Below the pieces are notes generated by a model. It was not told where the DNA came from. It worked only from the letters and a program-made list of their open reading frames with translations, and made no database searches. Made by a program: the position numbers and the translations under genes. This document shows positions 1 to 64,000 of a stretch of 64,000 bases of DNA, one piece after another (position 1 is the first letter of the stretch; each line of letters starts with the position of its first letter). This stretch comes from an uncultured Pelagibacteraceae bacterium (lineage in GTDB: Bacteria; Pseudomonadota; Alphaproteobacteria; Pelagibacterales; Pelagibacteraceae), in NCBI GenBank assembly GCA_902623075.1, contig CACNSD010000001.1:124001-188000 (forward strand), given 5' to 3'.

Positions 1-733
1 CTGGTAAGCCATCTTTTTTTCTTTTTTGAATTTCAGGATGAGGTTCTGTAACAATATATTGATGTTCAACAGGTATTACTGGAATATCTAATCCCACCAT
101 CTCACCTGTCTGTCTCGCAAAATTTCCTGAACATGAAATAACATGTTCACACTCTATTGATCCTTTATCTGTTTCTACAATCCATCCATCTTTTGTTTGC
201 CTCATGGATATAACAGTTGTATTTCTATAAATTTCAGCTCCTCTATTCCTCGCACCTGTTGCTAAGGCTTGTGTTAAATCTGCTGGTTGAATATATCCAT
301 CCTCTGGATGTTGTATTGCACCAACTAAATCATCTGTTTGACATAATGGCCAAATTTCTTTTACTTGTTCTGGTTTTAAAAATTTAACATCTACTCCAAT
401 AGTTCGAGCAACACCTGCATACTGATGGTATTCATCCATTCTATCTTTTGTGCTTGCTAGACGAATATTTGAAACTACACTAAAGCCAACATTTTTTCCG
501 GTTTCTTCCTCTAGTGTTTTGTAAAGATTAACTGCGTACTTATGAAGTTGTCCAACTGAATAACTCATATTAAATAAAGGCAACAAACCTGCAGCATGCC
601 AAGTTGATCCTGAAGTTAATTCTTTTCTTTCAACCAGAACAACATCAGACCATCCTTTTTTTGCTAAATGATAGAGAGCACTAACTCCTACAACTCCTCC
701 ACCAACTACTACAACTTTTGTTTTTGTTTTCAT
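1..733 (-). CDS. FAD-dependent dimethylglycine/sarcosine dehydrogenase-like protein, partial
   Basis: The ATG is at 733 and the reading frame stays open to the window edge, so only about 244 N-terminal residues are present. I translated it by hand. It begins with a Rossmann FAD motif (VVVVGGGVVGVSALYHLAKK), followed by TSGSTWHAAG, where the His after Trp is the usual covalent-FAD position in the dimethylglycine/sarcosine dehydrogenase family (DAO fold). Later residues (IPVEHQYIVTEP) match the same family. The full protein would probably carry a C-terminal GcvT folate-binding part, but that lies outside the window. It resembles the gene at 8354-10759, so this operon seems to encode two such dehydrogenases. 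The substrate (dimethylglycine, sarcosine or another N-methyl amine) cannot be read from the fragment. Confidence 0.85.
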   Translation of the reverse strand, partial: MKTKTKVVVVGGGVVGVSALYHLAKKGWSDVVLVERKELTSGSTWHAAGLLPLFNMSYSVGQLHKYAVNLYKTLEEETGKNVGFSVVSNIRLASTKDRMDEYHQYAGVARTIGVDVKFLKPEQVKEIWPLCQTDDLVGAIQHPEDGYIQPADLTQALATGARNRGAEIYRNTTVISMRQTKDGWIVETDKGSIECEHVISCSGNFARQTGEMVGLDIPVIPVEHQYIVTEPHPEIQKRKKDGLP

Positions 734-790
734 TCTGGGATTTCTACTAAATTTTTAATTGTAACGAAACAAAAATGTATCTGTGGACAA

Positions 791-1264
791 TTAAATTGAG
801 CTTCCAAGAGGGATAGGGCTAGATACCATTGTGGTTAACCAGCAGTCCTTTAAGCTTCCATCCAAAGTATATTTTTCAACCTGCCAATTGAACTTATGGT
901 AAATTTTATCTTTATCAAGGATGATAACTTCAAATTGAGCCCATTTGTCACTACTTCCAAGTTCAGTTATTGTGTGACTTAAATGGTTAATCATCATTTC
1001 ATAGGAGTCACTTTTTATCATCATTTTAAATTTGCTTAGTGGTCCTGTCACCCTTTTATTATTGGGGTGTGCAAAATTCCAAGTTTGCTCGATACCACCA
1101 TCTTTAAAGTCTGAGTCATTATTCTGCAGACCTGTAAGTTGAATTTTAACAACCTCTGAAGGTAAAATATCTTTATTAGGCTTTAGTAAATCGGCTTTTG
1201 AAATTGATGTAAAAATTAATAAAATTAATATAATTTCAAATTTTATTTGCAGTGCTTTCAACAT
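791..1264 (-). CDS. Exported DUF4864-type protein
   Basis: 157 aa. An N-terminal hydrophobic stretch (residues about 8-22) ending in SISKADLL looks like a signal peptide, so the product is probably periplasmic. The remainder has the layout I associate with DUF4864: an opening 'VVKIQLTGLQNNDSDF' segment, then NPxNKxxTGP-like and F-K-M-M residues, and a tryptophan-rich C-terminal beta part ending in an aspartate/tryptophan segment. Function is unknown for the family. The start at 1264 lies 29 bp inside the preceding quinone-reductase-like gene, so the two are translationally coupled. The family call is from memory of the pattern and is moderate. Confidence 0.65.
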   Translation of the reverse strand: MLKALQIKFEIILILLIFTSISKADLLKPNKDILPSEVVKIQLTGLQNNDSDFKDGGIEQTWNFAHPNNKRVTGPLSKFKMMIKSDSYEMMINHLSHTITELGSSDKWAQFEVIILDKDKIYHKFNWQVEKYTLDGSLKDCWLTTMVSSPIPLGSSI

Positions 1265-1805
1265 CTTTTAAAAATTTTGTTCTTTTTTTATCCTCGACAA
1301 ATGGTACAGCAAAGTATCGCCTATATATAACATCCGTGATGCCGCATATATTAAATACTCCTCTTCTTAATCTTTTTGTTGGCATGTTAAGAAAAAAGGT
1401 TCTCACCGCAAATTGAGGTGATCCATATGTGCAAAATACAACTGCTTTTTTTCCCTTTAAGTTTCCTATTGGATAACCATAATTCCCAAAAAGTTTTTTA
1501 AATTTAAATGCCCAAGGAGGTGCTAAAACTTTATCAATCCAACCTTCTACTATTGCAGGCATTCTAAAATTCCAAATTGGAGCAATAACAACTATTACAT
1601 CTGAGTCATCTATTCTTTTTCTATGGTTTAATACTTGTTCATCTGGTTTTTCACCTGAGAATACTGGGTCAAATTTATCTTTATATAAATCAATTAAATC
1701 TACAGAATGACCATTTTTCTCAACACATTTTATAAAAGTATCTCGAATTGCAGCATTAAAAGAATTTTCATCATAATGTCCGTAAACAATAAATATTTTT
1801 TTCAT
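1236..1805 (-). CDS. NAD(P)H:quinone oxidoreductase-like flavodoxin-fold protein
   Basis: 189 aa, Flavodoxin_2 type. It starts MKKIFIVYGHYDENSFNAAI, the phosphate-binding loop that holds FMN/FAD in the KefF/MdaB/NQO1 group. The APIWNFRMPAIVEGWIDKV segment (near residue 75) is the characteristic PxWWxxxPAxxKGWxDRV-like motif of that group, with one Trp replaced by Asn. The GKKAVVFCTYGSP segment follows. Such enzymes make two-electron reductions of quinones or other electrophiles in the cytoplasm. It sits 32 bp downstream of the BT1-type transporter gene in the long minus-strand operon. The physiological acceptor is unknown. Confidence 0.8.
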   Translation of the reverse strand: MKKIFIVYGHYDENSFNAAIRDTFIKCVEKNGHSVDLIDLYKDKFDPVFSGEKPDEQVLNHRKRIDDSDVIVVIAPIWNFRMPAIVEGWIDKVLAPPWAFKFKKLFGNYGYPIGNLKGKKAVVFCTYGSPQFAVRTFFLNMPTKRLRRGVFNICGITDVIYRRYFAVPFVEDKKRTKFLKDVESTANKI

Positions 1806-1837
1806 AAATTTTTTTAGTTATTTAATATATATAAGTA

Positions 1838-3448
1838 TTATTCTGAAGTTTTGTACTTACTATTATTAATAATAAATACAAAAAGAATTGGTAATACTAA
1901 GGTTAAAATCGTTACAACAATTAATAAAATTCCAAGTTCAGAATAATCTGCTGTGGTTTGAATTTCGCCAGAAACTTTATCCTTAACCTCTCTAGTCACA
2001 GTAAATATTTCATTTAAATATTTAGTTCCTAATGCACTTGCAGATAAAGCAAGATTTGTAAAAGAAGCAAAAACTGCAAAAAAAGTTGCTTTTAAGTGTG
2101 AAGGAGCATTTTTAGCTATCCAAGCTAGTAATGGTATCATTGATACTTGACCAAGAGGAGATTCTAATGCTGTATTAATTAATGCAATAAACTTAGCATC
2201 AACTACTCCACCTGTTAACGAAGCTGTCCAATTATGAAAACCATAATACATTCCAACACTTGGTAAAAATAAAATTGCACCAGCAATACTTAAAACAACT
2301 ATTATTTTAGCAATTGAATTATTTGCCATAAATGGTCTTAATAAAACAATACCAGCTAAAGTTAAAATTGAAGCTAGCAATGATAAGATAGAAAAAAATT
2401 GCTCATTAAATCCTAGTTCATCAATTTCGAACCATGTTAAACCAGGACCAGGGCCTGGCATGGCTCTAAATATAAATATTATAATAGCTGTACCTACAAT
2501 GGTTAATCGTAAATCCTCAGGTAACTCCTTAATAAGTTTAAACATCAAAAATAAAATAATTATGACTGAACCTATAAAAACAATTTCTTGTGCAAACGGC
2601 ACTTTGAATGAGCCTACAGACAAAGTAAAAACAACAAAAACTAAACTTCCTCCTAAAATCCACCAATTAACTTTTGTCTTTTCATCACCTCTTTCCTCTT
2701 TAAATTCCAAACCTCTAGACTCCAAAGTCTGTATTTTCTTTTTTCTTAAATAATTTGCTAAAATTACTCCTAAAATAGAAACCACGGGGATTATGAGAGC
2801 ATAAATATAAATGGTTCCATATAAATTTATCTTATCAGCCTGTTCTAAGCTCTCTACATCTCTGAACAAAATTACGTTAACTAATGCAACAAGAACTGTA
2901 CCACCTATGATAGCAAACCTTCCAAGCGTCTGCATTGTTGTATGCATTATTTTTATTTGATCTTTAGAATAATCAATACCAACTTCATCTACTAAAGGAA
3001 CTGCTTCAACTGTCATTGCGTCTGCCACAACATCTTGAACTACATAACCAACTGGAGCTAAAATCACGCTTATTACAAACCACGTCTCTACAGAAAATAC
3101 TTGGGACATATCTTCGGTATGAATAATCAACCCATACATAATTAATAAACTGAGAGCAATTAATGAAGCTCCGAAATAAACCATATAATTTTTTCTATTC
3201 CAAATAAGGTCCACAAGATGTCCTAACGGCATTTTTAAAGCCCATGGAATTCCTGCCCAAAAACCTAATCCTGCAAGAAAAGCGGCTGATAAGTTTAAAT
3301 AATCCTTAACAAAAAATGTTCCTACTATTCCAGTTAATCCAGAAATTCCAGCAGCCATATAAACCATTAATGGTGGTAGATAAGTCCATTTAAACTGACG
3401 CCCTAAATCTAAAAAAGTATTATCCAAAAATTTAATTATTTTATTCAT
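1838..3448 (-). CDS. BT1/MFS-type membrane transporter
   Basis: 536 aa, hydrophobic throughout with roughly 12 membrane segments. The N-terminal part (AGISGLTGIVGTFFVKDYLN, then IPWALKMPLGHLVDLIW) and the DVVADAMTVEAVP segment near residue 145 match the folate-biopterin transporter (BT1) branch of the major facilitator superfamily. In that branch the 'iPWxlKPlyGxlsD' and 'vaDaxvve' motifs are diagnostic. Whether this bacterial member moves a pterin or folate is not shown. Its place in a folate-dependent demethylation operon is suggestive only. The start overlaps the preceding stop by one base (position 3448). Confidence 0.75.
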   Translation of the reverse strand: MNKIIKFLDNTFLDLGRQFKWTYLPPLMVYMAAGISGLTGIVGTFFVKDYLNLSAAFLAGLGFWAGIPWALKMPLGHLVDLIWNRKNYMVYFGASLIALSLLIMYGLIIHTEDMSQVFSVETWFVISVILAPVGYVVQDVVADAMTVEAVPLVDEVGIDYSKDQIKIMHTTMQTLGRFAIIGGTVLVALVNVILFRDVESLEQADKINLYGTIYIYALIIPVVSILGVILANYLRKKKIQTLESRGLEFKEERGDEKTKVNWWILGGSLVFVVFTLSVGSFKVPFAQEIVFIGSVIIILFLMFKLIKELPEDLRLTIVGTAIIIFIFRAMPGPGPGLTWFEIDELGFNEQFFSILSLLASILTLAGIVLLRPFMANNSIAKIIVVLSIAGAILFLPSVGMYYGFHNWTASLTGGVVDAKFIALINTALESPLGQVSMIPLLAWIAKNAPSHLKATFFAVFASFTNLALSASALGTKYLNEIFTVTREVKDKVSGEIQTTADYSELGILLIVVTILTLVLPILFVFIINNSKYKTSE

Positions 3449-3882
3449 TAATCACTTAGGACAGGAAAAGCTTGTCTTACTTTTAAAAAATATTTTTGAT
3501 ACTCCATTTTTGTACATTTATTTTCAATGTATTCCATTTTATTTTCTTCAACTAATTTTTTTGCATTTTGATCTCTTATTCCAAGTTGAAGCCATAAGAC
3601 TTTAGCACCTATTTTTACCGCATCTTCTGCAATTCCATAAGCCTCCCTGGATGGTCTAAATACATCAACTATATCTACATTTTTATTAATTTCTGTGATG
3701 CTAGAATATACCTCTTCACCTAATATTTTTTCTCCTTTTGCACTTGGGTTTACTGGATAAACTTTAAATCCATAATCCTGCATATATTTCATCACAATAG
3801 TTGATGTTTTTTTGAGATCCTTGCTTACCCCTACCATTGCAATAGATTTATATTTAGAGAGAATGTTTTTTATTTCACTCAT
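3448..3882 (-). CDS. CoA-binding domain protein (YccU-like)
   Basis: 144 aa, a stand-alone Rossmann-type CoA_binding_2 domain. It carries IAMVGVSKDLKKTSTIVMKYM, VYPVNPSAKGEKILGEEVYSS, VDIVDVFRPS and VLWLQLGIRD in the order typical of E. coli YccU. That family binds CoA or a related nucleotide and has no settled cellular role. The start has a 6-bp gap from the upstream small gene, and the stop overlaps the transporter start by one base. The only clue to its job is the neighbouring enoyl-CoA hydratase homologue, which would give a CoA context. Confidence 0.85.
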   Translation of the reverse strand: MSEIKNILSKYKSIAMVGVSKDLKKTSTIVMKYMQDYGFKVYPVNPSAKGEKILGEEVYSSITEINKNVDIVDVFRPSREAYGIAEDAVKIGAKVLWLQLGIRDQNAKKLVEENKMEYIENKCTKMEYQKYFLKVRQAFPVLSD

Positions 3883-3888
3883 ACGATT

Positions 3889-4080
3889 TTATTTATTTTT
3901 TAATAAAATTTTTTTCTTACAAAATTCTTTAGCTTCTTCAATAGTCATTGGTTTTTCTAATTTTTGACTACCAGCAACACATGCATCTATAGCTCTTTGA
4001 GAATTGTGATCTCTAAAATCTAGTACAATATAAAGTCCCACAATAATAAAAATTATTATTAAAATATTTTTAATTCTCAT
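3889..4080 (-). CDS. Small single-span membrane protein
   Basis: 63 aa. One hydrophobic segment (residues about 5-21, NILIIIFIIVGLYIVLDF) is followed by a short polar tail with two cysteines (ACVAG and EFCKKK). No family is recognised. The gene overlaps the upstream hydratase stop by 4 bp and ends 6 bp before the CoA-binding gene, which supports it as a real operon member. The tail is probably periplasmic, but the topology is a guess. Confidence 0.6.
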   Translation of the reverse strand: MRIKNILIIIFIIVGLYIVLDFRDHNSQRAIDACVAGSQKLEKPMTIEEAKEFCKKKILLKNK

Positions 4081-4856
4081 TTATTTTTCCAATTAGGCTT
4101 TCTTTTTTCTAGAAAAGCAGATATTCCCTCTTTAGCATCCATTGCCATCATATTAAGAGTCATCATTTTACTTGTGTAAGTATAAGCTTTACTTAATGGC
4201 ATTTCTAATTGTTTATAAAAAGCTTGTTTTCCAATTTTAATTGTTAAATTAGATTTAGAAGCAATTTTAATTGCTACTTTTAATACTTCACTGTCTAATT
4301 TAGATTTTGAAAAATTATCATTTATTAAACCTACTTCTTTTGCATATTTTGCATTGATAGGTTCTCCAGTTAATAACATTTTCATCATTGGTTTTCGATT
4401 TATCTTTCTACTAACAGCAACCATAGGCGTGCTACAAAATAAACCAATATTCACACCAGGAGTCGCAAATAACGCATTCTTTGTACTATAAGCTAAATCA
4501 CAACTCGCAACTAATTGACAACCAGCAGCAAATGCTGCGCCATGAACTTTAGCTATTACTGGCTTTTTACCTTCAACAATTTGAAGCATTACTTTTGAAC
4601 AAAGATTAAATAATTTTAAATATTTATTTCTTCTTTTTAAGCCTTTTACTTCTTTTAAATTATGTCCCGCACTAAATCCTTTTCCAGCACCCTCTAATAT
4701 TATCACTTTAACTTTTTTATCAGCATCTAATTTTTTGAATGCTTTCAAAAGATCAGAAAGGTTTTGAAAAGATAAAGAATTATAAGTTTTCGGTTCATCA
4801 ATAACAATTGATGAAATATTATTATTAATTTTTCTAATTTTTATATTGCTTTTCAT
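4077..4856 (-). CDS. Enoyl-CoA hydratase/isomerase homologue (ECHDC3 type)
   Basis: 259 aa, crotonase fold. The two oxyanion-hole segments are present (GKGFSAGHNLKEV near residue 60 and GAAFAAGCQLVASCDLAY near residue 105). The segment FATPGVNIGLFCSTPMVAVSR is characteristic of the ECHDC3 branch. It carries glycine or other small residues where classical hydratases have their catalytic glutamates, so classical water addition is doubtful. The start abuts the 2OG-oxygenase gene stop directly. The acyl-CoA substrate is unknown. DmdD (methylthioacryloyl-CoA hydratase) belongs to the same superfamily, but nothing diagnostic for it is visible. Confidence 0.8.
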   Translation of the reverse strand: MKSNIKIRKINNNISSIVIDEPKTYNSLSFQNLSDLLKAFKKLDADKKVKVIILEGAGKGFSAGHNLKEVKGLKRRNKYLKLFNLCSKVMLQIVEGKKPVIAKVHGAAFAAGCQLVASCDLAYSTKNALFATPGVNIGLFCSTPMVAVSRKINRKPMMKMLLTGEPINAKYAKEVGLINDNFSKSKLDSEVLKVAIKIASKSNLTIKIGKQAFYKQLEMPLSKAYTYTSKMMTLNMMAMDAKEGISAFLEKRKPNWKNK

Positions 4857-5708
4857 TTAATCAGTTAATCCATCGGATCTAGCCTGATTTCTTTCTATAT
4901 GAATTGGTAAAACTTTGCCATATATGGCCTTTGAGTGTTCTGGAGTATTCACTCTCCATGGATCTAAAACATAAGCTGGAATACACATATATCTTGATTT
5001 TTGACCTTCAACTTTAGTTACCCTGTGTAAAGTAAATCTTCCTTTAAAAATTTGTAAATCACCTGGCTCTAATTTGAGTTGTCTTACCCTAGTTCTATCA
5101 CCTTCTATAACTTTTTTCACTTCTTCAAAGTTTTCATTTCCAGGTTTTCTGATATTAGGGCAGTACTCAAATATTCCTCCCTTTTCAGGTTTTTGAATCA
5201 TTAAGCTAAGCGTAAATTCACAACTATCAAAATGCCATGGAAGTACTCCATCAGGTTTCATAACATTATAAGCGTGGCATGCTAATGGATCTGCCCATCT
5301 GTAAATAGGAGAAACACCTAAACAAGCAGATACAAATTTTAAAAGCTCTTCCGTTTCGTAAAGGTATTTCATTTCAGAGTCTTTTGAAAAACAATCTGAG
5401 TTTAAATATCCATTATACCTATTCATAAAAGTTCTTTTGGGATGATCTTTTGGTAATGATGGATCATCTTTGGCATATAAATAAGCATTAATACTTTCTT
5501 TAGACATGTAAACTTCATCCAATTGTTTCTCCAACTCTGAATTCATTATCTTTAATGATTTAGGTAAAATAAAATTTGGTATTGTTGAACAACTATTTTG
5601 ATCTAGTTCTTCTTTACATTTTTTAATTAAGTTTTTAATTTTCGGTGAGCTTAAATCATGTATTGGATATTTTTCCAAATCTACAATATTTTTAAGTCTA
5701 TCGTTCAT
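4857..5708 (-). CDS. 2-oxoglutarate/Fe(II)-dependent oxygenase (BesD/ArpA-like)
   Basis: 283 aa. The double-stranded beta-helix facial triad is readable: H159 and D161 in PWHFD, H228 in FTLHRVTKV, with R239 (QKSRYM) placed to bind 2-oxoglutarate. The aspartate is retained, which indicates a hydroxylase or oxygenase rather than a halogenase, since amino-acid halogenases of the BesD type replace it with glycine. The ACHAYNVMKPDGVLPWHFD region resembles BesD/HalD-type proteins that act on free amino acids, but this subfamily call is from memory. It lies 6 bp downstream of the nucleotidyltransferase gene. The substrate is unknown; a methylated amine or amino acid would fit the operon. Confidence 0.75.
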   Translation of the reverse strand: MNDRLKNIVDLEKYPIHDLSSPKIKNLIKKCKEELDQNSCSTIPNFILPKSLKIMNSELEKQLDEVYMSKESINAYLYAKDDPSLPKDHPKRTFMNRYNGYLNSDCFSKDSEMKYLYETEELLKFVSACLGVSPIYRWADPLACHAYNVMKPDGVLPWHFDSCEFTLSLMIQKPEKGGIFEYCPNIRKPGNENFEEVKKVIEGDRTRVRQLKLEPGDLQIFKGRFTLHRVTKVEGQKSRYMCIPAYVLDPWRVNTPEHSKAIYGKVLPIHIERNQARSDGLTD

Positions 5709-5714
5709 TTGAGT

Positions 5715-6089
5715 TTACTTTATCTTTCCTTCTTCTCTCATTTTTGCTCTTATTTTAGTGGCTGAAATTTTTTGAGTTTCTTCATCTAAAACGATTTCCT
5801 CAATCTTGTACCCAACTCCCCTACCATAACAAATATTAGTAATATTTGGCACTAACATAATTTTAAATTGTCCTTCGAATTCTGGGTTCAATCTTTCTTC
5901 GATATTTTTTTTAACTGTCTCAAAATCAAATGGATTGTCGTCGACACCTTGTACGTCTCTAATTTGAATACAAACTTGACCTGTTTTTTTTATTATTTCT
6001 TTAAATAATTTATAATGACCATCATGAAATGGTTGCCATCTCCCTAACATTTGCGCCGTTGGCTTTTTATTATCCCATTTGTAACTCAT
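5715..6089 (-). CDS. Small cytidylyltransferase-like nucleotidyltransferase
   Basis: 124 aa from the ATG at 6089. An in-frame TTG further upstream at 6122 would lie well inside the preceding gene and is rejected in favour of the ATGA overlap with the kinase stop. Residues 17-25 (GRWQPFHDGH) are the HxGH nucleotide-binding motif, and ISATKIR at 108-114 is the second signature of the NMNAT/cytidylyltransferase superfamily. At 124 residues it is a bare catalytic domain, much shorter than ATP sulfurylase (near 400) and without its HRAH-type motif. It probably joins a nucleotide to a phosphorylated small molecule. Directly following an APS-kinase-like gene, the two look like a phosphorylate-then-nucleotidylate pair. 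Confidence 0.75.
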   Translation of the reverse strand: MSYKWDNKKPTAQMLGRWQPFHDGHYKLFKEIIKKTGQVCIQIRDVQGVDDNPFDFETVKKNIEERLNPEFEGQFKIMLVPNITNICYGRGVGYKIEEIVLDEETQKISATKIRAKMREEGKIK

Positions 6090-6496
6090 TTTTTTATCTC
6101 CTCTGCAATTTTTGGTGCCCAATTTTTTGCATCTTGAGTGGTCACTTTAAAATCAAATTTTTCAGGATTTACGAACATTTGATTAGTGTCTTCAAACCTT
6201 CCTTTTTTAATTGTATCCACCCATATAATATAATCAGCTGGAAATAACTTTCTAGCTTCTGGTGTTGGTGCTACAAAGTCTGCAATTACATAATATCCCT
6301 CATTTTTTATTTTTACAGCAAAGTCTGCCATTCGTTTTGCTTGACGTACTCTTCCCTCCGCTGAAAAATCCCAGTCATTAGCTGCTTTTCTAACTTCATC
6401 AGCATTCAGTCTTTTTGCATTAAGAAGTGGGGCAATTTGATCAGCTAAGGTTGTCTTTCCAGCACCTGGAAGGCCCATTACTAAAATTATTTTCAT
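6086..6496 (-). CDS. APS-kinase-like P-loop kinase
   Basis: 136 aa. A Walker A loop sits at residues 8-16 (GLPGAGKTT). The LNADEVRKAANDWDFSAEGRVRQAKRM segment corresponds to the 'DGDNVR...GFS...R..N..R' substrate region of adenylylsulfate kinase (CysC). DFVAPTPEARKLF, VDTIKKGRFEDTN and a C-terminal helix follow. It is shorter than CysC (about 200 aa) and has Ala for Gly in the DGD motif, so the substrate may not be APS. It overlaps the DddP-like gene stop and the nucleotidyltransferase start by ATGA (4 bp) on each side. No sulfate-assimilation gene is nearby, which argues for a specialised role. Confidence 0.75.
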   Translation of the reverse strand: MKIILVMGLPGAGKTTLADQIAPLLNAKRLNADEVRKAANDWDFSAEGRVRQAKRMADFAVKIKNEGYYVIADFVAPTPEARKLFPADYIIWVDTIKKGRFEDTNQMFVNPEKFDFKVTTQDAKNWAPKIAEEIKK

Positions 6497-7731
6497 GAAA
6501 TATCTTCTAACGGATGATGAGACATTAATTCAAGTCCATTTTCAGCTACTAAATATTGTTGCTCAAGTTTAACTCCTTCTTTCCCACCAACTTTCCCAAT
6601 ATAACTCTCTACGGTTATAGTCATATTTTTAAAGAATGTTCCACTTCTATCACCACCATCATTAGGATATCTAATTGCGGGCCATTCGTCACACATACCA
6701 ATTCCGTGAACCATTACTGAATATCTATTAGGATAATAGTCTTCAGGTAACACCCAAGATTTTTCAGTAAACTCCTTAAAGGAGACACCATCTTTAATTA
6801 ATCTAGAATTATGATTTATTTGATCTAAAGCCATCCCATACAATTTTTTTTGTGAGTCGTTAAATTTATTACCAACAACAAAAGCTCTCGAAATATCCGC
6901 ACAATATCCATAAGGACCAACCATATCAGTATCAAAAGCTACAATTTCACCATGTTGAATTACTTTATTGCTACTTTCTTGCATCCAAGGATTAGTTCTT
7001 TGTCCAGATGACAAAATTCTACATTCAATCCATTCTCCACCATTTTCAATATTTGTTTTATGTAAAATTGACCAAAGCTCATCTTCAGTCATTCCAGGTT
7101 TCAACTCAGACCGCATTTTTGAAACACCTTTTTCTGCAACTTCTATTGCTGCTTTCATACATTTTAATTCATCAGGTGATTTTATTACTCTAGCTTGTTC
7201 TAAAATAGATTTGGCATCTACAACTTTAATTCCCTCTTTATTTAAAGCTGCAACCGCAGGACCATTTAAAACATCAATTGCAATTTTTTTTGATTTAAAA
7301 TAATTCTTTGATAAATCTTTAACTTCATCTATCCATTTTAATAATTGATTGTCTGCTTGGTCTCCATTACTAAAATAATCCCATGTGATTGCAGGTCTTA
7401 TTTCATCAATTAGATTTAAATGCTTCGATAATATTTCACAATTAAAATACTCATAAAGAATGGTTGGTCCATTGACAGGTACAAAACAATATCTTGTTAA
7501 ATTATGCATATTATAGACACTCATATTCACAGTATCTAAAGCGTAACGAACATTCACTGGATCAAATAGAATACAAGCTTCTAAATTGTTTTTTACTAAT
7601 TCTTTTCTAACTCGATCTAAACGATAAAATCTTAATTTATCAAAATTAATTTCTTCCTCTCTTAATCTTTTTTTTGTAATAAAATTTTGTCTTGGTTTTA
7701 TCTCAGGAGCTATTTTTCTACTAAACCTCAT
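6493..7731 (-). CDS. M24-fold enzyme resembling DMSP lyase DddP
   Basis: 412 aa, creatinase/M24 metallopeptidase fold. The metal ligands read D267 and D269 (FDTD), D279 (CADISR), H342 (MVHGIG), E375 and E390, with spacings (2, 12, ..., 15) matching the ligands I recall for Roseobacter DddP. D348 in MCDEWP corresponds to the aspartate proposed as the catalytic base of DddP, which ordinary Xaa-Pro peptidases lack. Other DddP-like blocks are FDPVNVRYALDTVNM, GGEWIECRILSSGQRTNPW and HGIGMCDEWPAIRYP. DddP cleaves DMSP to dimethyl sulfide and acrylate. Length is about 30 aa below DddP. The comparison is from memory, so a related activity on another methylated compound remains possible. It is flanked by ATGA overlaps. 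Confidence 0.7.
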   Translation of the reverse strand: MRFSRKIAPEIKPRQNFITKKRLREEEINFDKLRFYRLDRVRKELVKNNLEACILFDPVNVRYALDTVNMSVYNMHNLTRYCFVPVNGPTILYEYFNCEILSKHLNLIDEIRPAITWDYFSNGDQADNQLLKWIDEVKDLSKNYFKSKKIAIDVLNGPAVAALNKEGIKVVDAKSILEQARVIKSPDELKCMKAAIEVAEKGVSKMRSELKPGMTEDELWSILHKTNIENGGEWIECRILSSGQRTNPWMQESSNKVIQHGEIVAFDTDMVGPYGYCADISRAFVVGNKFNDSQKKLYGMALDQINHNSRLIKDGVSFKEFTEKSWVLPEDYYPNRYSVMVHGIGMCDEWPAIRYPNDGGDRSGTFFKNMTITVESYIGKVGGKEGVKLEQQYLVAENGLELMSHHPLEDIS

Positions 7732-8354
7732 AATACTCTATACAAACCTAACCATGCGTTAACATCTTTGCTTGCAATATAGTCGGATTTAAAAAATTCT
7801 ACTTCTTCCCACTTATTACTATCTTTGAGTATATCAATTTTTTTATCAAAACCATACTCTTCATGAATTCCTTCATTAATCGTGAAGCAAATTAAACCAC
7901 CTGGTTTTGTTATTCTTATAAATTCATCTAATGCATTTGGTTTCACATGCCCAAAAGTAAATGTTCCAACACACATAACTCCACCATAAAAGTTGTCCTC
8001 AACTTCTATTAGTTTATTTAAATCCACCTTTACTAATTTTTGATAAAGATCTTTTGGAACAGTATCTAATAAAGTTTGAGATAAATCGGCTCCATGAAAA
8101 TTTTTAAAACTATATTTTTTAAGCTCCAGTCCAACTAAACCTGTTCCACATCCAGCATCAAAGATTAAGGTATCTTTATTTTTTTCGTATTTATTAAATA
8201 TTTCTGCAGTTTCTTTAGGTCCTGTGTAATTCCAATCAACCATATCTTTATTATATTTATCTTCATCTCCCCACTCATCGTAGTACCTCATAACTTCATC
8301 GGTAGTTTTAAGTTTATAAATTGGAATTTTGTTTCCTACATCTTTTTGTGCCAT
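7728..8354 (-). CDS. Class I SAM-dependent methyltransferase
   Basis: 208 aa. SAM-binding motif I is clear at residues 66-72 (DAGCGTG, in LIFDAGCGTGLVGLELKK). It is followed by GADLSQTLLD (motif post-I acidic residue) and the GGVMCVGTFTFGHV and ITKPGGLICFTI segments. This is a Methyltransf_11-like small-molecule methyltransferase. The start overlaps the dimethylglycine dehydrogenase stop by one base, and its stop overlaps the DddP-like gene by four, so it belongs to the same transcript. The acceptor is unknown. In an operon that removes methyl groups, a methyltransferase is unexpected; it could serve a detoxifying or activating step. Confidence 0.8.
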   Translation of the reverse strand: MAQKDVGNKIPIYKLKTTDEVMRYYDEWGDEDKYNKDMVDWNYTGPKETAEIFNKYEKNKDTLIFDAGCGTGLVGLELKKYSFKNFHGADLSQTLLDTVPKDLYQKLVKVDLNKLIEVEDNFYGGVMCVGTFTFGHVKPNALDEFIRITKPGGLICFTINEGIHEEYGFDKKIDILKDSNKWEEVEFFKSDYIASKDVNAWLGLYRVL

Positions 8355-10759
8355 TAGCTTCTCATTTTTTGGCCACTTGGATCGTAAAGTGGTTCTTTAA
8401 TTATTGAACAATTAAATAGATCTCCATTTATCTCCACTTGAATTTTATTTTCAGATTGAATGTTTTTTTGATCAATAAAAGTAAAGGCTACACTCTTGTT
8501 TACAAAATGTGCAAATCCACCTGAGGTTACATAGCCAATACTTTTATCTCCACTCATTACAGCTTCGTTATTTGTTACATCAATATCATTTGTTTCAACA
8601 ATTAATGGTGTTAGTTTATTTGAAGAATTTTCATTTTGTGCACTTTTTTTTCCAATAAATTCTTTATCCCAATTAATAAAAGTATCTAAACCTGTTTCTT
8701 TTGCGGTAAAATCTGGTCTGTAATCCAAAGTCCAAGCTCCCCAATTTTTCTCCAACCTCATTGACATTAATGCTCTTCCACCAAAAGGTTTAATATTAAA
8801 TTCTTTACCGGCTTCTATTAATTCTTCATAAAGCTTTAATTGATAATGGGGGGCTACATAAATTTCATAACCAAGTTCGCCCGTAAATGAAATTCTATTT
8901 ATTATTGCTGGAACTCCTCCAACAAACATTCTTCTAGAATCTCTGAATTTGAACTTTTCATTTGAAACATTATCTCTTACAATTTTTTCTAATACTTTTC
9001 TTGAGTTAGGTCCTGCAATAGATAATCCATGATACTCATCGGATCTATTAGAGTAACTTAAATTAAATTTATCTAAGTGACTTTCAAACCAACGTCTATG
9101 CATTTCTTGAGCAGCTCCAGAACCAAATACCATGAATTCATTTTCATCTAAACAAGCCACAGTTAAATCACCACATAACTTTCCTCTGTATGATAACATT
9201 GGTGATAAAGATATTCTTCCTGGTTTTGGAAGTCTTCCAGCCATTATGTGATCTAAAAATTTTCTAGCATCAAGACCTTTGAATTCATGTTTTGAAAAGT
9301 TAGCAACTTCAATTAAACCAACATTTTCTCTTACATTTATAACTTCTTTTGAAACATAGTCATGTGATCTCGATCTTTTAATAGTTGGCTCTTCGTGAGC
9401 ATCTTCTTTATTATTTGCAAACCACAAAACATTCTCTAGTCCAAAGCTATCACCCATAACAGCACCTTGGTTTACAAAACGATCATATAGTGTAGTAGTT
9501 TTTTGTTTTCTACCTTTTGGCAAAGTTTCATTTGGAAAAGTCATAATAAATCTTCGTTCATAATTTTCTGAAGATTTTATTGTTCCATATTGAGGGGATG
9601 CATAATCTCCAAATCTTGCAACATCCATTGCCCAAACATCAATGGATGGTTCTCCGTCAATAATCCATTCTGCTATACATTTTCCAACTCCTCCACCTTG
9701 ACAGAAACCAGCCATAACACCAACTGCAACCCAATAATTTTTCATTCCTGGTACTGGACCAATCAGAGGACTCCCATCTGGACCAAAAGTAAAAGGTCCA
9801 TTAACTATATTCTTAATACCTGCGCGCTCTAATGCCGGCATTCTTTCAAAACCAATAGCCAATCTATCCTGAATATTATCTAACTTTGGCTCAAGTAACT
9901 CATGGCCAAAATTCATTGGTGTGCCATCTACTTTCCAAGGGGTTGATTTCGGTTCATATGTTCCAAGCAACATTCCCTTTCCCTCTTGTCTAAAGTAAAT
10001 ATTTCCCTCAAAATCAGTTCCTATAGGCAGTCTTTGATCACCCATTGCCTCTATTTCTGGAATAGGTTCCGTGATCAAATAATGATGCTCCATCGGCTGA
10101 ACAGGAAGATTTAAACCGGCTAATTGTCCAACTTCTCTAGCCCACAAACCACCAGCGTTAATTACAATTTCTGCATTAATGTTTCCTTTTTCAGTGTAAA
10201 CATCCCAAGTTCCATCCTCTTTTTGTTTAGTATCTTTAACTACTGTATGAGTGTAATACTTTCCTCCATGTAACCTTGCAGCTTTTGCAAAAGCATATGT
10301 AACCCCTGATGGGTCAACTTCACCATCAATAGGATCCCATAATGCTAGCAAATATCTAGATGGATCTATTAAAGGATGTTTCTTTTTTACTTCCTCTAGA
10401 GAAATAAATTCTTGATCAAGACCCATGTACCTTGCTTTTGATCTTTCTCTTTTTAAATAATCAGCCCACACTTCATTTGATGCTAAATAAAATCCTCCAC
10501 TTGGTTTAAATCCTGTTGAGTGACCTGACTCTTTTTCTATCTCTTTATATAGACCTATTGTATACGCCATCATTCTAGAAATATTAGGATCTGAAGAAAT
10601 TACATGAACATTTCCTGCAGCATGCCAAGAAGAACCTGAAGTAAGTTCGTTTCTCTCAAGCAAAATACAATCTTTTAATCCAAATTTAGATAAGTGATAA
10701 AGTATAGAGCAACCTACTACGCCTCCACCTATAATTACTACCTTCGCATGCTTTTCCAT
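8354..10759 (-). CDS. Dimethylglycine dehydrogenase-like FAD/GcvT protein
   Basis: 801 aa, two-part protein. Residues about 6-400 form a DAO-type FAD domain: the dinucleotide motif IIGGGVVGCSILYHL, then TSGSSWHAAG with H46 at the covalent-FAD position, and later GPDGSPLIGPVPGMKNYWVAVGVMAGFCQGGGVG. Residues from about 430 are FAO_M plus GcvT folate-binding domains (FTGELGYEIYVAPHYQ, FGGRALMSMRLEKNWGAW). The architecture and length match dimethylglycine dehydrogenase and sarcosine dehydrogenase, which oxidise an N-methyl group and hand it to THF as methylene. BHMT directly upstream (one-base overlap) makes dimethylglycine from betaine, so dimethylglycine is the likely substrate. Confidence 0.85.
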   Translation of the reverse strand: MEKHAKVVIIGGGVVGCSILYHLSKFGLKDCILLERNELTSGSSWHAAGNVHVISSDPNISRMMAYTIGLYKEIEKESGHSTGFKPSGGFYLASNEVWADYLKRERSKARYMGLDQEFISLEEVKKKHPLIDPSRYLLALWDPIDGEVDPSGVTYAFAKAARLHGGKYYTHTVVKDTKQKEDGTWDVYTEKGNINAEIVINAGGLWAREVGQLAGLNLPVQPMEHHYLITEPIPEIEAMGDQRLPIGTDFEGNIYFRQEGKGMLLGTYEPKSTPWKVDGTPMNFGHELLEPKLDNIQDRLAIGFERMPALERAGIKNIVNGPFTFGPDGSPLIGPVPGMKNYWVAVGVMAGFCQGGGVGKCIAEWIIDGEPSIDVWAMDVARFGDYASPQYGTIKSSENYERRFIMTFPNETLPKGRKQKTTTLYDRFVNQGAVMGDSFGLENVLWFANNKEDAHEEPTIKRSRSHDYVSKEVINVRENVGLIEVANFSKHEFKGLDARKFLDHIMAGRLPKPGRISLSPMLSYRGKLCGDLTVACLDENEFMVFGSGAAQEMHRRWFESHLDKFNLSYSNRSDEYHGLSIAGPNSRKVLEKIVRDNVSNEKFKFRDSRRMFVGGVPAIINRISFTGELGYEIYVAPHYQLKLYEELIEAGKEFNIKPFGGRALMSMRLEKNWGAWTLDYRPDFTAKETGLDTFINWDKEFIGKKSAQNENSSNKLTPLIVETNDIDVTNNEAVMSGDKSIGYVTSGGFAHFVNKSVAFTFIDQKNIQSENKIQVEINGDLFNCSIIKEPLYDPSGQKMRS

Positions 10760-11799
10760 TAGTATTTAATTTCCTTATTTACTTTTTTTAAAGACTTATC
10801 TGTACCATGATGGAAATGTTTACTCATATCTGGCATATATTTCATTGAAATTGGTTTTTTTCCAATTGCAACTGACATCTCTCTAACATGATGAGCTTCT
10901 GCACCACAACATATACCTATAAAATTTATTTTATTTTTAACACAATCTTTTGCAAATTCTGCCATTTCAAATCTGTTACAAAATAAATTATCTAAGGCAA
11001 CAGGAAAAGCATTTCCACCAGGGATGCAATCACAACCATGATCTGTAATATTTAAAAAACCAGGTTCTTTCTCAGTAGTTCTATAAGGAACTGGAAGTCC
11101 TGATACATGGCACGAAACTTTATCTCTTACTTTTTTTAAAAGTTTCATTGTCATCTCTGGTCCTCTGTAACAATTTAATCCAACCACATCCGCACCTAAA
11201 TCTTCTATCATTTTGCATGCATCTTCAGCACTATGCCCTTCTCTAGTTTTATCTCCTCTTGGAATCGCAAAATTACAAACTGCAATAAGTCCTGCATTTT
11301 TAATTGCTTTTAATGCAATTTTCATTTCGTCTGTCCAACTAATTGTTTCAGCAATAACAAAATCTACTCCGGCTTCTTTTGCCCAAGCAACTTGTTCTTC
11401 ATACATTTGTTGACATTGTTTGTGTGTATTTGCATCAGCAGGATCAAATACATTTGTATTTGCTACATCTCCGCAAACCATCAAATCAAGATCCTTAAAT
11501 TCAGCAGCAGCATCTTTTGCAATTTTAAGTGCATTTTTTTGCATCGGCTCTAACAAATGCTCTTTACCAATTATTCGAAGCTTTTCTCTATGCCCATAAT
11601 AAGTAAATGCCTGAACAACGTCTGAACCTGCTCTTATAAATTCTTTATGAAGCTGAGTAACTACCTCAGGATGTTCCAAAACGACTTCAGGTACAAATGG
11701 TCCAGCTGAAAGATAACCTCTTCTTTCCATTGCAAAAAGGTAACCTTCTGCACACATAATTGGTCCTTCATTTAACCTTGTTATTAGATCTTTGCTCAT
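10759..11799 (-). CDS. bhmT: Betaine-homocysteine S-methyltransferase
   Basis: 346 aa, homocysteine S-methyltransferase TIM barrel. The three zinc-binding cysteines are present: C210 in GLNCYRG and C297/C298 in GICCGA. The N-terminal EGYLFAMERRGYLSAGPFVPEV and QAFTYYGHREKL segments match BHMT rather than the MmuM or MetH branch. The reaction transfers a methyl from glycine betaine to homocysteine, giving methionine and dimethylglycine. Its stop overlaps the dimethylglycine dehydrogenase start, so product and consumer are coupled. An AAAGGA ribosome-binding site precedes the ATG at 11799, and the Rieske oxygenase stop is 11 bp upstream. Dimethylsulfonio compounds as alternative methyl donors cannot be excluded. 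Confidence 0.85.
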   Translation of the reverse strand: MSKDLITRLNEGPIMCAEGYLFAMERRGYLSAGPFVPEVVLEHPEVVTQLHKEFIRAGSDVVQAFTYYGHREKLRIIGKEHLLEPMQKNALKIAKDAAAEFKDLDLMVCGDVANTNVFDPADANTHKQCQQMYEEQVAWAKEAGVDFVIAETISWTDEMKIALKAIKNAGLIAVCNFAIPRGDKTREGHSAEDACKMIEDLGADVVGLNCYRGPEMTMKLLKKVRDKVSCHVSGLPVPYRTTEKEPGFLNITDHGCDCIPGGNAFPVALDNLFCNRFEMAEFAKDCVKNKINFIGICCGAEAHHVREMSVAIGKKPISMKYMPDMSKHFHHGTDKSLKKVNKEIKY

Positions 11800-11810
11800 A
11801 ATTTATCCTT

Positions 11811-12989
11811 TCATCTCATTAAATTATTTGCAACCCATTTATGAAAATGATGGGTTGGATTATCCATAACTGGCGAAAAATTACCCCCATTATAAGAGGG
11901 AGATTTTCTTCCATCCTGCATACCTTCGATTATATTTAAATCTTCACTTTGAACTCCTTTCCAAAGTTCAAAATTTTGCTTTCTTAACGATTTAAATTTT
12001 TTTGAGTTAGCAGCTTCATTTCCAACATAATAAATTTCCATATGCTCTTTAGTGTATTCATTGTTAATAGGTTCTAGCCAGTAGGCATAAAAATGGTCTT
12101 TATGTATACCTAACATCACATTTGGGAATAACGCTACATACTCAGCAATATGTTCACGATCTTGTGGCCAATTTGGAAAAGTTGGAAAATTTAAATTACT
12201 TTTAAATCTTGGTTTATAAACCATTGTCCCTTGACCAGCGAAACGATTGGGTAAACCCTGAATATGATAATGATCATCTATTTTAGAATACGAGTTCAGC
12301 CCAGGATGTACCCATGGAAGATGGTAACTCTCACAATAATTTTCTATTGCAAACTTCCAATTACATTTTGCATTTAAATTAAAATATCCATAATCGTTAG
12401 AGTAAACAATTAAATCTCTATCTTTTATTGGCCAAAACTTTTCCCATCTATCGCTTAATGGTTTAATATATTTTTCAAATTCGATTTCATTGTTATTTAA
12501 ATTTACGAAAATTAAATCAAGCCATACATAGGACCTTACTTCTTTAAGATTACTCTCAGATTTGTTAAATTTATTACAATTATGTTTGTTCATCCCACCG
12601 ATATGAGGTGTAGCTATTAATTTTCCTTCCGTATTATAAGACCAGGAGTGATAAGGACATCTTAAAACATTTTTAATCTTTATATCCTCTTGAAGAATTT
12701 TATAACCTCTATGACTACAAACATTATGATAAACTCTTATTTGATTATTCTTATCCCTTAAGATGATCAAAGGAATTCCTAAAAGATCAAATGGTTTCGC
12801 ATCACCAATATTAGGAATAGAATTACCAATGCCAATTACGACCCATTTGTCTTCAAAAATTTTTGCTCTTTCTACTGGAAGATAATCTTCATTAGTGTAA
12901 CACTCATTTGGTAAACCATGAGCTTTATCTATTGCTCTATTAACTACTCTAATCTTTTTTAAATCAACTATTTCTGATAGCTTTTTCAT
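11811..12989 (-). CDS. Rieske non-heme iron oxygenase, alpha subunit
   Basis: 392 aa. The Rieske [2Fe-2S] ligands are C91-x-H93 (NVCSHRG) and C111-x2-H114 (RCPYHSW). The mononuclear iron site is H223 and H228 (ESYHLPWVHPGL), probably with D350 in VQSEDLNIIEGMQDG. This is the layout of ring-hydroxylating-type oxygenases that also demethylate quaternary amines (GbcA, stachydrine or carnitine oxygenases). Being first in an operon with BHMT and dimethylglycine dehydrogenase, a demethylase of glycine betaine or another betaine is the best guess. No reductase partner gene is visible in the window. The start has an AAGGAGGT about 15 bp upstream, a rather long spacing. Confidence 0.8.
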   Translation of the reverse strand: MKKLSEIVDLKKIRVVNRAIDKAHGLPNECYTNEDYLPVERAKIFEDKWVVIGIGNSIPNIGDAKPFDLLGIPLIILRDKNNQIRVYHNVCSHRGYKILQEDIKIKNVLRCPYHSWSYNTEGKLIATPHIGGMNKHNCNKFNKSESNLKEVRSYVWLDLIFVNLNNNEIEFEKYIKPLSDRWEKFWPIKDRDLIVYSNDYGYFNLNAKCNWKFAIENYCESYHLPWVHPGLNSYSKIDDHYHIQGLPNRFAGQGTMVYKPRFKSNLNFPTFPNWPQDREHIAEYVALFPNVMLGIHKDHFYAYWLEPINNEYTKEHMEIYYVGNEAANSKKFKSLRKQNFELWKGVQSEDLNIIEGMQDGRKSPSYNGGNFSPVMDNPTHHFHKWVANNLMR

Positions 12990-13263
12990 TACAACTTTTA
13001 TTAAACCTCCTTGTTAAAGTTGGAATTAATTCAAGTTATGTATTACGATTCTCTAATTATGATTTGTTGAAAAACAGTCTTGCAATTTAGAATATAAACA
13101 AATTCTTTGAAAAAAAAATTTGCAGAAAAAGTCATTTAAAAACATTATCTTTAAATTAATAGATGATAAAGACAATTTAACTTCAATCTAGGGTTGAAAG
13201 GAATTTGCAATTCACATTTTGTTGTGTTTTTATGTTTCTATTAACAATCATTGGGAGATATAA
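12990..13263. promoter_or_regulatory. Divergent intergenic region between the Rieske-led operon and the ABC uptake operon
   Basis: This 274-bp non-coding interval is the longest gap in the window and must hold promoters for both directions. On the plus side a GGGAG ribosome-binding site lies 7 bp before the ATG at 13264. On the minus side an AAGGAGGT-like site is near 13003-13010. I see a small near-palindrome GAATTtGcAATTC at about 13200-13212 and a CACA/TGTG pair just after it. I cannot identify a riboswitch or a clear -35/-10 pair. The long plus-strand leader could carry a structured RNA, but no known consensus was matched. Confidence 0.4.
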
Positions 13264-14274
13264 ATGAAAATTAAAAGAATACTTCTTTCACTTGCTGTTG
13301 TTTTTGGACTTACTTCTTTTGGAAGTGTGGCTAATGCAGCTTGTGGAAACATAACAATTGCTAATATGAACTGGGCTTCAGCAAACTTTATGGCTGAAGT
13401 TGACAAGATTATATTAGAAGAAGGTTATGGATGTTCAGTAGAATTAGTGCCTGGTGCAACAATGCCTACTTTTACATCTATGCAAGAAAAAGGTGAGCCA
13501 GATGTAGCACCAGAATTTTGGGCTAATGCTGCTATCATAGCTTTAAACAAAGCTGTTGATGAAGGTAAAATGCACTCACTTAACAAAGCGCCAATTACTG
13601 GTTTGGGTGAAGGTTGGTGGGTATTACCTCACACACTTAAAAAACACCCTGAGTTAACAACTGCTGAAGCTATTTTAGCAAGACCGGATTTGTTTCCTCA
13701 CCCAGAGGATCCATCAAAAGGTGGTTTCCATATATGCCCTCCAGGATGGAACTGTGAATTAAGTAACAGAAACCATTTTAGAGCTTGGGACATGGAAGCT
13801 AAAGGTTGGGCTATTGTTGAAACAGGTTCTGCTGCAGGACTTGACGGATCAATTGCTAAAGCTGCTGAGCGAGGTGAAAACTGGTTTGGTTATTATTGGT
13901 CACCAACAGCTATTATTGGTAAATATGACATGAGAGCTGTAGATATGGGTGAATGGGGTGGTAAAGACAACTGGGATGGTTGTATTGTTTTACCAGAGCA
14001 AGAGTGTGCTAACCCTAAAAAAACTTCATGGACAAAATCTGAAGTTTACACAATCGTAACTGATAATTTCAAAAAAACAGCTGGAAACGCTGGTATGGAA
14101 TACTTTAAGAAAAGAACGTATCCAGGCCCAGTTATGAACGGTATGTTAGTTTGGATGGGTGAAAACCAAGCTGAAGGTGCTGATGCTGCAATTGAATTCC
14201 TAAAAACACAAGAAAGTGTTTGGAGCAAATGGGTTTCAAGTGATGCTGCAAAAAAAATTAAAAAAGCACTTTAA
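13264..14274 (+). CDS. ABC transporter substrate-binding protein, OpuAC/ProX type
   Basis: 336 aa with a clear signal peptide (MKIKRILLSLAVVFGLTSFG..., cleavage after VANA), so it is periplasmic. The mature part (ITIANMNWASANFMAEVDKI, GDGV-like acidic segments, tryptophan-rich GEGWWVLPH and GYYWSPTAIIGKYDM) is the OpuAC fold that binds quaternary amines such as glycine betaine or proline betaine with an aromatic cage. It heads a plus-strand operon with a permease, an MTHFR-like and a DmdA-like gene, so its ligand is probably a methylated compound demethylated by those enzymes. It is not closely similar to the TmoX-like protein at 43502-44446. A strong hairpin follows its stop. Confidence 0.85.
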   Translation: MKIKRILLSLAVVFGLTSFGSVANAACGNITIANMNWASANFMAEVDKIILEEGYGCSVELVPGATMPTFTSMQEKGEPDVAPEFWANAAIIALNKAVDEGKMHSLNKAPITGLGEGWWVLPHTLKKHPELTTAEAILARPDLFPHPEDPSKGGFHICPPGWNCELSNRNHFRAWDMEAKGWAIVETGSAAGLDGSIAKAAERGENWFGYYWSPTAIIGKYDMRAVDMGEWGGKDNWDGCIVLPEQECANPKKTSWTKSEVYTIVTDNFKKTAGNAGMEYFKKRTYPGPVMNGMLVWMGENQAEGADAAIEFLKTQESVWSKWVSSDAAKKIKKAL

Positions 14275-14285
14275 TTAAAAATATT

Positions 14286-14311
14286 ATCAAACCCGCCTAG
14301 GCGGGTTTGAT
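14286..14311 (+). repeat. Perfect 26-bp inverted repeat between binding-protein and permease genes
   Basis: The half ATCAAACCCGCCT is followed at once by its exact reverse complement, giving a GC-rich stem of about 11 bp with a CTAG tetraloop in an otherwise AT-rich region. The run after it is A-rich rather than T-rich, so it is not a textbook rho-independent terminator on the plus strand. It is placed 11 bp after the binding-protein stop and 11 bp before the permease ATG. That suggests a 3' mRNA-stabilising or partial-termination hairpin that lets the binding protein be made in excess over the permease. Confidence 0.75.
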
Positions 14312-14322
14312 TAAAAAAATTT

Positions 14323-15210
14323 ATGGACTTCTTTAACAAAATTCCTGTAATGGATAGAACAGCTCTTAGAGAGCTTAAAAAAGGAATTGATTCTAGTTTC
14401 AAAGAATTTTCTAGAGCATATGGTGATGGTATTGAAGGTTTTTTTGATCCACTTTTACATTTTTTAATTTGGTTAGAAAAATTATTAGTAAATAGTCCTT
14501 GGCCTTTAGTAATCGGTGTATTTGCTTTATTAGCTTGGATTGGATCGAGAAGTGTTAAGCTTGTTATTGGCACAGTAGCTTGTTTTATAGTTATTGGCTA
14601 TTTTGGAATGTGGAAAAATTGTATGGCTACCGTTGCAATAATATCTGTTTCTACATTAGTTTGTATTGTTGTTGGAATACCAATTGGAATAGTAATGTCA
14701 AAATCTGCTAGAGCAGAAAAAGCTATATTACCTATTTTAGATATGATGCAAACTATTCCAAGCTTTGTATATTTAATTCCAATCATTATGCTTCTTGGTA
14801 TTGGTAAAGTGCCTGGTTTACTTGCTGTTTGTATTTATGCTTTACCTCCAATCGTAAGATTAACCAATCTTGGAATTCGAGAAGTTGATAAAGAAACTCT
14901 TGAGGCCAGTGAAGCTTTTGGGGCAACACCAATGCAAAAATTAAGATCAGTTCAGATTCCACTTTCTTTACCAACCATTTTTGCTGGGATTAATCAGACG
15001 ATTATGATGGCTCTTGCGATGGTAGTAATTGCTTCAATGATAGGTGTAAAAGGATTAGGAGTCCCTATTTTACAGGCTATTTCTAACCAATATTTAGCAC
15101 TTGGAATGATGAATGGTTTAGCAATTGTAGCTCTAGCGATTATTTTTGATAGGGTTACACAGCAGTACGGACAAAGAATTCAAAAGCACAGAGGTCAACT
15201 TAAGAAGTAA
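14323..15210 (+). CDS. ABC transporter permease, ProW type
   Basis: 295 aa with an N-terminal tail and six or so membrane segments from about residue 60. The EAA loop that docks the ATPase is readable (EASEAFGATPMQKLRSVQIP followed by LSLPTIFAGINQTIMM). It resembles ProW/OpuAB permeases of quaternary-amine importers. No ATPase gene is in this operon. The only ProV-like ATPase in the window is at 41398-42429, so it either shares that subunit or uses one encoded elsewhere. The ATG at 14323 (MDFFNKIPVMD) is used; no strong Shine-Dalgarno precedes it, which may keep its translation below that of the binding protein. Confidence 0.85.
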   Translation: MDFFNKIPVMDRTALRELKKGIDSSFKEFSRAYGDGIEGFFDPLLHFLIWLEKLLVNSPWPLVIGVFALLAWIGSRSVKLVIGTVACFIVIGYFGMWKNCMATVAIISVSTLVCIVVGIPIGIVMSKSARAEKAILPILDMMQTIPSFVYLIPIIMLLGIGKVPGLLAVCIYALPPIVRLTNLGIREVDKETLEASEAFGATPMQKLRSVQIPLSLPTIFAGINQTIMMALAMVVIASMIGVKGLGVPILQAISNQYLALGMMNGLAIVALAIIFDRVTQQYGQRIQKHRGQLKK

Positions 15211-15268
15211 ATTTATCTCAATCGAATTTTCTAGACTCATATTTCAAAATAAATAAAGATCCAAGAAA

Positions 15269-15997
15269 ATGAATTTTTCTTTGGAAATAGGTCCTAAAAC
15301 CGACATCGAAACAGTCCCTGCAGTAAGTGATGTATACATTACAATGCTACCTGGTGGTGACTATAAAGAGACAGCTGAAAAAGCCATAGAACTTGTAAAA
15401 AAAGGATTTAACCCTGTTCCTCACTTTCCAGCAAGATCAATGCAGGACGAAAAAGAACTTAAAGATTATGTTTCAAGATGCAAGGATGGTGGAGTTAGGC
15501 AAGCTTTAATAATAGGTGGCGGAAGAGAGCCTGCAGGTAAATTTGACAGTTCATTTCAACTTCTAGAAACAGGTTATTTTGAAAAAATGAAAATAGGAAT
15601 TGCTGGACATCCAGAGGGGAGTCCTGATATATCCGACTCAGAATTAGAAAAAGCTATGATAGATAAAAAGCCTTATGCTGATTATATTGTAACACAGTGG
15701 TTACTTGATCCTCAGCCTATTATAGATTTTATTTCTAAGCAAAGCGTACCAGTGCATGTGGGAATCACTGGGCCATTAAAAATATCTAGCTTAATTAAAT
15801 TTGCTAATATTGTTGGGGCAAAAAATTCCTTAAACTTTCTTAAATCTAATTTTACTAAGGCATTAGATTTATTGAAACCTAAAGACCCTAATGATTTAAT
15901 TGGGAAAGTTAAATCGCATACTGATAACTTCCACATTTATACATTCGGCGGCTTGAAGGAAACTAACAAGTGGTTGAAGGAGAATAGTTATGTCTAA
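15269..15997 (+). CDS. Methylenetetrahydrofolate reductase-like protein
   Basis: 242 aa, TIM-barrel protein of the MTHFR superfamily. FNPVPHFPARSM, GGVRQALIIGGG, IGIAGHPEGSPD, YIVTQWLLDPQPIIDFI and VPVHVGITGPLKISSLIKFA correspond in order to MetF segments (PHlt/R, xxaLrGD, vAgyPExHp, FxiTQxfFdxxxx, ipiipGImPi). It is about 50 residues shorter than MetF. It overlaps the DmdA-like gene by 8 bp, so the two are co-expressed. A plausible role is to oxidise or recycle methyl-THF produced by that demethylase, as LigM is paired with MetF in lignin degraders. That role is inference from neighbours. Confidence 0.75.
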   Translation: MNFSLEIGPKTDIETVPAVSDVYITMLPGGDYKETAEKAIELVKKGFNPVPHFPARSMQDEKELKDYVSRCKDGGVRQALIIGGGREPAGKFDSSFQLLETGYFEKMKIGIAGHPEGSPDISDSELEKAMIDKKPYADYIVTQWLLDPQPIIDFISKQSVPVHVGITGPLKISSLIKFANIVGAKNSLNFLKSNFTKALDLLKPKDPNDLIGKVKSHTDNFHIYTFGGLKETNKWLKENSYV

Positions 15998-17348
15998 TGA
16001 ATTTGACTATACTAAACTAAAACATGTTACTTCTGTTGATCAATCTGACAGAGAAGTACCATATAATTTAAGACAAAGTGGGCCAACAAAAGTTGAAATG
16101 TTAATTTCAACAAGGGTAAGAAAGTCACCTTATTGGCATTTATCGATGCAGGCAGGTTGTTGGAGAGCAACTGTATATAATCGAATTTATCATCCTAGAG
16201 GTTATGTAAAACCTGAAGATGGTGGAGCAATGGTTGAGTACGACGCAATCGTTAACCATGTAACAATGTGGAATGTAGCTGTTGAAAGACAAATAAGAGT
16301 AAAAGGTCCAGATGCAGAAAAATTTACTGACTACGTAATAACAAGAGATGCAACAAAAATTTCTCCAATGAGAGCAAGATATGTTATCTTGTGTAATGCT
16401 TACGGAGGAGTTTTAAATGATCCAATTCTTTTAAGAATTTCAAAAGACGAATTTTGGTTTTCATTATCAGACTCTGATATTGGAATGTATTTACAAGGTG
16501 TAAATGCAGATGGAAGATTTAATTGTACAATTGAAGAAATTGATGCATGTCCAGTCCAAATTCAAGGCCCTAAATCAAAAGCTTTAATGAAAGACCTTTG
16601 TGGGGACCAAGTTGATTTTGACAATATGCCTTTTTATGGATTAGCAGAGGCAACAATAGGAGGAAGAAGTTGTGTAATTTCTCAATCTGGTTTTTCAGGC
16701 GAAGCTGGTTATGAAATATACTTGAGGAACGCTACATTGTATGCTGAAGATATGTGGAATGCGGTACTAGATGCAGGAAAAAAACATAACTTGATGGTTA
16801 TTGCGCCTGCACACCATAGAAGAATACAAGCTGGTATTCTTTCTTGGGGACAAGACATGGATCAACAACATAATCCATTTCAATGTAATTTAGGTTATCA
16901 AGTTTCATTATCTGGTAAAGGTGAATGGAATAAAAAAGCTGATTATGTTGGTAAAGCTGCTTTGGAGAAAATGGGAGCAGATATAAAAGCTGGAAAAAAA
17001 CCATATAAACTTCAATTAGTTGGAATGGAATTGGGCGGTAAACCAATTGATGATTATGCGCCTGACTTCTGGCTAGTATCACCAGAAAGTGGTGGAGATC
17101 CAGTTGGATTTATTACCTCACCTTGGTGGCATCCAGAAAAGAAAACAAACATTGCTATGGGATACGTTCCATTTGATGGGACTTTAAACACTAATGGATT
17201 TCCAAAAGGAAAAGTTGGGACTAAATATAAAGTTCATCTTCCAGAAAAATACTCAGATACTGCTGGAACTCCTGTAGATGCTGTAGTTGTGGATATTCCG
17301 TTCAAAGAATCTTTCAACGCAAATACAAGAGAAGTTGTAAAAGGCTAA
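15990..17348 (+). CDS. DmdA-like / GcvT-family tetrahydrofolate-dependent demethylase
   Basis: 452 aa. The GcvT (aminomethyltransferase) folate-binding fold is clear: MWNVAVERQIRVKGPDAEKF, GGVLNDPILLRISKDEFWFSL, VQIQGPKSKALM, SGFSGEAGYEIYLRN and IQAGILSWGQDMDQQHNPF. These segments match the order in the DMSP demethylase DmdA, including a DmdA-like GxLSxGxDM block. It is about 80 residues longer than DmdA (near 370), with an N-terminal extension and C-terminal insertions, so I place it in a neighbouring clade rather than call it DmdA. Its substrate is probably the compound imported by the upstream ABC system. The downstream hairpin at 17354-17381 ends the operon. Confidence 0.7.
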   Translation: MSNEFDYTKLKHVTSVDQSDREVPYNLRQSGPTKVEMLISTRVRKSPYWHLSMQAGCWRATVYNRIYHPRGYVKPEDGGAMVEYDAIVNHVTMWNVAVERQIRVKGPDAEKFTDYVITRDATKISPMRARYVILCNAYGGVLNDPILLRISKDEFWFSLSDSDIGMYLQGVNADGRFNCTIEEIDACPVQIQGPKSKALMKDLCGDQVDFDNMPFYGLAEATIGGRSCVISQSGFSGEAGYEIYLRNATLYAEDMWNAVLDAGKKHNLMVIAPAHHRRIQAGILSWGQDMDQQHNPFQCNLGYQVSLSGKGEWNKKADYVGKAALEKMGADIKAGKKPYKLQLVGMELGGKPIDDYAPDFWLVSPESGGDPVGFITSPWWHPEKKTNIAMGYVPFDGTLNTNGFPKGKVGTKYKVHLPEKYSDTAGTPVDAVVVDIPFKESFNANTREVVKG

Positions 17349-17353
17349 AATTT

Positions 17354-17381
17354 AAAGGGGAGCTATGTTTTGCTCCCCTTT
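17354..17381 (+). terminator. Terminator hairpin after the DmdA-like gene
   Basis: The arm AAAGGGGAGC and its exact complement GCTCCCCTTT enclose an 8-base loop (TATGTTTT). The stem starts 6 bp after the stop at 17348. The T run is only three bases long, so termination may be partial. A small membrane ORF starts 9 bp later. Confidence 0.65.
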
Positions 17382-17389
17382 CCAATCAA

Positions 17390-17500
17390 ATGACTAAAAG
17401 TTTTTTAATAGCAGTTTGCATTATTATTGCTATTGCTTTAATAGTATTTCCATTAATTGTTTCTTATAAGGCACAAAAAAATAAAAATAAAAAAAATTAA
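17390..17500 (+). CDS. 36-residue single-span membrane peptide
   Basis: Translated by hand: MTKSFLIAVCIIIAIALIVF, then a short basic tail ending in KNKNKKN. It is one hydrophobic helix with positively charged residues at the C-terminal end. The TAA stop overlaps the next ATG (TAATG at 17498-17502), a common coupling arrangement and the main reason to believe it is translated. It has no recognised family. It may be an accessory to the YIP1-type membrane protein that follows. Confidence 0.5.
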   Translation: MTKSFLIAVCIIIAIALIVFPLIVSYKAQKNKNKKN

Positions 17501-18045
17501 TGTTTGCTGAATTTTTAAATATAATTTTTAAGTCAATAAAATTAGATAAGACTCTATATTCAGATAATAAAAACTTTGGAGAAGCATCTTTATACTTTGC
17601 TGGGATTATAATGATCTTAGATGGTATCGCTGGAGCAGTAGCTGCGAATACCATTATTAAAACAGCGATTGCAATGTCTGGTTTAACTGCAATTGTAACT
17701 TGGTTGATATGGGCAATTTTTATTTTTGTAATTGGAGTTAAATTATTTCCTGATAAACAAACTAAAGTTTCTTTTAAAAAAGTTTTAACAGCAGTAGGTT
17801 TTGCACATGCTCCTGGTTTATTAAGATTTTTTGCTGTCACACCAGATTTAATGATCCCGATAATATTTCTTACCCAGTTTTGGATATTTGCAGGATTAAT
17901 TATTTCAACTAAGCAAATACTAAGTTTAAAATCTAATTTTAAATCTTTTGGAATTGTACTTTTATCCTTTTTAATTATTGCATTTTTATCTATCTCATTT
18001 GTGATGAGTAGAATGAATATGCTTCCAGTAAGTCAAATCAGTTAA
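17500..18045 (+). CDS. YIP1-family integral membrane protein
   Basis: 181 aa with about five membrane helices. The layout (amphipathic N-terminus FLNIIFKSIKLDKTLY, then helices beginning ASLYFAGIIMILDGIAGAVA, WLIWAIFIFVIGVKLF, a FKKVLTAVGFAHAPGLLRFF segment and IFLTQFWIFAGLIIS) matches Yip1-domain proteins, where the 'gyA..p......p' block is typical. Function in bacteria is unknown. It is translationally coupled to the 36-residue peptide before it and converges with the small CxxC gene on the other strand, overlapping it by 4 bp. Confidence 0.7.
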   Translation: MFAEFLNIIFKSIKLDKTLYSDNKNFGEASLYFAGIIMILDGIAGAVAANTIIKTAIAMSGLTAIVTWLIWAIFIFVIGVKLFPDKQTKVSFKKVLTAVGFAHAPGLLRFFAVTPDLMIPIIFLTQFWIFAGLIISTKQILSLKSNFKSFGIVLLSFLIIAFLSISFVMSRMNMLPVSQIS

Positions 18046-18209
18046 AGTGGAAATATAGTCTTAGATACTCTACAAGATTTACATAATTTAAACCCAGTAA
18101 GAATTAAATTTTGAGTAACACTCTCGTCTTCCTCTTTGCATTCATCACAAATATTGTTTAATTCTTCAGTATCTACTTTTAGATTTTTTTCATCAATTTT
18201 ATCAATCAT
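18042..18209 (-). CDS. Small two-CxxC (zinc-ribbon-like) protein
   Basis: 55 aa, translated by hand from the ATG at 18209. It contains CDEC at residues 21-24 and CKSC at 43-46, the spacing of a small zinc ribbon, with an acidic N-terminal half. Its start lies 8 bp inside the end of the DUF3726 gene, so it is the last member of the four-gene minus-strand operon. The stop overlaps the convergent YIP1-type gene by 3-4 bp. No family is recognised. Metal binding is inferred from the cysteine pairs only. Confidence 0.6.
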   Translation of the reverse strand: MIDKIDEKNLKVDTEELNNICDECKEEDESVTQNLILTGFKLCKSCRVSKTIFPL

Positions 18210-18813
18210 TATCTGTCAAACCAGCACCTGCAGCACCCTCTTTTAAACTGTCACTCTCTTCAACAAAAGTTTCTTCGGATAACTTGTATAAATTATTCCA
18301 TTCGCCATCTGTAAAGTTATCTTCATTTTCAAGTAGATAAACCTCAATTGTATTCGCTATCTTTGGAAATTCTTGATCAATAAAATTTGAAATAATATTT
18401 ATATTTAGATTTAATAATATTTTTTTTTCATCTATTTTTACATTAATTTTTCTTCCAATAATTTCTGAAGAACGACTTACGAAGGAAACGAAAATTATTG
18501 GATAAGCAACATTTTTAAACTCAATTTTTTTTAATTTTTCTAAAACATTTATTTGATCTAAAAAACTAACACCTAAAGTAATTGGACAGTAAGGATTATT
18601 TGTTGAAGAATTATTTTCACCAATTAAATTTAAATTTTCAAATTTACTTTTATTTTTTTGATTAAAATATTCATTAAGGTGCTTAATACCCGGTAAACTA
18701 AATAGCTCTAGCAATCTTATGCTTTTTCCTGTTTCCTCAGAAACTCCCCAAGAATATCCTGCTGCCTTTGAAGCTCTTTTAACAGTAGTTTCAATTTCAC
18801 TCAGTGATTTCAT
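18202..18813 (-). CDS. DUF3726 family protein
   Basis: 203 aa. The N-terminus (MKSLSEIETTVKRASKAAGYSWGVSEETGKSIRLLE) is the characteristic opening of DUF3726, in which 'sLsEie...kAarGaGlsWGlAEEagkAvrwL' recurs. The C-terminal half is acidic and ends in SLKEGAAGAGLTDND, another family trait (GAGAGLTDND-like ends). Biochemical function is unknown. It follows the 553-residue unknown gene by 2 bp and runs into the small CxxC gene, so the products probably act together. Confidence 0.75.
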   Translation of the reverse strand: MKSLSEIETTVKRASKAAGYSWGVSEETGKSIRLLELFSLPGIKHLNEYFNQKNKSKFENLNLIGENNSSTNNPYCPITLGVSFLDQINVLEKLKKIEFKNVAYPIIFVSFVSRSSEIIGRKINVKIDEKKILLNLNINIISNFIDQEFPKIANTIEVYLLENEDNFTDGEWNNLYKLSEETFVEESDSLKEGAAGAGLTDND

Positions 18814-18815
18814 TA

Positions 18816-20477
18816 TTAAATATTGGTTTTATATACCCATTGCTCATCATAACTTTTTAACTCATTTGGAAGTGGAGCTCCTTGAAACATGCAAATTCTT
18901 AACCACTTGTCAGATCGCGGATCAAATTTTAATGCCCCAAAAAAAGACAATTTTAGTCTAAGCATATCAATTGGCATTAAATCTTTACCAATTGTATTAT
19001 CTTGTATTTCTGAATAAGGAAATTTTTCTACAATAAATGCCCTCCTTACGACATGTCTTAATTCAGAATTTGATGTTAAAAATTCAGCAATAGTTAAACT
19101 ATTTTTTGAGACTAATAATTTGTCATAAAGTTTTTTTATATCTCTAGCTATTGCTAAAGGCTGTTCTAATTCTGATCCATGTTCCTCAAAACGATCAGCT
19201 AATCTAGGTTCTTCTTTATTTTTTGAAATAAACCAAAAGTTTTTATTATTTTCTTTTTTTTCAAAATTAATATCTAAAATGTTTGGATACTTTGCTTCGA
19301 TGATATTACGTAATTCTTCAACTTTTCTATGAGTTGGAATATTAAAATATTTTTCTTCATCTGAGCTCATTTCTTTTACCAAAGGATTTATAATATTATT
19401 ATAGGGTTCCATCATTATTGAAACAATGTACTCAATACATTCCTCGCAAGCATTATCCTCCAACCATTGATATAATTTGTTAAAAGGATATTCGATCTCA
19501 AAATTAAAATCTTTGTTTATAAAGTTTAAAAATTTTTCAACATCTTCTAGTAATGATGTGATTTTTCTTTGCTGATATTCACTATCAGTATTCCAGCTTG
19601 TAATATTTTTTAAAGATTTTTTTACACAATCAATAAACAAATCACTATCTTGACTTTCTACATCTTTGATTTCTCTAATTTTCTTAAGTGCTTTTTCTCT
19701 ACTTAAAATCCAATTATTTAATAGAGTTGGATGATTAACTATAAATGGAGCCATTCCTAAGCCTGTAGAATTACCTATTCCCAAATTTTTACAAATATTA
19801 TCATCTAACTTAACAGCTGTTTTTGGATTTTTATGATAAGCAACATGATTAACTTGATCAAAAGTAAACTGCCTTACCAAATAAACTAACATCATTTCTA
19901 ATCTGAAAGGACCATTAATTTCCTCACGATTTTTAATTCTAAATCGATCGGCAAGACCAAATTTACCTGAGCCATATACTGCTGTAGTCCTATATAAATA
20001 GCCTACTTTTGATAATAAGTTTAAATCTGGCTGCTGTCCTTTACTCAACCTTTCAACTACGTGATTATAAATTCTTATTGATTTGTTTGCTCTAGATAAA
20101 GTTAATTCTTTATATGAAAGTCTTCCAACTTCTTGTTTGGGAACCTCATTTTTTAATCTTTCAATATCTTTCTTAGTTGGGACTCCATCGTGTAATGTAA
20201 ATGCAGCATCCCATTTTGTTGCAATAACTCTATCTGATCTTTCTTCATCTTTGATTTCATTTGCAAAACAAACTAAAGAATAAACTCTTTTATTTTTTTT
20301 AAATGAATATACAGCTTCTCCAAAACCATTTTCATTTAAATTAAATAAATCTCTTTTATATTCCCACTCTTTAAATTCATTAAGAAAACTTCTTAAAAAA
20401 GATAATTTTGATTGATGAAAAGATCCTAGTCTTGATAATTTCATTATCTCGTTTGGGTCTCTTAATTCAACTTTCAT
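18816..20477 (-). CDS. Conserved-looking protein of unknown function, 553 aa
   Basis: I do not recognise the family. The protein is soluble-looking with no signal peptide or membrane span. It has an aromatic, charged composition with blocks that look conserved: ATKWDAAFTLHDGVPTKKDI, RLSYKELTLSRANKSIRIYN, YLYRTTAVYGSGKFGLADR and GNSTGLGMAPFIVNHPTLLN. A cysteine pair, NACEEC, lies near residue 347. The start is 2 bp after the dipeptidase-like stop and the stop 2 bp before the DUF3726 gene. Always-adjacent transcription suggests a joint function with those two. A role in betaine/dimethylglycine metabolism is possible from the wider region but unproven. Confidence 0.7.
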   Translation of the reverse strand: MKVELRDPNEIMKLSRLGSFHQSKLSFLRSFLNEFKEWEYKRDLFNLNENGFGEAVYSFKKNKRVYSLVCFANEIKDEERSDRVIATKWDAAFTLHDGVPTKKDIERLKNEVPKQEVGRLSYKELTLSRANKSIRIYNHVVERLSKGQQPDLNLLSKVGYLYRTTAVYGSGKFGLADRFRIKNREEINGPFRLEMMLVYLVRQFTFDQVNHVAYHKNPKTAVKLDDNICKNLGIGNSTGLGMAPFIVNHPTLLNNWILSREKALKKIREIKDVESQDSDLFIDCVKKSLKNITSWNTDSEYQQRKITSLLEDVEKFLNFINKDFNFEIEYPFNKLYQWLEDNACEECIEYIVSIMMEPYNNIINPLVKEMSSDEEKYFNIPTHRKVEELRNIIEAKYPNILDINFEKKENNKNFWFISKNKEEPRLADRFEEHGSELEQPLAIARDIKKLYDKLLVSKNSLTIAEFLTSNSELRHVVRRAFIVEKFPYSEIQDNTIGKDLMPIDMLRLKLSFFGALKFDPRSDKWLRICMFQGAPLPNELKSYDEQWVYKTNI

Positions 20478-20479
20478 AA

Positions 20480-21445
20480 TTAAATTGATTTATAAAAATT
20501 GTACCAGTTATTTCCAAGTATTCCATGTGTCTCAGCATCTGAAAACCCTGCTTCTTTAAGACCTTTTTCAATATTTGAGAACCCTCTAGCGTCAAGAAAC
20601 CAGTCAGGTTGCTTTGGAAAACCAGGTTTATTTTTTGACCCTTCTCCATAATTTTTACTTTTTGACCAAGAACCATTTCTCATCCATTCAACGACAGTAT
20701 CTGGATGATCTAAACATAGATCAGAACCTATTCCAATTTTTGTTACATCCATTATTTCGGCTGTTCTTGCTATCATCTCGCAAAAGCTCTCAAGTTTGCA
20801 ATTTGAATTATTTTTCAAATGATGGGGATACAATGACAAACCCAACATTCCACCGCTATCACTCAAAGTTTTTAACAATTCGGACGATTTATTTCTTTTT
20901 GCTGCATGCCAAAAGCTAGGATTTGCATGAGTAATCGCAATTGGTTTATCACTTAGCTCAATTGCATCGAGTGTACTTTTTTCTGCAGAATGTGACATGT
21001 CAACTACAAGACCAACTCTATTCATTTCCCTTATTACCTCACGACCAAAATTTGTAACACCGCTATCTACTTTTTCATAACATCCAGTTGCTAGTAATGA
21101 TTGATTATTATAAGTAAGTTGCATAAATCTACATCCTAATTGATGGACCTTTTCTACAAGATATATATCATCTTCAATTGGTGAACAGTTTTGAAAACCA
21201 AAGAATATAGCTGTTTTGTTTTCTTTGTTTGCTTTTTCAATATCTTTAAAATTTTTACCAGGAAAAATTAAATCAGAGTTTTCATGAAATAATTTTTCCC
21301 ATTTTTTAATTTCAAGTTGCAATTCATCAAAATCTTCATGATAAACAATAGTGACGTGTACAGCATCTAGACCGGCTGATCTGTTAATCTCAAAGATTTT
21401 CCTTGACCAATTACAGTATTGAAGATTATCAATTTTATAATTCAT
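20480..21445 (-). CDS. M19 membrane-dipeptidase-like protein lacking the HxD metal motif
   Basis: 321 aa from the ATG at 21445; an in-frame TTG at 21466 is less likely. The renal dipeptidase fold is supported by FFGFQNCSPIEDD (bridging glutamate), VVDMSHSAEKSTLDAI and ITHANPSFW (two metal histidines), and IGIGSDLCLD (distal aspartate). The N-terminal HxD metal pair normally found as 'DGHxD' is missing: the protein begins MNYKIDNLQYCNWSRKIFE. I recall dipeptidase homologues with the same DxLQxxNW start next to Pseudomonas betaine/dimethylglycine genes. The reaction may therefore differ from dipeptide hydrolysis. It is the first gene of the four-gene minus operon. Confidence 0.75.
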   Translation of the reverse strand: MNYKIDNLQYCNWSRKIFEINRSAGLDAVHVTIVYHEDFDELQLEIKKWEKLFHENSDLIFPGKNFKDIEKANKENKTAIFFGFQNCSPIEDDIYLVEKVHQLGCRFMQLTYNNQSLLATGCYEKVDSGVTNFGREVIREMNRVGLVVDMSHSAEKSTLDAIELSDKPIAITHANPSFWHAAKRNKSSELLKTLSDSGGMLGLSLYPHHLKNNSNCKLESFCEMIARTAEIMDVTKIGIGSDLCLDHPDTVVEWMRNGSWSKSKNYGEGSKNKPGFPKQPDWFLDARGFSNIEKGLKEAGFSDAETHGILGNNWYNFYKSI

Positions 21446-21538
21446 AGAATACTTAACTCTAATCAATATGTATTTAAATACTATTAATTTTATTGAAATT
21501 TTAAAATAATTTTGAAATAAATAAATTGATCTATTTTC

Positions 21539-22030
21539 ATGAAAAAAAATAATAAATTAAAAGTTTCAATTATTATGGGAAGTCAATCTGACTATAGAAT
21601 AATGAAACTTGCAGAAAAAACCCTTAAAAAAATTGGGGTTTCATTTGAAACAAAAATTATATCTGCTCATAGAACACCGCAAAGAATGTATAAATATGCC
21701 ACAAAAGTTGAGCAAAATCATATAGGGGTAATAATTGCAGGTGCGGGTGGATCAGCTCATCTTCCAGGGATGATAGCAGCTCTAACGCATGTACCGGTTC
21801 TTGGAGTTCCTGTTGAAAGTAAAAAACTTAAAGGTTTAGACAGTTTGTTATCAATCGCACAAATGCCTAAAGGAATACCTGTTGGAACTCTTGCCATAGG
21901 AGAAGATGGTGCAATTAATGCTGCTTTATTAGCGGCGTCGATAATTGCTAGTAATAATTCAAATGTTCGTAAAAAACTTAAAAATTTTAGAACCTCACAG
22001 ACTAAATTCATAAAAAAAACTCCAAAATAA
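21539..22030 (+). CDS. purE: N5-carboxyaminoimidazole ribonucleotide mutase
   Basis: 163 aa, normal PurE length. MGSQSDYRIM (nucleotide-phosphate loop), ISAHRTPQRMYKYA (catalytic histidine) and GVIIAGAGGSAHLPGMIAAL are the family signatures, followed by VPVESKKLKGLDSLLSIAQMPKGIPVGTLAI. It converts N5-CAIR to CAIR in de novo purine synthesis. The purK start follows with no gap (22030/22031), so the two act as a pair. The promoter must lie in the 93 bp shared with the divergent dipeptidase-like gene. Confidence 0.95.
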   Translation: MKKNNKLKVSIIMGSQSDYRIMKLAEKTLKKIGVSFETKIISAHRTPQRMYKYATKVEQNHIGVIIAGAGGSAHLPGMIAALTHVPVLGVPVESKKLKGLDSLLSIAQMPKGIPVGTLAIGEDGAINAALLAASIIASNNSNVRKKLKNFRTSQTKFIKKTPK

Positions 22031-23077
22031 ATGTCTGAAATTACTCTTGGTATCATTGGAGGTGGTCAACTTGGCAGTATGCTTGCAATAGCAGCTGAAA
22101 AATTAAATATTAAAACTGTTGTTTTTTCTGATGATATTGATGCACCAGCACAAAATTTTTGCAGACAATTTGTTACAGGAAGTTATGACAACAAAGAAAA
22201 AATATCAGAATTTATTAATCAAGTTGACTTAGTTACTTTTGAATTTGAAAATATACCATTTAAAACATTAAATGAAATTAACAAACTTAAACCTGTTTTA
22301 CCAAAACCTTCTGTTAATAGACTTGTTCAGCATCGATTAGCAGAAAAAGATTTTATTAATAAATTAAATATAAGAACAACCAGATATGTTTCGATTGAAA
22401 AAAAATCGGACTTAGATGCTCTTGAAGATTTTTTACCAGGTATTCTTAAAACAACCACTCTAGGGTACGATGGAAAAGGGCAATATCCAATAAAATCTAT
22501 CAATGAACTTAGTTCATTGAAGATAGATTTTTCAAAAGAATATATTCTTGAAAAATTGGTTAAATTAAAAAAAGAAATTTCAATTATCATCACAAGATTT
22601 AGCAACAACAAATATGAGATATACGAACCAATCGAAAATATACATGAGGACCAAATTTTAAAATATTCAAAAATTCCTGCCGAAATTAATGAAAAGATTT
22701 TTAATAAATCTAAAGACTGGGCAATGCTAATAGCTGAAGAACTAAAATATATTGGAACCTTGTGTGTAGAATTTTTTATTGATAGAAATGATAATCTTTA
22801 TGTTAATGAGATTGCTCCGAGAGTTCACAACTCAGGACATCTAACAATAAATGCTTTTAATGTAAGTCAATTTGAAAATCATGTGAGAGCCGTATGTGGT
22901 TTAGAACAAATTCCATTAATAAAAATATCTAATGCTAAAATGATGAATTTGCTAGGGAATCAAATTACACATTTTAGAAATATGGAAAAGTTTAATGACA
23001 ACGAATATTTCTTTGATTATTTAAAAAAAGAAGTTAAAGAAAAAAGAAAAATGGGACATATTACAACTTTAATATAA
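22031..23077 (+). CDS. purK: N5-carboxyaminoimidazole ribonucleotide synthase
   Basis: 348 aa, ATP-grasp enzyme. It opens with LGIIGGGQLGSMLAIAAEKL. It contains the ATP-grasp lysine segment (GILKTTTLGYDGKGQ near residue 140) and the metal/phosphate block ENEIAPRVHNSGH-like (VNEIAPRVHNSGHLTINAF) near residue 260. It makes N5-CAIR from AIR, bicarbonate and ATP, feeding PurE. Its stop is immediately followed by the GNAT gene ATG. Confidence 0.95.
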   Translation: MSEITLGIIGGGQLGSMLAIAAEKLNIKTVVFSDDIDAPAQNFCRQFVTGSYDNKEKISEFINQVDLVTFEFENIPFKTLNEINKLKPVLPKPSVNRLVQHRLAEKDFINKLNIRTTRYVSIEKKSDLDALEDFLPGILKTTTLGYDGKGQYPIKSINELSSLKIDFSKEYILEKLVKLKKEISIIITRFSNNKYEIYEPIENIHEDQILKYSKIPAEINEKIFNKSKDWAMLIAEELKYIGTLCVEFFIDRNDNLYVNEIAPRVHNSGHLTINAFNVSQFENHVRAVCGLEQIPLIKISNAKMMNLLGNQITHFRNMEKFNDNEYFFDYLKKEVKEKRKMGHITTLI

Positions 23078-23545
23078 ATGTTAAAATCTGTAGAAGGTAA
23101 TTTTGATAATCCTGAAGTTAATGAGCTTCTAATAAAACATTTTGTCGAACTTAGAGCTGCATCCCCAGAAGGGAGTGCTCACGTTCTGGATATACCTGGC
23201 TTAAGAGTATCTTCAATTAAATTTTGGAGTTTATGGAATGAAGAAAAATTGATTGGTTGTGGTGCTTTAAAATTCCTAGATAAAGAACATGGAGAATTTA
23301 AATCTATTAGAATTCATGATAATTTTAGAAACCAAGGCCATGGAATTAATGTAATCAATCATTTAATAAAAGAAGCTAAAAAACTTAAAATAAAAAGATT
23401 AAGTATTGAAACGGGTGCTGGTGATTTTTTTATACCTGCAAGAAAACTTTTCAAAAAAACAGGATTTACCCTGTGCGAACCTTTCGCGCATTATAAAGAG
23501 GACATTAATTCTGTTTATTTAACAATGCTTATTGAGGATAATTAA
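23078..23545 (+). CDS. GNAT-family N-acetyltransferase
   Basis: 155 aa. The acetyl-CoA loop is IRIHDNFRNQGHGINVINHLI (R/Q-x-x-G-x-G/A variant), followed by KIKRLSIETGAGDFFIPARKLFKKTGF, which places it close to the YsnE/PaiA-like group where 'ET...fxxAxxlYxxxGF' recurs. The N-terminal block SVEGNFDNPEVNELLIKHFVEL is also typical. The acceptor is unknown. The start is directly adjacent to purK, but purine relevance is doubtful. Confidence 0.85.
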   Translation: MLKSVEGNFDNPEVNELLIKHFVELRAASPEGSAHVLDIPGLRVSSIKFWSLWNEEKLIGCGALKFLDKEHGEFKSIRIHDNFRNQGHGINVINHLIKEAKKLKIKRLSIETGAGDFFIPARKLFKKTGFTLCEPFAHYKEDINSVYLTMLIEDN

Positions 23546-23663
23546 AAAAATTTATTTTTGATAATTGATCTATTTTGTTGACAAAACCCTATAAAATCTA
23601 AACAAAGCCACTATTACTTAATTATAAGTAATAATTAATATAACAAAATGTAAGAAGATAAAT

Positions 23664-23870
23664 ATGAGTCTACAAGGAAAAGTAAAGTGGTTCAATCCAA
23701 CCAAAGGTTTTGGTTTTATTGAAAGAGAAGATAAAGAAAAAGATGTGTTTGTACATGTTTCAGCAGTAAGAGATGCTGGTATGAACGGTTTAGATGAGGG
23801 TCAAGCTTTGACTTTCGATGTTGAAGATGGTCCCAAAGGTCCTTCAGCAGTTAACTTAAAAACTGCATAA
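23664..23870 (+). CDS. Cold-shock domain protein
   Basis: 68 aa, one cold-shock domain. RNP1 is KGFGFIERE and RNP2 is VFVHVSAV, the aromatic patches that bind single-stranded RNA/DNA. It begins [20 protein letters not shown]. Such proteins act as RNA chaperones. It stands alone with 118 bp upstream, enough for a promoter and a leader, and a long-loop inverted repeat downstream. It could be constitutive rather than cold-induced; the sequence does not tell. Confidence 0.95.
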
Positions 23871-23882
23871 TTTCACACTTCC

Positions 23883-23933
23883 TATTGGCTGAAAATAAAT
23901 TTTATTATTAATAATTTTTTTATTCAGCCAATA
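23883..23933 (+). repeat. Inverted repeat downstream of the cold-shock gene
   Basis: The arm TATTGGCTGAA (23883-23893) is matched by TTCAGCCAATA (23923-23933) with a 29-base A/T loop. It begins 13 bp after the stop, so it may act as a transcript end or stability element. There is no adjacent T tract after the second arm, so a simple rho-independent terminator is uncertain. Confidence 0.5.
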
Positions 23934-24007
23934 CCAAATGTAAAAACAATCTTTAAACATAATTTTTTATTATAGTATTAAATAAAAATATATAAACTAA
24001 GCAATAT

Positions 24008-24754
24008 ATGATTGGAATTTTAGGTGGAATGGGCACCCAAGCAGGACTTGACTTCTGTAACAAACTTACAGTTTTAAATAGAGGAAAAATTGACCAAGAG
24101 TATCCTTTATTTTTGCTTTATAACAAATCTAATATTCCTGGGCGTCCTGAGTCTATAGGCTCTCAAACCAAAAATCTTTCAAACAAATCTACTAATAAAA
24201 ATAGTAAAGAAAAATACAATAAAGTTTTAAAAAGTTTACTTAAAGGGTGTAAGCTACTAGAGAAAAATAAATGTAAATTTATAGTTATACCTTGCAATAC
24301 AGCTCACTACTGGTTTGATGATTTGCAAAAAGAAATTAATATTCCAATAGTAAATATGCCAAAAGAGGTTTTCAAATTTACAAAAATTAAGTGTAAAAAA
24401 AATTCAAAAGTTGGTCTATTGGCAACAGAAGGAACCCTTAAAACTGGAGTTTATAAAAAAATTTTTAAAAATGATTATCAGTTAATTGAACCATCTAAAA
24501 AAATACAAAAATCATCAGTTAATAAAGCTATAAAGTTTGTTAAAATGGGCAATATAAAATCTGCTACAAAAGCAATAAAACCTGCAATTAATTTACTAAT
24601 TAAAATGCAATGCAAAAAAATCATATTGGGATGCACTGAACTACCAATAGCAATTTTTGCTTTTAAATCATTTAAAAATATCAAATCTTCAAAAGTATTT
24701 TTAGATCCTAACTTGATTTTGGCTCATTCTGCAATGAAAAAATATAAAAGCTAA
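24008..24754 (+). CDS. Aspartate/glutamate racemase-family protein
   Basis: 248 aa. GILGGMGTQAGLDFCNKL is the opening of the RacX/YgeA-type Asp/Glu racemases. The two catalytic cysteines fall in IPCNTAHYW (near residue 97) and LGCTELPI (near residue 204). About 15 residues of low-complexity N/K/S sequence occur around residue 65. It could be a broad amino-acid racemase or a related hydantoin-type enzyme. A hypothetical gene follows after 3 bp. Confidence 0.85.
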   Translation: MIGILGGMGTQAGLDFCNKLTVLNRGKIDQEYPLFLLYNKSNIPGRPESIGSQTKNLSNKSTNKNSKEKYNKVLKSLLKGCKLLEKNKCKFIVIPCNTAHYWFDDLQKEINIPIVNMPKEVFKFTKIKCKKNSKVGLLATEGTLKTGVYKKIFKNDYQLIEPSKKIQKSSVNKAIKFVKMGNIKSATKAIKPAINLLIKMQCKKIILGCTELPIAIFAFKSFKNIKSSKVFLDPNLILAHSAMKKYKS

Positions 24755-24757
24755 ATT

Positions 24758-25195
24758 ATGACTAACAAAGTCGAAAAGCCATATGTGCTGAGAGCTGCTG
24801 AATTTGTTTATACAAATATAGTTAAAATCAAAAAACAAAATCCTGAAATCAATAACATACAAGCATTTGAAATTTTTATGACTACTAAAGAATATGATAG
24901 TCTAAGTTCTGGTGATTATCATGATAAGTGGTTTTTAGAACTTAAGAATAACAAATTTATTGATCCTATTACGAAAAAAAAAATAAATGGAGAAACTTTA
25001 CGACTTTTAAAGCTGCAAAAAGATTCTATGTTGAAATTTTTATTAAAAATTCCTAAGCTTTATTATACAAAAAGTCATTTTCCATTAGAAATTTCTCAAA
25101 GAGCTTTTGATCATTTATGGAGAGTTTGCGAAAGTTATGAAATGTGGTGTAAAGAAACTAATCAAGAAAATCTAATAAATTTAAATCTTATTTAA
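24758..25195 (+). CDS. Hypothetical protein, 145 aa
   Basis: No family recognised. It is a soluble, lysine-rich protein with no signal peptide and a tryptophan/tyrosine-rich C-terminus (RAFDHLWRVCESYEMWCKET). It is 3 bp downstream of the racemase-like gene, so the two are probably co-transcribed. It converges with, and overlaps by 8 bp, the minus-strand gene that follows. Confidence 0.6.
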   Translation: MTNKVEKPYVLRAAEFVYTNIVKIKKQNPEINNIQAFEIFMTTKEYDSLSSGDYHDKWFLELKNNKFIDPITKKKINGETLRLLKLQKDSMLKFLLKIPKLYYTKSHFPLEISQRAFDHLWRVCESYEMWCKETNQENLINLNLI

Positions 25196-25577
25196 TAATA
25201 TTATTTAAATTTAGTTTTGATCTAGTGATACTAATTCGTTTTTCAATTAATTTTTGCAAATTTTGATCATTTAATTTTTTACTAGTCATTTTTATTCTTG
25301 TTTTTACTAATTGTCTTAAATTTTCATCAAAAGAATTTTTTTTAATTATTTTATCTGTTTCTTCTTTGACTAAAGTTTCTTTTATTAAAGTTAATGAATT
25401 TTTGCCAGTTTCTCTTTCTATACTTTGATTTACTATAAATTGTGCACTAGCTTTATAAATATTACCTGAGGTTAGTGCTGTAACGCCTGGGCCAACGAAT
25501 GAAAGTATGGGTACAAAACCTGTCAAAAAGAAAAAGGACAGTATAATTGCTAAAATTCTAAGTAAACTGAAATTCAT
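25188..25577 (-). CDS. Hypothetical membrane-anchored protein, 129 aa
   Basis: One N-terminal hydrophobic segment (residues about 5-25, LLRILAIILSFFFLTGFVPI) is followed by GPGVTALTSGNIYKASAQFIVNQ. The rest is a highly charged, probably helical domain with repeated K/R-rich heptads (LVKTRIKMTSKKLNDQ and LIEKRISITRSKLN look like a duplicated unit). The family is unknown. Its promoter lies in the 103 bp shared with the divergent EamA gene. Confidence 0.6.
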   Translation of the reverse strand: MNFSLLRILAIILSFFFLTGFVPILSFVGPGVTALTSGNIYKASAQFIVNQSIERETGKNSLTLIKETLVKEETDKIIKKNSFDENLRQLVKTRIKMTSKKLNDQNLQKLIEKRISITRSKLNLNNIIK

Positions 25578-25680
25578 AATCGAACATTAGGTGATTTGGT
25601 ATTTCTTTTCTACATCTAATTTGCTCATTATAGGTACTGATTTATTTGATTTTAGTTAATTAATTTGTTTATTAAACATC

Positions 25681-26529
25681 ATGATTAGAATATTCCCTTT
25701 CATATTTGTAATTTTATGGTCTTCCGCTTTCATAACCACTAAACCCATTATAGATAATAGTGATCCATTTGCTGCTCTTGCTTTTAGATTTGCTTTTGTT
25801 GCTTTTGGTTTTTTTTTATTTTCTATTTATACAAAACAAAAAATTTTAGTTAATACGAGAAACTTTTTTGAGTCTTTTTTTAGTGGCGTACTTTTTCATG
25901 GTTTTTATCTTGGTGGAGTTTTCTATTCAATTTCAATAGGTATGCCTACAGCAATAGCAGCTTTAATCGTAACTCTTCAACCAGTTCTCACAAATGCATT
26001 AAGTGGTCCTATTTTAAATGAACAAGTTTCTTCAAAACAATGGATAGGTGTTTTATTGGGGTTTGCTGGCGCAGGTCTTGTATTAGGTTTTGATGTTGGT
26101 TCTAAAATACCTTTGGCTGGATTGATTTCAACAATAATAGCATTATTAGCAATTACTTTTTCCACATTATGGCAGAAAAAATTGAGTAACAAATTGCCTT
26201 TATCTGTAAGCAACATGAATCAAGCTCTTGGTGGTTGTATATTTCATTTAGTAATAATTATATTGATTGTTGATCCATATATTGATTTTTCACAAACATT
26301 TATTATTGCAATGAGCCATCAAGTATTTTTGGTGTCATTTGGAGCCTTTACAATTTTGATGTATCTAATAAAAAATAATTCTGCAAGTAAAACTGTTTCA
26401 ATATTTTTTTTAATACCAGCAACATCTGCTTTTATGGCGTGGCTTTTCTTAAATGAAAATTTGACAAGATTAGATTTAATTGGATTTCTAATCACCTCTA
26501 TAGGTGTTTATATTGCTACAAGAGATTAA
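25681..26529 (+). CDS. EamA/DMT-superfamily transporter
   Basis: 282 aa, ten hydrophobic segments in two repeats of the EamA domain. [19 protein letters not shown] begins the first repeat and [16 protein letters not shown] continues it. [23 protein letters not shown] begins the second, which ends [27 protein letters not shown]. Typical substrates are amino acids or small metabolites exported or imported by drug/metabolite transporters. The substrate is unknown. The stop overlaps the convergent soxG-like gene by 4 bp. Confidence 0.9.
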
Positions 26530-27113
26530 AGAGTTTTAAAGCCAAACTCTAACGATGCATCTGTAATGGAGTGATACAAAGATTCTCCAAAACTTCTTAA
26601 AGCAAACAATCTTACTTTGTTTGGATTGTCATTCATTTTGTCAACAGTGAAGGTTATTCCATTATAAGTTGAATTTATTGAATTATTTTTTTCTAATGTA
26701 TTGAAATTAAATGGGCACCCTTTTTTTAAAACTTCTATTGTTTCTTTTCCCTCAATTTCAATAATTGCTCTGGAATGTGATAAATCCGTTATAGCAAAGT
26801 CTGAATCTTTAAATTCGTTTAGAATATTTTTAATTAAATCTTTTTTTTTTGATACTAACAACCAGGTCTTTGGCCCATTCCACATAATTCTTGTATTTTC
26901 ATTAAATACCACAGCAAGAGATTCGTTTCTTAATTTTAAACCATCAACATCAATACTCTCAAATGAAACTGAGGAATTTTTGAATTGAACGATTTGAACA
27001 ATTAGTAAATTTCTGTTTTCAGATATTTTTAGTAGATCATTTTCATTCTTACCTTCATAATCTCCAAACTTACCCGTTGAATGAATATTTGCTAAAGCCG
27101 AAATTGAAGTCAT
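26526..27113 (-). CDS. soxG: Sarcosine oxidase gamma subunit (or MgdD homologue)
   Basis: 195 aa, SoxG-type GcvT-related fold. It includes [48 protein letters not shown] and [23 protein letters not shown], all typical of the gamma chain. In the heterotetramer it is structural. The start overlaps the alpha gene stop by 4 bp, and it is the last gene of the BDAG operon. N-methylglutamate dehydrogenase subunit D is homologous, so the name rests on the unresolved identity of the complex. Confidence 0.8.
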
Positions 27114-30106
27114 GACCTAACCCTCTCACCTTTTGGATCTACATAATGTGATGAAACTATTTCTACTGGAATTACTTTATTTTTAAGAGGTGACATTACA
27201 AATAGTTTTTCGCCAATCATATTTTTTCCATCCTTTAATATTGCTAAGGAAAAAGGATTGTCGTATTCAACACTCCAGCATGAAGCTGAGATATGCCCCA
27301 ACTTTGGATTTGGTAAAGGTGCATTAGCATCTTTAACTAAGTGAGATCCTTCTGGAATACTAGTTTTTTTATCAAGTGGAACGACTCCCACTATTCTTTG
27401 TCTATCGTCTGATGTAAAAGCTGCTCTTTGAAGTGATCTTTTTCCAATAAAATCTTTCTTTTTGCTCACTAGACCTTCTAAAGCGTTATCATAAGGTATT
27501 GTTCTTCCATCAAGCTCTGATCCAGCAACATGCCCCATTTCGATTCTAAGTGTTGATAATGCCTCTGTTCCATATGGTTGAATTTTAAAATCCTCACCAA
27601 CTTCTATTATTTTTTCCCACATGAAGTTTCCATTGTCAGACTCCACATTAACTTCATATGCAAGCTCACCTGAAAAAGATATTCTAAAAATTCTAGCTTT
27701 TACTCCAAATAAATCTCCTTCCATGTAGCCCATAAAAGGTAGTCCTTCATTAGAAACGTCTAAATTTGGAAATAATTTTTGTAAAACATCTCTAGATTTT
27801 GGTCCTGCAATAGCCGCTCCTGCCCATTGTTCTGTTGTTGAAACAACATTAACATTTAATTCAGGCCAGACTAATTGTAAGTAATATTCTAAATGTGAAA
27901 GAACATTTGCTGCTTGTGCCGTTGTAGTAGTCATATGATAATGATTTTCAGAAATTCTCGTAGTTGTTCCATCATCCATAACAATACCATCTTCTCTTAA
28001 CATTACCCCATACCTAGCTTTACCGACTGGCAATTTTAACCAGGCATTAGTATAGACTCTATTTAATAACTCTGCTGCATCTGGCCCTTTTATATCAATT
28101 TTTCCAAGTGTAGTTACATCACAAACACCCACATTTGTTCTAACATTTTTTGCTTCTCTCTTAGATCCTTCAAATAAATTTTCATTTCCCCTCTTATAAT
28201 ATCTAGGTCTTAACCAAACACCTGCATCAACGAAAACAGCATTATTTTTTTCATGCCAAGCATGCATTGGGGATTTCCTAGTTGGTTTTGAATGTTTTCC
28301 AACCTCTCTTCCAACAATTGCACCAATTGAAATAGGTGTATATGGTGGTCTAAAAGTAGTATGACCTACAGCTGGAACAACTTTATTTTCAATTTCTGAT
28401 ACCAACTGTAAGCCATTTAAATTACTTGTTTTACCTTGGTCAGTTGCCATACCAAGCGTAGTGTATCTTTTGACATGCTCGATTGATCTATAGCCTTCTC
28501 TAAGAGCTATTTCGATATCCGATACAGCTACATCATTTTGAAAATCTAAAAATCTTTTATAATTTTTTCCTGCTGGTAATGGAACACACCAAAACTTATC
28601 ATGTTTAGAAGATTTTTTTTCAACTACGTTAGGAATGTTTACTTCGTTATCATTATCAGTAATTTTTTTTGATAATTCTCTTCCTTTTGCAAATGAGGTT
28701 TGTAAGGTTTCTTCTAAAGAAAATACTCCGTTAGCAGCTCCTAAAGTTGTCTCTTGTTGTTTTGAGATTCCAGGAACAAATGCATCAATTTCTTCCTTAA
28801 ACTTAGTTTTATTTCCTGATTGAGAAGCTAAATGAATAGAAGGTGTCCAAAAACCAGAAACGCATATACAGTCACATTTAATATTTTCTATTTTTCCAAG
28901 TTGTTTTTTGTCATCAGAAATACTCGCTATATCAGCAGATTTTACTTTTTTATATCCTTGTGCTGCAACTACAACATAAGAATTTTTAATATTTATTCCT
29001 AAACTTTTCGCCTCATCTATAATTTCTGATTCAGGATTTTTTCTTGAATCTAATACCATTGGTTGCACTCCATGCTTTTGAAATTCAATAGCTGTTTCGT
29101 ATCCACTGTCGTTATTTGTAAATATCAATGGATTTTTTCCAACTAAAACTCCATAAACTTTTAAGTATTCTTTAGCAGCAGAAGAAAGCATTACACCTGG
29201 AGTATCATTATTTCCAAAAACTATTGGTCTTTCAATAGATCCTGATGAAATTAAAACTTCTTTTGCTCGGATGTACCATAATCTTTTATTGGGATGATAT
29301 TTTTTTGTTTTTGGCAAATGATCACTTACCTTTTCAGACATTACAAGCATGTTGTGATCATAATAACCAAATATTTGAGATCTATTTTTTACCACAACAT
29401 TTGGCATTGTTTTAAGTTCAGAAATTATGCCTTCAGCCCAATCTTTTCCTGATTGGTTTCCAATATTCACATCATCTGTTAATAAAGAACCCCCGAATCT
29501 TGGTTTGTCTTCGGCTAAAATTATTTTTGCTCCATTCTTTGCAGCTGCGTATGCACTAGATAAACCAGATGGTCCTGATCCAGCTATGAGTAAATCACAA
29601 TATTCATATTTGTGCTCGTATCTTTCTTTATCATGTTTTGTAGATGCTACACCTAATCCAGCTGCTTTTCTAATAAATGGCTCATAAATTCTATACCAAA
29701 AGCTTTTTGGCCACATGAATGTTTTATAATAAAATCCTGCAGGTAAAAATATCTTTAAAAAATTATTGATTGCACCAATATCAAAATTAACACTTGGCCA
29801 ACAATTTACACTTTTTGCCTCTAAACCCTCAAAAAGTTCTTGCTCAGTTGCTTTTATATTTGGCTCAGTTTCATTATTTCTATAAAGCTGTACTATTGCA
29901 TAGGGCTCATCTACTCCTGCTCCAAAAAAACCTCTTGGCCTGTGATATTTAAAACTTCTACCAACTAAATGAACACCGTTTGCAAGTAAAGCAGATGCCA
30001 GGGTATCACCTTCATATCCAAAATATTTTTTTCCATTGAATTTAAATGATAATTTTTTATCTCTATTAATTAATCCAACACTTTCTAATCTGAAATCTTG
30101 AGACAT
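27110..30106 (-). CDS. soxA: Sarcosine oxidase alpha subunit (or MgdC homologue)
   Basis: 998 aa, full length. Residues 1-110 form a ferredoxin-like N-terminal part ([30 protein letters not shown]). An NAD(P)-linked Rossmann domain follows at about 170-200 ([21 protein letters not shown]), then an FAD/NAD-type middle and a C-terminal GcvT folate-binding domain ([41 protein letters not shown]). It oxidises the N-methyl group together with beta and passes one carbon to THF. The start and stop overlap its neighbours by 1 and 4 bp. The N-methylglutamate dehydrogenase large subunit has the same architecture. Confidence 0.85.
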
Positions 30107-30375
30107 TAGACAACTCCCTCGTCAGCTTTAAAAGTTTTAAATATTTCATGAGTTGCAGTATCTCTCTCTACTTTTATCCATTGTCTACAACCTGATATAT
30201 GTTGCCATAACTCTAAATGTTTTCCTCTTAAACTTTTTCTATTGTAAACAAAGTCGTCCCATTCTTTATCAGAAATTTCTTTGTTCAAATCTGGCCTTTT
30301 GACACTTGCATCTCCACCATAAGAAAATTCAATTTGTGGTCTCATTCCACAATGTGGGCATTTAATGTACAGCAT
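30106..30375 (-). CDS. soxD: Sarcosine oxidase delta subunit (or MgdB homologue)
   Basis: 89 aa. A zinc site is readable: C6 and C9 in CPHCG, H59 in WQHISG and C63 in GCRQW. These are the ligand positions of SoxD. The segment RKSLRGKHLELWQHISGCRQW is the family hallmark. The subunit binds alpha and is needed for assembly. It abuts the beta gene stop (30376) and overlaps the alpha start by one base. Confidence 0.9.
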   Translation of the reverse strand: MLYIKCPHCGMRPQIEFSYGGDASVKRPDLNKEISDKEWDDFVYNRKSLRGKHLELWQHISGCRQWIKVERDTATHEIFKTFKADEGVV

Positions 30376-31632
30376 TTATGATATCCAGGTTTTTGTTCCG
30401 AGTCCTTTTTCGTCAATTAAATGACCTGTATTAAACCTGTTCAAACTATATCCTGCATTCAATTCATGAACTCTATCTTGAGCAATTGTATGTGCAAATG
30501 TCCAGCCAGATGCGGGTGTTGCTTTAAAACCTCCGTAACACCATCCACAATTTAAATACAAACCATCTATGTGAGTTTTATCAATTATAGGAGATCCGTC
30601 CATTGACATATCCATTATACCGCCCCAAGTTCTGAGCATTTTTAACTTACTTAAAAAAGGCATCATTGCTATACCTTCGGTCAAAACATGTTGCAAAGTA
30701 GGTAAATTTCCTCTTTGTGCGTAACTATTATAACCATCTAAATCTCCACCCATTACCATTTCGCCTTTATCTGATTGACTAATATAAAAATGTCCAGCAC
30801 CAAATGTTACAACGCTATCTAAAACAGGTTTAACTGGCTCTGAAACACATGCTTGAAGAAGATGAGTTTCAATTGGTAATGTCATATTTAATTTTTCAGC
30901 TAAAATATTTGTGCTTCCTGCAACACATAAACCAACTTTTTTAGCCTTAATATTTCCACGAGATGTTCTAATACCATTTATTTTTCCAGCAGAAACATCA
31001 AAACCAATTACCTCACAATTTTGAATAATATCAACTCCCATATCATCTGCTTGACGAGCATAACCCCAAGCTACTGCATCATGTCTTGCAGTTCCTGCAC
31101 TTGGTTGCATCAAACCACCAAAAATTGGAAATCTTACATTTTCAGAAAAATCAGCCATTGGAATAATTTCTTTAACCTGTTCTCTATTCAAAAGAACAGC
31201 ATCTATTCCATTTAACCTCATTGAATTTCCTCTTCTCGCATATGCATTCATTTGCGCATCTGAGTGAGCAAGATTAATAATACCTCGAGGAGAAAACATT
31301 ACATTGTAATTTAGGTCCTGACTCATCTTTCTCCATAAATCCATTCCAAATTCACTGAATAATCCGTTTTCGTCATGCATGTAGTTAGATCTGATGATTG
31401 TAGTATTACGTCCTACGTTCCCACCTCCTATCCATCCTTTTTCGATGATTGCAACTTTTGTAATATTATGCTCTTTTGCAAGATAATACGCTGTAGCAAG
31501 TCCATGGCCACCTCCTCCAATGATTACTACATCATATTCTTCTTTGGGCTCTGGGTCCTTCCATGCTAAGTCCCAATTTTGATGATTAGAAAATGCATTT
31601 TTGACTAAATTAAAAATAGAATATTTCTGCAT
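30376..31632 (-). CDS. soxB: Sarcosine oxidase beta subunit (or MgdA homologue)
   Basis: 418 aa, DAO-fold FAD subunit of normal length. It contains EYDVVIIGGGGHGLATAYYLAKEHN, GWIGGGNVGRNTTIIRSNY, QPSAGTARHDAVAWGYARQA and WGGIMDMSMDGSPIIDKT with the C-terminal NCGWCYGGFKATPASGWTFAH. The GGxGRNTxxIRSNY block is typical of heterotetrameric SoxB, which carries covalent FMN in addition to FAD. It heads the BDAG operon. The 128 bp shared with formate-THF ligase carry the divergent promoters. Gene order is the same in sox and mgd operons, so sequence alone does not decide the substrate. Confidence 0.9.
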   Translation of the reverse strand: MQKYSIFNLVKNAFSNHQNWDLAWKDPEPKEEYDVVIIGGGGHGLATAYYLAKEHNITKVAIIEKGWIGGGNVGRNTTIIRSNYMHDENGLFSEFGMDLWRKMSQDLNYNVMFSPRGIINLAHSDAQMNAYARRGNSMRLNGIDAVLLNREQVKEIIPMADFSENVRFPIFGGLMQPSAGTARHDAVAWGYARQADDMGVDIIQNCEVIGFDVSAGKINGIRTSRGNIKAKKVGLCVAGSTNILAEKLNMTLPIETHLLQACVSEPVKPVLDSVVTFGAGHFYISQSDKGEMVMGGDLDGYNSYAQRGNLPTLQHVLTEGIAMMPFLSKLKMLRTWGGIMDMSMDGSPIIDKTHIDGLYLNCGWCYGGFKATPASGWTFAHTIAQDRVHELNAGYSLNRFNTGHLIDEKGLGTKTWIS

Positions 31633-31760
31633 TATCTAATTTTATAGGAAAGAATTTAAATAGTGCTTATTTTTTTTATATATATTTTTTAGAAGTTTCC
31701 AAAGAACTTAAAAAAGGATATGAAGTCTGCAAGTAAATGTTTTAATTTAGAGGATTTTAA

Positions 31761-33446
31761 ATGAGTGAGGTCAAATCAGATATTCAGATAGCTAGAGAAG
31801 CTAAAATGCAACCAATAAATGATGTTTTAGCAAAAATAAATGTGCCAGATGAAAGTTCAGCATTTAGTCCGATGGGGCGACATATTGCTAAGATTAACTT
31901 GGAATATCTAGATACACTAAAAGGCAAGCCTGATGGTAAATTGATTTTAGTTACAGCTATTACACCAACACCTGCGGGTGAAGGTAAAACAACAACATCT
32001 GTTGGACTTCACGATGGATTGAATAAAATCGGAAAAAAATCAATTGTTTGTTTAAGAGAGCCAAGTTTAGGTCCTTCATTTGGAATGAAAGGAGGGGCTG
32101 CTGGAGGAGGATATGCTCAAGTAGTTCCAATGGAACAAATTAATCTTCATTTTACAGGTGACTTTCATGCAATAACTTCTGCTCATAATTTATTGTCAGC
32201 ATTAATAGATAACCATATTTATTGGGGAAATAAATTAGACATAGATGTTAGAAGAGTTGTTTGGAAAAGAGTGATGGATATGAACGATCGATCTTTAAGG
32301 TCAATAAATATAAATTTAGGTGGAGTAGCCAATGGTTTTCCTAGAGAAGATGGTTTTGATATTACTGTTGCGTCAGAAATCATGGCTATTTTCTGTTTAT
32401 CAAATGATTTAGAAGATTTAGAAAAAAGAATTGGTAACATTACAATTGCTTACAATAGATCTAAGAAACCAATTTACGCAAAAGATTTAAATGCCCAAGG
32501 ACCTATGACTGTGTTATTGAAAGACGCAATAAGACCTAATGTTACTCAAACTTTAGAAAATAATCCTGCAATAATACATGGAGGACCATTTGCAAACATT
32601 GCACATGGATGTAATTCGGTAATCGCAACAAAAACTGGTCTAAAACTTGCTGATTATGTTGTAACTGAAGCTGGCTTTGGTGCTGATTTAGGTGCTGAAA
32701 AATTCTTAGATATTAAATGTAGAAAATCAAATTTAAAACCAAGTTGTGTTGTAATAGTTGCAACAATTAGAGCATTAAAAATGCATGGTGGCGTTGCAAA
32801 AGATGATTTAAAAAATGAAAATGTAGATGCTCTAAAAAAAGGTTTGGTTAATTTAGAGAGACATATTGAAAATGTTAAAAAATTTGGTTTACCAGTAGCA
32901 GTTGCTGTTAATCATTTTATCAAAGATACTGATAATGAAGTTAAAGCTTTAATTGAATTTTGTGATGGCTTGGGGGTAAAAGCAAGTCTTTGTACTCACT
33001 GGTCAAATGGTGGTGAAGGAACTAAGGAACTGGCAGCACATGTTGTAGATCTATGTGAAAAAAATCAGGCAAAATTTAAATTTTTATATGAGAGTAATAC
33101 TCCTCTATTTAAAAAAATAGAAACTATTGCAAAAGAAATTTACAGAGCTGATGAGGTAATTGCTGATACAAAAATAAAAGATCAATTGAAAACTTTTGAG
33201 GAAGCTGGTTATGGTGAACTGCCTATTTGTGTTGCAAAAACACAATATAGTTTCTCAACAGATCCAAATTTAAAAGGAGCACCAACAGGTCATGCTTTGC
33301 CAATTAGAGAAATTAGGCTTTCATCTGGTGCTGAATTTATTGTAGTAGTTTGTGGAGCTATAATGACAATGCCTGGATTACCACGAGTTCCAGCAGCTGA
33401 CTCTATTAGATTAAATGATAAGGGCGAAATTGAGGGACTATTCTAA
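31761..33446 (+). CDS. fhs: Formate-tetrahydrofolate ligase
   Basis: 561 aa, full length. The P-loop is [14 protein letters not shown] (residues about 70-83). [39 protein letters not shown] is the family signature (split here: [20 protein letters not shown], then [11 protein letters not shown]). It interconverts formate, ATP and THF with 10-formyl-THF. Its ATG follows an AGAGGA Shine-Dalgarno. Facing the sarcosine oxidase operon, it links the folate-bound one-carbon units from demethylation to formate and ATP. It converges with the GATase gene, overlapping by 9 bp. Confidence 0.95.
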
Positions 33447-34226
33447 ATTAAGATAATTTAACCAATTCTCTAATTCTCTCATTCTAGATTTTTTATCCAA
33501 CTTTTTATTTTCTTCCTCTATATTTTTAATATGAATATTTATTTCATCCTCGTCTGCAAATGCGCCTTTGTCTAAAAGTCTTTTTTTTCTGAAAATGATT
33601 AAATTTATCATCTTATTGTAAGTTATTTCAGGATGATATTGAAGGCCCCATATATCACATTCACCTACTTTAAAATTGAGTGCTTGTACCTTGTTAATTG
33701 CATTTGAAGCTAACAAAATTGAATTTTTAGGCATTGTTACAACTTCATCGAAATTAAAAGCAGGTGTATTAAATCTTAAACTTTTGTTTAAGTATAATGG
33801 ATGTTTTAAGCCATTTTCATTAATTTCAATATCAAACGCAATTCCTTTCTGAGAACCATTTGTACATTTTTTTACCTCACCTCCTGCAGCAGTCACAGCT
33901 ACTTGCATTCCCCAACAGATTGCTAAAATTTTTTTAATTTTTTTTTGACACTCTTGCATAAATTGTATTTGCCTTTTTATTTCTGGAGTAGCGTTGTAAA
34001 TGTTTAAACTGCTTCCACCCCAAATTAGACCATCATAACTATCAAGATTATTAATTATTTTATGAATATTTTTATCTGATGAGGGATTTGCAACATCAAT
34101 TATTAGATTATCTGTAAAGTAGCTAAGACTATGTTTTAAACTTTCTGTATGTGTTTGAATACCTGCGACAGTGAATTGTTTATTTTCCTCTGTTGGATTG
34201 CCTTCAACAATTAAAATTTTTTTCAT
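33438..34226 (-). CDS. Class I glutamine amidotransferase-like protein
   Basis: 262 aa, GATase1 fold. The nucleophile is C104 in ICWGMQ, and the His/Glu pair is H198/E200 in LQYHPE, so the triad is intact. It resembles GMP-synthase-like stand-alone amidotransferases with an extra charged C-terminal tail. Such proteins hydrolyse glutamine or gamma-glutamyl compounds. Near a gamma-glutamyl-methylamide pathway the latter is possible but unsupported. The start overlaps the iron-type alcohol dehydrogenase stop by 4 bp. Confidence 0.8.
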
Positions 34227-35383
34227 TCAAATAACTCTCCTGAAATACTTTTTTTATACATTTCTTTTAAATCTTGCTTACTTATTTCTTTTGGGTTACC
34301 TCCTGTTGATGGGTCATCGTAAGCCATCAAGGATAGTTCTTCTAAATCAATATTACTACAATCCATAACTTCTGATAATTTATGTGGAATATTCAAATTA
34401 TTTCTTAATCTTAAAATCCAATCTAAAAAACTCTCAAAATTTTTCTCTAATTCAAGATAGTCACAAATAGAAATTATCTTATTTTCAATTGAAGATTTAT
34501 TAAATGTTAACACATAGGGCATAAATATTGCATTAGACAATCCATGGTGTACATTAAATTTACCATTTACTGGATGGCTCAATGAGTGAATTGCTCCAAG
34601 TCCTTTCTGAAATGCAGCTGAACCCATTGATGCTGCAGCAAGTAAATCCATTCTAGCATTAACATCATTTCCATTTTTAAAAGCTTTTATTAAAGAATTT
34701 TTTATTAATTTCATTCCCTCTATTGCTATACCGTCAGCCATTGGATGATATCCACGTGCACAGAAGGCTTCTAAATTATGAGCTAATGCATCCATTCCAG
34801 TTGCAGCGGTTAATCTCGGAGACAAATCTATAGTAAGTAAAGGATCTAAAATTACGATTGAAGGTAACATTTTTGGGTGAAAAATAATTTTTTTTGCACC
34901 AGTATCTTTGTTAATTATTAAAGATGCTCGTCCTGTTTCAGATCCTGTACCAGCAGTAGTTGGAACTGCGATTATTTTTGAAATTTTAGAACTATCAGCT
35001 CTCTTCCAGTGATCACCAATATCTTCAAAGTCCCATAATGCTCTTGATTGATTGCACATAAATGCTATTGCTTTTCCAACATCTAAACCACTTCCACCTC
35101 CTAAAGCAATTACACCATCGCAACCCAAAGTATTGTAAACTTTAACTCCTTCCTCAACGTTTTCACCAATTGGATTTCCCGTAAAATTAGAAAAGGTAGA
35201 AAGATGTTTAAAATTTTTTTTTAAACTTATTATTATATTTTTTATAATTTCTAAATTTATTAAATCTTTATCGGTTACAAATAGTGGGTTTGAAATGTTT
35301 AGCTCTTTACAAGCTAAGAATAAATCCTCTACTCTATTCTCACCTATCCACATCGTGGTGGGATAATTCCAATTAATGCCCAT
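34223..35383 (-). CDS. Iron-containing alcohol dehydrogenase
   Basis: 386 aa. GGGSGLDVGKAIA is the NAD-binding motif of group III dehydrogenases. The metal-binding residues fall in MDALAHNLEAFCARGYHP (D/H pair), GAIHSLSHPVNGKFNVHHG (two histidines) and the PTTAGTGSETG block. It oxidises an alcohol or reduces an aldehyde with NAD(P). The substrate is unknown. It is co-transcribed with the GATase-like gene and diverges from tmm across 77 bp. A formaldehyde role is conceivable, but nothing specific supports it. Confidence 0.9.
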   Translation of the reverse strand: MGINWNYPTTMWIGENRVEDLFLACKELNISNPLFVTDKDLINLEIIKNIIISLKKNFKHLSTFSNFTGNPIGENVEEGVKVYNTLGCDGVIALGGGSGLDVGKAIAFMCNQSRALWDFEDIGDHWKRADSSKISKIIAVPTTAGTGSETGRASLIINKDTGAKKIIFHPKMLPSIVILDPLLTIDLSPRLTAATGMDALAHNLEAFCARGYHPMADGIAIEGMKLIKNSLIKAFKNGNDVNARMDLLAAASMGSAAFQKGLGAIHSLSHPVNGKFNVHHGLSNAIFMPYVLTFNKSSIENKIISICDYLELEKNFESFLDWILRLRNNLNIPHKLSEVMDCSNIDLEELSLMAYDDPSTGGNPKEISKQDLKEMYKKSISGELFE

Positions 35384-35460
35384 TAAAAAATATAATTTTA
35401 TTTTTTTTAAAATTATTAGTAAGATATATTTATAAATTTATTAATGATAGGAAAAATTCT

Positions 35461-36792
35461 ATGTCAAAAATAGCAATCATTGGCGCTGGTCCATGTGGAC
35501 TTTCAATTTTAAGAGCATTTGAACATTTAGAAAAAAAAGGAGAAAAAATTCCTGAAATAGTTTGCTTTGAAAAACAAGAAAGTTGGGGTGGACTATGGAA
35601 CTACAACTGGAGAACTGGTTCAGATCAATATGGAGATCCTGTTCCTAACAGTATGTATAGATATTTGTGGTCCAATGGACCTAAAGAATGTTTAGAATTT
35701 GCTGATTACTCTTTTGATGAACATTTTGGAAAGCCTATTCCTTCTTTTCCTCCAAGAGAAGTCTTGCAAGATTATATTTTGGGAAGAGTAAGTAAAGGTA
35801 ATTTAAAAAGTAAGATTAAATTTAATACAAGAGTTACAAATACTGTTTATAAAAATGATAAGTTCGAAATTAGCTACCAAGATAAAGTTAATAATAAAAT
35901 TTTAAATGATACGTTTGACTATTTAGTGGTTTCTACAGGTCATTTTTCTGTACCTTTTATTCCTGAATATGAAGGGATGCATTCTTTCCCAGGAAGAATA
36001 ATGCACTCACATGATTTTAGGGATGCAGAAGAGTTCAGAGGAAAAGATGTTATTGTTTTGGGAAGCAGTTATTCGGCTGAAGATGTGGCCCTACAATGTA
36101 ATAAATATGGTGCTAAAAGCGTAACAATTGGTTACAGGCATAACCCAATGGGATTTAAATGGCCAAGAGGCATGAAGGAAGTTCATTACTTAGATAGGTT
36201 AGAGGGAAAAAAAGCGATATTTAAAGACGGAACTGAACAAGACTCTGATGTAATAATACTTTGCACTGGTTATTTGCATCATTTTCCGTTTTTAGATGAA
36301 AGTTTAAAGTTAAAAACACACAACAGATTATATCCACCAAAACTTTATAAAGGTGTTGTCTGGCAAGATAATCATAAACTTTTATACTTAGGAATGCAGG
36401 ATCAATTTCACACTTTTAATATGTTTGATTGTCAAGCATGGTACGCAAGAGATGTGATAATGGGCAAAATAAAAATGCCTAGTGATGAGGAGATAGAAAA
36501 AGACATAAACAAATGGGTTGCTATGGAGGAAAAATTGGAAAATCCTGATCAAATGATTGATTTTCAGACAGAATATACCAAAGAACTTCATGATATGTCT
36601 GATTATCCTAAAATTGATTTTGAATTAATTAGAAATCATTTTAAAGAATGGGAACATCATAAAGTAGAGGATATTCTAACTTATAGAAATAAATCGTTTT
36701 CATCTCCTGTGACTGGATCAGTTGCACCAATTCATCACACACCATGGGAAAAAGCTATGGATGACTCGATGGAAACTTTTTTAAATAAATAA
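35461..36792 (+). CDS. tmm: Trimethylamine monooxygenase
   Basis: 443 aa, flavin-containing monooxygenase. GAGPCG (residues 8-13) binds FAD, GSSYSA (201-206) binds NADPH, and FPGRIMHSHDFRD is the FMO fingerprint. The segments IVCFEKQESWGGLWNYNWRTG, SMYRYLWSNGPKECLEFADY and MGFKWPRGMKE are close to the marine Tmm sequences I recall. It converts trimethylamine to TMAO with NADPH and O2. A TmoXVW-like TMAO transporter and Tdm lie 3-9 kb downstream, separated by glpK/gpsA. Its own promoter lies in the 77 bp before it. It converges with gpsA with no gap. Confidence 0.9.
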   Translation: MSKIAIIGAGPCGLSILRAFEHLEKKGEKIPEIVCFEKQESWGGLWNYNWRTGSDQYGDPVPNSMYRYLWSNGPKECLEFADYSFDEHFGKPIPSFPPREVLQDYILGRVSKGNLKSKIKFNTRVTNTVYKNDKFEISYQDKVNNKILNDTFDYLVVSTGHFSVPFIPEYEGMHSFPGRIMHSHDFRDAEEFRGKDVIVLGSSYSAEDVALQCNKYGAKSVTIGYRHNPMGFKWPRGMKEVHYLDRLEGKKAIFKDGTEQDSDVIILCTGYLHHFPFLDESLKLKTHNRLYPPKLYKGVVWQDNHKLLYLGMQDQFHTFNMFDCQAWYARDVIMGKIKMPSDEEIEKDINKWVAMEEKLENPDQMIDFQTEYTKELHDMSDYPKIDFELIRNHFKEWEHHKVEDILTYRNKSFSSPVTGSVAPIHHTPWEKAMDDSMETFLNK

Positions 36793-37749
36793 TTAATAGT
36801 TAATTTTTAATTTTTTATTTTTAACAATTGATTCTAATAAAGAGATCATTAAAGGAATTTTTCTTTTATTAATTTTTTTAAATATAAAAGGAGCGATTTC
36901 TATTGCTAAATCAGCACCTTCTACTGTATCATTTTTCATAAACTTTTTCTTTGCTTGGGCAAAAGTATAGCCTTTTCCTAAGTATTCTCCCATTTTACTA
37001 TTTCTTCCACCCATTGCACTAACATATAAATCTCCCAAACCTGCTAAACCATATACAGTTTCATTTTTACCTTTAAAATAATTTACAAGATATTTCATTT
37101 CATCAATTGATTTTTTGAATAAAGCTGATGAAGTATTATGCCATTGTCCAGCTCCAATTATCATTGAATAAATATTTTTAATAGCAGATAAAAACTCTAC
37201 TCCTCTAACATCTCTACTAAATTCAGTTTGATAATAATTTGTTGAAATTAATTTACCAATTTTTTTTGCAGTATTAATATTTTTATTTGCAACAACAGTG
37301 AAGCTTTTCACTTTTCTTGACAATTCTTTTGCTAAACATGGACCTTTCAAAACTGAAATATTTAAATTTTTATTGTACTTTTTCAATAAGCTAGACATTG
37401 AAATTAAATTTCTACCATCAAATTTAAGACCTTTTGTTAATACCAAAATAGGTGATTTATTTTTAACTTTTGAAAGATTTTTTCCTATTAAGTCTATTCC
37501 TATAGAACTTACAGCAATTACAATTAAGTCCCATTTACGATTTAAAATTTCACTTGAAAATTTATTTATTTTTAATTTTTTTGGTAAATTTATATTTAAT
37601 GATGGGTGAATTTTTTTTTTTGAATTTAATTTTTTTAATAAATTAAAGTTGTATGGCTCTGTTAAAGCAACCGAGTGACCATTATCTAACAATGGTATTG
37701 AGAAAGCAGCTCCCATAGCTCCCGCACCAACAATTAATATTTTTTTCAT
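36793..37749 (-). CDS. gpsA: NAD(P)-dependent glycerol-3-phosphate dehydrogenase
   Basis: 318 aa. The N-terminal dinucleotide motif is GAGAMGAAFSIPL. LTKGLKFDG, VLKGPCLAKEL and AIKNIYSMIIGAG (catalytic lysine region) follow, with GLAGLGDLYVSAMGGRNSKMGEYLGKG near residue 230, which is the GpsA signature. It reversibly makes glycerol-3-phosphate from dihydroxyacetone phosphate. It follows glpK by 8 bp on the same strand, so it may here serve glycerol oxidation via the G3P made by glpK. The codons are very A/T- and lysine-rich, as in glpK. Confidence 0.85.
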   Translation of the reverse strand: MKKILIVGAGAMGAAFSIPLLDNGHSVALTEPYNFNLLKKLNSKKKIHPSLNINLPKKLKINKFSSEILNRKWDLIVIAVSSIGIDLIGKNLSKVKNKSPILVLTKGLKFDGRNLISMSSLLKKYNKNLNISVLKGPCLAKELSRKVKSFTVVANKNINTAKKIGKLISTNYYQTEFSRDVRGVEFLSAIKNIYSMIIGAGQWHNTSSALFKKSIDEMKYLVNYFKGKNETVYGLAGLGDLYVSAMGGRNSKMGEYLGKGYTFAQAKKKFMKNDTVEGADLAIEIAPFIFKKINKRKIPLMISLLESIVKNKKLKINY

Positions 37750-37757
37750 TTTTATCT

Positions 37758-39236
37758 TTATGCTAAGGTTTTTTTAATTGCTTGCTTCCAACCATGCAAT
37801 ATATGATTTCTAAGTTTTTTATTAATTTTTGGCTTAAAAGCTTTATCTTTTTTCCATGTATTTTTAATCTGATTTAATGATTTGAATTCTCCTACTTGAT
37901 AACCTGCAAACAAAGCTGCTCCAAGAGCAGTAGTTTCTAAGACTTTAGGTCGAATTACTTTTAAATTAATTACATCTGCCAAAAATTGTGAAAACCAATT
38001 ATTTGCTACCATACCACCATCAATTTTAATTATTCTAGGCTTTAAACCATCTTTATTCATTGAATAAAATAAGTCATAACTTTGATACGCAACTGACTCG
38101 ACTGTAGCTCTAACCAAAGTTTTCCAATCACTATCTCTTGTAAGACCTGTTATTAAACCTCTTGCATCAGGTCTCCAATAAGGTGCGCCTATTCCACTAA
38201 AAGCTGGGACAACATAAACTTCATTATTACTTTTTGTTGATTTAGCTATTTTTTCAGTTTCATAAGCGTTGTTTATTAGTTTAATTTTATCCCTTAACCA
38301 TTGTACGCCTGCTCCTGCAATGAAAATAGATCCTTCAAGGGCATATGTAGTCTTATTATTCAATCTATAACAAATTGTCGTTAACAACTTATTTTTTGAA
38401 TTAATTTTTTTTGATCCAGTGTTCATTATTACAAATGCACCAGTACCATAAGTACTTTTTATAGATCCTTTTTCAAAACAAGCTTGTCCTACAGCAGCTG
38501 CTTGTTGATCTCCTAAAACAGCTGAAATTGGTATTTCTTTTCCTGTAACTCTCTTGTCTGTTTTTCCAAAATTATCTGCAGAATTTTTTACCTCTGGCAA
38601 TATACCCTTTGGAATTTTTAATTTCTGTAATATTTCATTATCCCATTTATTGTTATTAATATTAAACAACATTGTTCTACTTGCATTAGTAGCTTCAGTT
38701 AAATGCTGTTTACCTTTGGTTAATTTCCAAATTAAGAAGGTGTCTACTGTGCCAAACAATAAATTATCTGATTTTAATAATTTTTTTGAAATTTTTACAT
38801 TATCTAAAATCCATTTTATTTTAGTGGCAGAAAAATAAGGATCAATAAATAAACCTGTTTTTTTTCTAAAAGTATTTTCGTAATTTTTACTTTTTAAAAA
38901 TTTACAATATTCCTGGGTTCTTCTATCTTGCCAAACTATTGCATTATAAATTGGTTTGCCAGTTTTTTTGTTCCATAAAATTGTAGTTTCTCTTTGGTTT
39001 GTGATTCCAATTGTAAGAATATGACCTTTAAAACTTTTAGCTTTTTTTATTACTTGTTTTAATGCCTTAAGTGTTGTGGACCAAATTTCATTTGGATTAT
39101 GTTCTACCCAACCATTTCTTGGAAAGTATTGTTTAAATTCATATTGTGATATAAATTGAATATTGCCTTTAATATCAAAAAGCACTACCCTCGAAGAAGT
39201 TGTTCCCTGATCTATCGAGATAATAAATTTTTTCAA
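37758..39236 (-). CDS. glpK: Glycerol kinase
   Basis: 492 aa, FGGY kinase. IDQGTTSSRVVLFD is the N-terminal ATP/phosphate motif. GITNQRETTILW, AIVWQDRRT, GALGDQQAA-like VLGDQQAAAVGQACFEKG and IKIDGGMVANNWFSQFLAD are all GlpK signatures. It phosphorylates glycerol to glycerol-3-phosphate with ATP in the cytoplasm. It is 4 bp downstream of the TmoW-like permease stop and 8 bp before gpsA, so these genes read as one transcript. A glycerol gene pair placed behind a TMAO transporter is unusual. Confidence 0.9.
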   Translation of the reverse strand: MKKFIISIDQGTTSSRVVLFDIKGNIQFISQYEFKQYFPRNGWVEHNPNEIWSTTLKALKQVIKKAKSFKGHILTIGITNQRETTILWNKKTGKPIYNAIVWQDRRTQEYCKFLKSKNYENTFRKKTGLFIDPYFSATKIKWILDNVKISKKLLKSDNLLFGTVDTFLIWKLTKGKQHLTEATNASRTMLFNINNNKWDNEILQKLKIPKGILPEVKNSADNFGKTDKRVTGKEIPISAVLGDQQAAAVGQACFEKGSIKSTYGTGAFVIMNTGSKKINSKNKLLTTICYRLNNKTTYALEGSIFIAGAGVQWLRDKIKLINNAYETEKIAKSTKSNNEVYVVPAFSGIGAPYWRPDARGLITGLTRDSDWKTLVRATVESVAYQSYDLFYSMNKDGLKPRIIKIDGGMVANNWFSQFLADVINLKVIRPKVLETTALGAALFAGYQVGEFKSLNQIKNTWKKDKAFKPKINKKLRNHILHGWKQAIKKTLA

Positions 39237-39240
39237 AATA

Positions 39241-41394
39241 CTAATCTATGCCAAGATGTTTTTTTCTTTTTCCAACCCAAGTTCTTATTAAGTTATCAAA
39301 AATCAAACCTATAAATGCAACACAGATACCCAAAGTTAAACCAATTCCTGCTCCATTTTTATCTGAAAGTGCTTTTAAAATATACTGACCTAAATCCTCG
39401 GTTCCAATAAATGCTCCTATTATTACCATAAATAATGCAAAAACTATTGTTTGATTAAGACCAAGCATCATATGTGGAAATGCTAATGGGAATTCAATTT
39501 TAGTTAATCTCTGAAATTTATTTACACCAGACATTGTTGCAGCTTCATGCAAACCAACAGGCACACTTCTTAAACCCTCAATAGTGTATCTGGTTGCTGG
39601 AATTGTTGCATAAACAATCACTGCAATTAATACTGATGTATCTGTAATTCCAAATAGCATCATTACTGGAATTAAATATACAAAAGATGGAAAGGTTTGA
39701 AATATATCGCAAACACCTAACATGAAAGCAGCTGATTTTTTATTTTGAAAACACAACGTTCCAACTGTAAATCCTATTAAACAAGAAACAACAACTCCAA
39801 AAGTTGCCATGTATAATGTTACCAGCGCTCTATCCCACCATGGACTTAATGCAATAAATAGAGTCAAAGCTGCAACAACCAAAGCAGAACGAATTCCTCC
39901 AATTAAATATCCTGCTCCAACAGCTAATACTAATGTAGCTACTGCAGGCATTCTTAAATATAGAGCTCTCATAGGTTGAAGCACATCTACAATTAACCAC
40001 GTATTAAAGGCCTTTATATAAATAAAGAAAGTGTCAAAAATCCAATCTACGCCTTTATTCCAAAAGTCTGCTGTTGATATTCCTTTGTTATGTGGAACTT
40101 CAAATAAGTAATTAAAGCTTCCTTTGAAAATAAAAGTACCTATATAAGCAAGAACAATTCCAATTAATACTGAAGCAGCAAAAAATATTGTATTTTTATT
40201 TCTTTGATAAAATGTAAGATTACCAAAATAATCAGTTTGTTTGTTTGCCCAAGCTAAGGACATCTTGTCTAAAAGAATTGCGATTAAACTGATACATAGC
40301 CCTGCTTCTAATGCTAAACCAATATTAAGTTGGTTCAATGCTAATAATAAATTAAATCCCAAACCTTTTGCACCAATAAATGCAGAAATAACTGCCATTG
40401 AAAAACAAACCATGATAACTTGATTGACACCAATTAATATATCTCTTCTTGCTGTAGGTATTAATACCTTAAGCATTAACTGCCAATTTGTACAACCACT
40501 CATTCTGCCAGCTTCAATTACTTCTGGAGGTATGGCTCTTAAACCCAGTATTGTTAATAATATCATTGGTGGAACTGCAACAACCATAGTAATAATTACA
40601 GCAGCATGATCTCCAACACCAAAAAGGACAAGTGCAGGAACTAATACAGCATATTGTGGCATAGTTTGCATCACCAAAAGAATTGGATACAAAGCTTTCT
40701 CAACACGTTTACTTTTATAGGCTGCAATACCTAATCCTAAACCAAAAATAAATGAAAGAGGAGCTGCAACAAGTATAAATGAAAGCGTTTGCATTGATGG
40801 TTTCCATTGACCAAAAATAGAAATATAAATCATTGTTAAACCTGCAAATAAAGCCAATCCTTTTCCGCTTAACTTGTAAGAGAGTATAGCTGCTCCAGCT
40901 GCAACAATAGTCCAAGGCAAACCTGGTAACTCTAACCAAGGGTAGGCATCTATAAAATCCCAACTAGTAAATGCAACAATTGTTTCTAAGCCTCCTAATA
41001 AAATCTCCCTAATTAATTCAATTAAAAATGTCATGAATGCTGTTAAATTTCTGCTTATCTGCAAAAGTAGTGGTCGAGTTTTAAACTCTTGAGTATCTTC
41101 ATTCCAAAACTCCATTGGCATCCACTCATTCATTAAAAAGAATAATGAGTCATTTATCCATATGGGTAACCAACCAAGTAACGGAGGTAATCTCCAAAAT
41201 ACATCAAAGGCGTAATACCTAACTTCTTTACCAAGGAAAAAGTAAACACTTTGGTTTGGATCTTTGACAAATTCTGCCTGGCCTCTTATAAATTTATAAG
41301 TTTCAGGAACTTCAATCGCAAAACACAAAGCAAAAAATACGATTAATAAAAATAACCATTGAAATAATTTTGGATATTTTTTTAAATACTGCAT
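39241..41394 (-). CDS. tmoW: TMAO-type ABC transporter permease (fused double permease)
   Basis: 717 aa with about 15 hydrophobic segments. Two permease units are visible, each with an EAA loop: EAGRMSGCTNWQLMLKVLIP near residue 300 and EAATMSGVNKFQRLTKIEFP near residue 640. Each is followed by the typical G(V/L)NQ(V/T)IMV/FAL segment. So it is a tandem fusion of two ProW-like permeases, as in TmoW. It starts 3 bp after the ATPase stop. The name TmoW is given from gene context with a TmoX-like binding protein, Tmm and Tdm. A glycine betaine or proline role cannot be excluded. Confidence 0.75.
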   Translation of the reverse strand: MQYLKKYPKLFQWLFLLIVFFALCFAIEVPETYKFIRGQAEFVKDPNQSVYFFLGKEVRYYAFDVFWRLPPLLGWLPIWINDSLFFLMNEWMPMEFWNEDTQEFKTRPLLLQISRNLTAFMTFLIELIREILLGGLETIVAFTSWDFIDAYPWLELPGLPWTIVAAGAAILSYKLSGKGLALFAGLTMIYISIFGQWKPSMQTLSFILVAAPLSFIFGLGLGIAAYKSKRVEKALYPILLVMQTMPQYAVLVPALVLFGVGDHAAVIITMVVAVPPMILLTILGLRAIPPEVIEAGRMSGCTNWQLMLKVLIPTARRDILIGVNQVIMVCFSMAVISAFIGAKGLGFNLLLALNQLNIGLALEAGLCISLIAILLDKMSLAWANKQTDYFGNLTFYQRNKNTIFFAASVLIGIVLAYIGTFIFKGSFNYLFEVPHNKGISTADFWNKGVDWIFDTFFIYIKAFNTWLIVDVLQPMRALYLRMPAVATLVLAVGAGYLIGGIRSALVVAALTLFIALSPWWDRALVTLYMATFGVVVSCLIGFTVGTLCFQNKKSAAFMLGVCDIFQTFPSFVYLIPVMMLFGITDTSVLIAVIVYATIPATRYTIEGLRSVPVGLHEAATMSGVNKFQRLTKIEFPLAFPHMMLGLNQTIVFALFMVIIGAFIGTEDLGQYILKALSDKNGAGIGLTLGICVAFIGLIFDNLIRTWVGKRKKHLGID

Positions 41395-41397
41395 ATT

Positions 41398-42429
41398 TTA
41401 ACTACCATTTTTTCTTCCTCCAAAAACTGTATCTATTATTTTTGAAGGTTTAATTGATCCTACAATATTATTATTTGAGTCAACTACTCCTACTAATTTT
41501 TCTTGGGTAAGTATTTTTTCAGCAACATTTTCTATAATTTCATCTTTTGAAACTTTTAAATCTCCTAAATTATCTTTACTTGAGGCATCCATCACATCCT
41601 CAATAATTAAAACCTTTTCTCTCGGTACTTCTTCAGTAAATTTTCTTACATATTCAGTTGCTGGATTTAATACTATGTTGGCTGGTGTATCTAATTGTTC
41701 AATTATGCCATCTTTCATAATTGCTATTCGATCAGCCAACTTTAATGCCTCATCAAAATCATGAGTAATGAACATTATAGTTTTTTGTAATTTTTCTTGA
41801 AGTCTTAAAAATTCATCTTGCATTTCTTTTCTGATTAATGGATCAAGTGCAGAAAAAGGTTCGTCCAAAAACCATATATCAGGCTCTACTGCTAGTGATC
41901 TTGCGATCCCTACTCTTTGTTGTTGTCCTCCTGAAAGCTCTCTTGGAAAATAGTTTTCTCTTCCATCGAGTCCAACTAATTTTACCATTTCCATTGCTCT
42001 ATTAATACTATCCACAGTATTAGTTCCTTTGATCTGCAATGGAAATGCAATATTTTCAACAACAGTTTTGTGAGGTAGTAAAGCAAAACTTTGAAACACC
42101 ATTCCCATTTTGCTTCTTCTAAGTTCTATAAGTTCTTTATTATTTAATTCTAGTAAATCTTGACCCTCAATAAAAATTTTACCCCCTGTAGCATCCGTTA
42201 ATCTTGATATACACCTAAGCAATGTTGATTTACCAGAGCCAGACAACCCCATCACCACCAACATTTCACCTTTTGCAACCTCAAAAGAAGCGTTGTTAAC
42301 TCCTACAATACATCCTTTTTCTTGAAAAGTTTTTGCGTCTACATTTCCGTTAGCTTCTTCAAGCATCTTTTTGGCATTTTGCCCAAAAATTTTATAAACT
42401 GATTCACATTTGATTACAGTCTCAGACAT
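41398..42429 (-). CDS. tmoV: TMAO-type ABC transporter ATP-binding protein
   Basis: 343 aa, ProV/OpuAA type. Walker A is GLSGSGKST (61-69), the Q loop is VFQSFALLPH, the ABC signature is LSGGQQQR (165-172) and Walker B is DIWFLDEP (about 184-191). A C-terminal regulatory region (residues 280-340, SKDEIIENVAEKILTQEKLVGVVDSNNNIVG) looks like a single CBS-type half. It has a 40-residue N-terminal extension typical of quaternary-amine importers. It energises uptake with TmoW, and it is the only ProV-like ATPase in the window, so it might also serve the orphan permease at 14323-15210. Confidence 0.8.
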   Translation of the reverse strand: MSETVIKCESVYKIFGQNAKKMLEEANGNVDAKTFQEKGCIVGVNNASFEVAKGEMLVVMGLSGSGKSTLLRCISRLTDATGGKIFIEGQDLLELNNKELIELRRSKMGMVFQSFALLPHKTVVENIAFPLQIKGTNTVDSINRAMEMVKLVGLDGRENYFPRELSGGQQQRVGIARSLAVEPDIWFLDEPFSALDPLIRKEMQDEFLRLQEKLQKTIMFITHDFDEALKLADRIAIMKDGIIEQLDTPANIVLNPATEYVRKFTEEVPREKVLIIEDVMDASSKDNLGDLKVSKDEIIENVAEKILTQEKLVGVVDSNNNIVGSIKPSKIIDTVFGGRKNGS

Positions 42430-42491
42430 AATTTTTAAAGTTATATTAAATTTAATAAAATTAAAATGTTAATAATTACTCCATTTCTTTG

Positions 42492-43043
42492 TTAAAAATT
42501 TTTAATAAAATAAACCCTCGTATCAATTCCTGTGCTTAAAAAACTTAAGGCCTCTCCACTTATAGTAATACTTTCATCTACCCCTACATTATTTCCACTC
42601 ACTGTAAAACCTGCAAAACATTTACCTTTTTCTTGATCCCATTTTACAAAAGTTTCATCAATTTTATTCCCATTAATTGTATATAGTTCATGTGCTCTAA
42701 AATTTAAAAAATTAGCACCCATTATTGCTCTTTGAGGAATTAGCTTTGTAGCTTTACATACCTGCTCATATATTTCATCTGTTAATTTATATTGATCAGT
42801 TCCATCAAATGCTACTAGTATCCCTGAAGGTAATTTAGATATTAACTCACTAAGTTTTTTTTCTTCAGCAATTCTCTCTTCCTCTAGCTTCATTCTTTTT
42901 ACTAAGTCATCACCTTGTCCAAAAATTCCATTTAAAATACTAAACAATATAATTACAATCAGAGTAATAAATATAAGACCAATAAATTGTCTTAAAGACT
43001 CAGGTAAATCTTTTATTTTATTAATATAATTTTCTTTAGACAT
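42492..43043 (-). CDS. Hypothetical single-span membrane protein, 183 aa
   Basis: No family recognised. A hydrophobic helix at about residues 21-40 (IGLIFITLIVIILFSILNGI) is followed by a charged, probably coiled-coil stretch (RMKLEEERIAEEKKLSELI). A beta-rich domain with two cysteines (YEQVCKATK and GKCFAGFTVSG) comes after it. It is placed between the MORN gene (one-base overlap) and the ATPase gene (62-bp gap), so it may be part of the transport operon. Confidence 0.6.
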   Translation of the reverse strand: MSKENYINKIKDLPESLRQFIGLIFITLIVIILFSILNGIFGQGDDLVKRMKLEEERIAEEKKLSELISKLPSGILVAFDGTDQYKLTDEIYEQVCKATKLIPQRAIMGANFLNFRAHELYTINGNKIDETFVKWDQEKGKCFAGFTVSGNNVGVDESITISGEALSFLSTGIDTRVYFIKNF

Positions 43044-43420
43044 TATTCTTGCAACTTACCATTCTTCCAAATACCTGTTTTTTGTTTTCCATCAGCCCAA
43101 GTAAATGTTCCCTTACCATTCATAAAACCGTTCGCCCACTCTCCTTCATAAGTAGAGCCATCAGGAAACGTTAATGTTCCTATTCCGCTCCAGACACTAT
43201 TTTTAAATTCCCCTTTATAAATATATCCATTTGGCCAAGTCTCTATACCCTGTCCTTGTTTTTTTGTTGAAACCCATTCTCCTTCATAAGTTGTTTTGTC
43301 TGTATAAACCCACTTGCCATAACCATTGTCACAATTACCTTCTTTGCAACCTGTGCTTCTTGCATATACTGATGAGCAAACTAGAAAACTTAAGAGAAAA
43401 ACAAGAATAGATTTTTTCAT
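43043..43420 (-). CDS. Exported MORN-repeat protein
   Basis: 125 aa with a signal peptide (MKKSILVFLLSFLVCSSVYA). The mature part is four tandem MORN repeats (TTYEGEWVSTKKQGQGIETW, YIYKGEFKNSVWSGIGTLTF, STYEGEWANGFMNGKGTFTW, then KQKTGIWKNGKLQE). MORN repeats form a beta sheet involved in protein or lipid contacts, and the function in bacteria is mostly unknown. It lies downstream of the terminator that follows tmoX and overlaps the next gene by one base. Confidence 0.8.
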   Translation of the reverse strand: MKKSILVFLLSFLVCSSVYARSTGCKEGNCDNGYGKWVYTDKTTYEGEWVSTKKQGQGIETWPNGYIYKGEFKNSVWSGIGTLTFPDGSTYEGEWANGFMNGKGTFTWADGKQKTGIWKNGKLQE

Positions 43421-43445
43421 AAATATATTTTACACAAAATTACTT

Positions 43446-43480
43446 AAAAAAAAATCCCCCCCAACAATGTTGGGGGAGAT
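43446..43480 (-). terminator. Terminator hairpin after tmoX
   Basis: Read on the minus strand: CCCCCAAC, loop ATT, GTTGGGGG, then a long T run (the plus strand has an A run from about 43446). The stem is 8 bp with a 3-base loop. It follows the TmoX-like stop by about 22 bp. It should stop most transcripts after the abundant binding protein and let only a fraction continue into the MORN, ATPase and permease genes. Confidence 0.85.
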
Positions 43481-43501
43481 TTAAAATTTTAACTTTTATC
43501 C

Positions 43502-44446
43502 TTATTTAGTAAAAGCTTGCCAAACTGACTTATTGTCAGCTAACCATTTTTTAGCTGCATCTTCGTGAGTCATTTTGTCAACATCAACTAAAGCCGCCAT
43601 TGCACCAATTTGACTTGTAGAGAATGACAACTTTTTAAACATAGCTGCTGCATCAGGATGAGTTTTTGGAAAATCCTCATGGACTGCTTTTTTTAAGTAT
43701 CCATCAGGAGAGCCGCATTTACCATCACCGCCATCTTCTGGTCTGCAACCAGCTGTGTATGGAGGAAAATCAATGAATGTAAAACCAGCACCGTCTGTGA
43801 AGTTAGGAGTCCAATTGAATATAATTGTTCCTCTTCCCTCTTTTTCAGCTGCCGCTAGCTCTGCCCAAAGTGCATCTGCGCTTCCAGCAAATTTAACCCA
43901 CCAAAGATCACCTAAACCTAAAGCGTCTACTCTTTGAGGAATTAAGTCACCATGCCATGTTTGTGGACCTTCCAACATTCTTCCTTTTCCATCTGGTGAA
44001 TCAGGTGTTGTAAAGTTTTTAGCACAATCTGGATTTTTTAAAGCTGTCCAATCTGGTAGACCTGGACATAATCCTTTTTCAGCAACCCAGTTTGGATATC
44101 CCATATCCTCTAAAGTTCGTGCTTCATGATCTCCGTAATCTAACAAACCTCCTTTATCAAGTGCTGTTGTAAACGATTTTCCAAAAGCAGACTCCCATAC
44201 CTCGTGAGATAAAGTTACATCTCCAATTCTAATTGACTCATATACTGCTTGTGAGTCAGCATTAACGTATTTTACATTATTTCCCATACTTTCGAAAATA
44301 CCACCAATTACATAGGCCATTACAATTTGGCTTGACCAGTTGTGAGTTGGTATCACGATGGGCTTTTTGCTATCAGCATTAGAAATTCCTGCAAAACTAA
44401 CCACAGAAATAACTAGAGCAGATAGTAATGACATTATTTTTTTCAT
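43502..44446 (-). CDS. tmoX: TMAO-binding periplasmic protein (TmoX-like)
   Basis: 314 aa with a signal peptide ending near ISNADSKK. KPIVIPTHNWSSQIVMAYVIG, FESMGNNVKYVNADSQAVYE and DVTLSHEVWE are close to the Ruegeria TmoX I recall, with the tryptophan-rich pocket (PNWVAEKGLCPGLPDW, GPQTWHG, IFNWTPNF). The OpuAC-type fold holds a quaternary amine oxide. It is divergent from tdm across 104 bp. Separate expression from the rest of the transporter is suggested by the terminator just after it. A glycine betaine ligand would have the same overall fold. Confidence 0.85.
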   Translation of the reverse strand: MKKIMSLLSALVISVVSFAGISNADSKKPIVIPTHNWSSQIVMAYVIGGIFESMGNNVKYVNADSQAVYESIRIGDVTLSHEVWESAFGKSFTTALDKGGLLDYGDHEARTLEDMGYPNWVAEKGLCPGLPDWTALKNPDCAKNFTTPDSPDGKGRMLEGPQTWHGDLIPQRVDALGLGDLWWVKFAGSADALWAELAAAEKEGRGTIIFNWTPNFTDGAGFTFIDFPPYTAGCRPEDGGDGKCGSPDGYLKKAVHEDFPKTHPDAAAMFKKLSFSTSQIGAMAALVDVDKMTHEDAAKKWLADNKSVWQAFTK

Positions 44447-44550
44447 ATATACCCCTCTATATTATTAATATATTAATGATTAATTATGTGCTTATTTAAA
44501 GTTATAGTCAACTCGTTTTGATTATATTAAAGTTTCAAAAAATTTAAAAA
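44447..44550. promoter_or_regulatory. Divergent promoter region of tmoX and tdm
   Basis: 104 bp of A/T-rich sequence between two divergent genes that both serve TMAO use. An ATTAATATATTAAT palindrome at 44464-44477 lies just before the tmoX start. AT-only palindromes of this length are expected by chance here, so I do not name it an operator. TATTTAAAG at about 44493 and TATATTAAAG near 44524 are possible -10-like boxes. The real promoters are not resolved. Confidence 0.4.
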
Positions 44551-46890
44551 ATGTTGGGTACAAGTAAAGATATCAAATATCCTGGTTTAAATATTTTACC
44601 ACCTGGAGTTGAAAGACATGTTGTTAATGGCGGTGGACTAACTGGTTTTCAAGTGTTTCCAGATGATGAAATAGAAATTGTTAATAATGAAGGTAATCAA
44701 ATTTGTGAAATTATTTGTTTTGACAAAAGTGGAAAGTCAGAACTTGGAATTTTTGATCTCAAAGAAAATAGTAAAAAAAATTACATTAAAAATATTTTGC
44801 TTAGAAAAGACGAGTCTATACTAGCAACAAACTATCAATTAAAAAAAAGAAACTTAAATATTTCAGACTCACATGCTGCTATTATTTTTGATACAGATAC
44901 AAATGCAGGTGAAGTTATTAAATTAAAATCAAAAGATAAATGCTATGCAATATTTGCCTCGCCTGGGGATGATATGGATGTTACTAATCAAAATCCTCCT
45001 AGTGAATTAACAATATTTATAAAAAGATCAAAAATTACAAATGATAAAGAGTTAAATGTAATTCCAGATCCTGTTTTTGAGCCTGCGCATGAAGAAAATA
45101 TTTTAAGGCAATCTTGTACATCTTATCAAGTTAAAGAAGGTGACTACATTCAAATCATAAGTCCTACAGGAAGACAATGCTCTGACTTTGTGGCATTTGA
45201 CACTAGAAAATTAGAAAAAGGAATTGAAAAAGGATTAGACTGGCAAACTACCAGAACTTTTATGGGGAATACTTTTCCTGGACCTGGTCTCTTTTCAAAA
45301 TTTTATGATACTGATCATGAGCCACTAGTAGAGGTTGTAAGGGATACAGTTGGAAAACATGATACTTTCAATCTTGCATGTACTTCAAAATATTATGAGG
45401 ATGCAGGTTATTTTGGACATCCAAATTGCTCAGACAACCTAACTGAAAGTATGTCTAAATTTGGAGTGCAAAAACAGAAAGGATGGCATGCAATCAATTT
45501 ATTTTTTAATACTTCTGCAGCAGGTTTAAATTCTGTCATTTCAGATGAGTCTTATTCACGACCAGGGGATTATGTAATGTTTAGAGCTTTAAAAGATTTA
45601 ACTATTGGAACAACTGCATGTCCAAGTGATATTGATCCTTGTAATTCGTGGAATCCAACTGATATTTTTGTTAGAACGTATGACAAAAAAAAAGAATTTA
45701 GCAAATCATTTGCATTTAGAATGAAAGCAGACTCAGAAAAAAAACTTACAAGAAACTCTGGTTTTTATGAAAGAACTTCTAAATTAACTAGAAATTTTGT
45801 TGATGCTAGAGGTTTTTGGCTTCCAAATGATTATACAAAACACGGTTTAGTAAATGAATATAATGCATGCAGAAATGATGCTGTGCTAATTGATCTATCA
45901 TCATTAAGAAAATTTGAAATTATTGGCCCAGATGCAGAGGAACTTTTAAATTATACTCTTACAAGAAATATTAAAAAACTTTCTGTTGGACAAGTTGTTT
46001 ATTCTGCAATGTGTTACGAAAATGGAATGATGTTTGATGACGGAACCCTTTTAAGATTAAGTGAAACAGGTTTTAGATGGATATGTGGAGACGAGTACGG
46101 TGGAGAATGGTTAAAAGAAGTTGCAAAGAAAAAAAAATTTAATGCTTTTATTAAAAACTCAACAGATCAAATAAGTAATGTATCTTTGCAAGGTCCTAAG
46201 AGTAGAGAAATATTGAAAAAAATTATCTTTACACCACCAACACAGCCATCAATAGACGAACTGGGTTGGTTTAGATTCACAATTTGCAGGATTGAAGAGC
46301 TTCAAGGCATACCGTTAATCGTTTCAAGAACAGGTTACACTGGCGAGTTAGGTTATGAGATTTGGTGTCATCCAAAACATGCGCCTGAGGTTTGGGATAA
46401 ATTGATGGAAGCAGGCAAAGATGATGGTTTGATTCCAGCTGGGTTTGCTGCTTTAGATAAACTGAGAATAGAGGCTGGTTTAATATTATTTGGTGCTGAA
46501 TTTGATGGAGAACAAGATCCTTTCGAAGCTGGTATAGGTTTCGCTGTCCCTTTAAAAACAAAAGAAGAAGATTTTATTGGTAAAGAAGAATTAATAAAAA
46601 GAAAAGCCAATCCCCAAAAGAAATTAGTAGGATTAGAACTTGCTGGTAAAGAAATAGCTGGACATGGGGACTGTGTTCATATCGGTAGATCACAAGTAGG
46701 TATTGTTACGAGTGGGTGCTTATCTTCTGTGTTAAATAAAAATATTGCACTTTGTAGAATAGATACTCAATACTCTGAAACTGGAACAGAAGTCGAAGTA
46801 GGTAAAATTGATGGACATCAAAAAAGGATTGGTGCAAAAGTAGTCGGATTTCCATTTTACGATCCATCAAAGTCTAGAGTTAGATCTTAA
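44551..46890 (+). CDS. tdm: Trimethylamine N-oxide demethylase
   Basis: 779 aa. Residues 1-380 form the DUF1989 half, and the rest is a GcvT folate-binding half (NARDDAVLIDLSS-like NACRNDAVLIDLSS, TGYTGELGYEIWCHP, GFAALDKLRIEAGLILFGAE). The zinc ligands fall at C277, H290, C293 and C357, with spacings 13, 3 and 64 identical to those I recall for the Methylocella Tdm zinc site. It cleaves TMAO to dimethylamine and formaldehyde, and the C-terminal part conjugates the formaldehyde to THF. It diverges from tmoX and is followed after 5 bp by a winged-helix-like gene. Confidence 0.9.
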   Translation: MLGTSKDIKYPGLNILPPGVERHVVNGGGLTGFQVFPDDEIEIVNNEGNQICEIICFDKSGKSELGIFDLKENSKKNYIKNILLRKDESILATNYQLKKRNLNISDSHAAIIFDTDTNAGEVIKLKSKDKCYAIFASPGDDMDVTNQNPPSELTIFIKRSKITNDKELNVIPDPVFEPAHEENILRQSCTSYQVKEGDYIQIISPTGRQCSDFVAFDTRKLEKGIEKGLDWQTTRTFMGNTFPGPGLFSKFYDTDHEPLVEVVRDTVGKHDTFNLACTSKYYEDAGYFGHPNCSDNLTESMSKFGVQKQKGWHAINLFFNTSAAGLNSVISDESYSRPGDYVMFRALKDLTIGTTACPSDIDPCNSWNPTDIFVRTYDKKKEFSKSFAFRMKADSEKKLTRNSGFYERTSKLTRNFVDARGFWLPNDYTKHGLVNEYNACRNDAVLIDLSSLRKFEIIGPDAEELLNYTLTRNIKKLSVGQVVYSAMCYENGMMFDDGTLLRLSETGFRWICGDEYGGEWLKEVAKKKKFNAFIKNSTDQISNVSLQGPKSREILKKIIFTPPTQPSIDELGWFRFTICRIEELQGIPLIVSRTGYTGELGYEIWCHPKHAPEVWDKLMEAGKDDGLIPAGFAALDKLRIEAGLILFGAEFDGEQDPFEAGIGFAVPLKTKEEDFIGKEELIKRKANPQKKLVGLELAGKEIAGHGDCVHIGRSQVGIVTSGCLSSVLNKNIALCRIDTQYSETGTEVEVGKIDGHQKRIGAKVVGFPFYDPSKSRVRS

Positions 46891-46895
46891 AAAAT

Positions 46896-47246
46896 ATGCC
46901 TAAAGATAAAAAAACACTTTTAGATTTTTGGGAAGATCAGATGAGACAATCACATACTTCAAGTAATTATTTTTTTAGAAAATCTCCTTCTCATTATCAT
47001 ATGATGTTATTAGTCATGTCTGCATTTAAAGAAGGGAAAAAATTGTCTGTAGAGGAGTTAAAGACAAAACTTTTTAAAACTTCTAGACCAAAATCAGCAT
47101 TAATTATAACAGAAGCATGTGAAAAAGGATTCTTTAGGTTAGAAAAAACATCTGCTGACCAAAGAATTAAAAATATAATGCCAAGTGAATCTTTTGTTGA
47201 TGAATTTAACAAATACTTGGTTACTCTTAAAAACATAAGTTATTAG
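46896..47246 (+). CDS. Small winged-helix-like (MarR-like) putative regulator
   Basis: 116 aa, no signal peptide, no membrane span. Helix-turn-helix-like segments (KKLSVEELKTKLFKTSRPKSALIITEACEKGFFRLEK) are followed by KTSADQRIKNIMPSESFVDEFNKYL, which resembles the beta-wing and recognition region of MarR-type proteins ('...D.R....ls..g...'). The family call is by pattern and is modest. It is 5 bp after tdm, and its 3' end is followed within 30 bp by a perfect 28-bp palindrome that could be its operator upstream of the next operon. Confidence 0.6.
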   Translation: MPKDKKTLLDFWEDQMRQSHTSSNYFFRKSPSHYHMMLLVMSAFKEGKKLSVEELKTKLFKTSRPKSALIITEACEKGFFRLEKTSADQRIKNIMPSESFVDEFNKYLVTLKNISY

Positions 47247-47272
47247 CAGATAATAGTTTAAGGAAGCAAAAT

Positions 47273-47300
47273 ATCTAAAATTTATATATAAATTTTAGAT
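47273..47300 (+). promoter_or_regulatory. Perfect 28-bp palindrome upstream of the GS/GltS module
   Basis: The half-site ATCTAAAATTTATA is directly followed by its exact complement, with no mismatch over 28 bp and no spacer. It is 27 bp after the putative regulator stop and about 49 bp before the oxidoreductase ATG. A TATATAAA stretch follows at about 47312-47319. Two readings fit: an operator for a dimeric regulator (the winged-helix-like gene before it is the first suspect) or a weak AT-hairpin transcript end. No T run follows, which favours an operator. Confidence 0.6.
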
Positions 47301-47348
47301 CTATAAAAAACTATATAAATAAGTGTTTCCAAAAAATATGGTTTGTAT

Positions 47349-48677
47349 ATGTCAACTTTGCCTACAAAAGCAAAAGTAGTAATTATCGGCGGTGGAATTC
47401 ACGGATTAAGTACCGCATGGAAACTTTCTGAAACATATAAAAATCCTGGTGATGTAATCGTTTTAGAAAAAAAAGATACAGCAGCAGGAGCAAGTGGGAT
47501 TGCTTGTGGTGTTGTTAGAAATAATTATTTCCAACCAGCAATGAGAGAACTTATGGCTCACTCAGTGTCAGTCTGGGAAAGTGATCCTAAAGCATTCAAA
47601 TATAATCCTGTTGGATACATGCAAATATCTCCTGAAGTAATGCATGAAGATGTAGCTAGTATTTATAACCAGCAAAAAGCAATTGGATATGAGTCAGTTT
47701 TTATAGAAGGTGAAAAAGATTGTTCAAATTACATGAAAGGTATTTTTGATGATTGGCAAGCTAAAGGTATAACTTCTGTTCTGCATGAAAAAAAAGGAGG
47801 TTACGCTTTTAATAAAGACTCAATTAAAGCTCTTGAGAGTAAAGCGAATTCAAATGGTGTAAATGTTCACAAAGGTGTAACTGTTACAGGCTTTAAAAGA
47901 GGTAGTAATAGTAATGCAGTAACTGGAGTAGTAACAAATTTAGGGACTATAGAATGTGATCAGGTAGTTGTTGGTGCTGGTCCATGGGTAAGAGATTTTT
48001 GGAATATGCTTGAGTTACCTAAATCTACAGAGATCAAAGGCAAAGATGGAAAAATGCACGAAGTTGATATGTGGAAATATTGGTTTTTACAAGAGGGTGT
48101 TCTAGGTGTTGATGCAGATTATTTAAAAACTAATGATGGCAAACAGCCTCCAGTAATACACGTAGATACAGATGCACCTTTATACTCAGATAAAGATAAA
48201 AAATTAATAACTGATGAGCTTTGGGGTATTTATTATAAACCTGATATAGAAGGCTTGGGAGTTCAAGGAGGAACTTCTCCATATATAGTTCAAAAACATT
48301 TTGATAAAGTAAACGTTGATCCATATGGAATTGAGTCTCCTGAATATCAAACAACTGATAAATTCGCTGACATGTGGACATCAGCTCTCGCGCATATACA
48401 AAAAAGATTTGAAGGTAAATCTGATTTGTACAGAAAAGGTCCATCTGGTGGTCTAGGTTGTTTAACCCCTGACTCTTTCCCAATATTTGATAGATTTTTT
48501 GAAAATGTTTATATGATTGCTGACGCTAACCATGGTTATAAAATGATTGGTGTTGGGCATTTAGTTGCGCAAGAAATTTTAGGTCAAGAAAGTGACTTAT
48601 TAAAACCGTTTAGATATGATCGTTATGCTAAGGGTGAACTTCACCCTACTTCGAACAGTCCGTTTCCTTGGAGTTAA
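47349..48677 (+). CDS. DAO-family FAD-dependent oxidoreductase
   Basis: 442 aa from the ATG at 47349 (MSTLPTKAK); an in-frame TTG two codons earlier is less likely. The N-terminal motif is VVIIGGGIHGLSTAWKLSETY. GPSGGLGCLTPDSFPIFDRFFENVYMIADANHGYKMIGVGHLVA is the C-terminal FAD block (shown here in part: SGGLGCLTPDSFPIFDRFF). There is no GcvT domain, so any one-carbon product would not be folate-bound by this chain. It heads the first GS/glutamate-synthase module. It could be a single-chain N-methylglutamate, dimethylamine or other amine oxidase. The link is inferred from position. Confidence 0.75.
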   Translation: MSTLPTKAKVVIIGGGIHGLSTAWKLSETYKNPGDVIVLEKKDTAAGASGIACGVVRNNYFQPAMRELMAHSVSVWESDPKAFKYNPVGYMQISPEVMHEDVASIYNQQKAIGYESVFIEGEKDCSNYMKGIFDDWQAKGITSVLHEKKGGYAFNKDSIKALESKANSNGVNVHKGVTVTGFKRGSNSNAVTGVVTNLGTIECDQVVVGAGPWVRDFWNMLELPKSTEIKGKDGKMHEVDMWKYWFLQEGVLGVDADYLKTNDGKQPPVIHVDTDAPLYSDKDKKLITDELWGIYYKPDIEGLGVQGGTSPYIVQKHFDKVNVDPYGIESPEYQTTDKFADMWTSALAHIQKRFEGKSDLYRKGPSGGLGCLTPDSFPIFDRFFENVYMIADANHGYKMIGVGHLVAQEILGQESDLLKPFRYDRYAKGELHPTSNSPFPWS

Positions 48678-48744
48678 TTTATCTAAGTAGACAAACGTTT
48701 TTTTTTCAGTTACCTTTTTGATCTAGAAATTCAAAAGGGGGAAA

Positions 48745-50214
48745 ATGACTGATTTAGAAAAACATGTAAACCAACCAGGTAGAGCAAAGCTAGTTAAAAA
48801 AGTTAGAGAAAAAATTAAAGAATTAGGGATAACTTACATTTATTTTCAATTTATATCTGTTACAGGCAGAGTTGTTGGTAAAGGAATACCAGCAGATCAT
48901 TGGGAAAGAACTGCAGAAAAAGGTTTTCAATTAGTTTATGGATCGACTGCAAACTTATTTTTAGATCGTCATAATAATTACATTGGCTACGGACCAGAAG
49001 CAATGGAGTTGGTTGGAATTCCAGATCCGGAAACTTTCGTTCAGTTACCATGGGATAAAAGAGTTGGAAGAGTATTTTGCACATGTTTTAGAAACAGAGA
49101 AGAAAGAGAAAATCCAGGAGGTCACCTTACATCTGATTGCAGAGGAAATTTAAGAATTTTCATGGATGAATTTCAAAAGAAACATGGACTAGAATTAAGA
49201 GTTGGAACAGAACCTGAAATGATGTGGTTAACAAAAAATCAAGACGGCACTCCAACTGGAAAAGGTTTTTCAAAACCATTCTGTTATCATATTGATCAGT
49301 TTGAGTCGTTAAGACCTGTTTTTATGAAAGTGATTGAATACTCTAACGCTATGGGCTTAGATATGATTCAAGGTGATCATGAGGATGCCCCTGGACAACT
49401 AGAGCTTAACTGGACTTTCGACAATGTCTTAAGAAATGCAGATAGATTATCAACTTACAGACAAATTTGTGCACAAGTTGCTAGAGAACATGGTTTAATA
49501 GCTTGTTTTATGACAAAACCATTCATGGGTGTATCTGCAAGTGGTTGTCATACAAACATGTCATTATGGAAAGGTGGAAAGATTTCTGTAAACAAGTTAG
49601 GTCATAAATCTTTGCCAGGTGTTGATGAGGTATTTAGCTATGTTTCAGGTGGAAAAAATACTTTCATGCCTGATACTAAAGATCCACAATTGCCTGGAAA
49701 AATTGGGTTACAATCAATAGCAGGCATTATGGAACACTTACCAGCATTAACTGCTCTTGGATCTTCAACCGTAAATTCATACAGAAGATTATGGGACCAA
49801 GGATTTTGGGCTCCTGTTTATGCTGACTGGGGATATCAAAACAGAACTTGTGGATTAAGAGTGTCTGCTCCAGGGAGATTTGAATATAGATCGGTGGACT
49901 CTATGCATAATCCTTACTTGTTAGGTGCCGCTTTGTTAAAAGCATGTGATGAAGGTATTAGTAAAAAAATGAAACCAGCAGCTCCAGAGTCTAGAAATAT
50001 TTACGAAGCTCAAAAAGCTGGAAAAGATGTTAAAAAACTTCCATTAAGTCTGGGTGAAGCTTTAGATCGACTTGCTGAAGATGAAGTTATCAAATCTGCA
50101 ATGCCAGATGAAATGTATAAAGTTTTCCATTGGTATAAAAATGATGAGTGGGAAAGGTTCCTGGGTGCAACCACACAATGGGATCTGGATACTTATCTTG
50201 ATTGTCTACCGTAG
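48745..50214 (+). CDS. Glutamine-synthetase-family ligase (module 1)
   Basis: 489 aa. The GS catalytic domain is clear: LELRVGTEPEMMW (metal glutamate), HEDAPGQLELNW, GCHTNMSLWKGG (catalytic histidine), VNSYRRLWDQGFWAP and RFEYRSVDSMHNPYL. It differs from GmaS (58797-60122) by an N-terminal extension and by its own insertions, with 20-30 percent apparent similarity. A strong AAGGGGG ribosome-binding site precedes the ATG. It probably ligates an amine or ammonia to glutamate with ATP. Which amine is unknown. It is followed by an amidotransferase/GXGXG/FMN set, as in N-methylglutamate synthase operons. Confidence 0.8.
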   Translation: MTDLEKHVNQPGRAKLVKKVREKIKELGITYIYFQFISVTGRVVGKGIPADHWERTAEKGFQLVYGSTANLFLDRHNNYIGYGPEAMELVGIPDPETFVQLPWDKRVGRVFCTCFRNREERENPGGHLTSDCRGNLRIFMDEFQKKHGLELRVGTEPEMMWLTKNQDGTPTGKGFSKPFCYHIDQFESLRPVFMKVIEYSNAMGLDMIQGDHEDAPGQLELNWTFDNVLRNADRLSTYRQICAQVAREHGLIACFMTKPFMGVSASGCHTNMSLWKGGKISVNKLGHKSLPGVDEVFSYVSGGKNTFMPDTKDPQLPGKIGLQSIAGIMEHLPALTALGSSTVNSYRRLWDQGFWAPVYADWGYQNRTCGLRVSAPGRFEYRSVDSMHNPYLLGAALLKACDEGISKKMKPAAPESRNIYEAQKAGKDVKKLPLSLGEALDRLAEDEVIKSAMPDEMYKVFHWYKNDEWERFLGATTQWDLDTYLDCLP

Positions 50215-50244
50215 GTCATTAAATAGAAAGGGTATAAATAAATT

Positions 50245-51189
50245 ATGTGTGGAATAGCAGGTTTAATTCATAGAGGTAAATCTTCTAATGTTGGTAGTGA
50301 ATTACAAGGAATGCTCCAAGCATTAAAACATAGAGGAGAAGACTCAACAGGATATGCCTTGTACGGAGATACTGACGGCAAACATTTTATAATGCGCTTC
50401 AAAGTTGGTGAAAACGTTGGTGAGGGTTCATCTTCGGTTATGGAGGATGTTTCTGTCTATGATGAAAGAAAAAAGATAGTAGATCAAACTTTAGCAGAAT
50501 TAGGGGCTAAGGTGGTTAAAGAGGAAAGAACTTTGCCCTACTCTTTAAGATATGAAATAGATTATGATGTAAAAGACCTTCTTAATTTTTCTCAAACTAT
50601 TGAAAGTATACCAGGTGTTGAAATTCTATCTATGGGTAAATCTTTAGAAGTTATTAAGGATCTTGGAAATGCAAAAGCTGTTTGTGATAGATACTCTTTA
50701 GATAAACTAGTAGGAACCCACGCAATAGGTCATGCTAGAATGGCAACTGAGTCGGGTGTTGATATTAAATCAGCCCACCCTTTCTGGGGTTATCCTTTTA
50801 GTGATGTTTCGGTAGTTCATAATGGACAACTTACAAATTATTGGAATAATAGAAGAGCATTGGAAAATAAAGGAATGAGATTTATGTCTGAGTGTGACTC
50901 GGAACTTATAGCAGTTTACATTGCTCAAAAAATGAGAGAGGGAGCATCTCTTGAAGAGGGAATGAAAGATTCTTTAACTGGTCTTGATGGTGTGTTCACT
51001 TATTTTGTTGCAACTAAAGACTCTTTAGGAATGGCAAAAGATACAATGGCAGCAAAACCTCTAGTTTTGTATGAGTCAGATGATTTAGTGGCAATGGGGT
51101 CAGAAGAAATCGCAATAAGATCTGTGCTTCCACAAGAAATTGATACTTACGATCCATTTGATGGGGAGGTTAAAGTATGGCGAATTTAA
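50245..51189 (+). CDS. Class II glutamine amidotransferase subunit (module 1, MgsA/GlxB-like)
   Basis: 314 aa. The N-terminal nucleophile cysteine is in MCGIAGLIHRG, and GHARMATESG (residue about 168) and VVHNGQLTNYW follow as in GltB-type amidotransferase domains. It would release ammonia or methylamine from a gamma-glutamyl compound and pass it to the FMN subunit. It overlaps the next gene by 13 bp. The paralogue at 55864-56748 shares about the same length and order. Confidence 0.8.
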   Translation: MCGIAGLIHRGKSSNVGSELQGMLQALKHRGEDSTGYALYGDTDGKHFIMRFKVGENVGEGSSSVMEDVSVYDERKKIVDQTLAELGAKVVKEERTLPYSLRYEIDYDVKDLLNFSQTIESIPGVEILSMGKSLEVIKDLGNAKAVCDRYSLDKLVGTHAIGHARMATESGVDIKSAHPFWGYPFSDVSVVHNGQLTNYWNNRRALENKGMRFMSECDSELIAVYIAQKMREGASLEEGMKDSLTGLDGVFTYFVATKDSLGMAKDTMAAKPLVLYESDDLVAMGSEEIAIRSVLPQEIDTYDPFDGEVKVWRI

Positions 51190-52031
51190 AAAACGTTACT
51201 AAAAAAACCAAAGCCCAGGAGATGGGTATGCACACTGAGGTGCTTACTGGCAGAACCCAACAGAAATTTTTTAATCCAGACGAGGCTGAGAACTTTTATT
51301 ATTTTGGAACTTATGATGTTGATTTTAATAAAAGGATCGATTTGGATGTAAAAGATATGACTGCTCCTGAGGCAAATAAAGAAATAGATAATTTAATGAG
51401 CCAAGGGTATGGGACTATTGTAATAAAAAACCCTCAAGGAAAACATAGTCTTGGTGTTGGTATCTTAAATAAATTAAACCTAATTTTTGAGGGAAGCTTG
51501 GGATATTTTGGAATGGGCTCATGCGACGGCCCTATAGTTAGAATTAATGGTAGAGTTGGATGGTCATGCGCGGAAAACTTAATGGCAGGAAAAGTTGTGA
51601 TTGAAAAGAATGCAGGATCATGCTTCGGAGCTGCTATAAGAGGTGGAGACCTAATTTGCAAAGGTAGCGTTGGAGCAAGAACTGGTATCGATATGAAAGG
51701 TGGTACCATTATTATTGGTGGAGATGCTGGTGCCTTTACAGGTTTTATGATGCAAAGAGGAAGAATAATTATTCTTGGAGATGTCGGAATTAACCTAGGT
51801 GACTCAATGTATGATGGGACAATTTTCGTAGGTGGCGAAATAGGATCTTATGGTAGTGATGCAGTAGATTCAGAATTAACACCTAATGACCAAGATTGGT
51901 TAAAAAGAAAATTAAAAGTTGCTGAAATTGGTGAAAATTTTGACGTAAGTAAAATGAAAAAAATTGTAGCTGGTAAAAAACTTTGGAATTATGATAATTT
52001 GGAACCTACAGAGAAGAAGGGAGCAATTTAA
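51177..52031 (+). CDS. GXGXG-motif glutamate-synthase subunit (module 1, MgsB/GlxC-like)
   Basis: 284 aa. The beta-helix GXGXG domain is visible in repeated glycine turns (FEGSLGYFGMGSCDGPIVRI, GRVGWSCAENLMAGKVVIEK, CKGSVGARTGIDMKGGTIII, GDAGAFTGFMMQRGRIII). It is about 57 residues longer than the module 2 counterpart, all at the N-terminus (with TGRTQQKFFNPDEAENFYYFG). It acts structurally in the synthase. The ATG overlaps the amidotransferase gene and its stop overlaps the FMN-subunit start (TAATG). Confidence 0.8.
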   Translation: MANLKNVTKKTKAQEMGMHTEVLTGRTQQKFFNPDEAENFYYFGTYDVDFNKRIDLDVKDMTAPEANKEIDNLMSQGYGTIVIKNPQGKHSLGVGILNKLNLIFEGSLGYFGMGSCDGPIVRINGRVGWSCAENLMAGKVVIEKNAGSCFGAAIRGGDLICKGSVGARTGIDMKGGTIIIGGDAGAFTGFMMQRGRIIILGDVGINLGDSMYDGTIFVGGEIGSYGSDAVDSELTPNDQDWLKRKLKVAEIGENFDVSKMKKIVAGKKLWNYDNLEPTEKKGAI

Positions 52032-53443
52032 TGCCTAAGAAAAAGTCAAAAAAAATTAAAAAAAATGGAAAAGGTGTTGGTGGAAAAGCTGACGTTCATG
52101 TTCATGAAGAAGGGAAAAGAAATAAAAGTTTATTAGGGCATAATGCTATTTTCACTCCCGAAGTAATTGATGACATTCATATTAAATCACAGTTAGGAAG
52201 ATACAGAATGCGTGGTATGGCCCTAATGAAAAAAATTCCTACATTTGATGATTTGGTATTTTTACCTGGAACATTAACTAGATTTGTAATCGAAGGTTAC
52301 AGAGAAAAATGTGAAACTAAAACTGTGATTGGTCCAAGATGTGAAAATCCAATTGAGCTTGATATTCCTGTTTATATAACTGGAATGAGTTTTGGTGCAC
52401 TTTCTTATGAAGCAAAAACTGCATTAGCAAGAGGAGCAACAATGGCTGGTAGTGCTACATGTTCAGGTGAAGGTGGAATGATACCAGACGAAAGAAGATA
52501 TTCTGAGAAGTGGTATTACCAATGTATCCAATCAAGATATGGATTCAATCCTCATCATGCACAACTAGCTGATGGAATTGAAGTATTTATTGGACAAGGA
52601 CAAAAAGTTGGAATGGGCGGTCACTTAATGGGCCAAAAAGTAACTGACCAAGTTGCTGAAATGAGATCTTTACCATCTGGTATTGATCAAAGATCTCCTG
52701 CTAGGCACCCTGACTGGTTAGGTCCAGACGATCTAGCTTTAAAAGTAGAAGAGCTAAGACAATTAACTAAAAATAAAGTACCAATTCAATTAAAGCTCGG
52801 AGCATCAAAAGTTTATGATGATGTGCGTATGGCTGCTAAATGTGATCCTGACTCTATTTATCTTGATGGAATGGAAGGTTCTACTGGTGCAGGTCCCCAC
52901 ATAGCCGCTGCTAACACTGGTATTCCTGGAATAGCGGCAATTAGAGAGGCAAGAAGAGCAATAGACGATGTTGGTAAAACTGGAAAAGTAACATTAATTT
53001 ATGCTGGTGGTGTAAGAGACGGTGCAGACATGGCAAAAGCCTTGGCTCTAGGAGCTGATGCAATTGCGATTGGTACTGGTTCTATGATCGCATTAAATTG
53101 TAATAAAGATATTCCTGAAGCAAACTTTGAAAAAGAAATGGGAGTAAAAGCTGGTGAGTGTTATCACTGCCATACAGGAAGATGTCCAGTCGGTGTTGCA
53201 ACTCAAGATCCAAAATTAAGAGCAAGATTAAATCCAGATGATGCTGCACTGAGAGTTTACAATTATCTTCATTCAATGACTTTAGAAGCTCAACTTTTAG
53301 CAAGAGCTTGTGGTAAAACAAATATTCATTCGCTAGAGCCTGAAGATTTAGCTGCACTAACATCTGAAGCTTCAGCATTAGCTAAAGTTCCACTTGCAGG
53401 AACTAACTATACAGTTGGAGTTGATAACTATCACAAAATATAA
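52031..53443 (+). CDS. FMN-binding glutamate-synthase subunit with Fe-S-type cysteines (module 1)
   Basis: 470 aa, GltS FMN/Fe-S domain. GMSFGALSYEAKTALARGAT, IELKLGASKVY-like IQLKLGASKVY, LDGMEGSTGAGPH and YAGGVRDGADMAKALALGAD trace the FMN barrel. Residues C377, C380 and C385 (ECYHCHTGRCPVGVATQ) sit where glutamate synthases coordinate their 3Fe-4S cluster. All three are absent in the module 2 paralogue. An N-terminal K-rich tail precedes residue 30. It would form the amino donor product from 2-oxoglutarate with electrons supplied by an unidentified partner. Confidence 0.8.
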   Translation: MPKKKSKKIKKNGKGVGGKADVHVHEEGKRNKSLLGHNAIFTPEVIDDIHIKSQLGRYRMRGMALMKKIPTFDDLVFLPGTLTRFVIEGYREKCETKTVIGPRCENPIELDIPVYITGMSFGALSYEAKTALARGATMAGSATCSGEGGMIPDERRYSEKWYYQCIQSRYGFNPHHAQLADGIEVFIGQGQKVGMGGHLMGQKVTDQVAEMRSLPSGIDQRSPARHPDWLGPDDLALKVEELRQLTKNKVPIQLKLGASKVYDDVRMAAKCDPDSIYLDGMEGSTGAGPHIAAANTGIPGIAAIREARRAIDDVGKTGKVTLIYAGGVRDGADMAKALALGADAIAIGTGSMIALNCNKDIPEANFEKEMGVKAGECYHCHTGRCPVGVATQDPKLRARLNPDDAALRVYNYLHSMTLEAQLLARACGKTNIHSLEPEDLAALTSEASALAKVPLAGTNYTVGVDNYHKI

Positions 53444-53454
53444 GGTTAATAACT

Positions 53455-53871
53455 ATGGCTAAAAAAAAGGGTAAGAAGTTAGTTAAAACAAAAGAAAAAG
53501 AGATTAAAGGTCAATTAGGAAAAAAAGCAGAGACAGCTAGAGAAAAAATGATCGGTCAATCAATTGGTTACCGATATGATGTAAACCTTTTACCTGACTA
53601 CAGCAAAATCACACCATTTCTGAAAAAATATATTGAAGCAATGGGTTGGGATGATTTAAATTGGTTAGAGGATGTTCATATGGGATATGAGGAAGATAGA
53701 CCTGCAGTTTTTTGTAGAAATGCAAATGGTTGGGTTACAATTCCAAAATCGATTAAACTGCCGAATAACCAACAAGATAGAGATATGATTGCAAGAGAAC
53801 TTTTAGTCAAGTTTCAAATGTCACCAAAACATCCTCTTGTTGATTTAAAAAAAGCTTATTTAAAATTTTAA
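53455..53871 (+). CDS. Hypothetical protein in module 1, 138 aa
   Basis: No family recognised. A lysine-rich tail at residues 1-35 (KKKGKKLVKTKEKEIKGQLG) resembles the tail of the preceding FMN subunit. A compact domain follows, with YRYDVNLLPDYSKITPFLKKYIEAMGWDDLNWLEDVHMG and AVFCRNANGWVTIP. It starts 11 bp after the FMN-subunit gene and is absent from module 2. It may be an extra subunit. Confidence 0.65.
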   Translation: MAKKKGKKLVKTKEKEIKGQLGKKAETAREKMIGQSIGYRYDVNLLPDYSKITPFLKKYIEAMGWDDLNWLEDVHMGYEEDRPAVFCRNANGWVTIPKSIKLPNNQQDRDMIARELLVKFQMSPKHPLVDLKKAYLKF

Positions 53872-53896
53872 CTTTACAATCAATAGTTGATAATTT

Positions 53897-53936
53897 TTAA
53901 AAACCTATTGTTCATAAAGGTTTTTAATCCTTTTTT
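53897..53936 (+). terminator. Probable terminator after module 1
   Basis: TTAAAAACCT (53897-53906) pairs with AGGTTTTTAA (53918-53927) around an 11-base loop, and TCCTTTTTTAT follows. The stem is A/T-rich, so it is a moderate terminator that separates the module from amt. Confidence 0.55.
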
Positions 53937-53996
53937 ATATTTGTATCGAATCAATTAATTTTATAGGATTCTAATAAACTAATATGGAGAGAGAAT

Positions 53997-55397
53997 ATGA
54001 CTGATCAGTTAGGTGCTCTAACAACCATATTTACAGAGTTTTACTACTGGGTAACAGTAGTGCTGATGTTCTTAATTCACGTCGGTTTCTGTATGTATGA
54101 AGTTGGGGCTTCTCGTTACAAACACCATCAACATACTCTGATGAAAAACACAATGCTGATACCATTGGTAACAGTGACGTGGTTTTTATTTGGTTGGTGG
54201 ATATATTGGGCTTTTCCTACAGGACCGGGTTTAGCACCATCAATAATGAATGAGAGCTCTGCTCTTATTACAGACGAGTCCGCATTTAGTGCAACATGGT
54301 ATACGGCAACGAGTGATTTAATGGCTGTAAATCTAGGGGACCATATTTCTGGTGTCTTCTGGGCTGCATTCTTACTGTTCTCATGGACTGCCGCTTCTAT
54401 CGTGTCAGGTGCAATTATTGAAAGAATAACAACTTTTGCGTTTGGAATTTTAGCAATTGCAATTGGATCTGTATTCTGGGTAATAGATGCAGCCTGGGGA
54501 TGGCACTTTGATGGCTGGATGTTGAAACTCTTAGGATATCATGATGCCTATGCATCAGGTGTAATTCATGCAATTGCAGGTGGTTTTGCATTGGGTGTTC
54601 TAATGGTTTTAGGACCACGAATTGGAAAATTTTCATCAAGTGGTGAGCCAAGAAACATTGGGCCAAGAAATCCTTGGCTAGTTACAATTGGTTTATTTCT
54701 AATTTATACTGGCTTCTGGGGTTTCTACGCAGCATGTAATATACCAATCTTTGATCTTGGACCTGAGTACGGTATGGAAGGAATAAGTTATTGGACAGCA
54801 ACAAATATATATGTAACTCCTACGACACTTAGTGGTATTACTTTTAACTTCTTGATGTCATTATCAGGAGGTTTATTAGCCGGTTATTGGATTGCTAAAG
54901 GTGATCCGTTCTGGACTTACTCAAGTGGACTAGCGGGTATTATATGTGCTTCAGCTGGAAATGATTTATATCATCCAATTCAAGCAATGATAATTGGTAT
55001 GATCGGTGTTGTAATTTCATATAAACTTCATTATTGGGTTGAACGTAAGTTCAAAATTGATGATGCAGTTGGTGCGGTTGCAGTACACGGTTATGCTGGC
55101 TTTATTGGTCTAGTGATTTGTGGATTTGTCTTAAATGGTTACCCAGCTTCTGGTTACAGTGTTGGAGCTATGTGGGACGGAACTACTTACGCTTCAATAA
55201 ACCCATTAGGTCAATTCATCGGTGCATTAATAATGTTCGTTGTTCTTGGACTAATACCGGGCTATGTCATAGCTAGAGTGCTTCATGGTATGGGTAAATT
55301 AAGGATCCCTCGTGAGGTTGAGATAGCTGGACTTGACTATGAAATAATGGAGACTGCTAAAGAAGATGAAAAAGCAGTTGCGTCCGCAACCAGGTAA
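53997..55397 (+). CDS. amt: Ammonium/methylammonium transporter
   Basis: 466 aa with 11 or so membrane helices. The conserved pore histidines fall in VIHAIAGGFALG and VAVHGYAGFIGL, and WGWHFDGW is the binding-site region, so the channel looks intact. Many Amt proteins also take methylammonium. Set between two amine-to-glutamate modules, uptake of ammonium or methylammonium is the likely role. A GGAGAGAG Shine-Dalgarno precedes the ATG. No P-II gene (glnK) is adjacent, unlike the common glnK-amtB arrangement. Confidence 0.9.
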   Translation: MTDQLGALTTIFTEFYYWVTVVLMFLIHVGFCMYEVGASRYKHHQHTLMKNTMLIPLVTVTWFLFGWWIYWAFPTGPGLAPSIMNESSALITDESAFSATWYTATSDLMAVNLGDHISGVFWAAFLLFSWTAASIVSGAIIERITTFAFGILAIAIGSVFWVIDAAWGWHFDGWMLKLLGYHDAYASGVIHAIAGGFALGVLMVLGPRIGKFSSSGEPRNIGPRNPWLVTIGLFLIYTGFWGFYAACNIPIFDLGPEYGMEGISYWTATNIYVTPTTLSGITFNFLMSLSGGLLAGYWIAKGDPFWTYSSGLAGIICASAGNDLYHPIQAMIIGMIGVVISYKLHYWVERKFKIDDAVGAVAVHGYAGFIGLVICGFVLNGYPASGYSVGAMWDGTTYASINPLGQFIGALIMFVVLGLIPGYVIARVLHGMGKLRIPREVEIAGLDYEIMETAKEDEKAVASATR

Positions 55398-55410
55398 AGG
55401 AGAATAATAT

Positions 55411-55641
55411 ATGGCTACAGTTACAAACTGGATAGATCACCTTAACAAACCAGCCGAAGAAGTTGCTGGTGCTGTTTATCCTGGTGCTGGATCTAGTGAA
55501 GGAATACTGGTAATCATTGCTATTATTTTGTGGGTTGGTTGGCATGTTTTAACAGCTAAATCTGAGAGTGAAGAACTTGATAGACTAGCTAGAAAAAGAC
55601 ATGGTGCTAACGACCATAAAAGCAATATTACCGATTGGTAA
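55411..55641 (+). CDS. Small single-span membrane protein after amt, 76 aa
   Basis: One hydrophobic helix at residues about 31-47 (GILVIIAIILWVGWHVL) follows an N-terminal soluble part (TNWIDHLNKPAEEVAGAVYP), and a charged tail (ESEELDRLARKRHGANDHKS) follows the helix. No family recognised. It is 13 bp after amt with an AGGAGAA ribosome-binding site, and the terminator at 55657 ends the unit. It might be an Amt accessory. Confidence 0.65.
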   Translation: MATVTNWIDHLNKPAEEVAGAVYPGAGSSEGILVIIAIILWVGWHVLTAKSESEELDRLARKRHGANDHKSNITDW

Positions 55642-55656
55642 TTAAAAAATAAATTT

Positions 55657-55688
55657 GGGCGCTACTTAATTGTGGCGCCCTTTTTTTT
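55657..55688 (+). terminator. Rho-independent terminator after the amt operon
   Basis: GGGCGC (55657-55662) and GCGCCC (55675-55680) form a strong stem, extended by an A-T and a G-U pair, around a 10-12-base A/T loop. Eight T residues follow directly. This is the clearest textbook terminator in the window. Confidence 0.9.
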
Positions 55689-55697
55689 AGAAAAAAT

Positions 55698-55850
55698 ATG
55701 GATGATAAAGATAACGAAGAACTAAGGCCTTCTAAAATGAGAGGGGTAGCTTTTCCAAAAGCTAAGTACGGAGTGATAGCGGCTATTATCATCATTGTAG
55801 TTGTAAATCTTATCTATTATAAAGAATTCTTTTTATCGTTAATTAATTAA
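55698..55850 (+). CDS. 50-residue single-span membrane protein
   Basis: Translated by hand: a charged N-terminus (MDDKDNEELRPSKMRGVAFP), then one hydrophobic helix (GVIAAIIIIVVVNLIY), ending YKEFFLSLIN. The ATG is 10 bp after the terminator T run, so it probably has its own promoter or relies on read-through. No family is recognised. The stop is 14 bp before the amidotransferase gene of module 2. Confidence 0.5.
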   Translation: MDDKDNEELRPSKMRGVAFPKAKYGVIAAIIIIVVVNLIYYKEFFLSLIN

Positions 55851-55863
55851 AACTCAAAAATCT

Positions 55864-56748
55864 ATGTGTGGAATTGTTGGAATATATTTGAAAACAAAAA
55901 AATTTGAAAAAAATTTAGGTAAAATGTTATCAGGTATGCTTAATAACATGGAGTCTAGAGGACCAGATAGTGCAGGATTTGCTGTATATAAAAATTCAGA
56001 TAAAAAAGAATATAAATACTCTTTGTGTATTAATAATTTAGATTTTAATAAATTTAAAAAAGATATTTCAAAAAAAATTAGAAATTTAAAATTAAATCAA
56101 TACTCAGATCATGTAATTGTAAGAACACCAGAAATACCAAAAAAATTTATTAAGTTTATCAATAAAGAATTACCTGAAGTTTCAATTGTTGGATATGGGC
56201 ATTCTATTGAAATTTTTAAACAAGTTGGAAATCCAAAAGACGTTGTTAAAAAATTTAACTTAGAAAGTTTTAGCGGTACACATGGTATTGGTCATACAAG
56301 AATGGCAACTGAGAGTGCAATTACTACTGAAGGCTCTCATCCTTATTCAACAGGAGAAGATGAATGTTTAGTTCATAATGGTTCTTTATCTAATCATAAT
56401 AATTTAAGAAGAGAGCTTAAGAAAAAAGGTAATACTTTTACCTCTGAAAATGATACTGAAGTTGCTGCAGGTTATGTTTCTAATAGTCTCTCAAATAATA
56501 ATTCATTAAAAAAAACTCTTGTTTCAGGCCTAAAAGACCTGGATGGTTTTTATACATTTATAGCGGGAACGAGAAAGGGATTTGCAGTAGTAAGAGATGA
56601 AATTGCATGCAAGCCTGCTGTTATCGCAGAAACAAAAAATTATATTGCTATTGCGTCTGAATTTCAAGCTATGGCACATTTACCAGATGTTAATGATGCA
56701 AAAATTTTTGAACCTGAGCCAGGTGTTGTCTATTCTTGGGGTAATTAA
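55864..56748 (+). CDS. mgsA: N-methylglutamate synthase subunit A (class II amidotransferase)
   Basis: 294 aa. The nucleophile is the N-terminal Cys of MCGIVGIYLKTK. GHTRMATESA and LVHNGSLSNHNNLRREL are the GltB-type glutamine-site signatures. In N-methylglutamate synthase it would hydrolyse gamma-glutamylmethylamide (from GmaS) to methylamine plus glutamate. Its product feeds the FMN subunit. It overlaps mgsB by one base. The naming follows the gmaS-mgsABC gene set of methylotrophs (GlxB of rhizobia is homologous). Its lysine content is much higher than that of the module 1 paralogue. Confidence 0.8.
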   Translation: MCGIVGIYLKTKKFEKNLGKMLSGMLNNMESRGPDSAGFAVYKNSDKKEYKYSLCINNLDFNKFKKDISKKIRNLKLNQYSDHVIVRTPEIPKKFIKFINKELPEVSIVGYGHSIEIFKQVGNPKDVVKKFNLESFSGTHGIGHTRMATESAITTEGSHPYSTGEDECLVHNGSLSNHNNLRRELKKKGNTFTSENDTEVAAGYVSNSLSNNNSLKKTLVSGLKDLDGFYTFIAGTRKGFAVVRDEIACKPAVIAETKNYIAIASEFQAMAHLPDVNDAKIFEPEPGVVYSWGN

Positions 56749-57431
56749 TGATATTAGATTTAAAAAAATTGAAGTTAAGAAAAATAAACGAACAGCTTCA
56801 AGGTATAGATAGAAAAATAAATGATAGGAATTTTACAATAATAAACCCCGAAGGTAATCATGCAGTATGTGCGGGACTTACCGAGGAATTAAATGTAAAT
56901 ATTAAAGGTCATGTTGGATATTATTGTGCAGGAATGAATCAAAAAGCTAACATTACAATTGAAGGTAACGTGGGGACTGGTGTGGCTGAAAATATGATGT
57001 CAGGTAAAGTTCATGTAAAAGGTAATGCATCACAATCAGCAGGTGCAACAGCTCATGGAGGACTTTTAGTTATTGATGGCGATGCTAGTTCAAGATGTGG
57101 AATTTCTATGAAAGGTGCTGATATAGTTGTGAAAGGCTCAGTAGGTCACATGTCAGGTTTCATGTCTCAAGCAGGGAACTTAGTGGTGTGTGGTGATGCT
57201 GGTGAGGCATTAGGTGATAGTTTATATGAAACAAACATATATATAAAAGGTAAAGTTAAATCACTTGGTGCAGATTGTGTAGAAAAAAAAATGGATAAAA
57301 AACATTTAAAAAAACTTAACATACTTTTAAAGGAAGCAAATATTAAAAATCATAAAGCTGAAAGTTTTAAAAGATATGGCTCAGCAAAAAAATTATACAA
57401 CTTTAAAATAGATAATATTTCTAATTATTAA
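56748..57431 (+). CDS. mgsB: N-methylglutamate synthase subunit B (GXGXG domain)
   Basis: 227 aa. Glycine-turn repeats of the GltS C-terminal beta helix are readable (NVNIKGHVGYYCAGMNQKAN, IEGNVGTGVAENMMSGKVHV, IDGDASSRCGISMKGADIVV, KGSVGHMSGFMSQAGNLVV). It has a structural or tunnelling role with the amidotransferase and FMN subunits. The start overlaps mgsA by one base, and mgsC follows after 2 bp. The module 1 counterpart carries an extra N-terminal region. Confidence 0.8.
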   Translation: MILDLKKLKLRKINEQLQGIDRKINDRNFTIINPEGNHAVCAGLTEELNVNIKGHVGYYCAGMNQKANITIEGNVGTGVAENMMSGKVHVKGNASQSAGATAHGGLLVIDGDASSRCGISMKGADIVVKGSVGHMSGFMSQAGNLVVCGDAGEALGDSLYETNIYIKGKVKSLGADCVEKKMDKKHLKKLNILLKEANIKNHKAESFKRYGSAKKLYNFKIDNISNY

Positions 57432-57433
57432 TC

Positions 57434-58762
57434 ATGAAGAAAACTAACAGAACTCATCCTCGTCAATCATGGACTTTTGACGAATACACAAATTCAGAAA
57501 TTAGAAGAGCTGCAGCAACAGGCATTTATGATATTAGAGGTGGAGGATCTAAAAGAAAGCTCCCCCACTTTGATGATTTATTATTTTTAGGAGCATCAAT
57601 GTCTAGATATCCATTAGAAGGCTATAGAGAAAAATGTACTACAAATGTAACCCTTGGAACTAAATTTGCAAAGAAACCACTTGAATTAGATATACCAATT
57701 ACAATTGCAGGGATGAGCTTCGGTGCATTATCAGGACCAGCAAAAGAAGCTTTGGGAAGAGGCGCAAGTGCTGCTGGTACATCTACTACTACAGGTGACG
57801 GAGGAATGACACCTGAAGAAAGAGGACAATCTAAATATTTAGTATATCAATTATTACCTTCTAGATATGGAATGAACCCAGACGATTTAAGAAAAGCAGA
57901 TGCAATTGAAGTTGTTATAGGTCAAGGTGCAAAGCCGGGTGGTGGTGGAATGTTATTAGGTCAAAAAATAAATGACAGAGTTGCAAAAATGAGAACTTTA
58001 CCAAAGGGAGTTGATCAAAGATCTGCATGCAGACATCCTGACTGGACTGGACCAGATGATCTAAAAATAAAAATTTTAGAATTACGTGAAATTACAAAAT
58101 GGGAAGTTCCCATCTTTATAAAAATTGCAGGTGCAAGACCATATTACGATACTGCTCTAGCCGTAAAAGCTGGTGCTGACGTAGTTGTGCTAGATGGAAT
58201 GCAAGGAGGAACAGCTGCTACACAAGAAGTTTTTATAGAAAATGTTGGTCAACCTACTTTAGCTTGTATTAGACCTGCAGTAGATGCCTTACAAGATTTA
58301 AATGCGCACAGAGAAGTACAATTGGTAATATCAGGTGGAATAAGAAATGGTGCAGATGTTGCAAAAGCTTTAGCGCTTGGTGCAGATGCGGTGTCAATAG
58401 GCAGTGCTGCAATGATAGCTATAGGTGATAATGATCCAAAATGGGAAAAGGAATACAATAAGCTAGGTTCTACAGCAGGCGCTTATGACGATTGGCATGA
58501 GGGAAATGATCCAGCTGGAATATCAACTCAAAATCCAAATTTAATGAAAAGATTAGATCCAATAAAAGCTGGTAAAAAATTAACCAATTATCTAAAAGTT
58601 ATGACATTAGAGGCGCAAACACTTGCAAGAGCTTGTGGAAAAAATAGTTTGCACAATTTGGAACCTGAAGATTTATGTGCACTAACTGTTGAAGCGGCTG
58701 CAATGGCTAGAGTTCCATTAGCAGGAAGTGATTGGATACCGGGAATAAAAGAAAAAAAGTGA
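57434..58762 (+). CDS. mgsC: N-methylglutamate synthase subunit C (FMN domain)
   Basis: 442 aa, GltS FMN barrel: IAGMSFGALSGPAKEALGRG, TGDGGMTPEERG, GAKPGGGGMLLGQKIND, VLDGMQGGTAATQEVF and ISGGIRNGADVAKALALGAD. The place where module 1 has C377/C380/C385 reads Y351, W354 and D359 here (AYDDWHEGNDPAGIS), so the 3Fe-4S cluster cannot form. I recall the same loss in other MgsC/GlxD sequences, so it is a family trait. It makes N-methylglutamate from 2-oxoglutarate and methylamine. gmaS follows after 34 bp. Confidence 0.8.
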   Translation: MKKTNRTHPRQSWTFDEYTNSEIRRAAATGIYDIRGGGSKRKLPHFDDLLFLGASMSRYPLEGYREKCTTNVTLGTKFAKKPLELDIPITIAGMSFGALSGPAKEALGRGASAAGTSTTTGDGGMTPEERGQSKYLVYQLLPSRYGMNPDDLRKADAIEVVIGQGAKPGGGGMLLGQKINDRVAKMRTLPKGVDQRSACRHPDWTGPDDLKIKILELREITKWEVPIFIKIAGARPYYDTALAVKAGADVVVLDGMQGGTAATQEVFIENVGQPTLACIRPAVDALQDLNAHREVQLVISGGIRNGADVAKALALGADAVSIGSAAMIAIGDNDPKWEKEYNKLGSTAGAYDDWHEGNDPAGISTQNPNLMKRLDPIKAGKKLTNYLKVMTLEAQTLARACGKNSLHNLEPEDLCALTVEAAAMARVPLAGSDWIPGIKEKK

Positions 58763-58796
58763 TTGATACAATTCTTTAATATTCATAAGATCATTT

Positions 58797-60122
58797 ATGC
58801 CAAAAAATTTATCAAAGATTGCAAAAGCTAAAAAAATTAAATATTTTTTAATAAGTTTCGTAGATCTGTTTGGAGTTTTAAGATCTAAATTAGTTCCAGC
58901 TCAAGCAATTAGTGAAATGCAGAAAGAGGGAGCGGGTTTTGCGGGTTTTGCGACATGGCTAGATATGACTCCAGCAGATAGTGATATGTTTGGCGTTCCA
59001 GATCCTGATAGTTTAATTCAACTTCCATGGAATAAAGAAATTGGATGGTTAGCGTCTGATTTATATATGGATGGCAAACCTGTTAAAGCGTCTCCAAGAA
59101 TAATGCTTAAAGAGCAAATAAAAAAATTATCACAAAAAAAACTACAAATGAAATCAGGTGTAGAGTGTGAATATTTTTTAATTTCTGAAGATGGACATTC
59201 TTTAGCGGACAAAAGAGATATTCAATCTAAACCTTGTTATGATCAATCTGCTCTTATGAGAAGATATGATTTAATAAAAGAAATTTGTGATTGTATGTTG
59301 GAAATTGGCTGGAAACCCTACCAAAATGACCACGAAGATGCTAATGGTCAATTCGAGATGAACTGGGATTATTCAGACTCACTTATTACAGCGGATAGGC
59401 ATGTTTTCTTTAAATTTATGGTAAAAAGTTTAGCAGAGAAACATGGTTTAAGAGCAACTTTTATGCCAAAACCATTTAGTAATTTGACTGGTAATGGTTG
59501 TCATGCTCATGTTTCAGTTTGGAATGGAAAAATAAATAAATTCTTAGATAATAAAGATCAATTAGGATTAAGTAAGTTAGCTTATAATTTCTTAGGTGGA
59601 ATAATGAATAATACGCAAGCGCTGTCTGCTTTTTTTAATCCAACGATTAATAGTTATAGAAGAATAAACGCTCCACCAACAAAATCAGGTGCAACATGGT
59701 CTCCAAGTAGTATTTCGTACACAGGTAATAACAGAACTCATATGATTAGAATTCCTGACAAAGGAAGATTTGAGTTAAGATTAATGGATGGTTCAGCAAA
59801 TCCATATTTGCTTCAAGCAGGTATTATTGCTGCAGGACTAGAAGGAATTAATAAAAAATTAAATCCAGGAAAACCTCTTCATTGTAATATGTACGAAGAT
59901 TATAAAAAATATCCTAAACTTAAGAAATTACCTAACGATATTAACCAAGCCATTAGCATGCTCCAAAATAGTAAAGCGCTTTTAAAAGCATTTGGTACTG
60001 ATGTTATTAAAAGCTATATAAAATTAAAAAATTTGGAGATAAAAAATTTTAAAGTGAGAAATGTTTTTAATAAAAGAAAACCAGTATCACAATGGGAAAA
60101 AGATAATACTTTAGACTGTTAA
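58797..60122 (+). CDS. gmaS: Gamma-glutamylmethylamide synthetase
   Basis: 441 aa, the usual GmaS length. YFLISFVDLFGVLRSKLVPA, GAGFAGFATWLDMTPADSDM and YQNDHEDANGQFEMNWDY match GmaS/GlnT-like sequences I recall. GCHAHVSVWNGK holds the catalytic histidine and RFELRLMDGSANPYL the C-terminal glutamate block. It ligates methylamine to the gamma-carboxyl of glutamate with ATP. It belongs with mgsABC just upstream. A GTG-start gene follows after one base. Use of ammonia or other amines cannot be ruled out. Confidence 0.85.
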   Translation: MPKNLSKIAKAKKIKYFLISFVDLFGVLRSKLVPAQAISEMQKEGAGFAGFATWLDMTPADSDMFGVPDPDSLIQLPWNKEIGWLASDLYMDGKPVKASPRIMLKEQIKKLSQKKLQMKSGVECEYFLISEDGHSLADKRDIQSKPCYDQSALMRRYDLIKEICDCMLEIGWKPYQNDHEDANGQFEMNWDYSDSLITADRHVFFKFMVKSLAEKHGLRATFMPKPFSNLTGNGCHAHVSVWNGKINKFLDNKDQLGLSKLAYNFLGGIMNNTQALSAFFNPTINSYRRINAPPTKSGATWSPSSISYTGNNRTHMIRIPDKGRFELRLMDGSANPYLLQAGIIAAGLEGINKKLNPGKPLHCNMYEDYKKYPKLKKLPNDINQAISMLQNSKALLKAFGTDVIKSYIKLKNLEIKNFKVRNVFNKRKPVSQWEKDNTLDC

Positions 60123-60123
60123 A

Positions 60124-61257
60124 GTGAGAAGTTTAGGAAGTATTAATAACTGGTCTCTTACAAAATTATTAAAAAATAATTATTATAATTTTAAGAGAAA
60201 AAATATACTAAGATTTATTCCATCATCTATACTTTTAAACGCCTTTAAAACAATTTCGAGTTGGAAAAACTATAAAGCTACTCCCTTGCTTAAACTTGAT
60301 AAATTAAAAAAAAAATTAAAAGTAAATAATGTCTTCTATAAAGATGAATCAAAAAGATTTCATTTAAAATCATTTAAAGCATTAGGTGGAGCCTATGCTG
60401 TTGAAAAAATATCTAAAGGAAAAAAAAATATTATTATCTCATCGGCAACAGCTGGAAATCATGGCAGATCTGTTGCCTGGGGTGCTAAAAGATTAGGTTT
60501 AAAATGTAAAATTTTTGTCAGCCAATATGTTAGTGACTCCAGAGTTCAAGAGATAAAAAAATACGGTGCTGATGTAACAAGGGTAAAGGGAGATTATGAA
60601 AACTCTCTAAGAGAATGCATTAGATTATCAAAAAAAAATAATTGGAAAATTGTTCAAGATGTTTCAACAAAAAATTATAAATTAATTCCCTTACTTACAA
60701 TGGCTGGGTATTCAATAATGATTAAAGAAATATCCAAACAAACAAATCAATATATAACTCATATTTTCTTACAAGCAGGTGTAGGTGGAATGGCTGCTGG
60801 TGTAGTAGCAGGTGTTGCTAAATATTTTAAAAGAATTCCAAAAATTATAATTGTTGAACCTGATAGAGCAGATTGCGTTCTACAAAGCGTTAAGGGTAAT
60901 AAGCTTAAAAAAATTAAAATTAAAAAAGAAAGTATCATGGGAGGTATGTCATGTAATGAAATGTCTTTTATTCCATGGCAAGTATTGAGAAGAGCTAGTA
61001 ATTTCTGTGTCTCTGTAAGTGATAAGAATGTTGCTAGTACCGCTGCCATGCTCAAAGATAAAAAGTTCAGCAAAAAATCAATAGTTGGAGGGGAATGCTC
61101 TACACCCGGTATTATAAGCCTAATTGGTGTTTGTAATAATTTTAAAACTAAAAATCTGATTGAACTTAATGAAAAATCTAATGTTTTATTAATTGGATGC
61201 GAAGGAAATGCAGATGTTAAACTTTATAAACAACTGCTATCTAAAGGAAGAAAATAA
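60124..61257 (+). CDS. PLP-dependent diaminopropionate ammonia-lyase-like enzyme
   Basis: 377 aa with a GTG start at 60124, one base after the gmaS stop; no in-frame ATG lies before residue 190, so GTG is needed. It is a fold-type II PLP enzyme: K in HLKSFKALGGAYAV is the Schiff-base lysine, ATAGNHGRSVAWGA is the phosphate/substrate loop, and YGADVTRVKGDYENS, VQDVS and QAGVGGMAAGVVAG follow DpaL (diaminopropionate ammonia-lyase) order. Threonine dehydratase-like activity is an alternative. Its coupling to gmaS/mgsABC suggests release of ammonia from an amino acid or a side reaction of the pathway. Confidence 0.75.
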   Translation: MRSLGSINNWSLTKLLKNNYYNFKRKNILRFIPSSILLNAFKTISSWKNYKATPLLKLDKLKKKLKVNNVFYKDESKRFHLKSFKALGGAYAVEKISKGKKNIIISSATAGNHGRSVAWGAKRLGLKCKIFVSQYVSDSRVQEIKKYGADVTRVKGDYENSLRECIRLSKKNNWKIVQDVSTKNYKLIPLLTMAGYSIMIKEISKQTNQYITHIFLQAGVGGMAAGVVAGVAKYFKRIPKIIIVEPDRADCVLQSVKGNKLKKIKIKKESIMGGMSCNEMSFIPWQVLRRASNFCVSVSDKNVASTAAMLKDKKFSKKSIVGGECSTPGIISLIGVCNNFKTKNLIELNEKSNVLLIGCEGNADVKLYKQLLSKGRK

Positions 61258-61263
61258 ATTAAC

Positions 61264-62682
61264 ATGACAAAAAATGCAATATTTTGGATTAGAGAAGATT
61301 TTAGAATTGATCAAAATCCAGCACTTTCTTTTGCAAGTCAAAATCATGACAATGTTATTGGATTATTTATTTACAACAAATCTGATTTTGATAAAAAACG
61401 AGAAGCACAAAAATGGTGGCTTTATAAGTCTTTGGAAGAATTTAAATCAGTATTAAAAAAATATAAAATTAATCTCCAAATTTTAGCAGGAGATGAGTTA
61501 GAAGTACTATCAAAAATAGAAAAAAAAGATAATGTTTCAGTATATTGGAATAAAATATACGAACCAGATGTAATCGCTAAAGGTAAAAAGATAAGAGATA
61601 TTTTTTTAAAAAATGAAGTTACATTTAAATATTTTAAAGGCAATATTTTAAATGAATTCCAAGAAGTTACAAAAAATGATGGGACACCTTTCAAAGTATT
61701 TAGCCCATTCTGGAGAAACGCTGAAGAAAAATATTTAAGCTTACCTCCAAGCAAAAATTATATTGTCAAAAAAAAAACAAAATTAATCTCTGTATTCAAT
61801 AATTGTATTGACCCAAAAGATATTTTACCCAAAAAAAATTGGTACAATAAATTTGAAAAATACTGGAAAGTCTCTGAAAGTGAATCTAAAAAAGTTCTTA
61901 ATAATTTAATTGAAAAAAAAATAAAAGATTATGGAACAGCTAGAGATTATCCCTCTATTGAAGGCACATCAAAAATATCTCCTTACATAAAACATGGCCA
62001 AATTCACGTAAGTACAATTTGGCAAAAATGCAATCAAATTAAATCTAAAGGTATTGGTTATAGAAAATATATTAATGAATTAGGTTGGCGTGAATTTTCA
62101 CACAGTTTAATTAACTATTTCCCAGAATTTTTGAAAGGCAATTATAGAAAAGAGTTTGATAAATTCCCATGGGCAAAAAATGAAAAGTTTTTAAAAGCAT
62201 GGAAATCAGGGATGACTGGCTATCCAATCGTTGACGCAGGGATGAGAGAATTATACGAAACTGGATGGATGCATAATAGAATTAGAATGGTAGTTGGTTC
62301 ATTTCTTGTTAAACATTTAAGAATTAATTGGACAGAAGGTGAAAAACATTTCAGAAATTGTTTATTAGATTTTAACAAAGCAAATAATGTAGCTCAATGG
62401 CAATGGGTTGCTGGTTGTGGAGCTGATGCTGCACCTTATTTTAGAATTTTTAACCCAATTTTACAGGGAGAGAAATTTGATAAAGAGGGCCTATATGTAA
62501 AAAAATGGGTTCCTGAGTTAAGCAGAGTACCAAATAAATTCATTCATAAACCATGGGAAATGGAGCTAAAATATCAAGAGGCAATAAAAACTATTATAGG
62601 CGAACATTATCCTAAACCTATTGTAATACACGAAAAAGCAAGAGCTGCTGCTTTAGAAGCTTTCCAGTCACTCAAAAAATAA
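61264..62682 (+). CDS. phr: Deoxyribodipyrimidine photolyase (class I)
   Basis: 472 aa. The N-terminal antenna domain begins AIFWIREDFRIDQNPALSFA. The FAD domain includes GTARDYPSIEGTSKISPYI, INELGWREFSHSLINYFPEF, YPIVDAGMRELYETGWMHNR and NVAQWQWVAGCGADAAPYFRIFNP. These match bacterial CPD photolyases that use light to split pyrimidine dimers. It is 6 bp after the PLP gene and converges with yjbQ. The tryptophan electron-transfer chain is suggested by the W residues around 380. Confidence 0.9.
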   Translation: MTKNAIFWIREDFRIDQNPALSFASQNHDNVIGLFIYNKSDFDKKREAQKWWLYKSLEEFKSVLKKYKINLQILAGDELEVLSKIEKKDNVSVYWNKIYEPDVIAKGKKIRDIFLKNEVTFKYFKGNILNEFQEVTKNDGTPFKVFSPFWRNAEEKYLSLPPSKNYIVKKKTKLISVFNNCIDPKDILPKKNWYNKFEKYWKVSESESKKVLNNLIEKKIKDYGTARDYPSIEGTSKISPYIKHGQIHVSTIWQKCNQIKSKGIGYRKYINELGWREFSHSLINYFPEFLKGNYRKEFDKFPWAKNEKFLKAWKSGMTGYPIVDAGMRELYETGWMHNRIRMVVGSFLVKHLRINWTEGEKHFRNCLLDFNKANNVAQWQWVAGCGADAAPYFRIFNPILQGEKFDKEGLYVKKWVPELSRVPNKFIHKPWEMELKYQEAIKTIIGEHYPKPIVIHEKARAAALEAFQSLKK

Positions 62683-62687
62683 TCTAT

Positions 62688-63107
62688 CTATTCTCCAATA
62701 AAATGATGAATGATTATTCTATTTTGTTGTTCTAAACGATGTTCAAATAAGTATAAACCTTGCCAAGTACCAAGTAATAACTCACTATCTTTTATACTCA
62801 GAGATATTTGATTATTAGTTAGAGTTGATTTGATATGTGCAGGCATATCATCTTTTCCCTCAATCGTATGAACATAAAGTTTTTTATTCATTGGGGCTAA
62901 TTTATTAAAGAAATTTATTAAGTCATTTTGTACGTCTGGATCTGCATTTTCTTGTACAATTAATGAGGCACTTGTGTGCTGAATACTTAAATTAATAATA
63001 CCATTTTTAAAATTATTTTGATGAATCCACTGAATTGTATCATTGGTAAATTCATATAACTTTTGACCGTTAGTACTAATTTTATGATTATAGAATTCTT
63101 GTTTCAT
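62688..63107 (-). CDS. yjbQ: YjbQ family protein (secondary thiamine-phosphate synthase type)
   Basis: 139 aa, UPF0047/YjbQ fold. LSIQHTSASLIVQENADPDVQNDLINFF carries the family signature with conserved His and the E-N-A-D-P block, and DMPAHIKSTLTNNQISLSIKDSELLLGTWQGLYLFEH is the C-terminal hallmark with H and W-x-G. Weak thiamine-phosphate synthase activity has been described for this family; the native role is unclear. The start overlaps the zapE stop by one base. Confidence 0.9.
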   Translation of the reverse strand: MKQEFYNHKISTNGQKLYEFTNDTIQWIHQNNFKNGIINLSIQHTSASLIVQENADPDVQNDLINFFNKLAPMNKKLYVHTIEGKDDMPAHIKSTLTNNQISLSIKDSELLLGTWQGLYLFEHRLEQQNRIIIHHFIGE

Positions 63108-64000
63108 TAATTATAATCCTTTGATGTAAGTTCATACAAACGACTTACTGTACGTTTAAATGGTTTTTCAAGTAATCGTGATGATGTAAATTGATTTAAA
63201 TTTTGATCAGCTGTAACTGCTAATGAAATATTTTTATCATAAATTATATCTAACAAAGTGATAAAACGTTGTTGTTGATTTGAATTCACATCATTGAATT
63301 GGGGTATTTGATCAATAACTATGAATTTACAATCTTTAATTATCGCTAAATAATCTTCTGCTCCTAAATTTTGATCACAAAGTTGATTAAAACTATATCT
63401 TGCAATTCCTTCATAATAGTTTTCTATTTTAAAATCTCTTCCTTTTACATTTATTGTCTTTAAAGATTTTTTTTTGCCTTTTGTTATAGTCCTAAAAAAT
63501 TTATTAATATTAAAATTAGTTTCTTGATTAAGTGGAAAAAAATATCGATTTTGTTTATTATCACCAGATTTTCTATAATCGTCCTCAATTTTTAATTCGC
63601 ACTCAATGGATTGATCCTCCATGATTTTTATAAAAGGTATAAATTGCTCTCGTTGAAGTCCTTCTTTATAAAGTTCTGAAATTTTAGTATTCGATGTAAG
63701 GATAATTTTTATATCTTCTTTGAAGATTTGCTCAAAAAGTTTTCCTAAAATCATTGCATCAACAATATTTGTAACTTGAAATTCATCAAAATAAATTAAT
63801 GAGGCTTTAGATTTCAAATTTTTAACAAATTGACTAATTATATTTTCTTCTTTTTTTTCTTTTCGTTCATGAACAAAATCATGAAAACCCAACATAAACT
63901 CATTAAAATGCTTTTTCAATTTTTTTTCGTTAAGATGATCATAAAAGAAATTTAAAATCATTGTTTTCCCAACCCCTACTCCACCATATAAATAAAATCC
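63107..64000 (-). CDS. zapE: AFG1-like ATPase ZapE, N-terminally truncated by the window edge
   Basis: The open frame extends beyond 64000. The first visible residues, read by hand from the edge, are GFYLYGGVGVGKTMILNFFY, which include the Walker A loop of AFG1/ZapE. An internal ATG at 63961 is not the true start because it follows the P-loop. The rest has SLIYFDEFQVTNIVDAMIL (Walker B) and IKIILTSNTKISELYKEGLQR (sensor region), with DLFIVIDQIPQ-like CKFIVIDQIPQFND and a C-terminal RTVSRLYELTS segment, all ZapE-like. ZapE is an ATPase linked to cell division under stress; the N-terminal part is missing from this window. Confidence 0.85.
   Translation of the reverse strand, partial: GFYLYGGVGVGKTMILNFFYDHLNEKKLKKHFNEFMLGFHDFVHERKEKKEENIISQFVKNLKSKASLIYFDEFQVTNIVDAMILGKLFEQIFKEDIKIILTSNTKISELYKEGLQREQFIPFIKIMEDQSIECELKIEDDYRKSGDNKQNRYFFPLNQETNFNINKFFRTITKGKKKSLKTINVKGRDFKIENYYEGIARYSFNQLCDQNLGAEDYLAIIKDCKFIVIDQIPQFNDVNSNQQQRFITLLDIIYDKNISLAVTADQNLNQFTSSRLLEKPFKRTVSRLYELTSKDYN

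Follow-up and report, generated by a model that had tools for sequence, protein, structure and literature searches.

The described systems closest to the locus considered here, in gene content or in proposed role, are GmaS-MgsABC, in which a GS-like gamma-glutamylamide ligase is combined with a three-chain split glutamate synthase, and the dimethylamine (DMA) monooxygenase DmmDABC. Few cells in the sea are as abundant as those of SAR11 bacteria, and DMA is a common marine amine; to our knowledge no genes for the breakdown of DMA in SAR11 were known before. SAR11 bacteria are described as having no DMA monooxygenase, and a bottleneck was proposed where DMA accumulates and escapes to the air (Lidbury et al., 2017, PMC5520151). 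The SAR11 strain HTCC1062, which carries tmoXWV, is reported to grow on TMAO as sole nitrogen source without dmmDABC, and the authors had to suppose an unknown isoenzyme (2022 paper, PMC8918994). For the DMA-consuming enzymes that SAR11 has been missing, the six-gene set described below offers the best candidate. No published function for it was found in the literature searched; an earlier note on this DNA had likewise taken its function to be undescribed.

The window analysed is a stretch of 64,000 nucleotides of SAR11 DNA (uncultured Pelagibacteraceae bacterium, GCA_902623075.1, contig CACNSD010000001.1, positions 124,001 to 188,000). It contains amt flanked by two consecutive, diverged modules (Table 1), each with a GS gene and a split glutamate synthase. 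All the ORFs of the earlier note are found in place, and Pfam and NCBIfam concur on the domains of both modules. As the note had it, the GS gene comes first in module 1 as then delimited and last in module 2, and module 1 has the longer GS and the longer GXGXG chain. Genes of the gltB and glnA types are found elsewhere in the source genome, and both modules are thus additional. No RNA elements were found at gathering scores between positions 40000 and 64000.

Table 1. Features in and around the two modules of the window, with predicted or proposed functions.
Feature	Position	Strand	Basis	Remarks
SoxA/SoxB-like genes	27110..31632	-	similarity to sox beta gene of pAMI6	proposed Mgd (N-methylglutamate dehydrogenase)
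Tmm-like flavin monooxygenase	35461..36792	+	PF00743	
OpuA-type ABC transporter (permease, ATPase, binding protein)	39241..44446	-	PF00528, PF00005, PF04069	TmoVWX TMAO transporter candidate
Tdm-like protein (DUF1989 + GcvT)	44551..46890	+	PF09347, PF01571, PF08669	proposed DMA source
p116	46896..47246	+	no Pfam match	small protein between tdm and FAD oxidoreductase
FAD oxidoreductase (DAO family)	47349..48677	+	PF01266	ATG start, mechanical ORF from TTG 47343; proposed N,N-dimethylglutamate demethylating oxidase or dehydrogenase
GS1, GS-like ligase	48745..50214	+	PF00120	489 aa; proposed gamma-glutamyl-dimethylamide synthetase
GlxB1, class II glutamine amidotransferase-like chain	50245..51189	+	PF13522, PF13537	conserved order
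GlxC1, GXGXG chain	51177..52031	+	PF01493	284 aa (227 aa in module 2)
GlxD1, FMN chain	52031..53443	+	PF01645	C377/C380/C385; proposed N,N-dimethylglutamate synthase, perhaps also N-methylglutamate synthase
p138	53455..53871	+	no Pfam/NCBIfam match	small conserved 138-aa protein, module 1 marker
Amt ammonium transporter	53997..55397	+	ORF listing	between the modules
MgsA	55864..56748	+	PF13522, PF13537	module 2
MgsB	56748..57431	+	PF01493	module 2; 227 aa
MgsC	57434..58762	+	PF01645; in MgsC clade	module 2; cysteines lost
GmaS	58797..60122	+	TIGR03105 622 bits (622.1); 560 bits to solved GmaS 7cql	module 2; 441 aa, last gene of set

Module 1 is a unit of six genes starting at 47349, in the order FAD oxidoreductase-GS-GlxB-GlxC-GlxD-p138. 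It is kept in 38 alphaproteobacterial genomes, and this conservation argues against a chance arrangement; the five-gene core is collinear in 34 of them, while the other four are cut by contig ends. The FAD oxidoreductase is a member of the unit. It is found in 27 of the 38 fetched stretches, in 25 of these directly upstream of GS, and is absent from 11, some of which are cut by contig ends. The earlier note had left this gene out of the module. The protein p138, found in 37 of 385 class genomes, has no match in Pfam, NCBIfam or PDB sequences, and its model (pLDDT 73) gave no fold match at E <= 0.001; it is probably a structural or assembly subunit.

In a tree of the FMN subunits, a place of module 1 inside the ordinary clade would have refuted the reading of the earlier note; instead, the GlxD1 chains form one clade of 42 rows (support 99/98) outside the MgsC group. 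The FMN chain of module 2 falls within the MgsC clade together with sequences from P. aminophilus and R. etli. The module 2 ligase passes the TIGR03105 cut-off of 469.6 bits and retains the catalytic Asp177, Glu186, and Arg312 of RhGmaS, as expected for the gmaS-mgsABC set that the note had recognised. Judged from the sequences, module 2 is an ordinary mgsABC-gmaS, while module 1 is a family separate from MgsABC. It had further been argued that the two synthases differ in redox wiring, since C377/C380/C385 of GlxD1 align with Y/W/D in module 2. The difference is real, but the argument is weak: CxxCxxxxC is present in all the 42 module 1 FMN chains covering the region and also in 6 of 18 MgsC-group rows, which rules out the cysteines as a hallmark of module 1. 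The 12 MgsC-group rows without the motif form one subclade, and the motif therefore looks ancestral. Module 1 shares the amidotransferase, GXGXG and FMN domains with GltBD + GlnA, and in the sequence alignment two of the three cluster-type cysteines (C380 and C385) match GltB cysteines, while the spacing of the first one differs. Unlike that system, module 1 has its domains in three chains, a GmaS-type ligase pocket, and no GltD, and the FMN domain is 33-36% identical to that of GltB.

Copies of module 1 were also sought on named plasmids. p138 has no match among the plasmid records, and all of the 456 records with an FMN match are below 60% identity to the module 1 FMN chain. Three plasmid candidates, L144 and L145 (FMN matches) and L143 (GS match), were rejected as they fall in the MgsC group of the tree.

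When it comes to the ligase, GS1 scores 297 bits on TIGR03105, which is below the cut-off, and it is about 32% identical to the GmaS-type GlnT of the plasmid matches. Even so, all eight amine-site and catalytic residues of RhGmaS (Lys30', Tyr147, Gln175, Asp177, Glu179, Glu186, Asn188, and Arg312), with roles as given in PMC7948447, are present in 35 of 35 GS1 rows, while the glnA-type GlnA of the source genome differs at four of the eight. DMA is reported to be a poor substrate for GmaS, with a Km of 16 mM (PMC7948447).

Compared to GmaS-MgsABC, module 1 has p138 and a dedicated flavoprotein as extra components. The AlphaFold2 model of the flavoprotein (pLDDT 87.8) has a predicted sarcosine oxidase-like fold, with the beta subunit of sarcosine oxidase, 1vrq_B, as the best Foldseek match (E 3.2e-27, TM 0.73/0.79), and it also matches dimethylglycine dehydrogenase (DMGDH). 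It differs from these enzymes by an identity of 14-20% over the 50 fold matches listed, by having no fused folate domain, and by sharing its operon with a set of glutamate-synthase-like genes. An invariant HGxK (H395, K398) is found near its C-terminus; in monomeric sarcosine oxidase this motif binds the carboxylate.

Module 1 adjoins tdm, which encodes the TMAO demethylase that produces DMA. In SAR11, both tdm and p116 precede module 1 at all 58 loci for which 8 kb of sequence lies upstream, and amt is present at all 62 loci with 8 kb downstream. gmaS lies beside module 1 in 61 of these 62, but in 53 it is present without a nearby mgsC, and the module 1 synthase may well also serve methylamine (MMA) in SAR11. 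The SoxB of the window shares 59% identity with the sox beta gene located close to mgsABC-glnT on P. aminophilus pAMI6. Together, tdm, the flavin monooxygenase, a putative Tmm, the TMAO-type transporter and the mgd-like set around module 1 point to DMA. The earlier note had missed this context. For the ethanolamine-type amines that it brought up, no support was found here. Its suggestion that module 1 handles another amine is likely; as a whole its interpretation is supported in part. Mgd takes part in homarine catabolism according to a 2026 paper; homarine catabolism was considered as a link and set aside.

The distribution of module 1 tracks that of tdm and shows no overlap with that of Dmm. 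Among 54 tdm genomes from two samples (Tdm scored from 219 bits, with the next match at 94 bits; set after seeing the data), 27 have module 1, 25 have a strong match to PF11927, the HODM-type subunit of DmmDABC (from 150 bits among tdm genomes, also set after seeing the data), none have both, and two have neither. G030, G337, and G259, which belong to a single genus, gave weak matches (51-59 bits) and were scored as lacking the Dmm-type protein. Counted by family, module 1 and the Dmm-type are found in 13 and 10, respectively, with no mixed family. The 19 new tdm genomes of the second sample, which were examined after the idea was formed, all have a Dmm-type match and no GlxD1. GlxD1 was scored from 600 bits (next match 508 bits, set after seeing the data), and the search covered 49 plus 19 selected genomes. 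G000 gave no PF11927 match; for SAR11, this search covered the five genomes of the class sample. In the class sample p138 is found in 26 of 35 tdm genomes vs. 11 of 350 others, while 56 of 187 SAR11 genomes have tdm and all 56 have p138. MgsC is found in 24 of the 25 Dmm genomes vs. 13 of the 27 with module 1, and all 13 MgsC-less module 1 genomes tested have a relative of Mgd-type SoxB, which fits a route entering at N-methylglutamate. Module 1 and Dmm are, however, clustered on the tree, and the Fisher values computed in the analysis take no account of phylogeny. On the Tdm tree, a test of independent pairs gave a mean of 2.8 pairs in the opposite, predicted direction and 1.2 ties, with none in the same direction; the pairs are too few, at p 0.25.

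Module 1 is probably a DMA utilisation set that replaces DmmDABC and converts DMA to N-methylglutamate via gamma-glutamyl-dimethylamide and N,N-dimethylglutamate. We infer the substrate, each of the reactions and the order of the steps as follows. Tdm would convert TMAO to DMA, and GS1 would join DMA to glutamate at the expense of ATP, giving gamma-glutamyl-dimethylamide. GlxB1 would then release DMA inside the complex, where GlxC1/GlxD1 would combine it with 2-oxoglutarate at the FMN to form N,N-dimethylglutamate. The FAD oxidoreductase would remove one methyl group as formaldehyde, leaving N-methylglutamate, and Mgd would remove the other to give glutamate. The proposed role, disposal of DMA made by Tdm, is thus that of DmmDABC, but module 1 has no gene related to it and no monooxygenase, and entry would be at N-methylglutamate instead of methylamine. 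The titles and opening lines of abstracts found for N,N-dimethylglutamate and gamma-glutamyl-dimethylamide mention no bacterial amine pathway. In favor of the DMA reading are the tdm/Dmm distribution, the MgsC pattern, the eight GS1 residues, the match to sarcosine oxidase and DMGDH, and the growth of HTCC1062. Counted against it are the 11 genomes with p138 but without tdm, the two tdm genomes with neither system (G335, complete, and G259, a draft), the 11 stretches lacking the FAD oxidoreductase, and the p-value of the pair test. Joint loss of tdm and module 1 could also be due to linkage, since the two adjoin in SAR11. Furthermore, a match to PF11927 does not by itself mean Dmm, G022 was scored as Dmm-type at 172.6 bits by a match away from tdm in a genome without MgsC, and in G229 a GmaS-like ligase occupies the GS1 slot beside GlxBCD1-p138.

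The arrangement in G229 would also agree with a second methylamine pathway, where GS1 forms gamma-glutamylmethylamide, the Glx chains form N-methylglutamate, and the FAD oxidoreductase acts as an N-methylglutamate oxidase made of one chain. So would the GmaS pocket kept in GS1, the 14 of 27 module 1 tdm genomes without MgsC, and the SAR11 loci with gmaS but no nearby mgsC. However, such a pathway would be redundant where gmaS lies beside module 1, and the zero overlap with Dmm and the Mgd-type gene in every genome tested speak against it. It also leaves the growth of SAR11 on TMAO nitrogen unexplained, and is considered unlikely. That module 1 acts on some secondary or primary amine other than DMA seems improbable; plasmids of Paracoccus and Ruegeria carry GS1-like ligases (52-53% identical) in two-GS operons that are unrelated and include type 1 amidotransferases, and the p138 genomes without tdm would fit as well, but the association of module 1 with tdm and its lack of overlap with Dmm favor DMA specifically.

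The FAD oxidoreductase, as a member of the unit, might alone convert free DMA to methylamine, with the rest of module 1 capturing methylamine or ammonium. HTCC1062 is indeed reported to express a predicted general amine oxidase in nitrogen limitation (PMC5520151). The nearest solved structures of the flavoprotein, however, act on N-methyl amino acids, and the invariant HGxK would suit a substrate with a carboxylate. MgsC would moreover be needed if MMA were made, yet it is dispensable in module 1 genomes, making this explanation very improbable. Hardly credible is an ammonium-assimilating GS/GOGAT variant: the adjoining amt and the cluster-type cysteines, as in GltB, would suit it, but the genome already has ordinary glnA and gltB, GS1 deviates from the GmaS residues at none of the positions where GlnA deviates, and such a variant would not account for the link to tdm.

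If the DMA reading is correct, the wider picture is a monooxygenase-free DMA pathway via N,N-dimethylglutamate that fills the gap in TMAO use by SAR11. In many SAR11 the module 1 synthase would then be the only N-methylglutamate synthase, serving both GmaS (methylamine) and GS1 (dimethylamine), and electrons released by the flavoprotein may even be passed back to GlxD1 via a cysteine-bound cluster. We give this picture an even chance. Published locus numbers place the module 1 set in the cultured HTCC1062 too, and with six named genes beside tdm as the candidate, the question becomes directly testable. If the DMA reading is true, surveys based on dmm only would undercount marine DMA consumption.

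The genome containing the window is 1.2 Mb in size, and elsewhere in it a gltB-type and a glnA-type gene are found. An earlier note, made from the sequence alone, had proposed positions and types for the open reading frames, and these were confirmed by an ORF check. Its reading of module 2 as gmaS-mgsABC also holds, the GS of this module passing TIGR03105 and giving 560 bits to the solved GmaS 7cql. The GS of module 1 (GS1) obtains 297 bits on TIGR03105, below the cut-off of 469.6, and the 138-aa protein p138 that ends the module has no match in Pfam, NCBIfam or PDB sequences. The note considered the function of module 1 to be undescribed, and no described function was found in the literature searched.

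Features in and around the two modules
Feature	Position	Remarks
Formate-tetrahydrofolate ligase, class I amidotransferase, iron-containing alcohol dehydrogenase	31761-35383	Round off a one-carbon gene island
p116	46896-47246	116 aa, in the gap between tdm and the flavoprotein gene; no Pfam match
FAD oxidoreductase (flavoprotein)	47349-48677	First gene of module 1
Module 1	47349-53871	Flavoprotein, GS1, GlxB1, GlxC1, GlxD1 (FMN chain), p138
Small ORF	55411-55641	+ strand, amt-mgsA gap; 76 aa, hydrophobic stretches
Small ORF	55698-55850	+ strand, amt-mgsA gap; 50 aa, hydrophobic stretches
Module 2	55864-60122	mgsABC-gmaS

Module 1 is a real, conserved unit. Of the 385 genomes sampled from the class, 37 encode p138. 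GlxD1 was compared over a selection of 49 genomes, of which 35 have tdm, 11 have p138 without tdm and three are other SAR11. In these it stands clear of its relatives by identity: 76-100% in 38 genomes, followed by MgsC, the FMN chain of the module 2 type, at 50-54%, by tiers at 40-44% and 38-41%, and by GltB at 32-36%. GS, GlxB, GlxC, GlxD and p138 form an ordered, co-oriented run in 34 of 38 fetched stretches, the other four running into contig ends. Of the 38 stretches 27 encode the FAD oxidoreductase, 25 of them directly 5' of GS. The two modules had been described as diverged, and in an FMN-subunit tree GlxD1 indeed forms a single clade (42 rows, 99/98) separate from the MgsC group, which includes plasmid sequences from P. 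aminophilus and R. etli. The GS1 rows also group together in a GS tree, with lower support (79, quick method).

Some variants were seen. In one of the 34 ordered runs, from a genome without Tdm (G229, locus L159), a GmaS-like ligase, 60% identical to the GmaS of the window, occupies the GS1 slot before GlxBCD1-p138. A further clade of FMN chains, about 42% identical to GlxD1 and with a CxxxxC motif, comprises the 3017 region of L130 (G079), L174, L175, L177 and L181; in G079 this gene and module 1 are about 6 kb apart. On plasmids of Paracoccus sp. TOH (L141) and Ruegeria (L142), ligases resembling GS1 (52-53% identity) are encoded in operons with two GS genes, which also contain type 1 amidotransferase genes as well as genes for either an aldehyde dehydrogenase or a cytochrome P450.

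The cysteines of GlxD1 had been taken as a sign of a different electron donor, for which they are not sufficient alone. CxxCxxxxC is present in all 42 GlxD1 rows covering the region (an extra row, L164, stops before it), but also in six of 18 MgsC-group rows (L126, L134, L145, L187, L188 and L190). Since the 12 rows without it, module 2 among them, form one supported subclade, the cysteines look ancestral. In two genomes of a single genus the MgsC next to module 1 differs in this respect, having lost the cysteines in L122 (G337) and kept them in L134 (G030).

Near module 1 are a flavin monooxygenase gene, which we take to be Tmm-like, and an OpuA-type transporter. Upstream a DUF1989-GcvT protein is encoded (Pfam), DUF1989 presumably being part of Tdm, the TMAO demethylase, which makes dimethylamine (DMA). 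A GcvT domain is contained in Tdm (PMC5520151). The beta chain of the nearby Sox genes shares 59% identity with a beta chain encoded near mgsABC-glnT on plasmid pAMI6 of P. aminophilus. The gene order fits the locus numbers published for strain HTCC1062, where SAR11_1302 is opuAC and 1305 glnT (PMC5069961), 1303 is gcvT-like and 1304 monomeric sarcosine oxidase (PMC3160333), 1309 is hypothetical and 1310 amt (PMC2704228), and 1313-1315 are glxBCD and 1316 glnT (PMC3160333). From these numbers we infer that SAR11_1304-1309 is module 1. In stationary phase under sulfur limitation, 15 genes are listed as shifting fourfold or more, 1302 and 1305 among them, with mRNA at 0.22 and 0.19 (PMC5069961).

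SAR11 bacteria are described as being without dmmDABC despite having tmm, tdm and gmaS, and the authors were aware of no evidence for DMA oxidation by SAR11 (PMC5520151). HTCC1062 grew noticeably with TMAO as sole nitrogen source, at a level far below that on ammonium, and the study suggested an as yet unknown isoenzyme acting on DMA (PMC8918994). Nothing filling this gap was found in the literature searched.

A role of module 1 in DMA use predicts that genomes with tdm carry either module 1 or the DMA monooxygenase Dmm, for which PF11927 served as the marker. Tdm (at least 219 bits) was called in 35 of the 385 genomes of the class sample; 27 of these have GlxD1, six a strong PF11927 match, none both and two neither. 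The two are G335 and the draft G259, whose genus-mates G030 and G337 carry module 1. G335 (L251) is the sole complete tdm genome without module 1 and without a PF11927 match, and its tdm is preceded by an OpuA-type transporter. A later phylum sample (369 genomes, 25 with Tdm) added 19 new tdm genomes, all with a strong PF11927 match and none with GlxD1, the best scores of 450-472 bits being in the MgsC tier. In 18 of the 19 (the exception is G817) the PF11927 gene shares a contig with MgsC or Tdm and is no more than 17 kb away from it; the same is true of G252, G283, G310 and G088 among the six class-sample genomes, not of G159 and G022. Pooled, the 54 tdm genomes divide into 27 with module 1, 25 of Dmm type, none with both and two with neither; by family the division is 13 versus 10, with no family mixed and a further one having neither (Fisher 4e-13 for genomes and 6e-6 for families, phylogeny being ignored). 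On a Tdm tree the distribution of module 1 requires seven changes, at least four on well-supported branches, and an independent-pair test goes in the predicted direction with too few pairs (p 0.25). In a SAR11 sample Tdm was found in 56 of 187 genomes, p138 in all 56 and in five more without Tdm; as tdm and module 1 adjoin there, they may be lost jointly through linkage.

The product of Dmm is methylamine, the use of which requires MgsABC. MgsC is present in 24 of 25 Dmm genomes (absent from G022) versus 13 of 27 module 1 tdm genomes (Fisher 1.4e-4, phylogeny ignored). Among the 14 of the latter without MgsC, 13 were tested (G269 left out) for N-methylglutamate dehydrogenase (Mgd), and each of the 13 has an Mgd-type SoxB relative scoring 460 bits or higher, with identity reaching 55% or more in 10. 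This pattern fits a module 1 route that would yield N-methylglutamate directly. A GlxD1 search of the genome collection gave a longer list whose best 80 loci are all labelled SAR11 (96-100% identity), and the window is accordingly taken as SAR11; being best matches only, these loci do not give fractions valid for SAR11 in general. Tdm, p116, the flavoprotein and GS1 are encoded in all 58 of these 80 with 8 kb upstream. Among the 62 with 8 kb downstream, amt occurs in 62, gmaS in 61 and mgsC in eight within the stretch, so that the two-module state of the window is a minority in this set; in 53 of the 62 (set L041-L120) amt is followed by gmaS and the stretch contains no mgsC. In the one-contig genome G207 (L121) gmaS is present, and MgsC was not found genome-wide at E <= 1e-30. 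MgsABC seems to vary across SAR11 while module 1 is retained, and in many SAR11 module 1 may be the sole such synthase, common to two ligases.

All 35 aligned GS1 rows retain eight residues that in RhGmaS belong to the amine site or to catalysis; four of these eight differ in the GlnA of the window's genome. At positions 174, 176, 182, 185 and 187 every one of the 35 GS1 rows has I, G, P, L and L, and at least 17 of the 18 GmaS rows have Y, N, N, F and M; this fixed difference lies beside the amine site. RhGmaS has a Km of 16 mM for DMA versus 27 uM for methylamine (PMC7948447), which makes a DMA-adapted paralogue plausible, and GS1 is a candidate for it. The predicted model of the flavoprotein (pLDDT 87.8) matches the fold of sarcosine oxidases, N-methyltryptophan oxidase and dimethylglycine dehydrogenase; a transfer of electrons from this protein to GlxD1 is speculative. 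Module 1 is the best candidate for the missing DMA step of SAR11, where it would replace DmmDABC.
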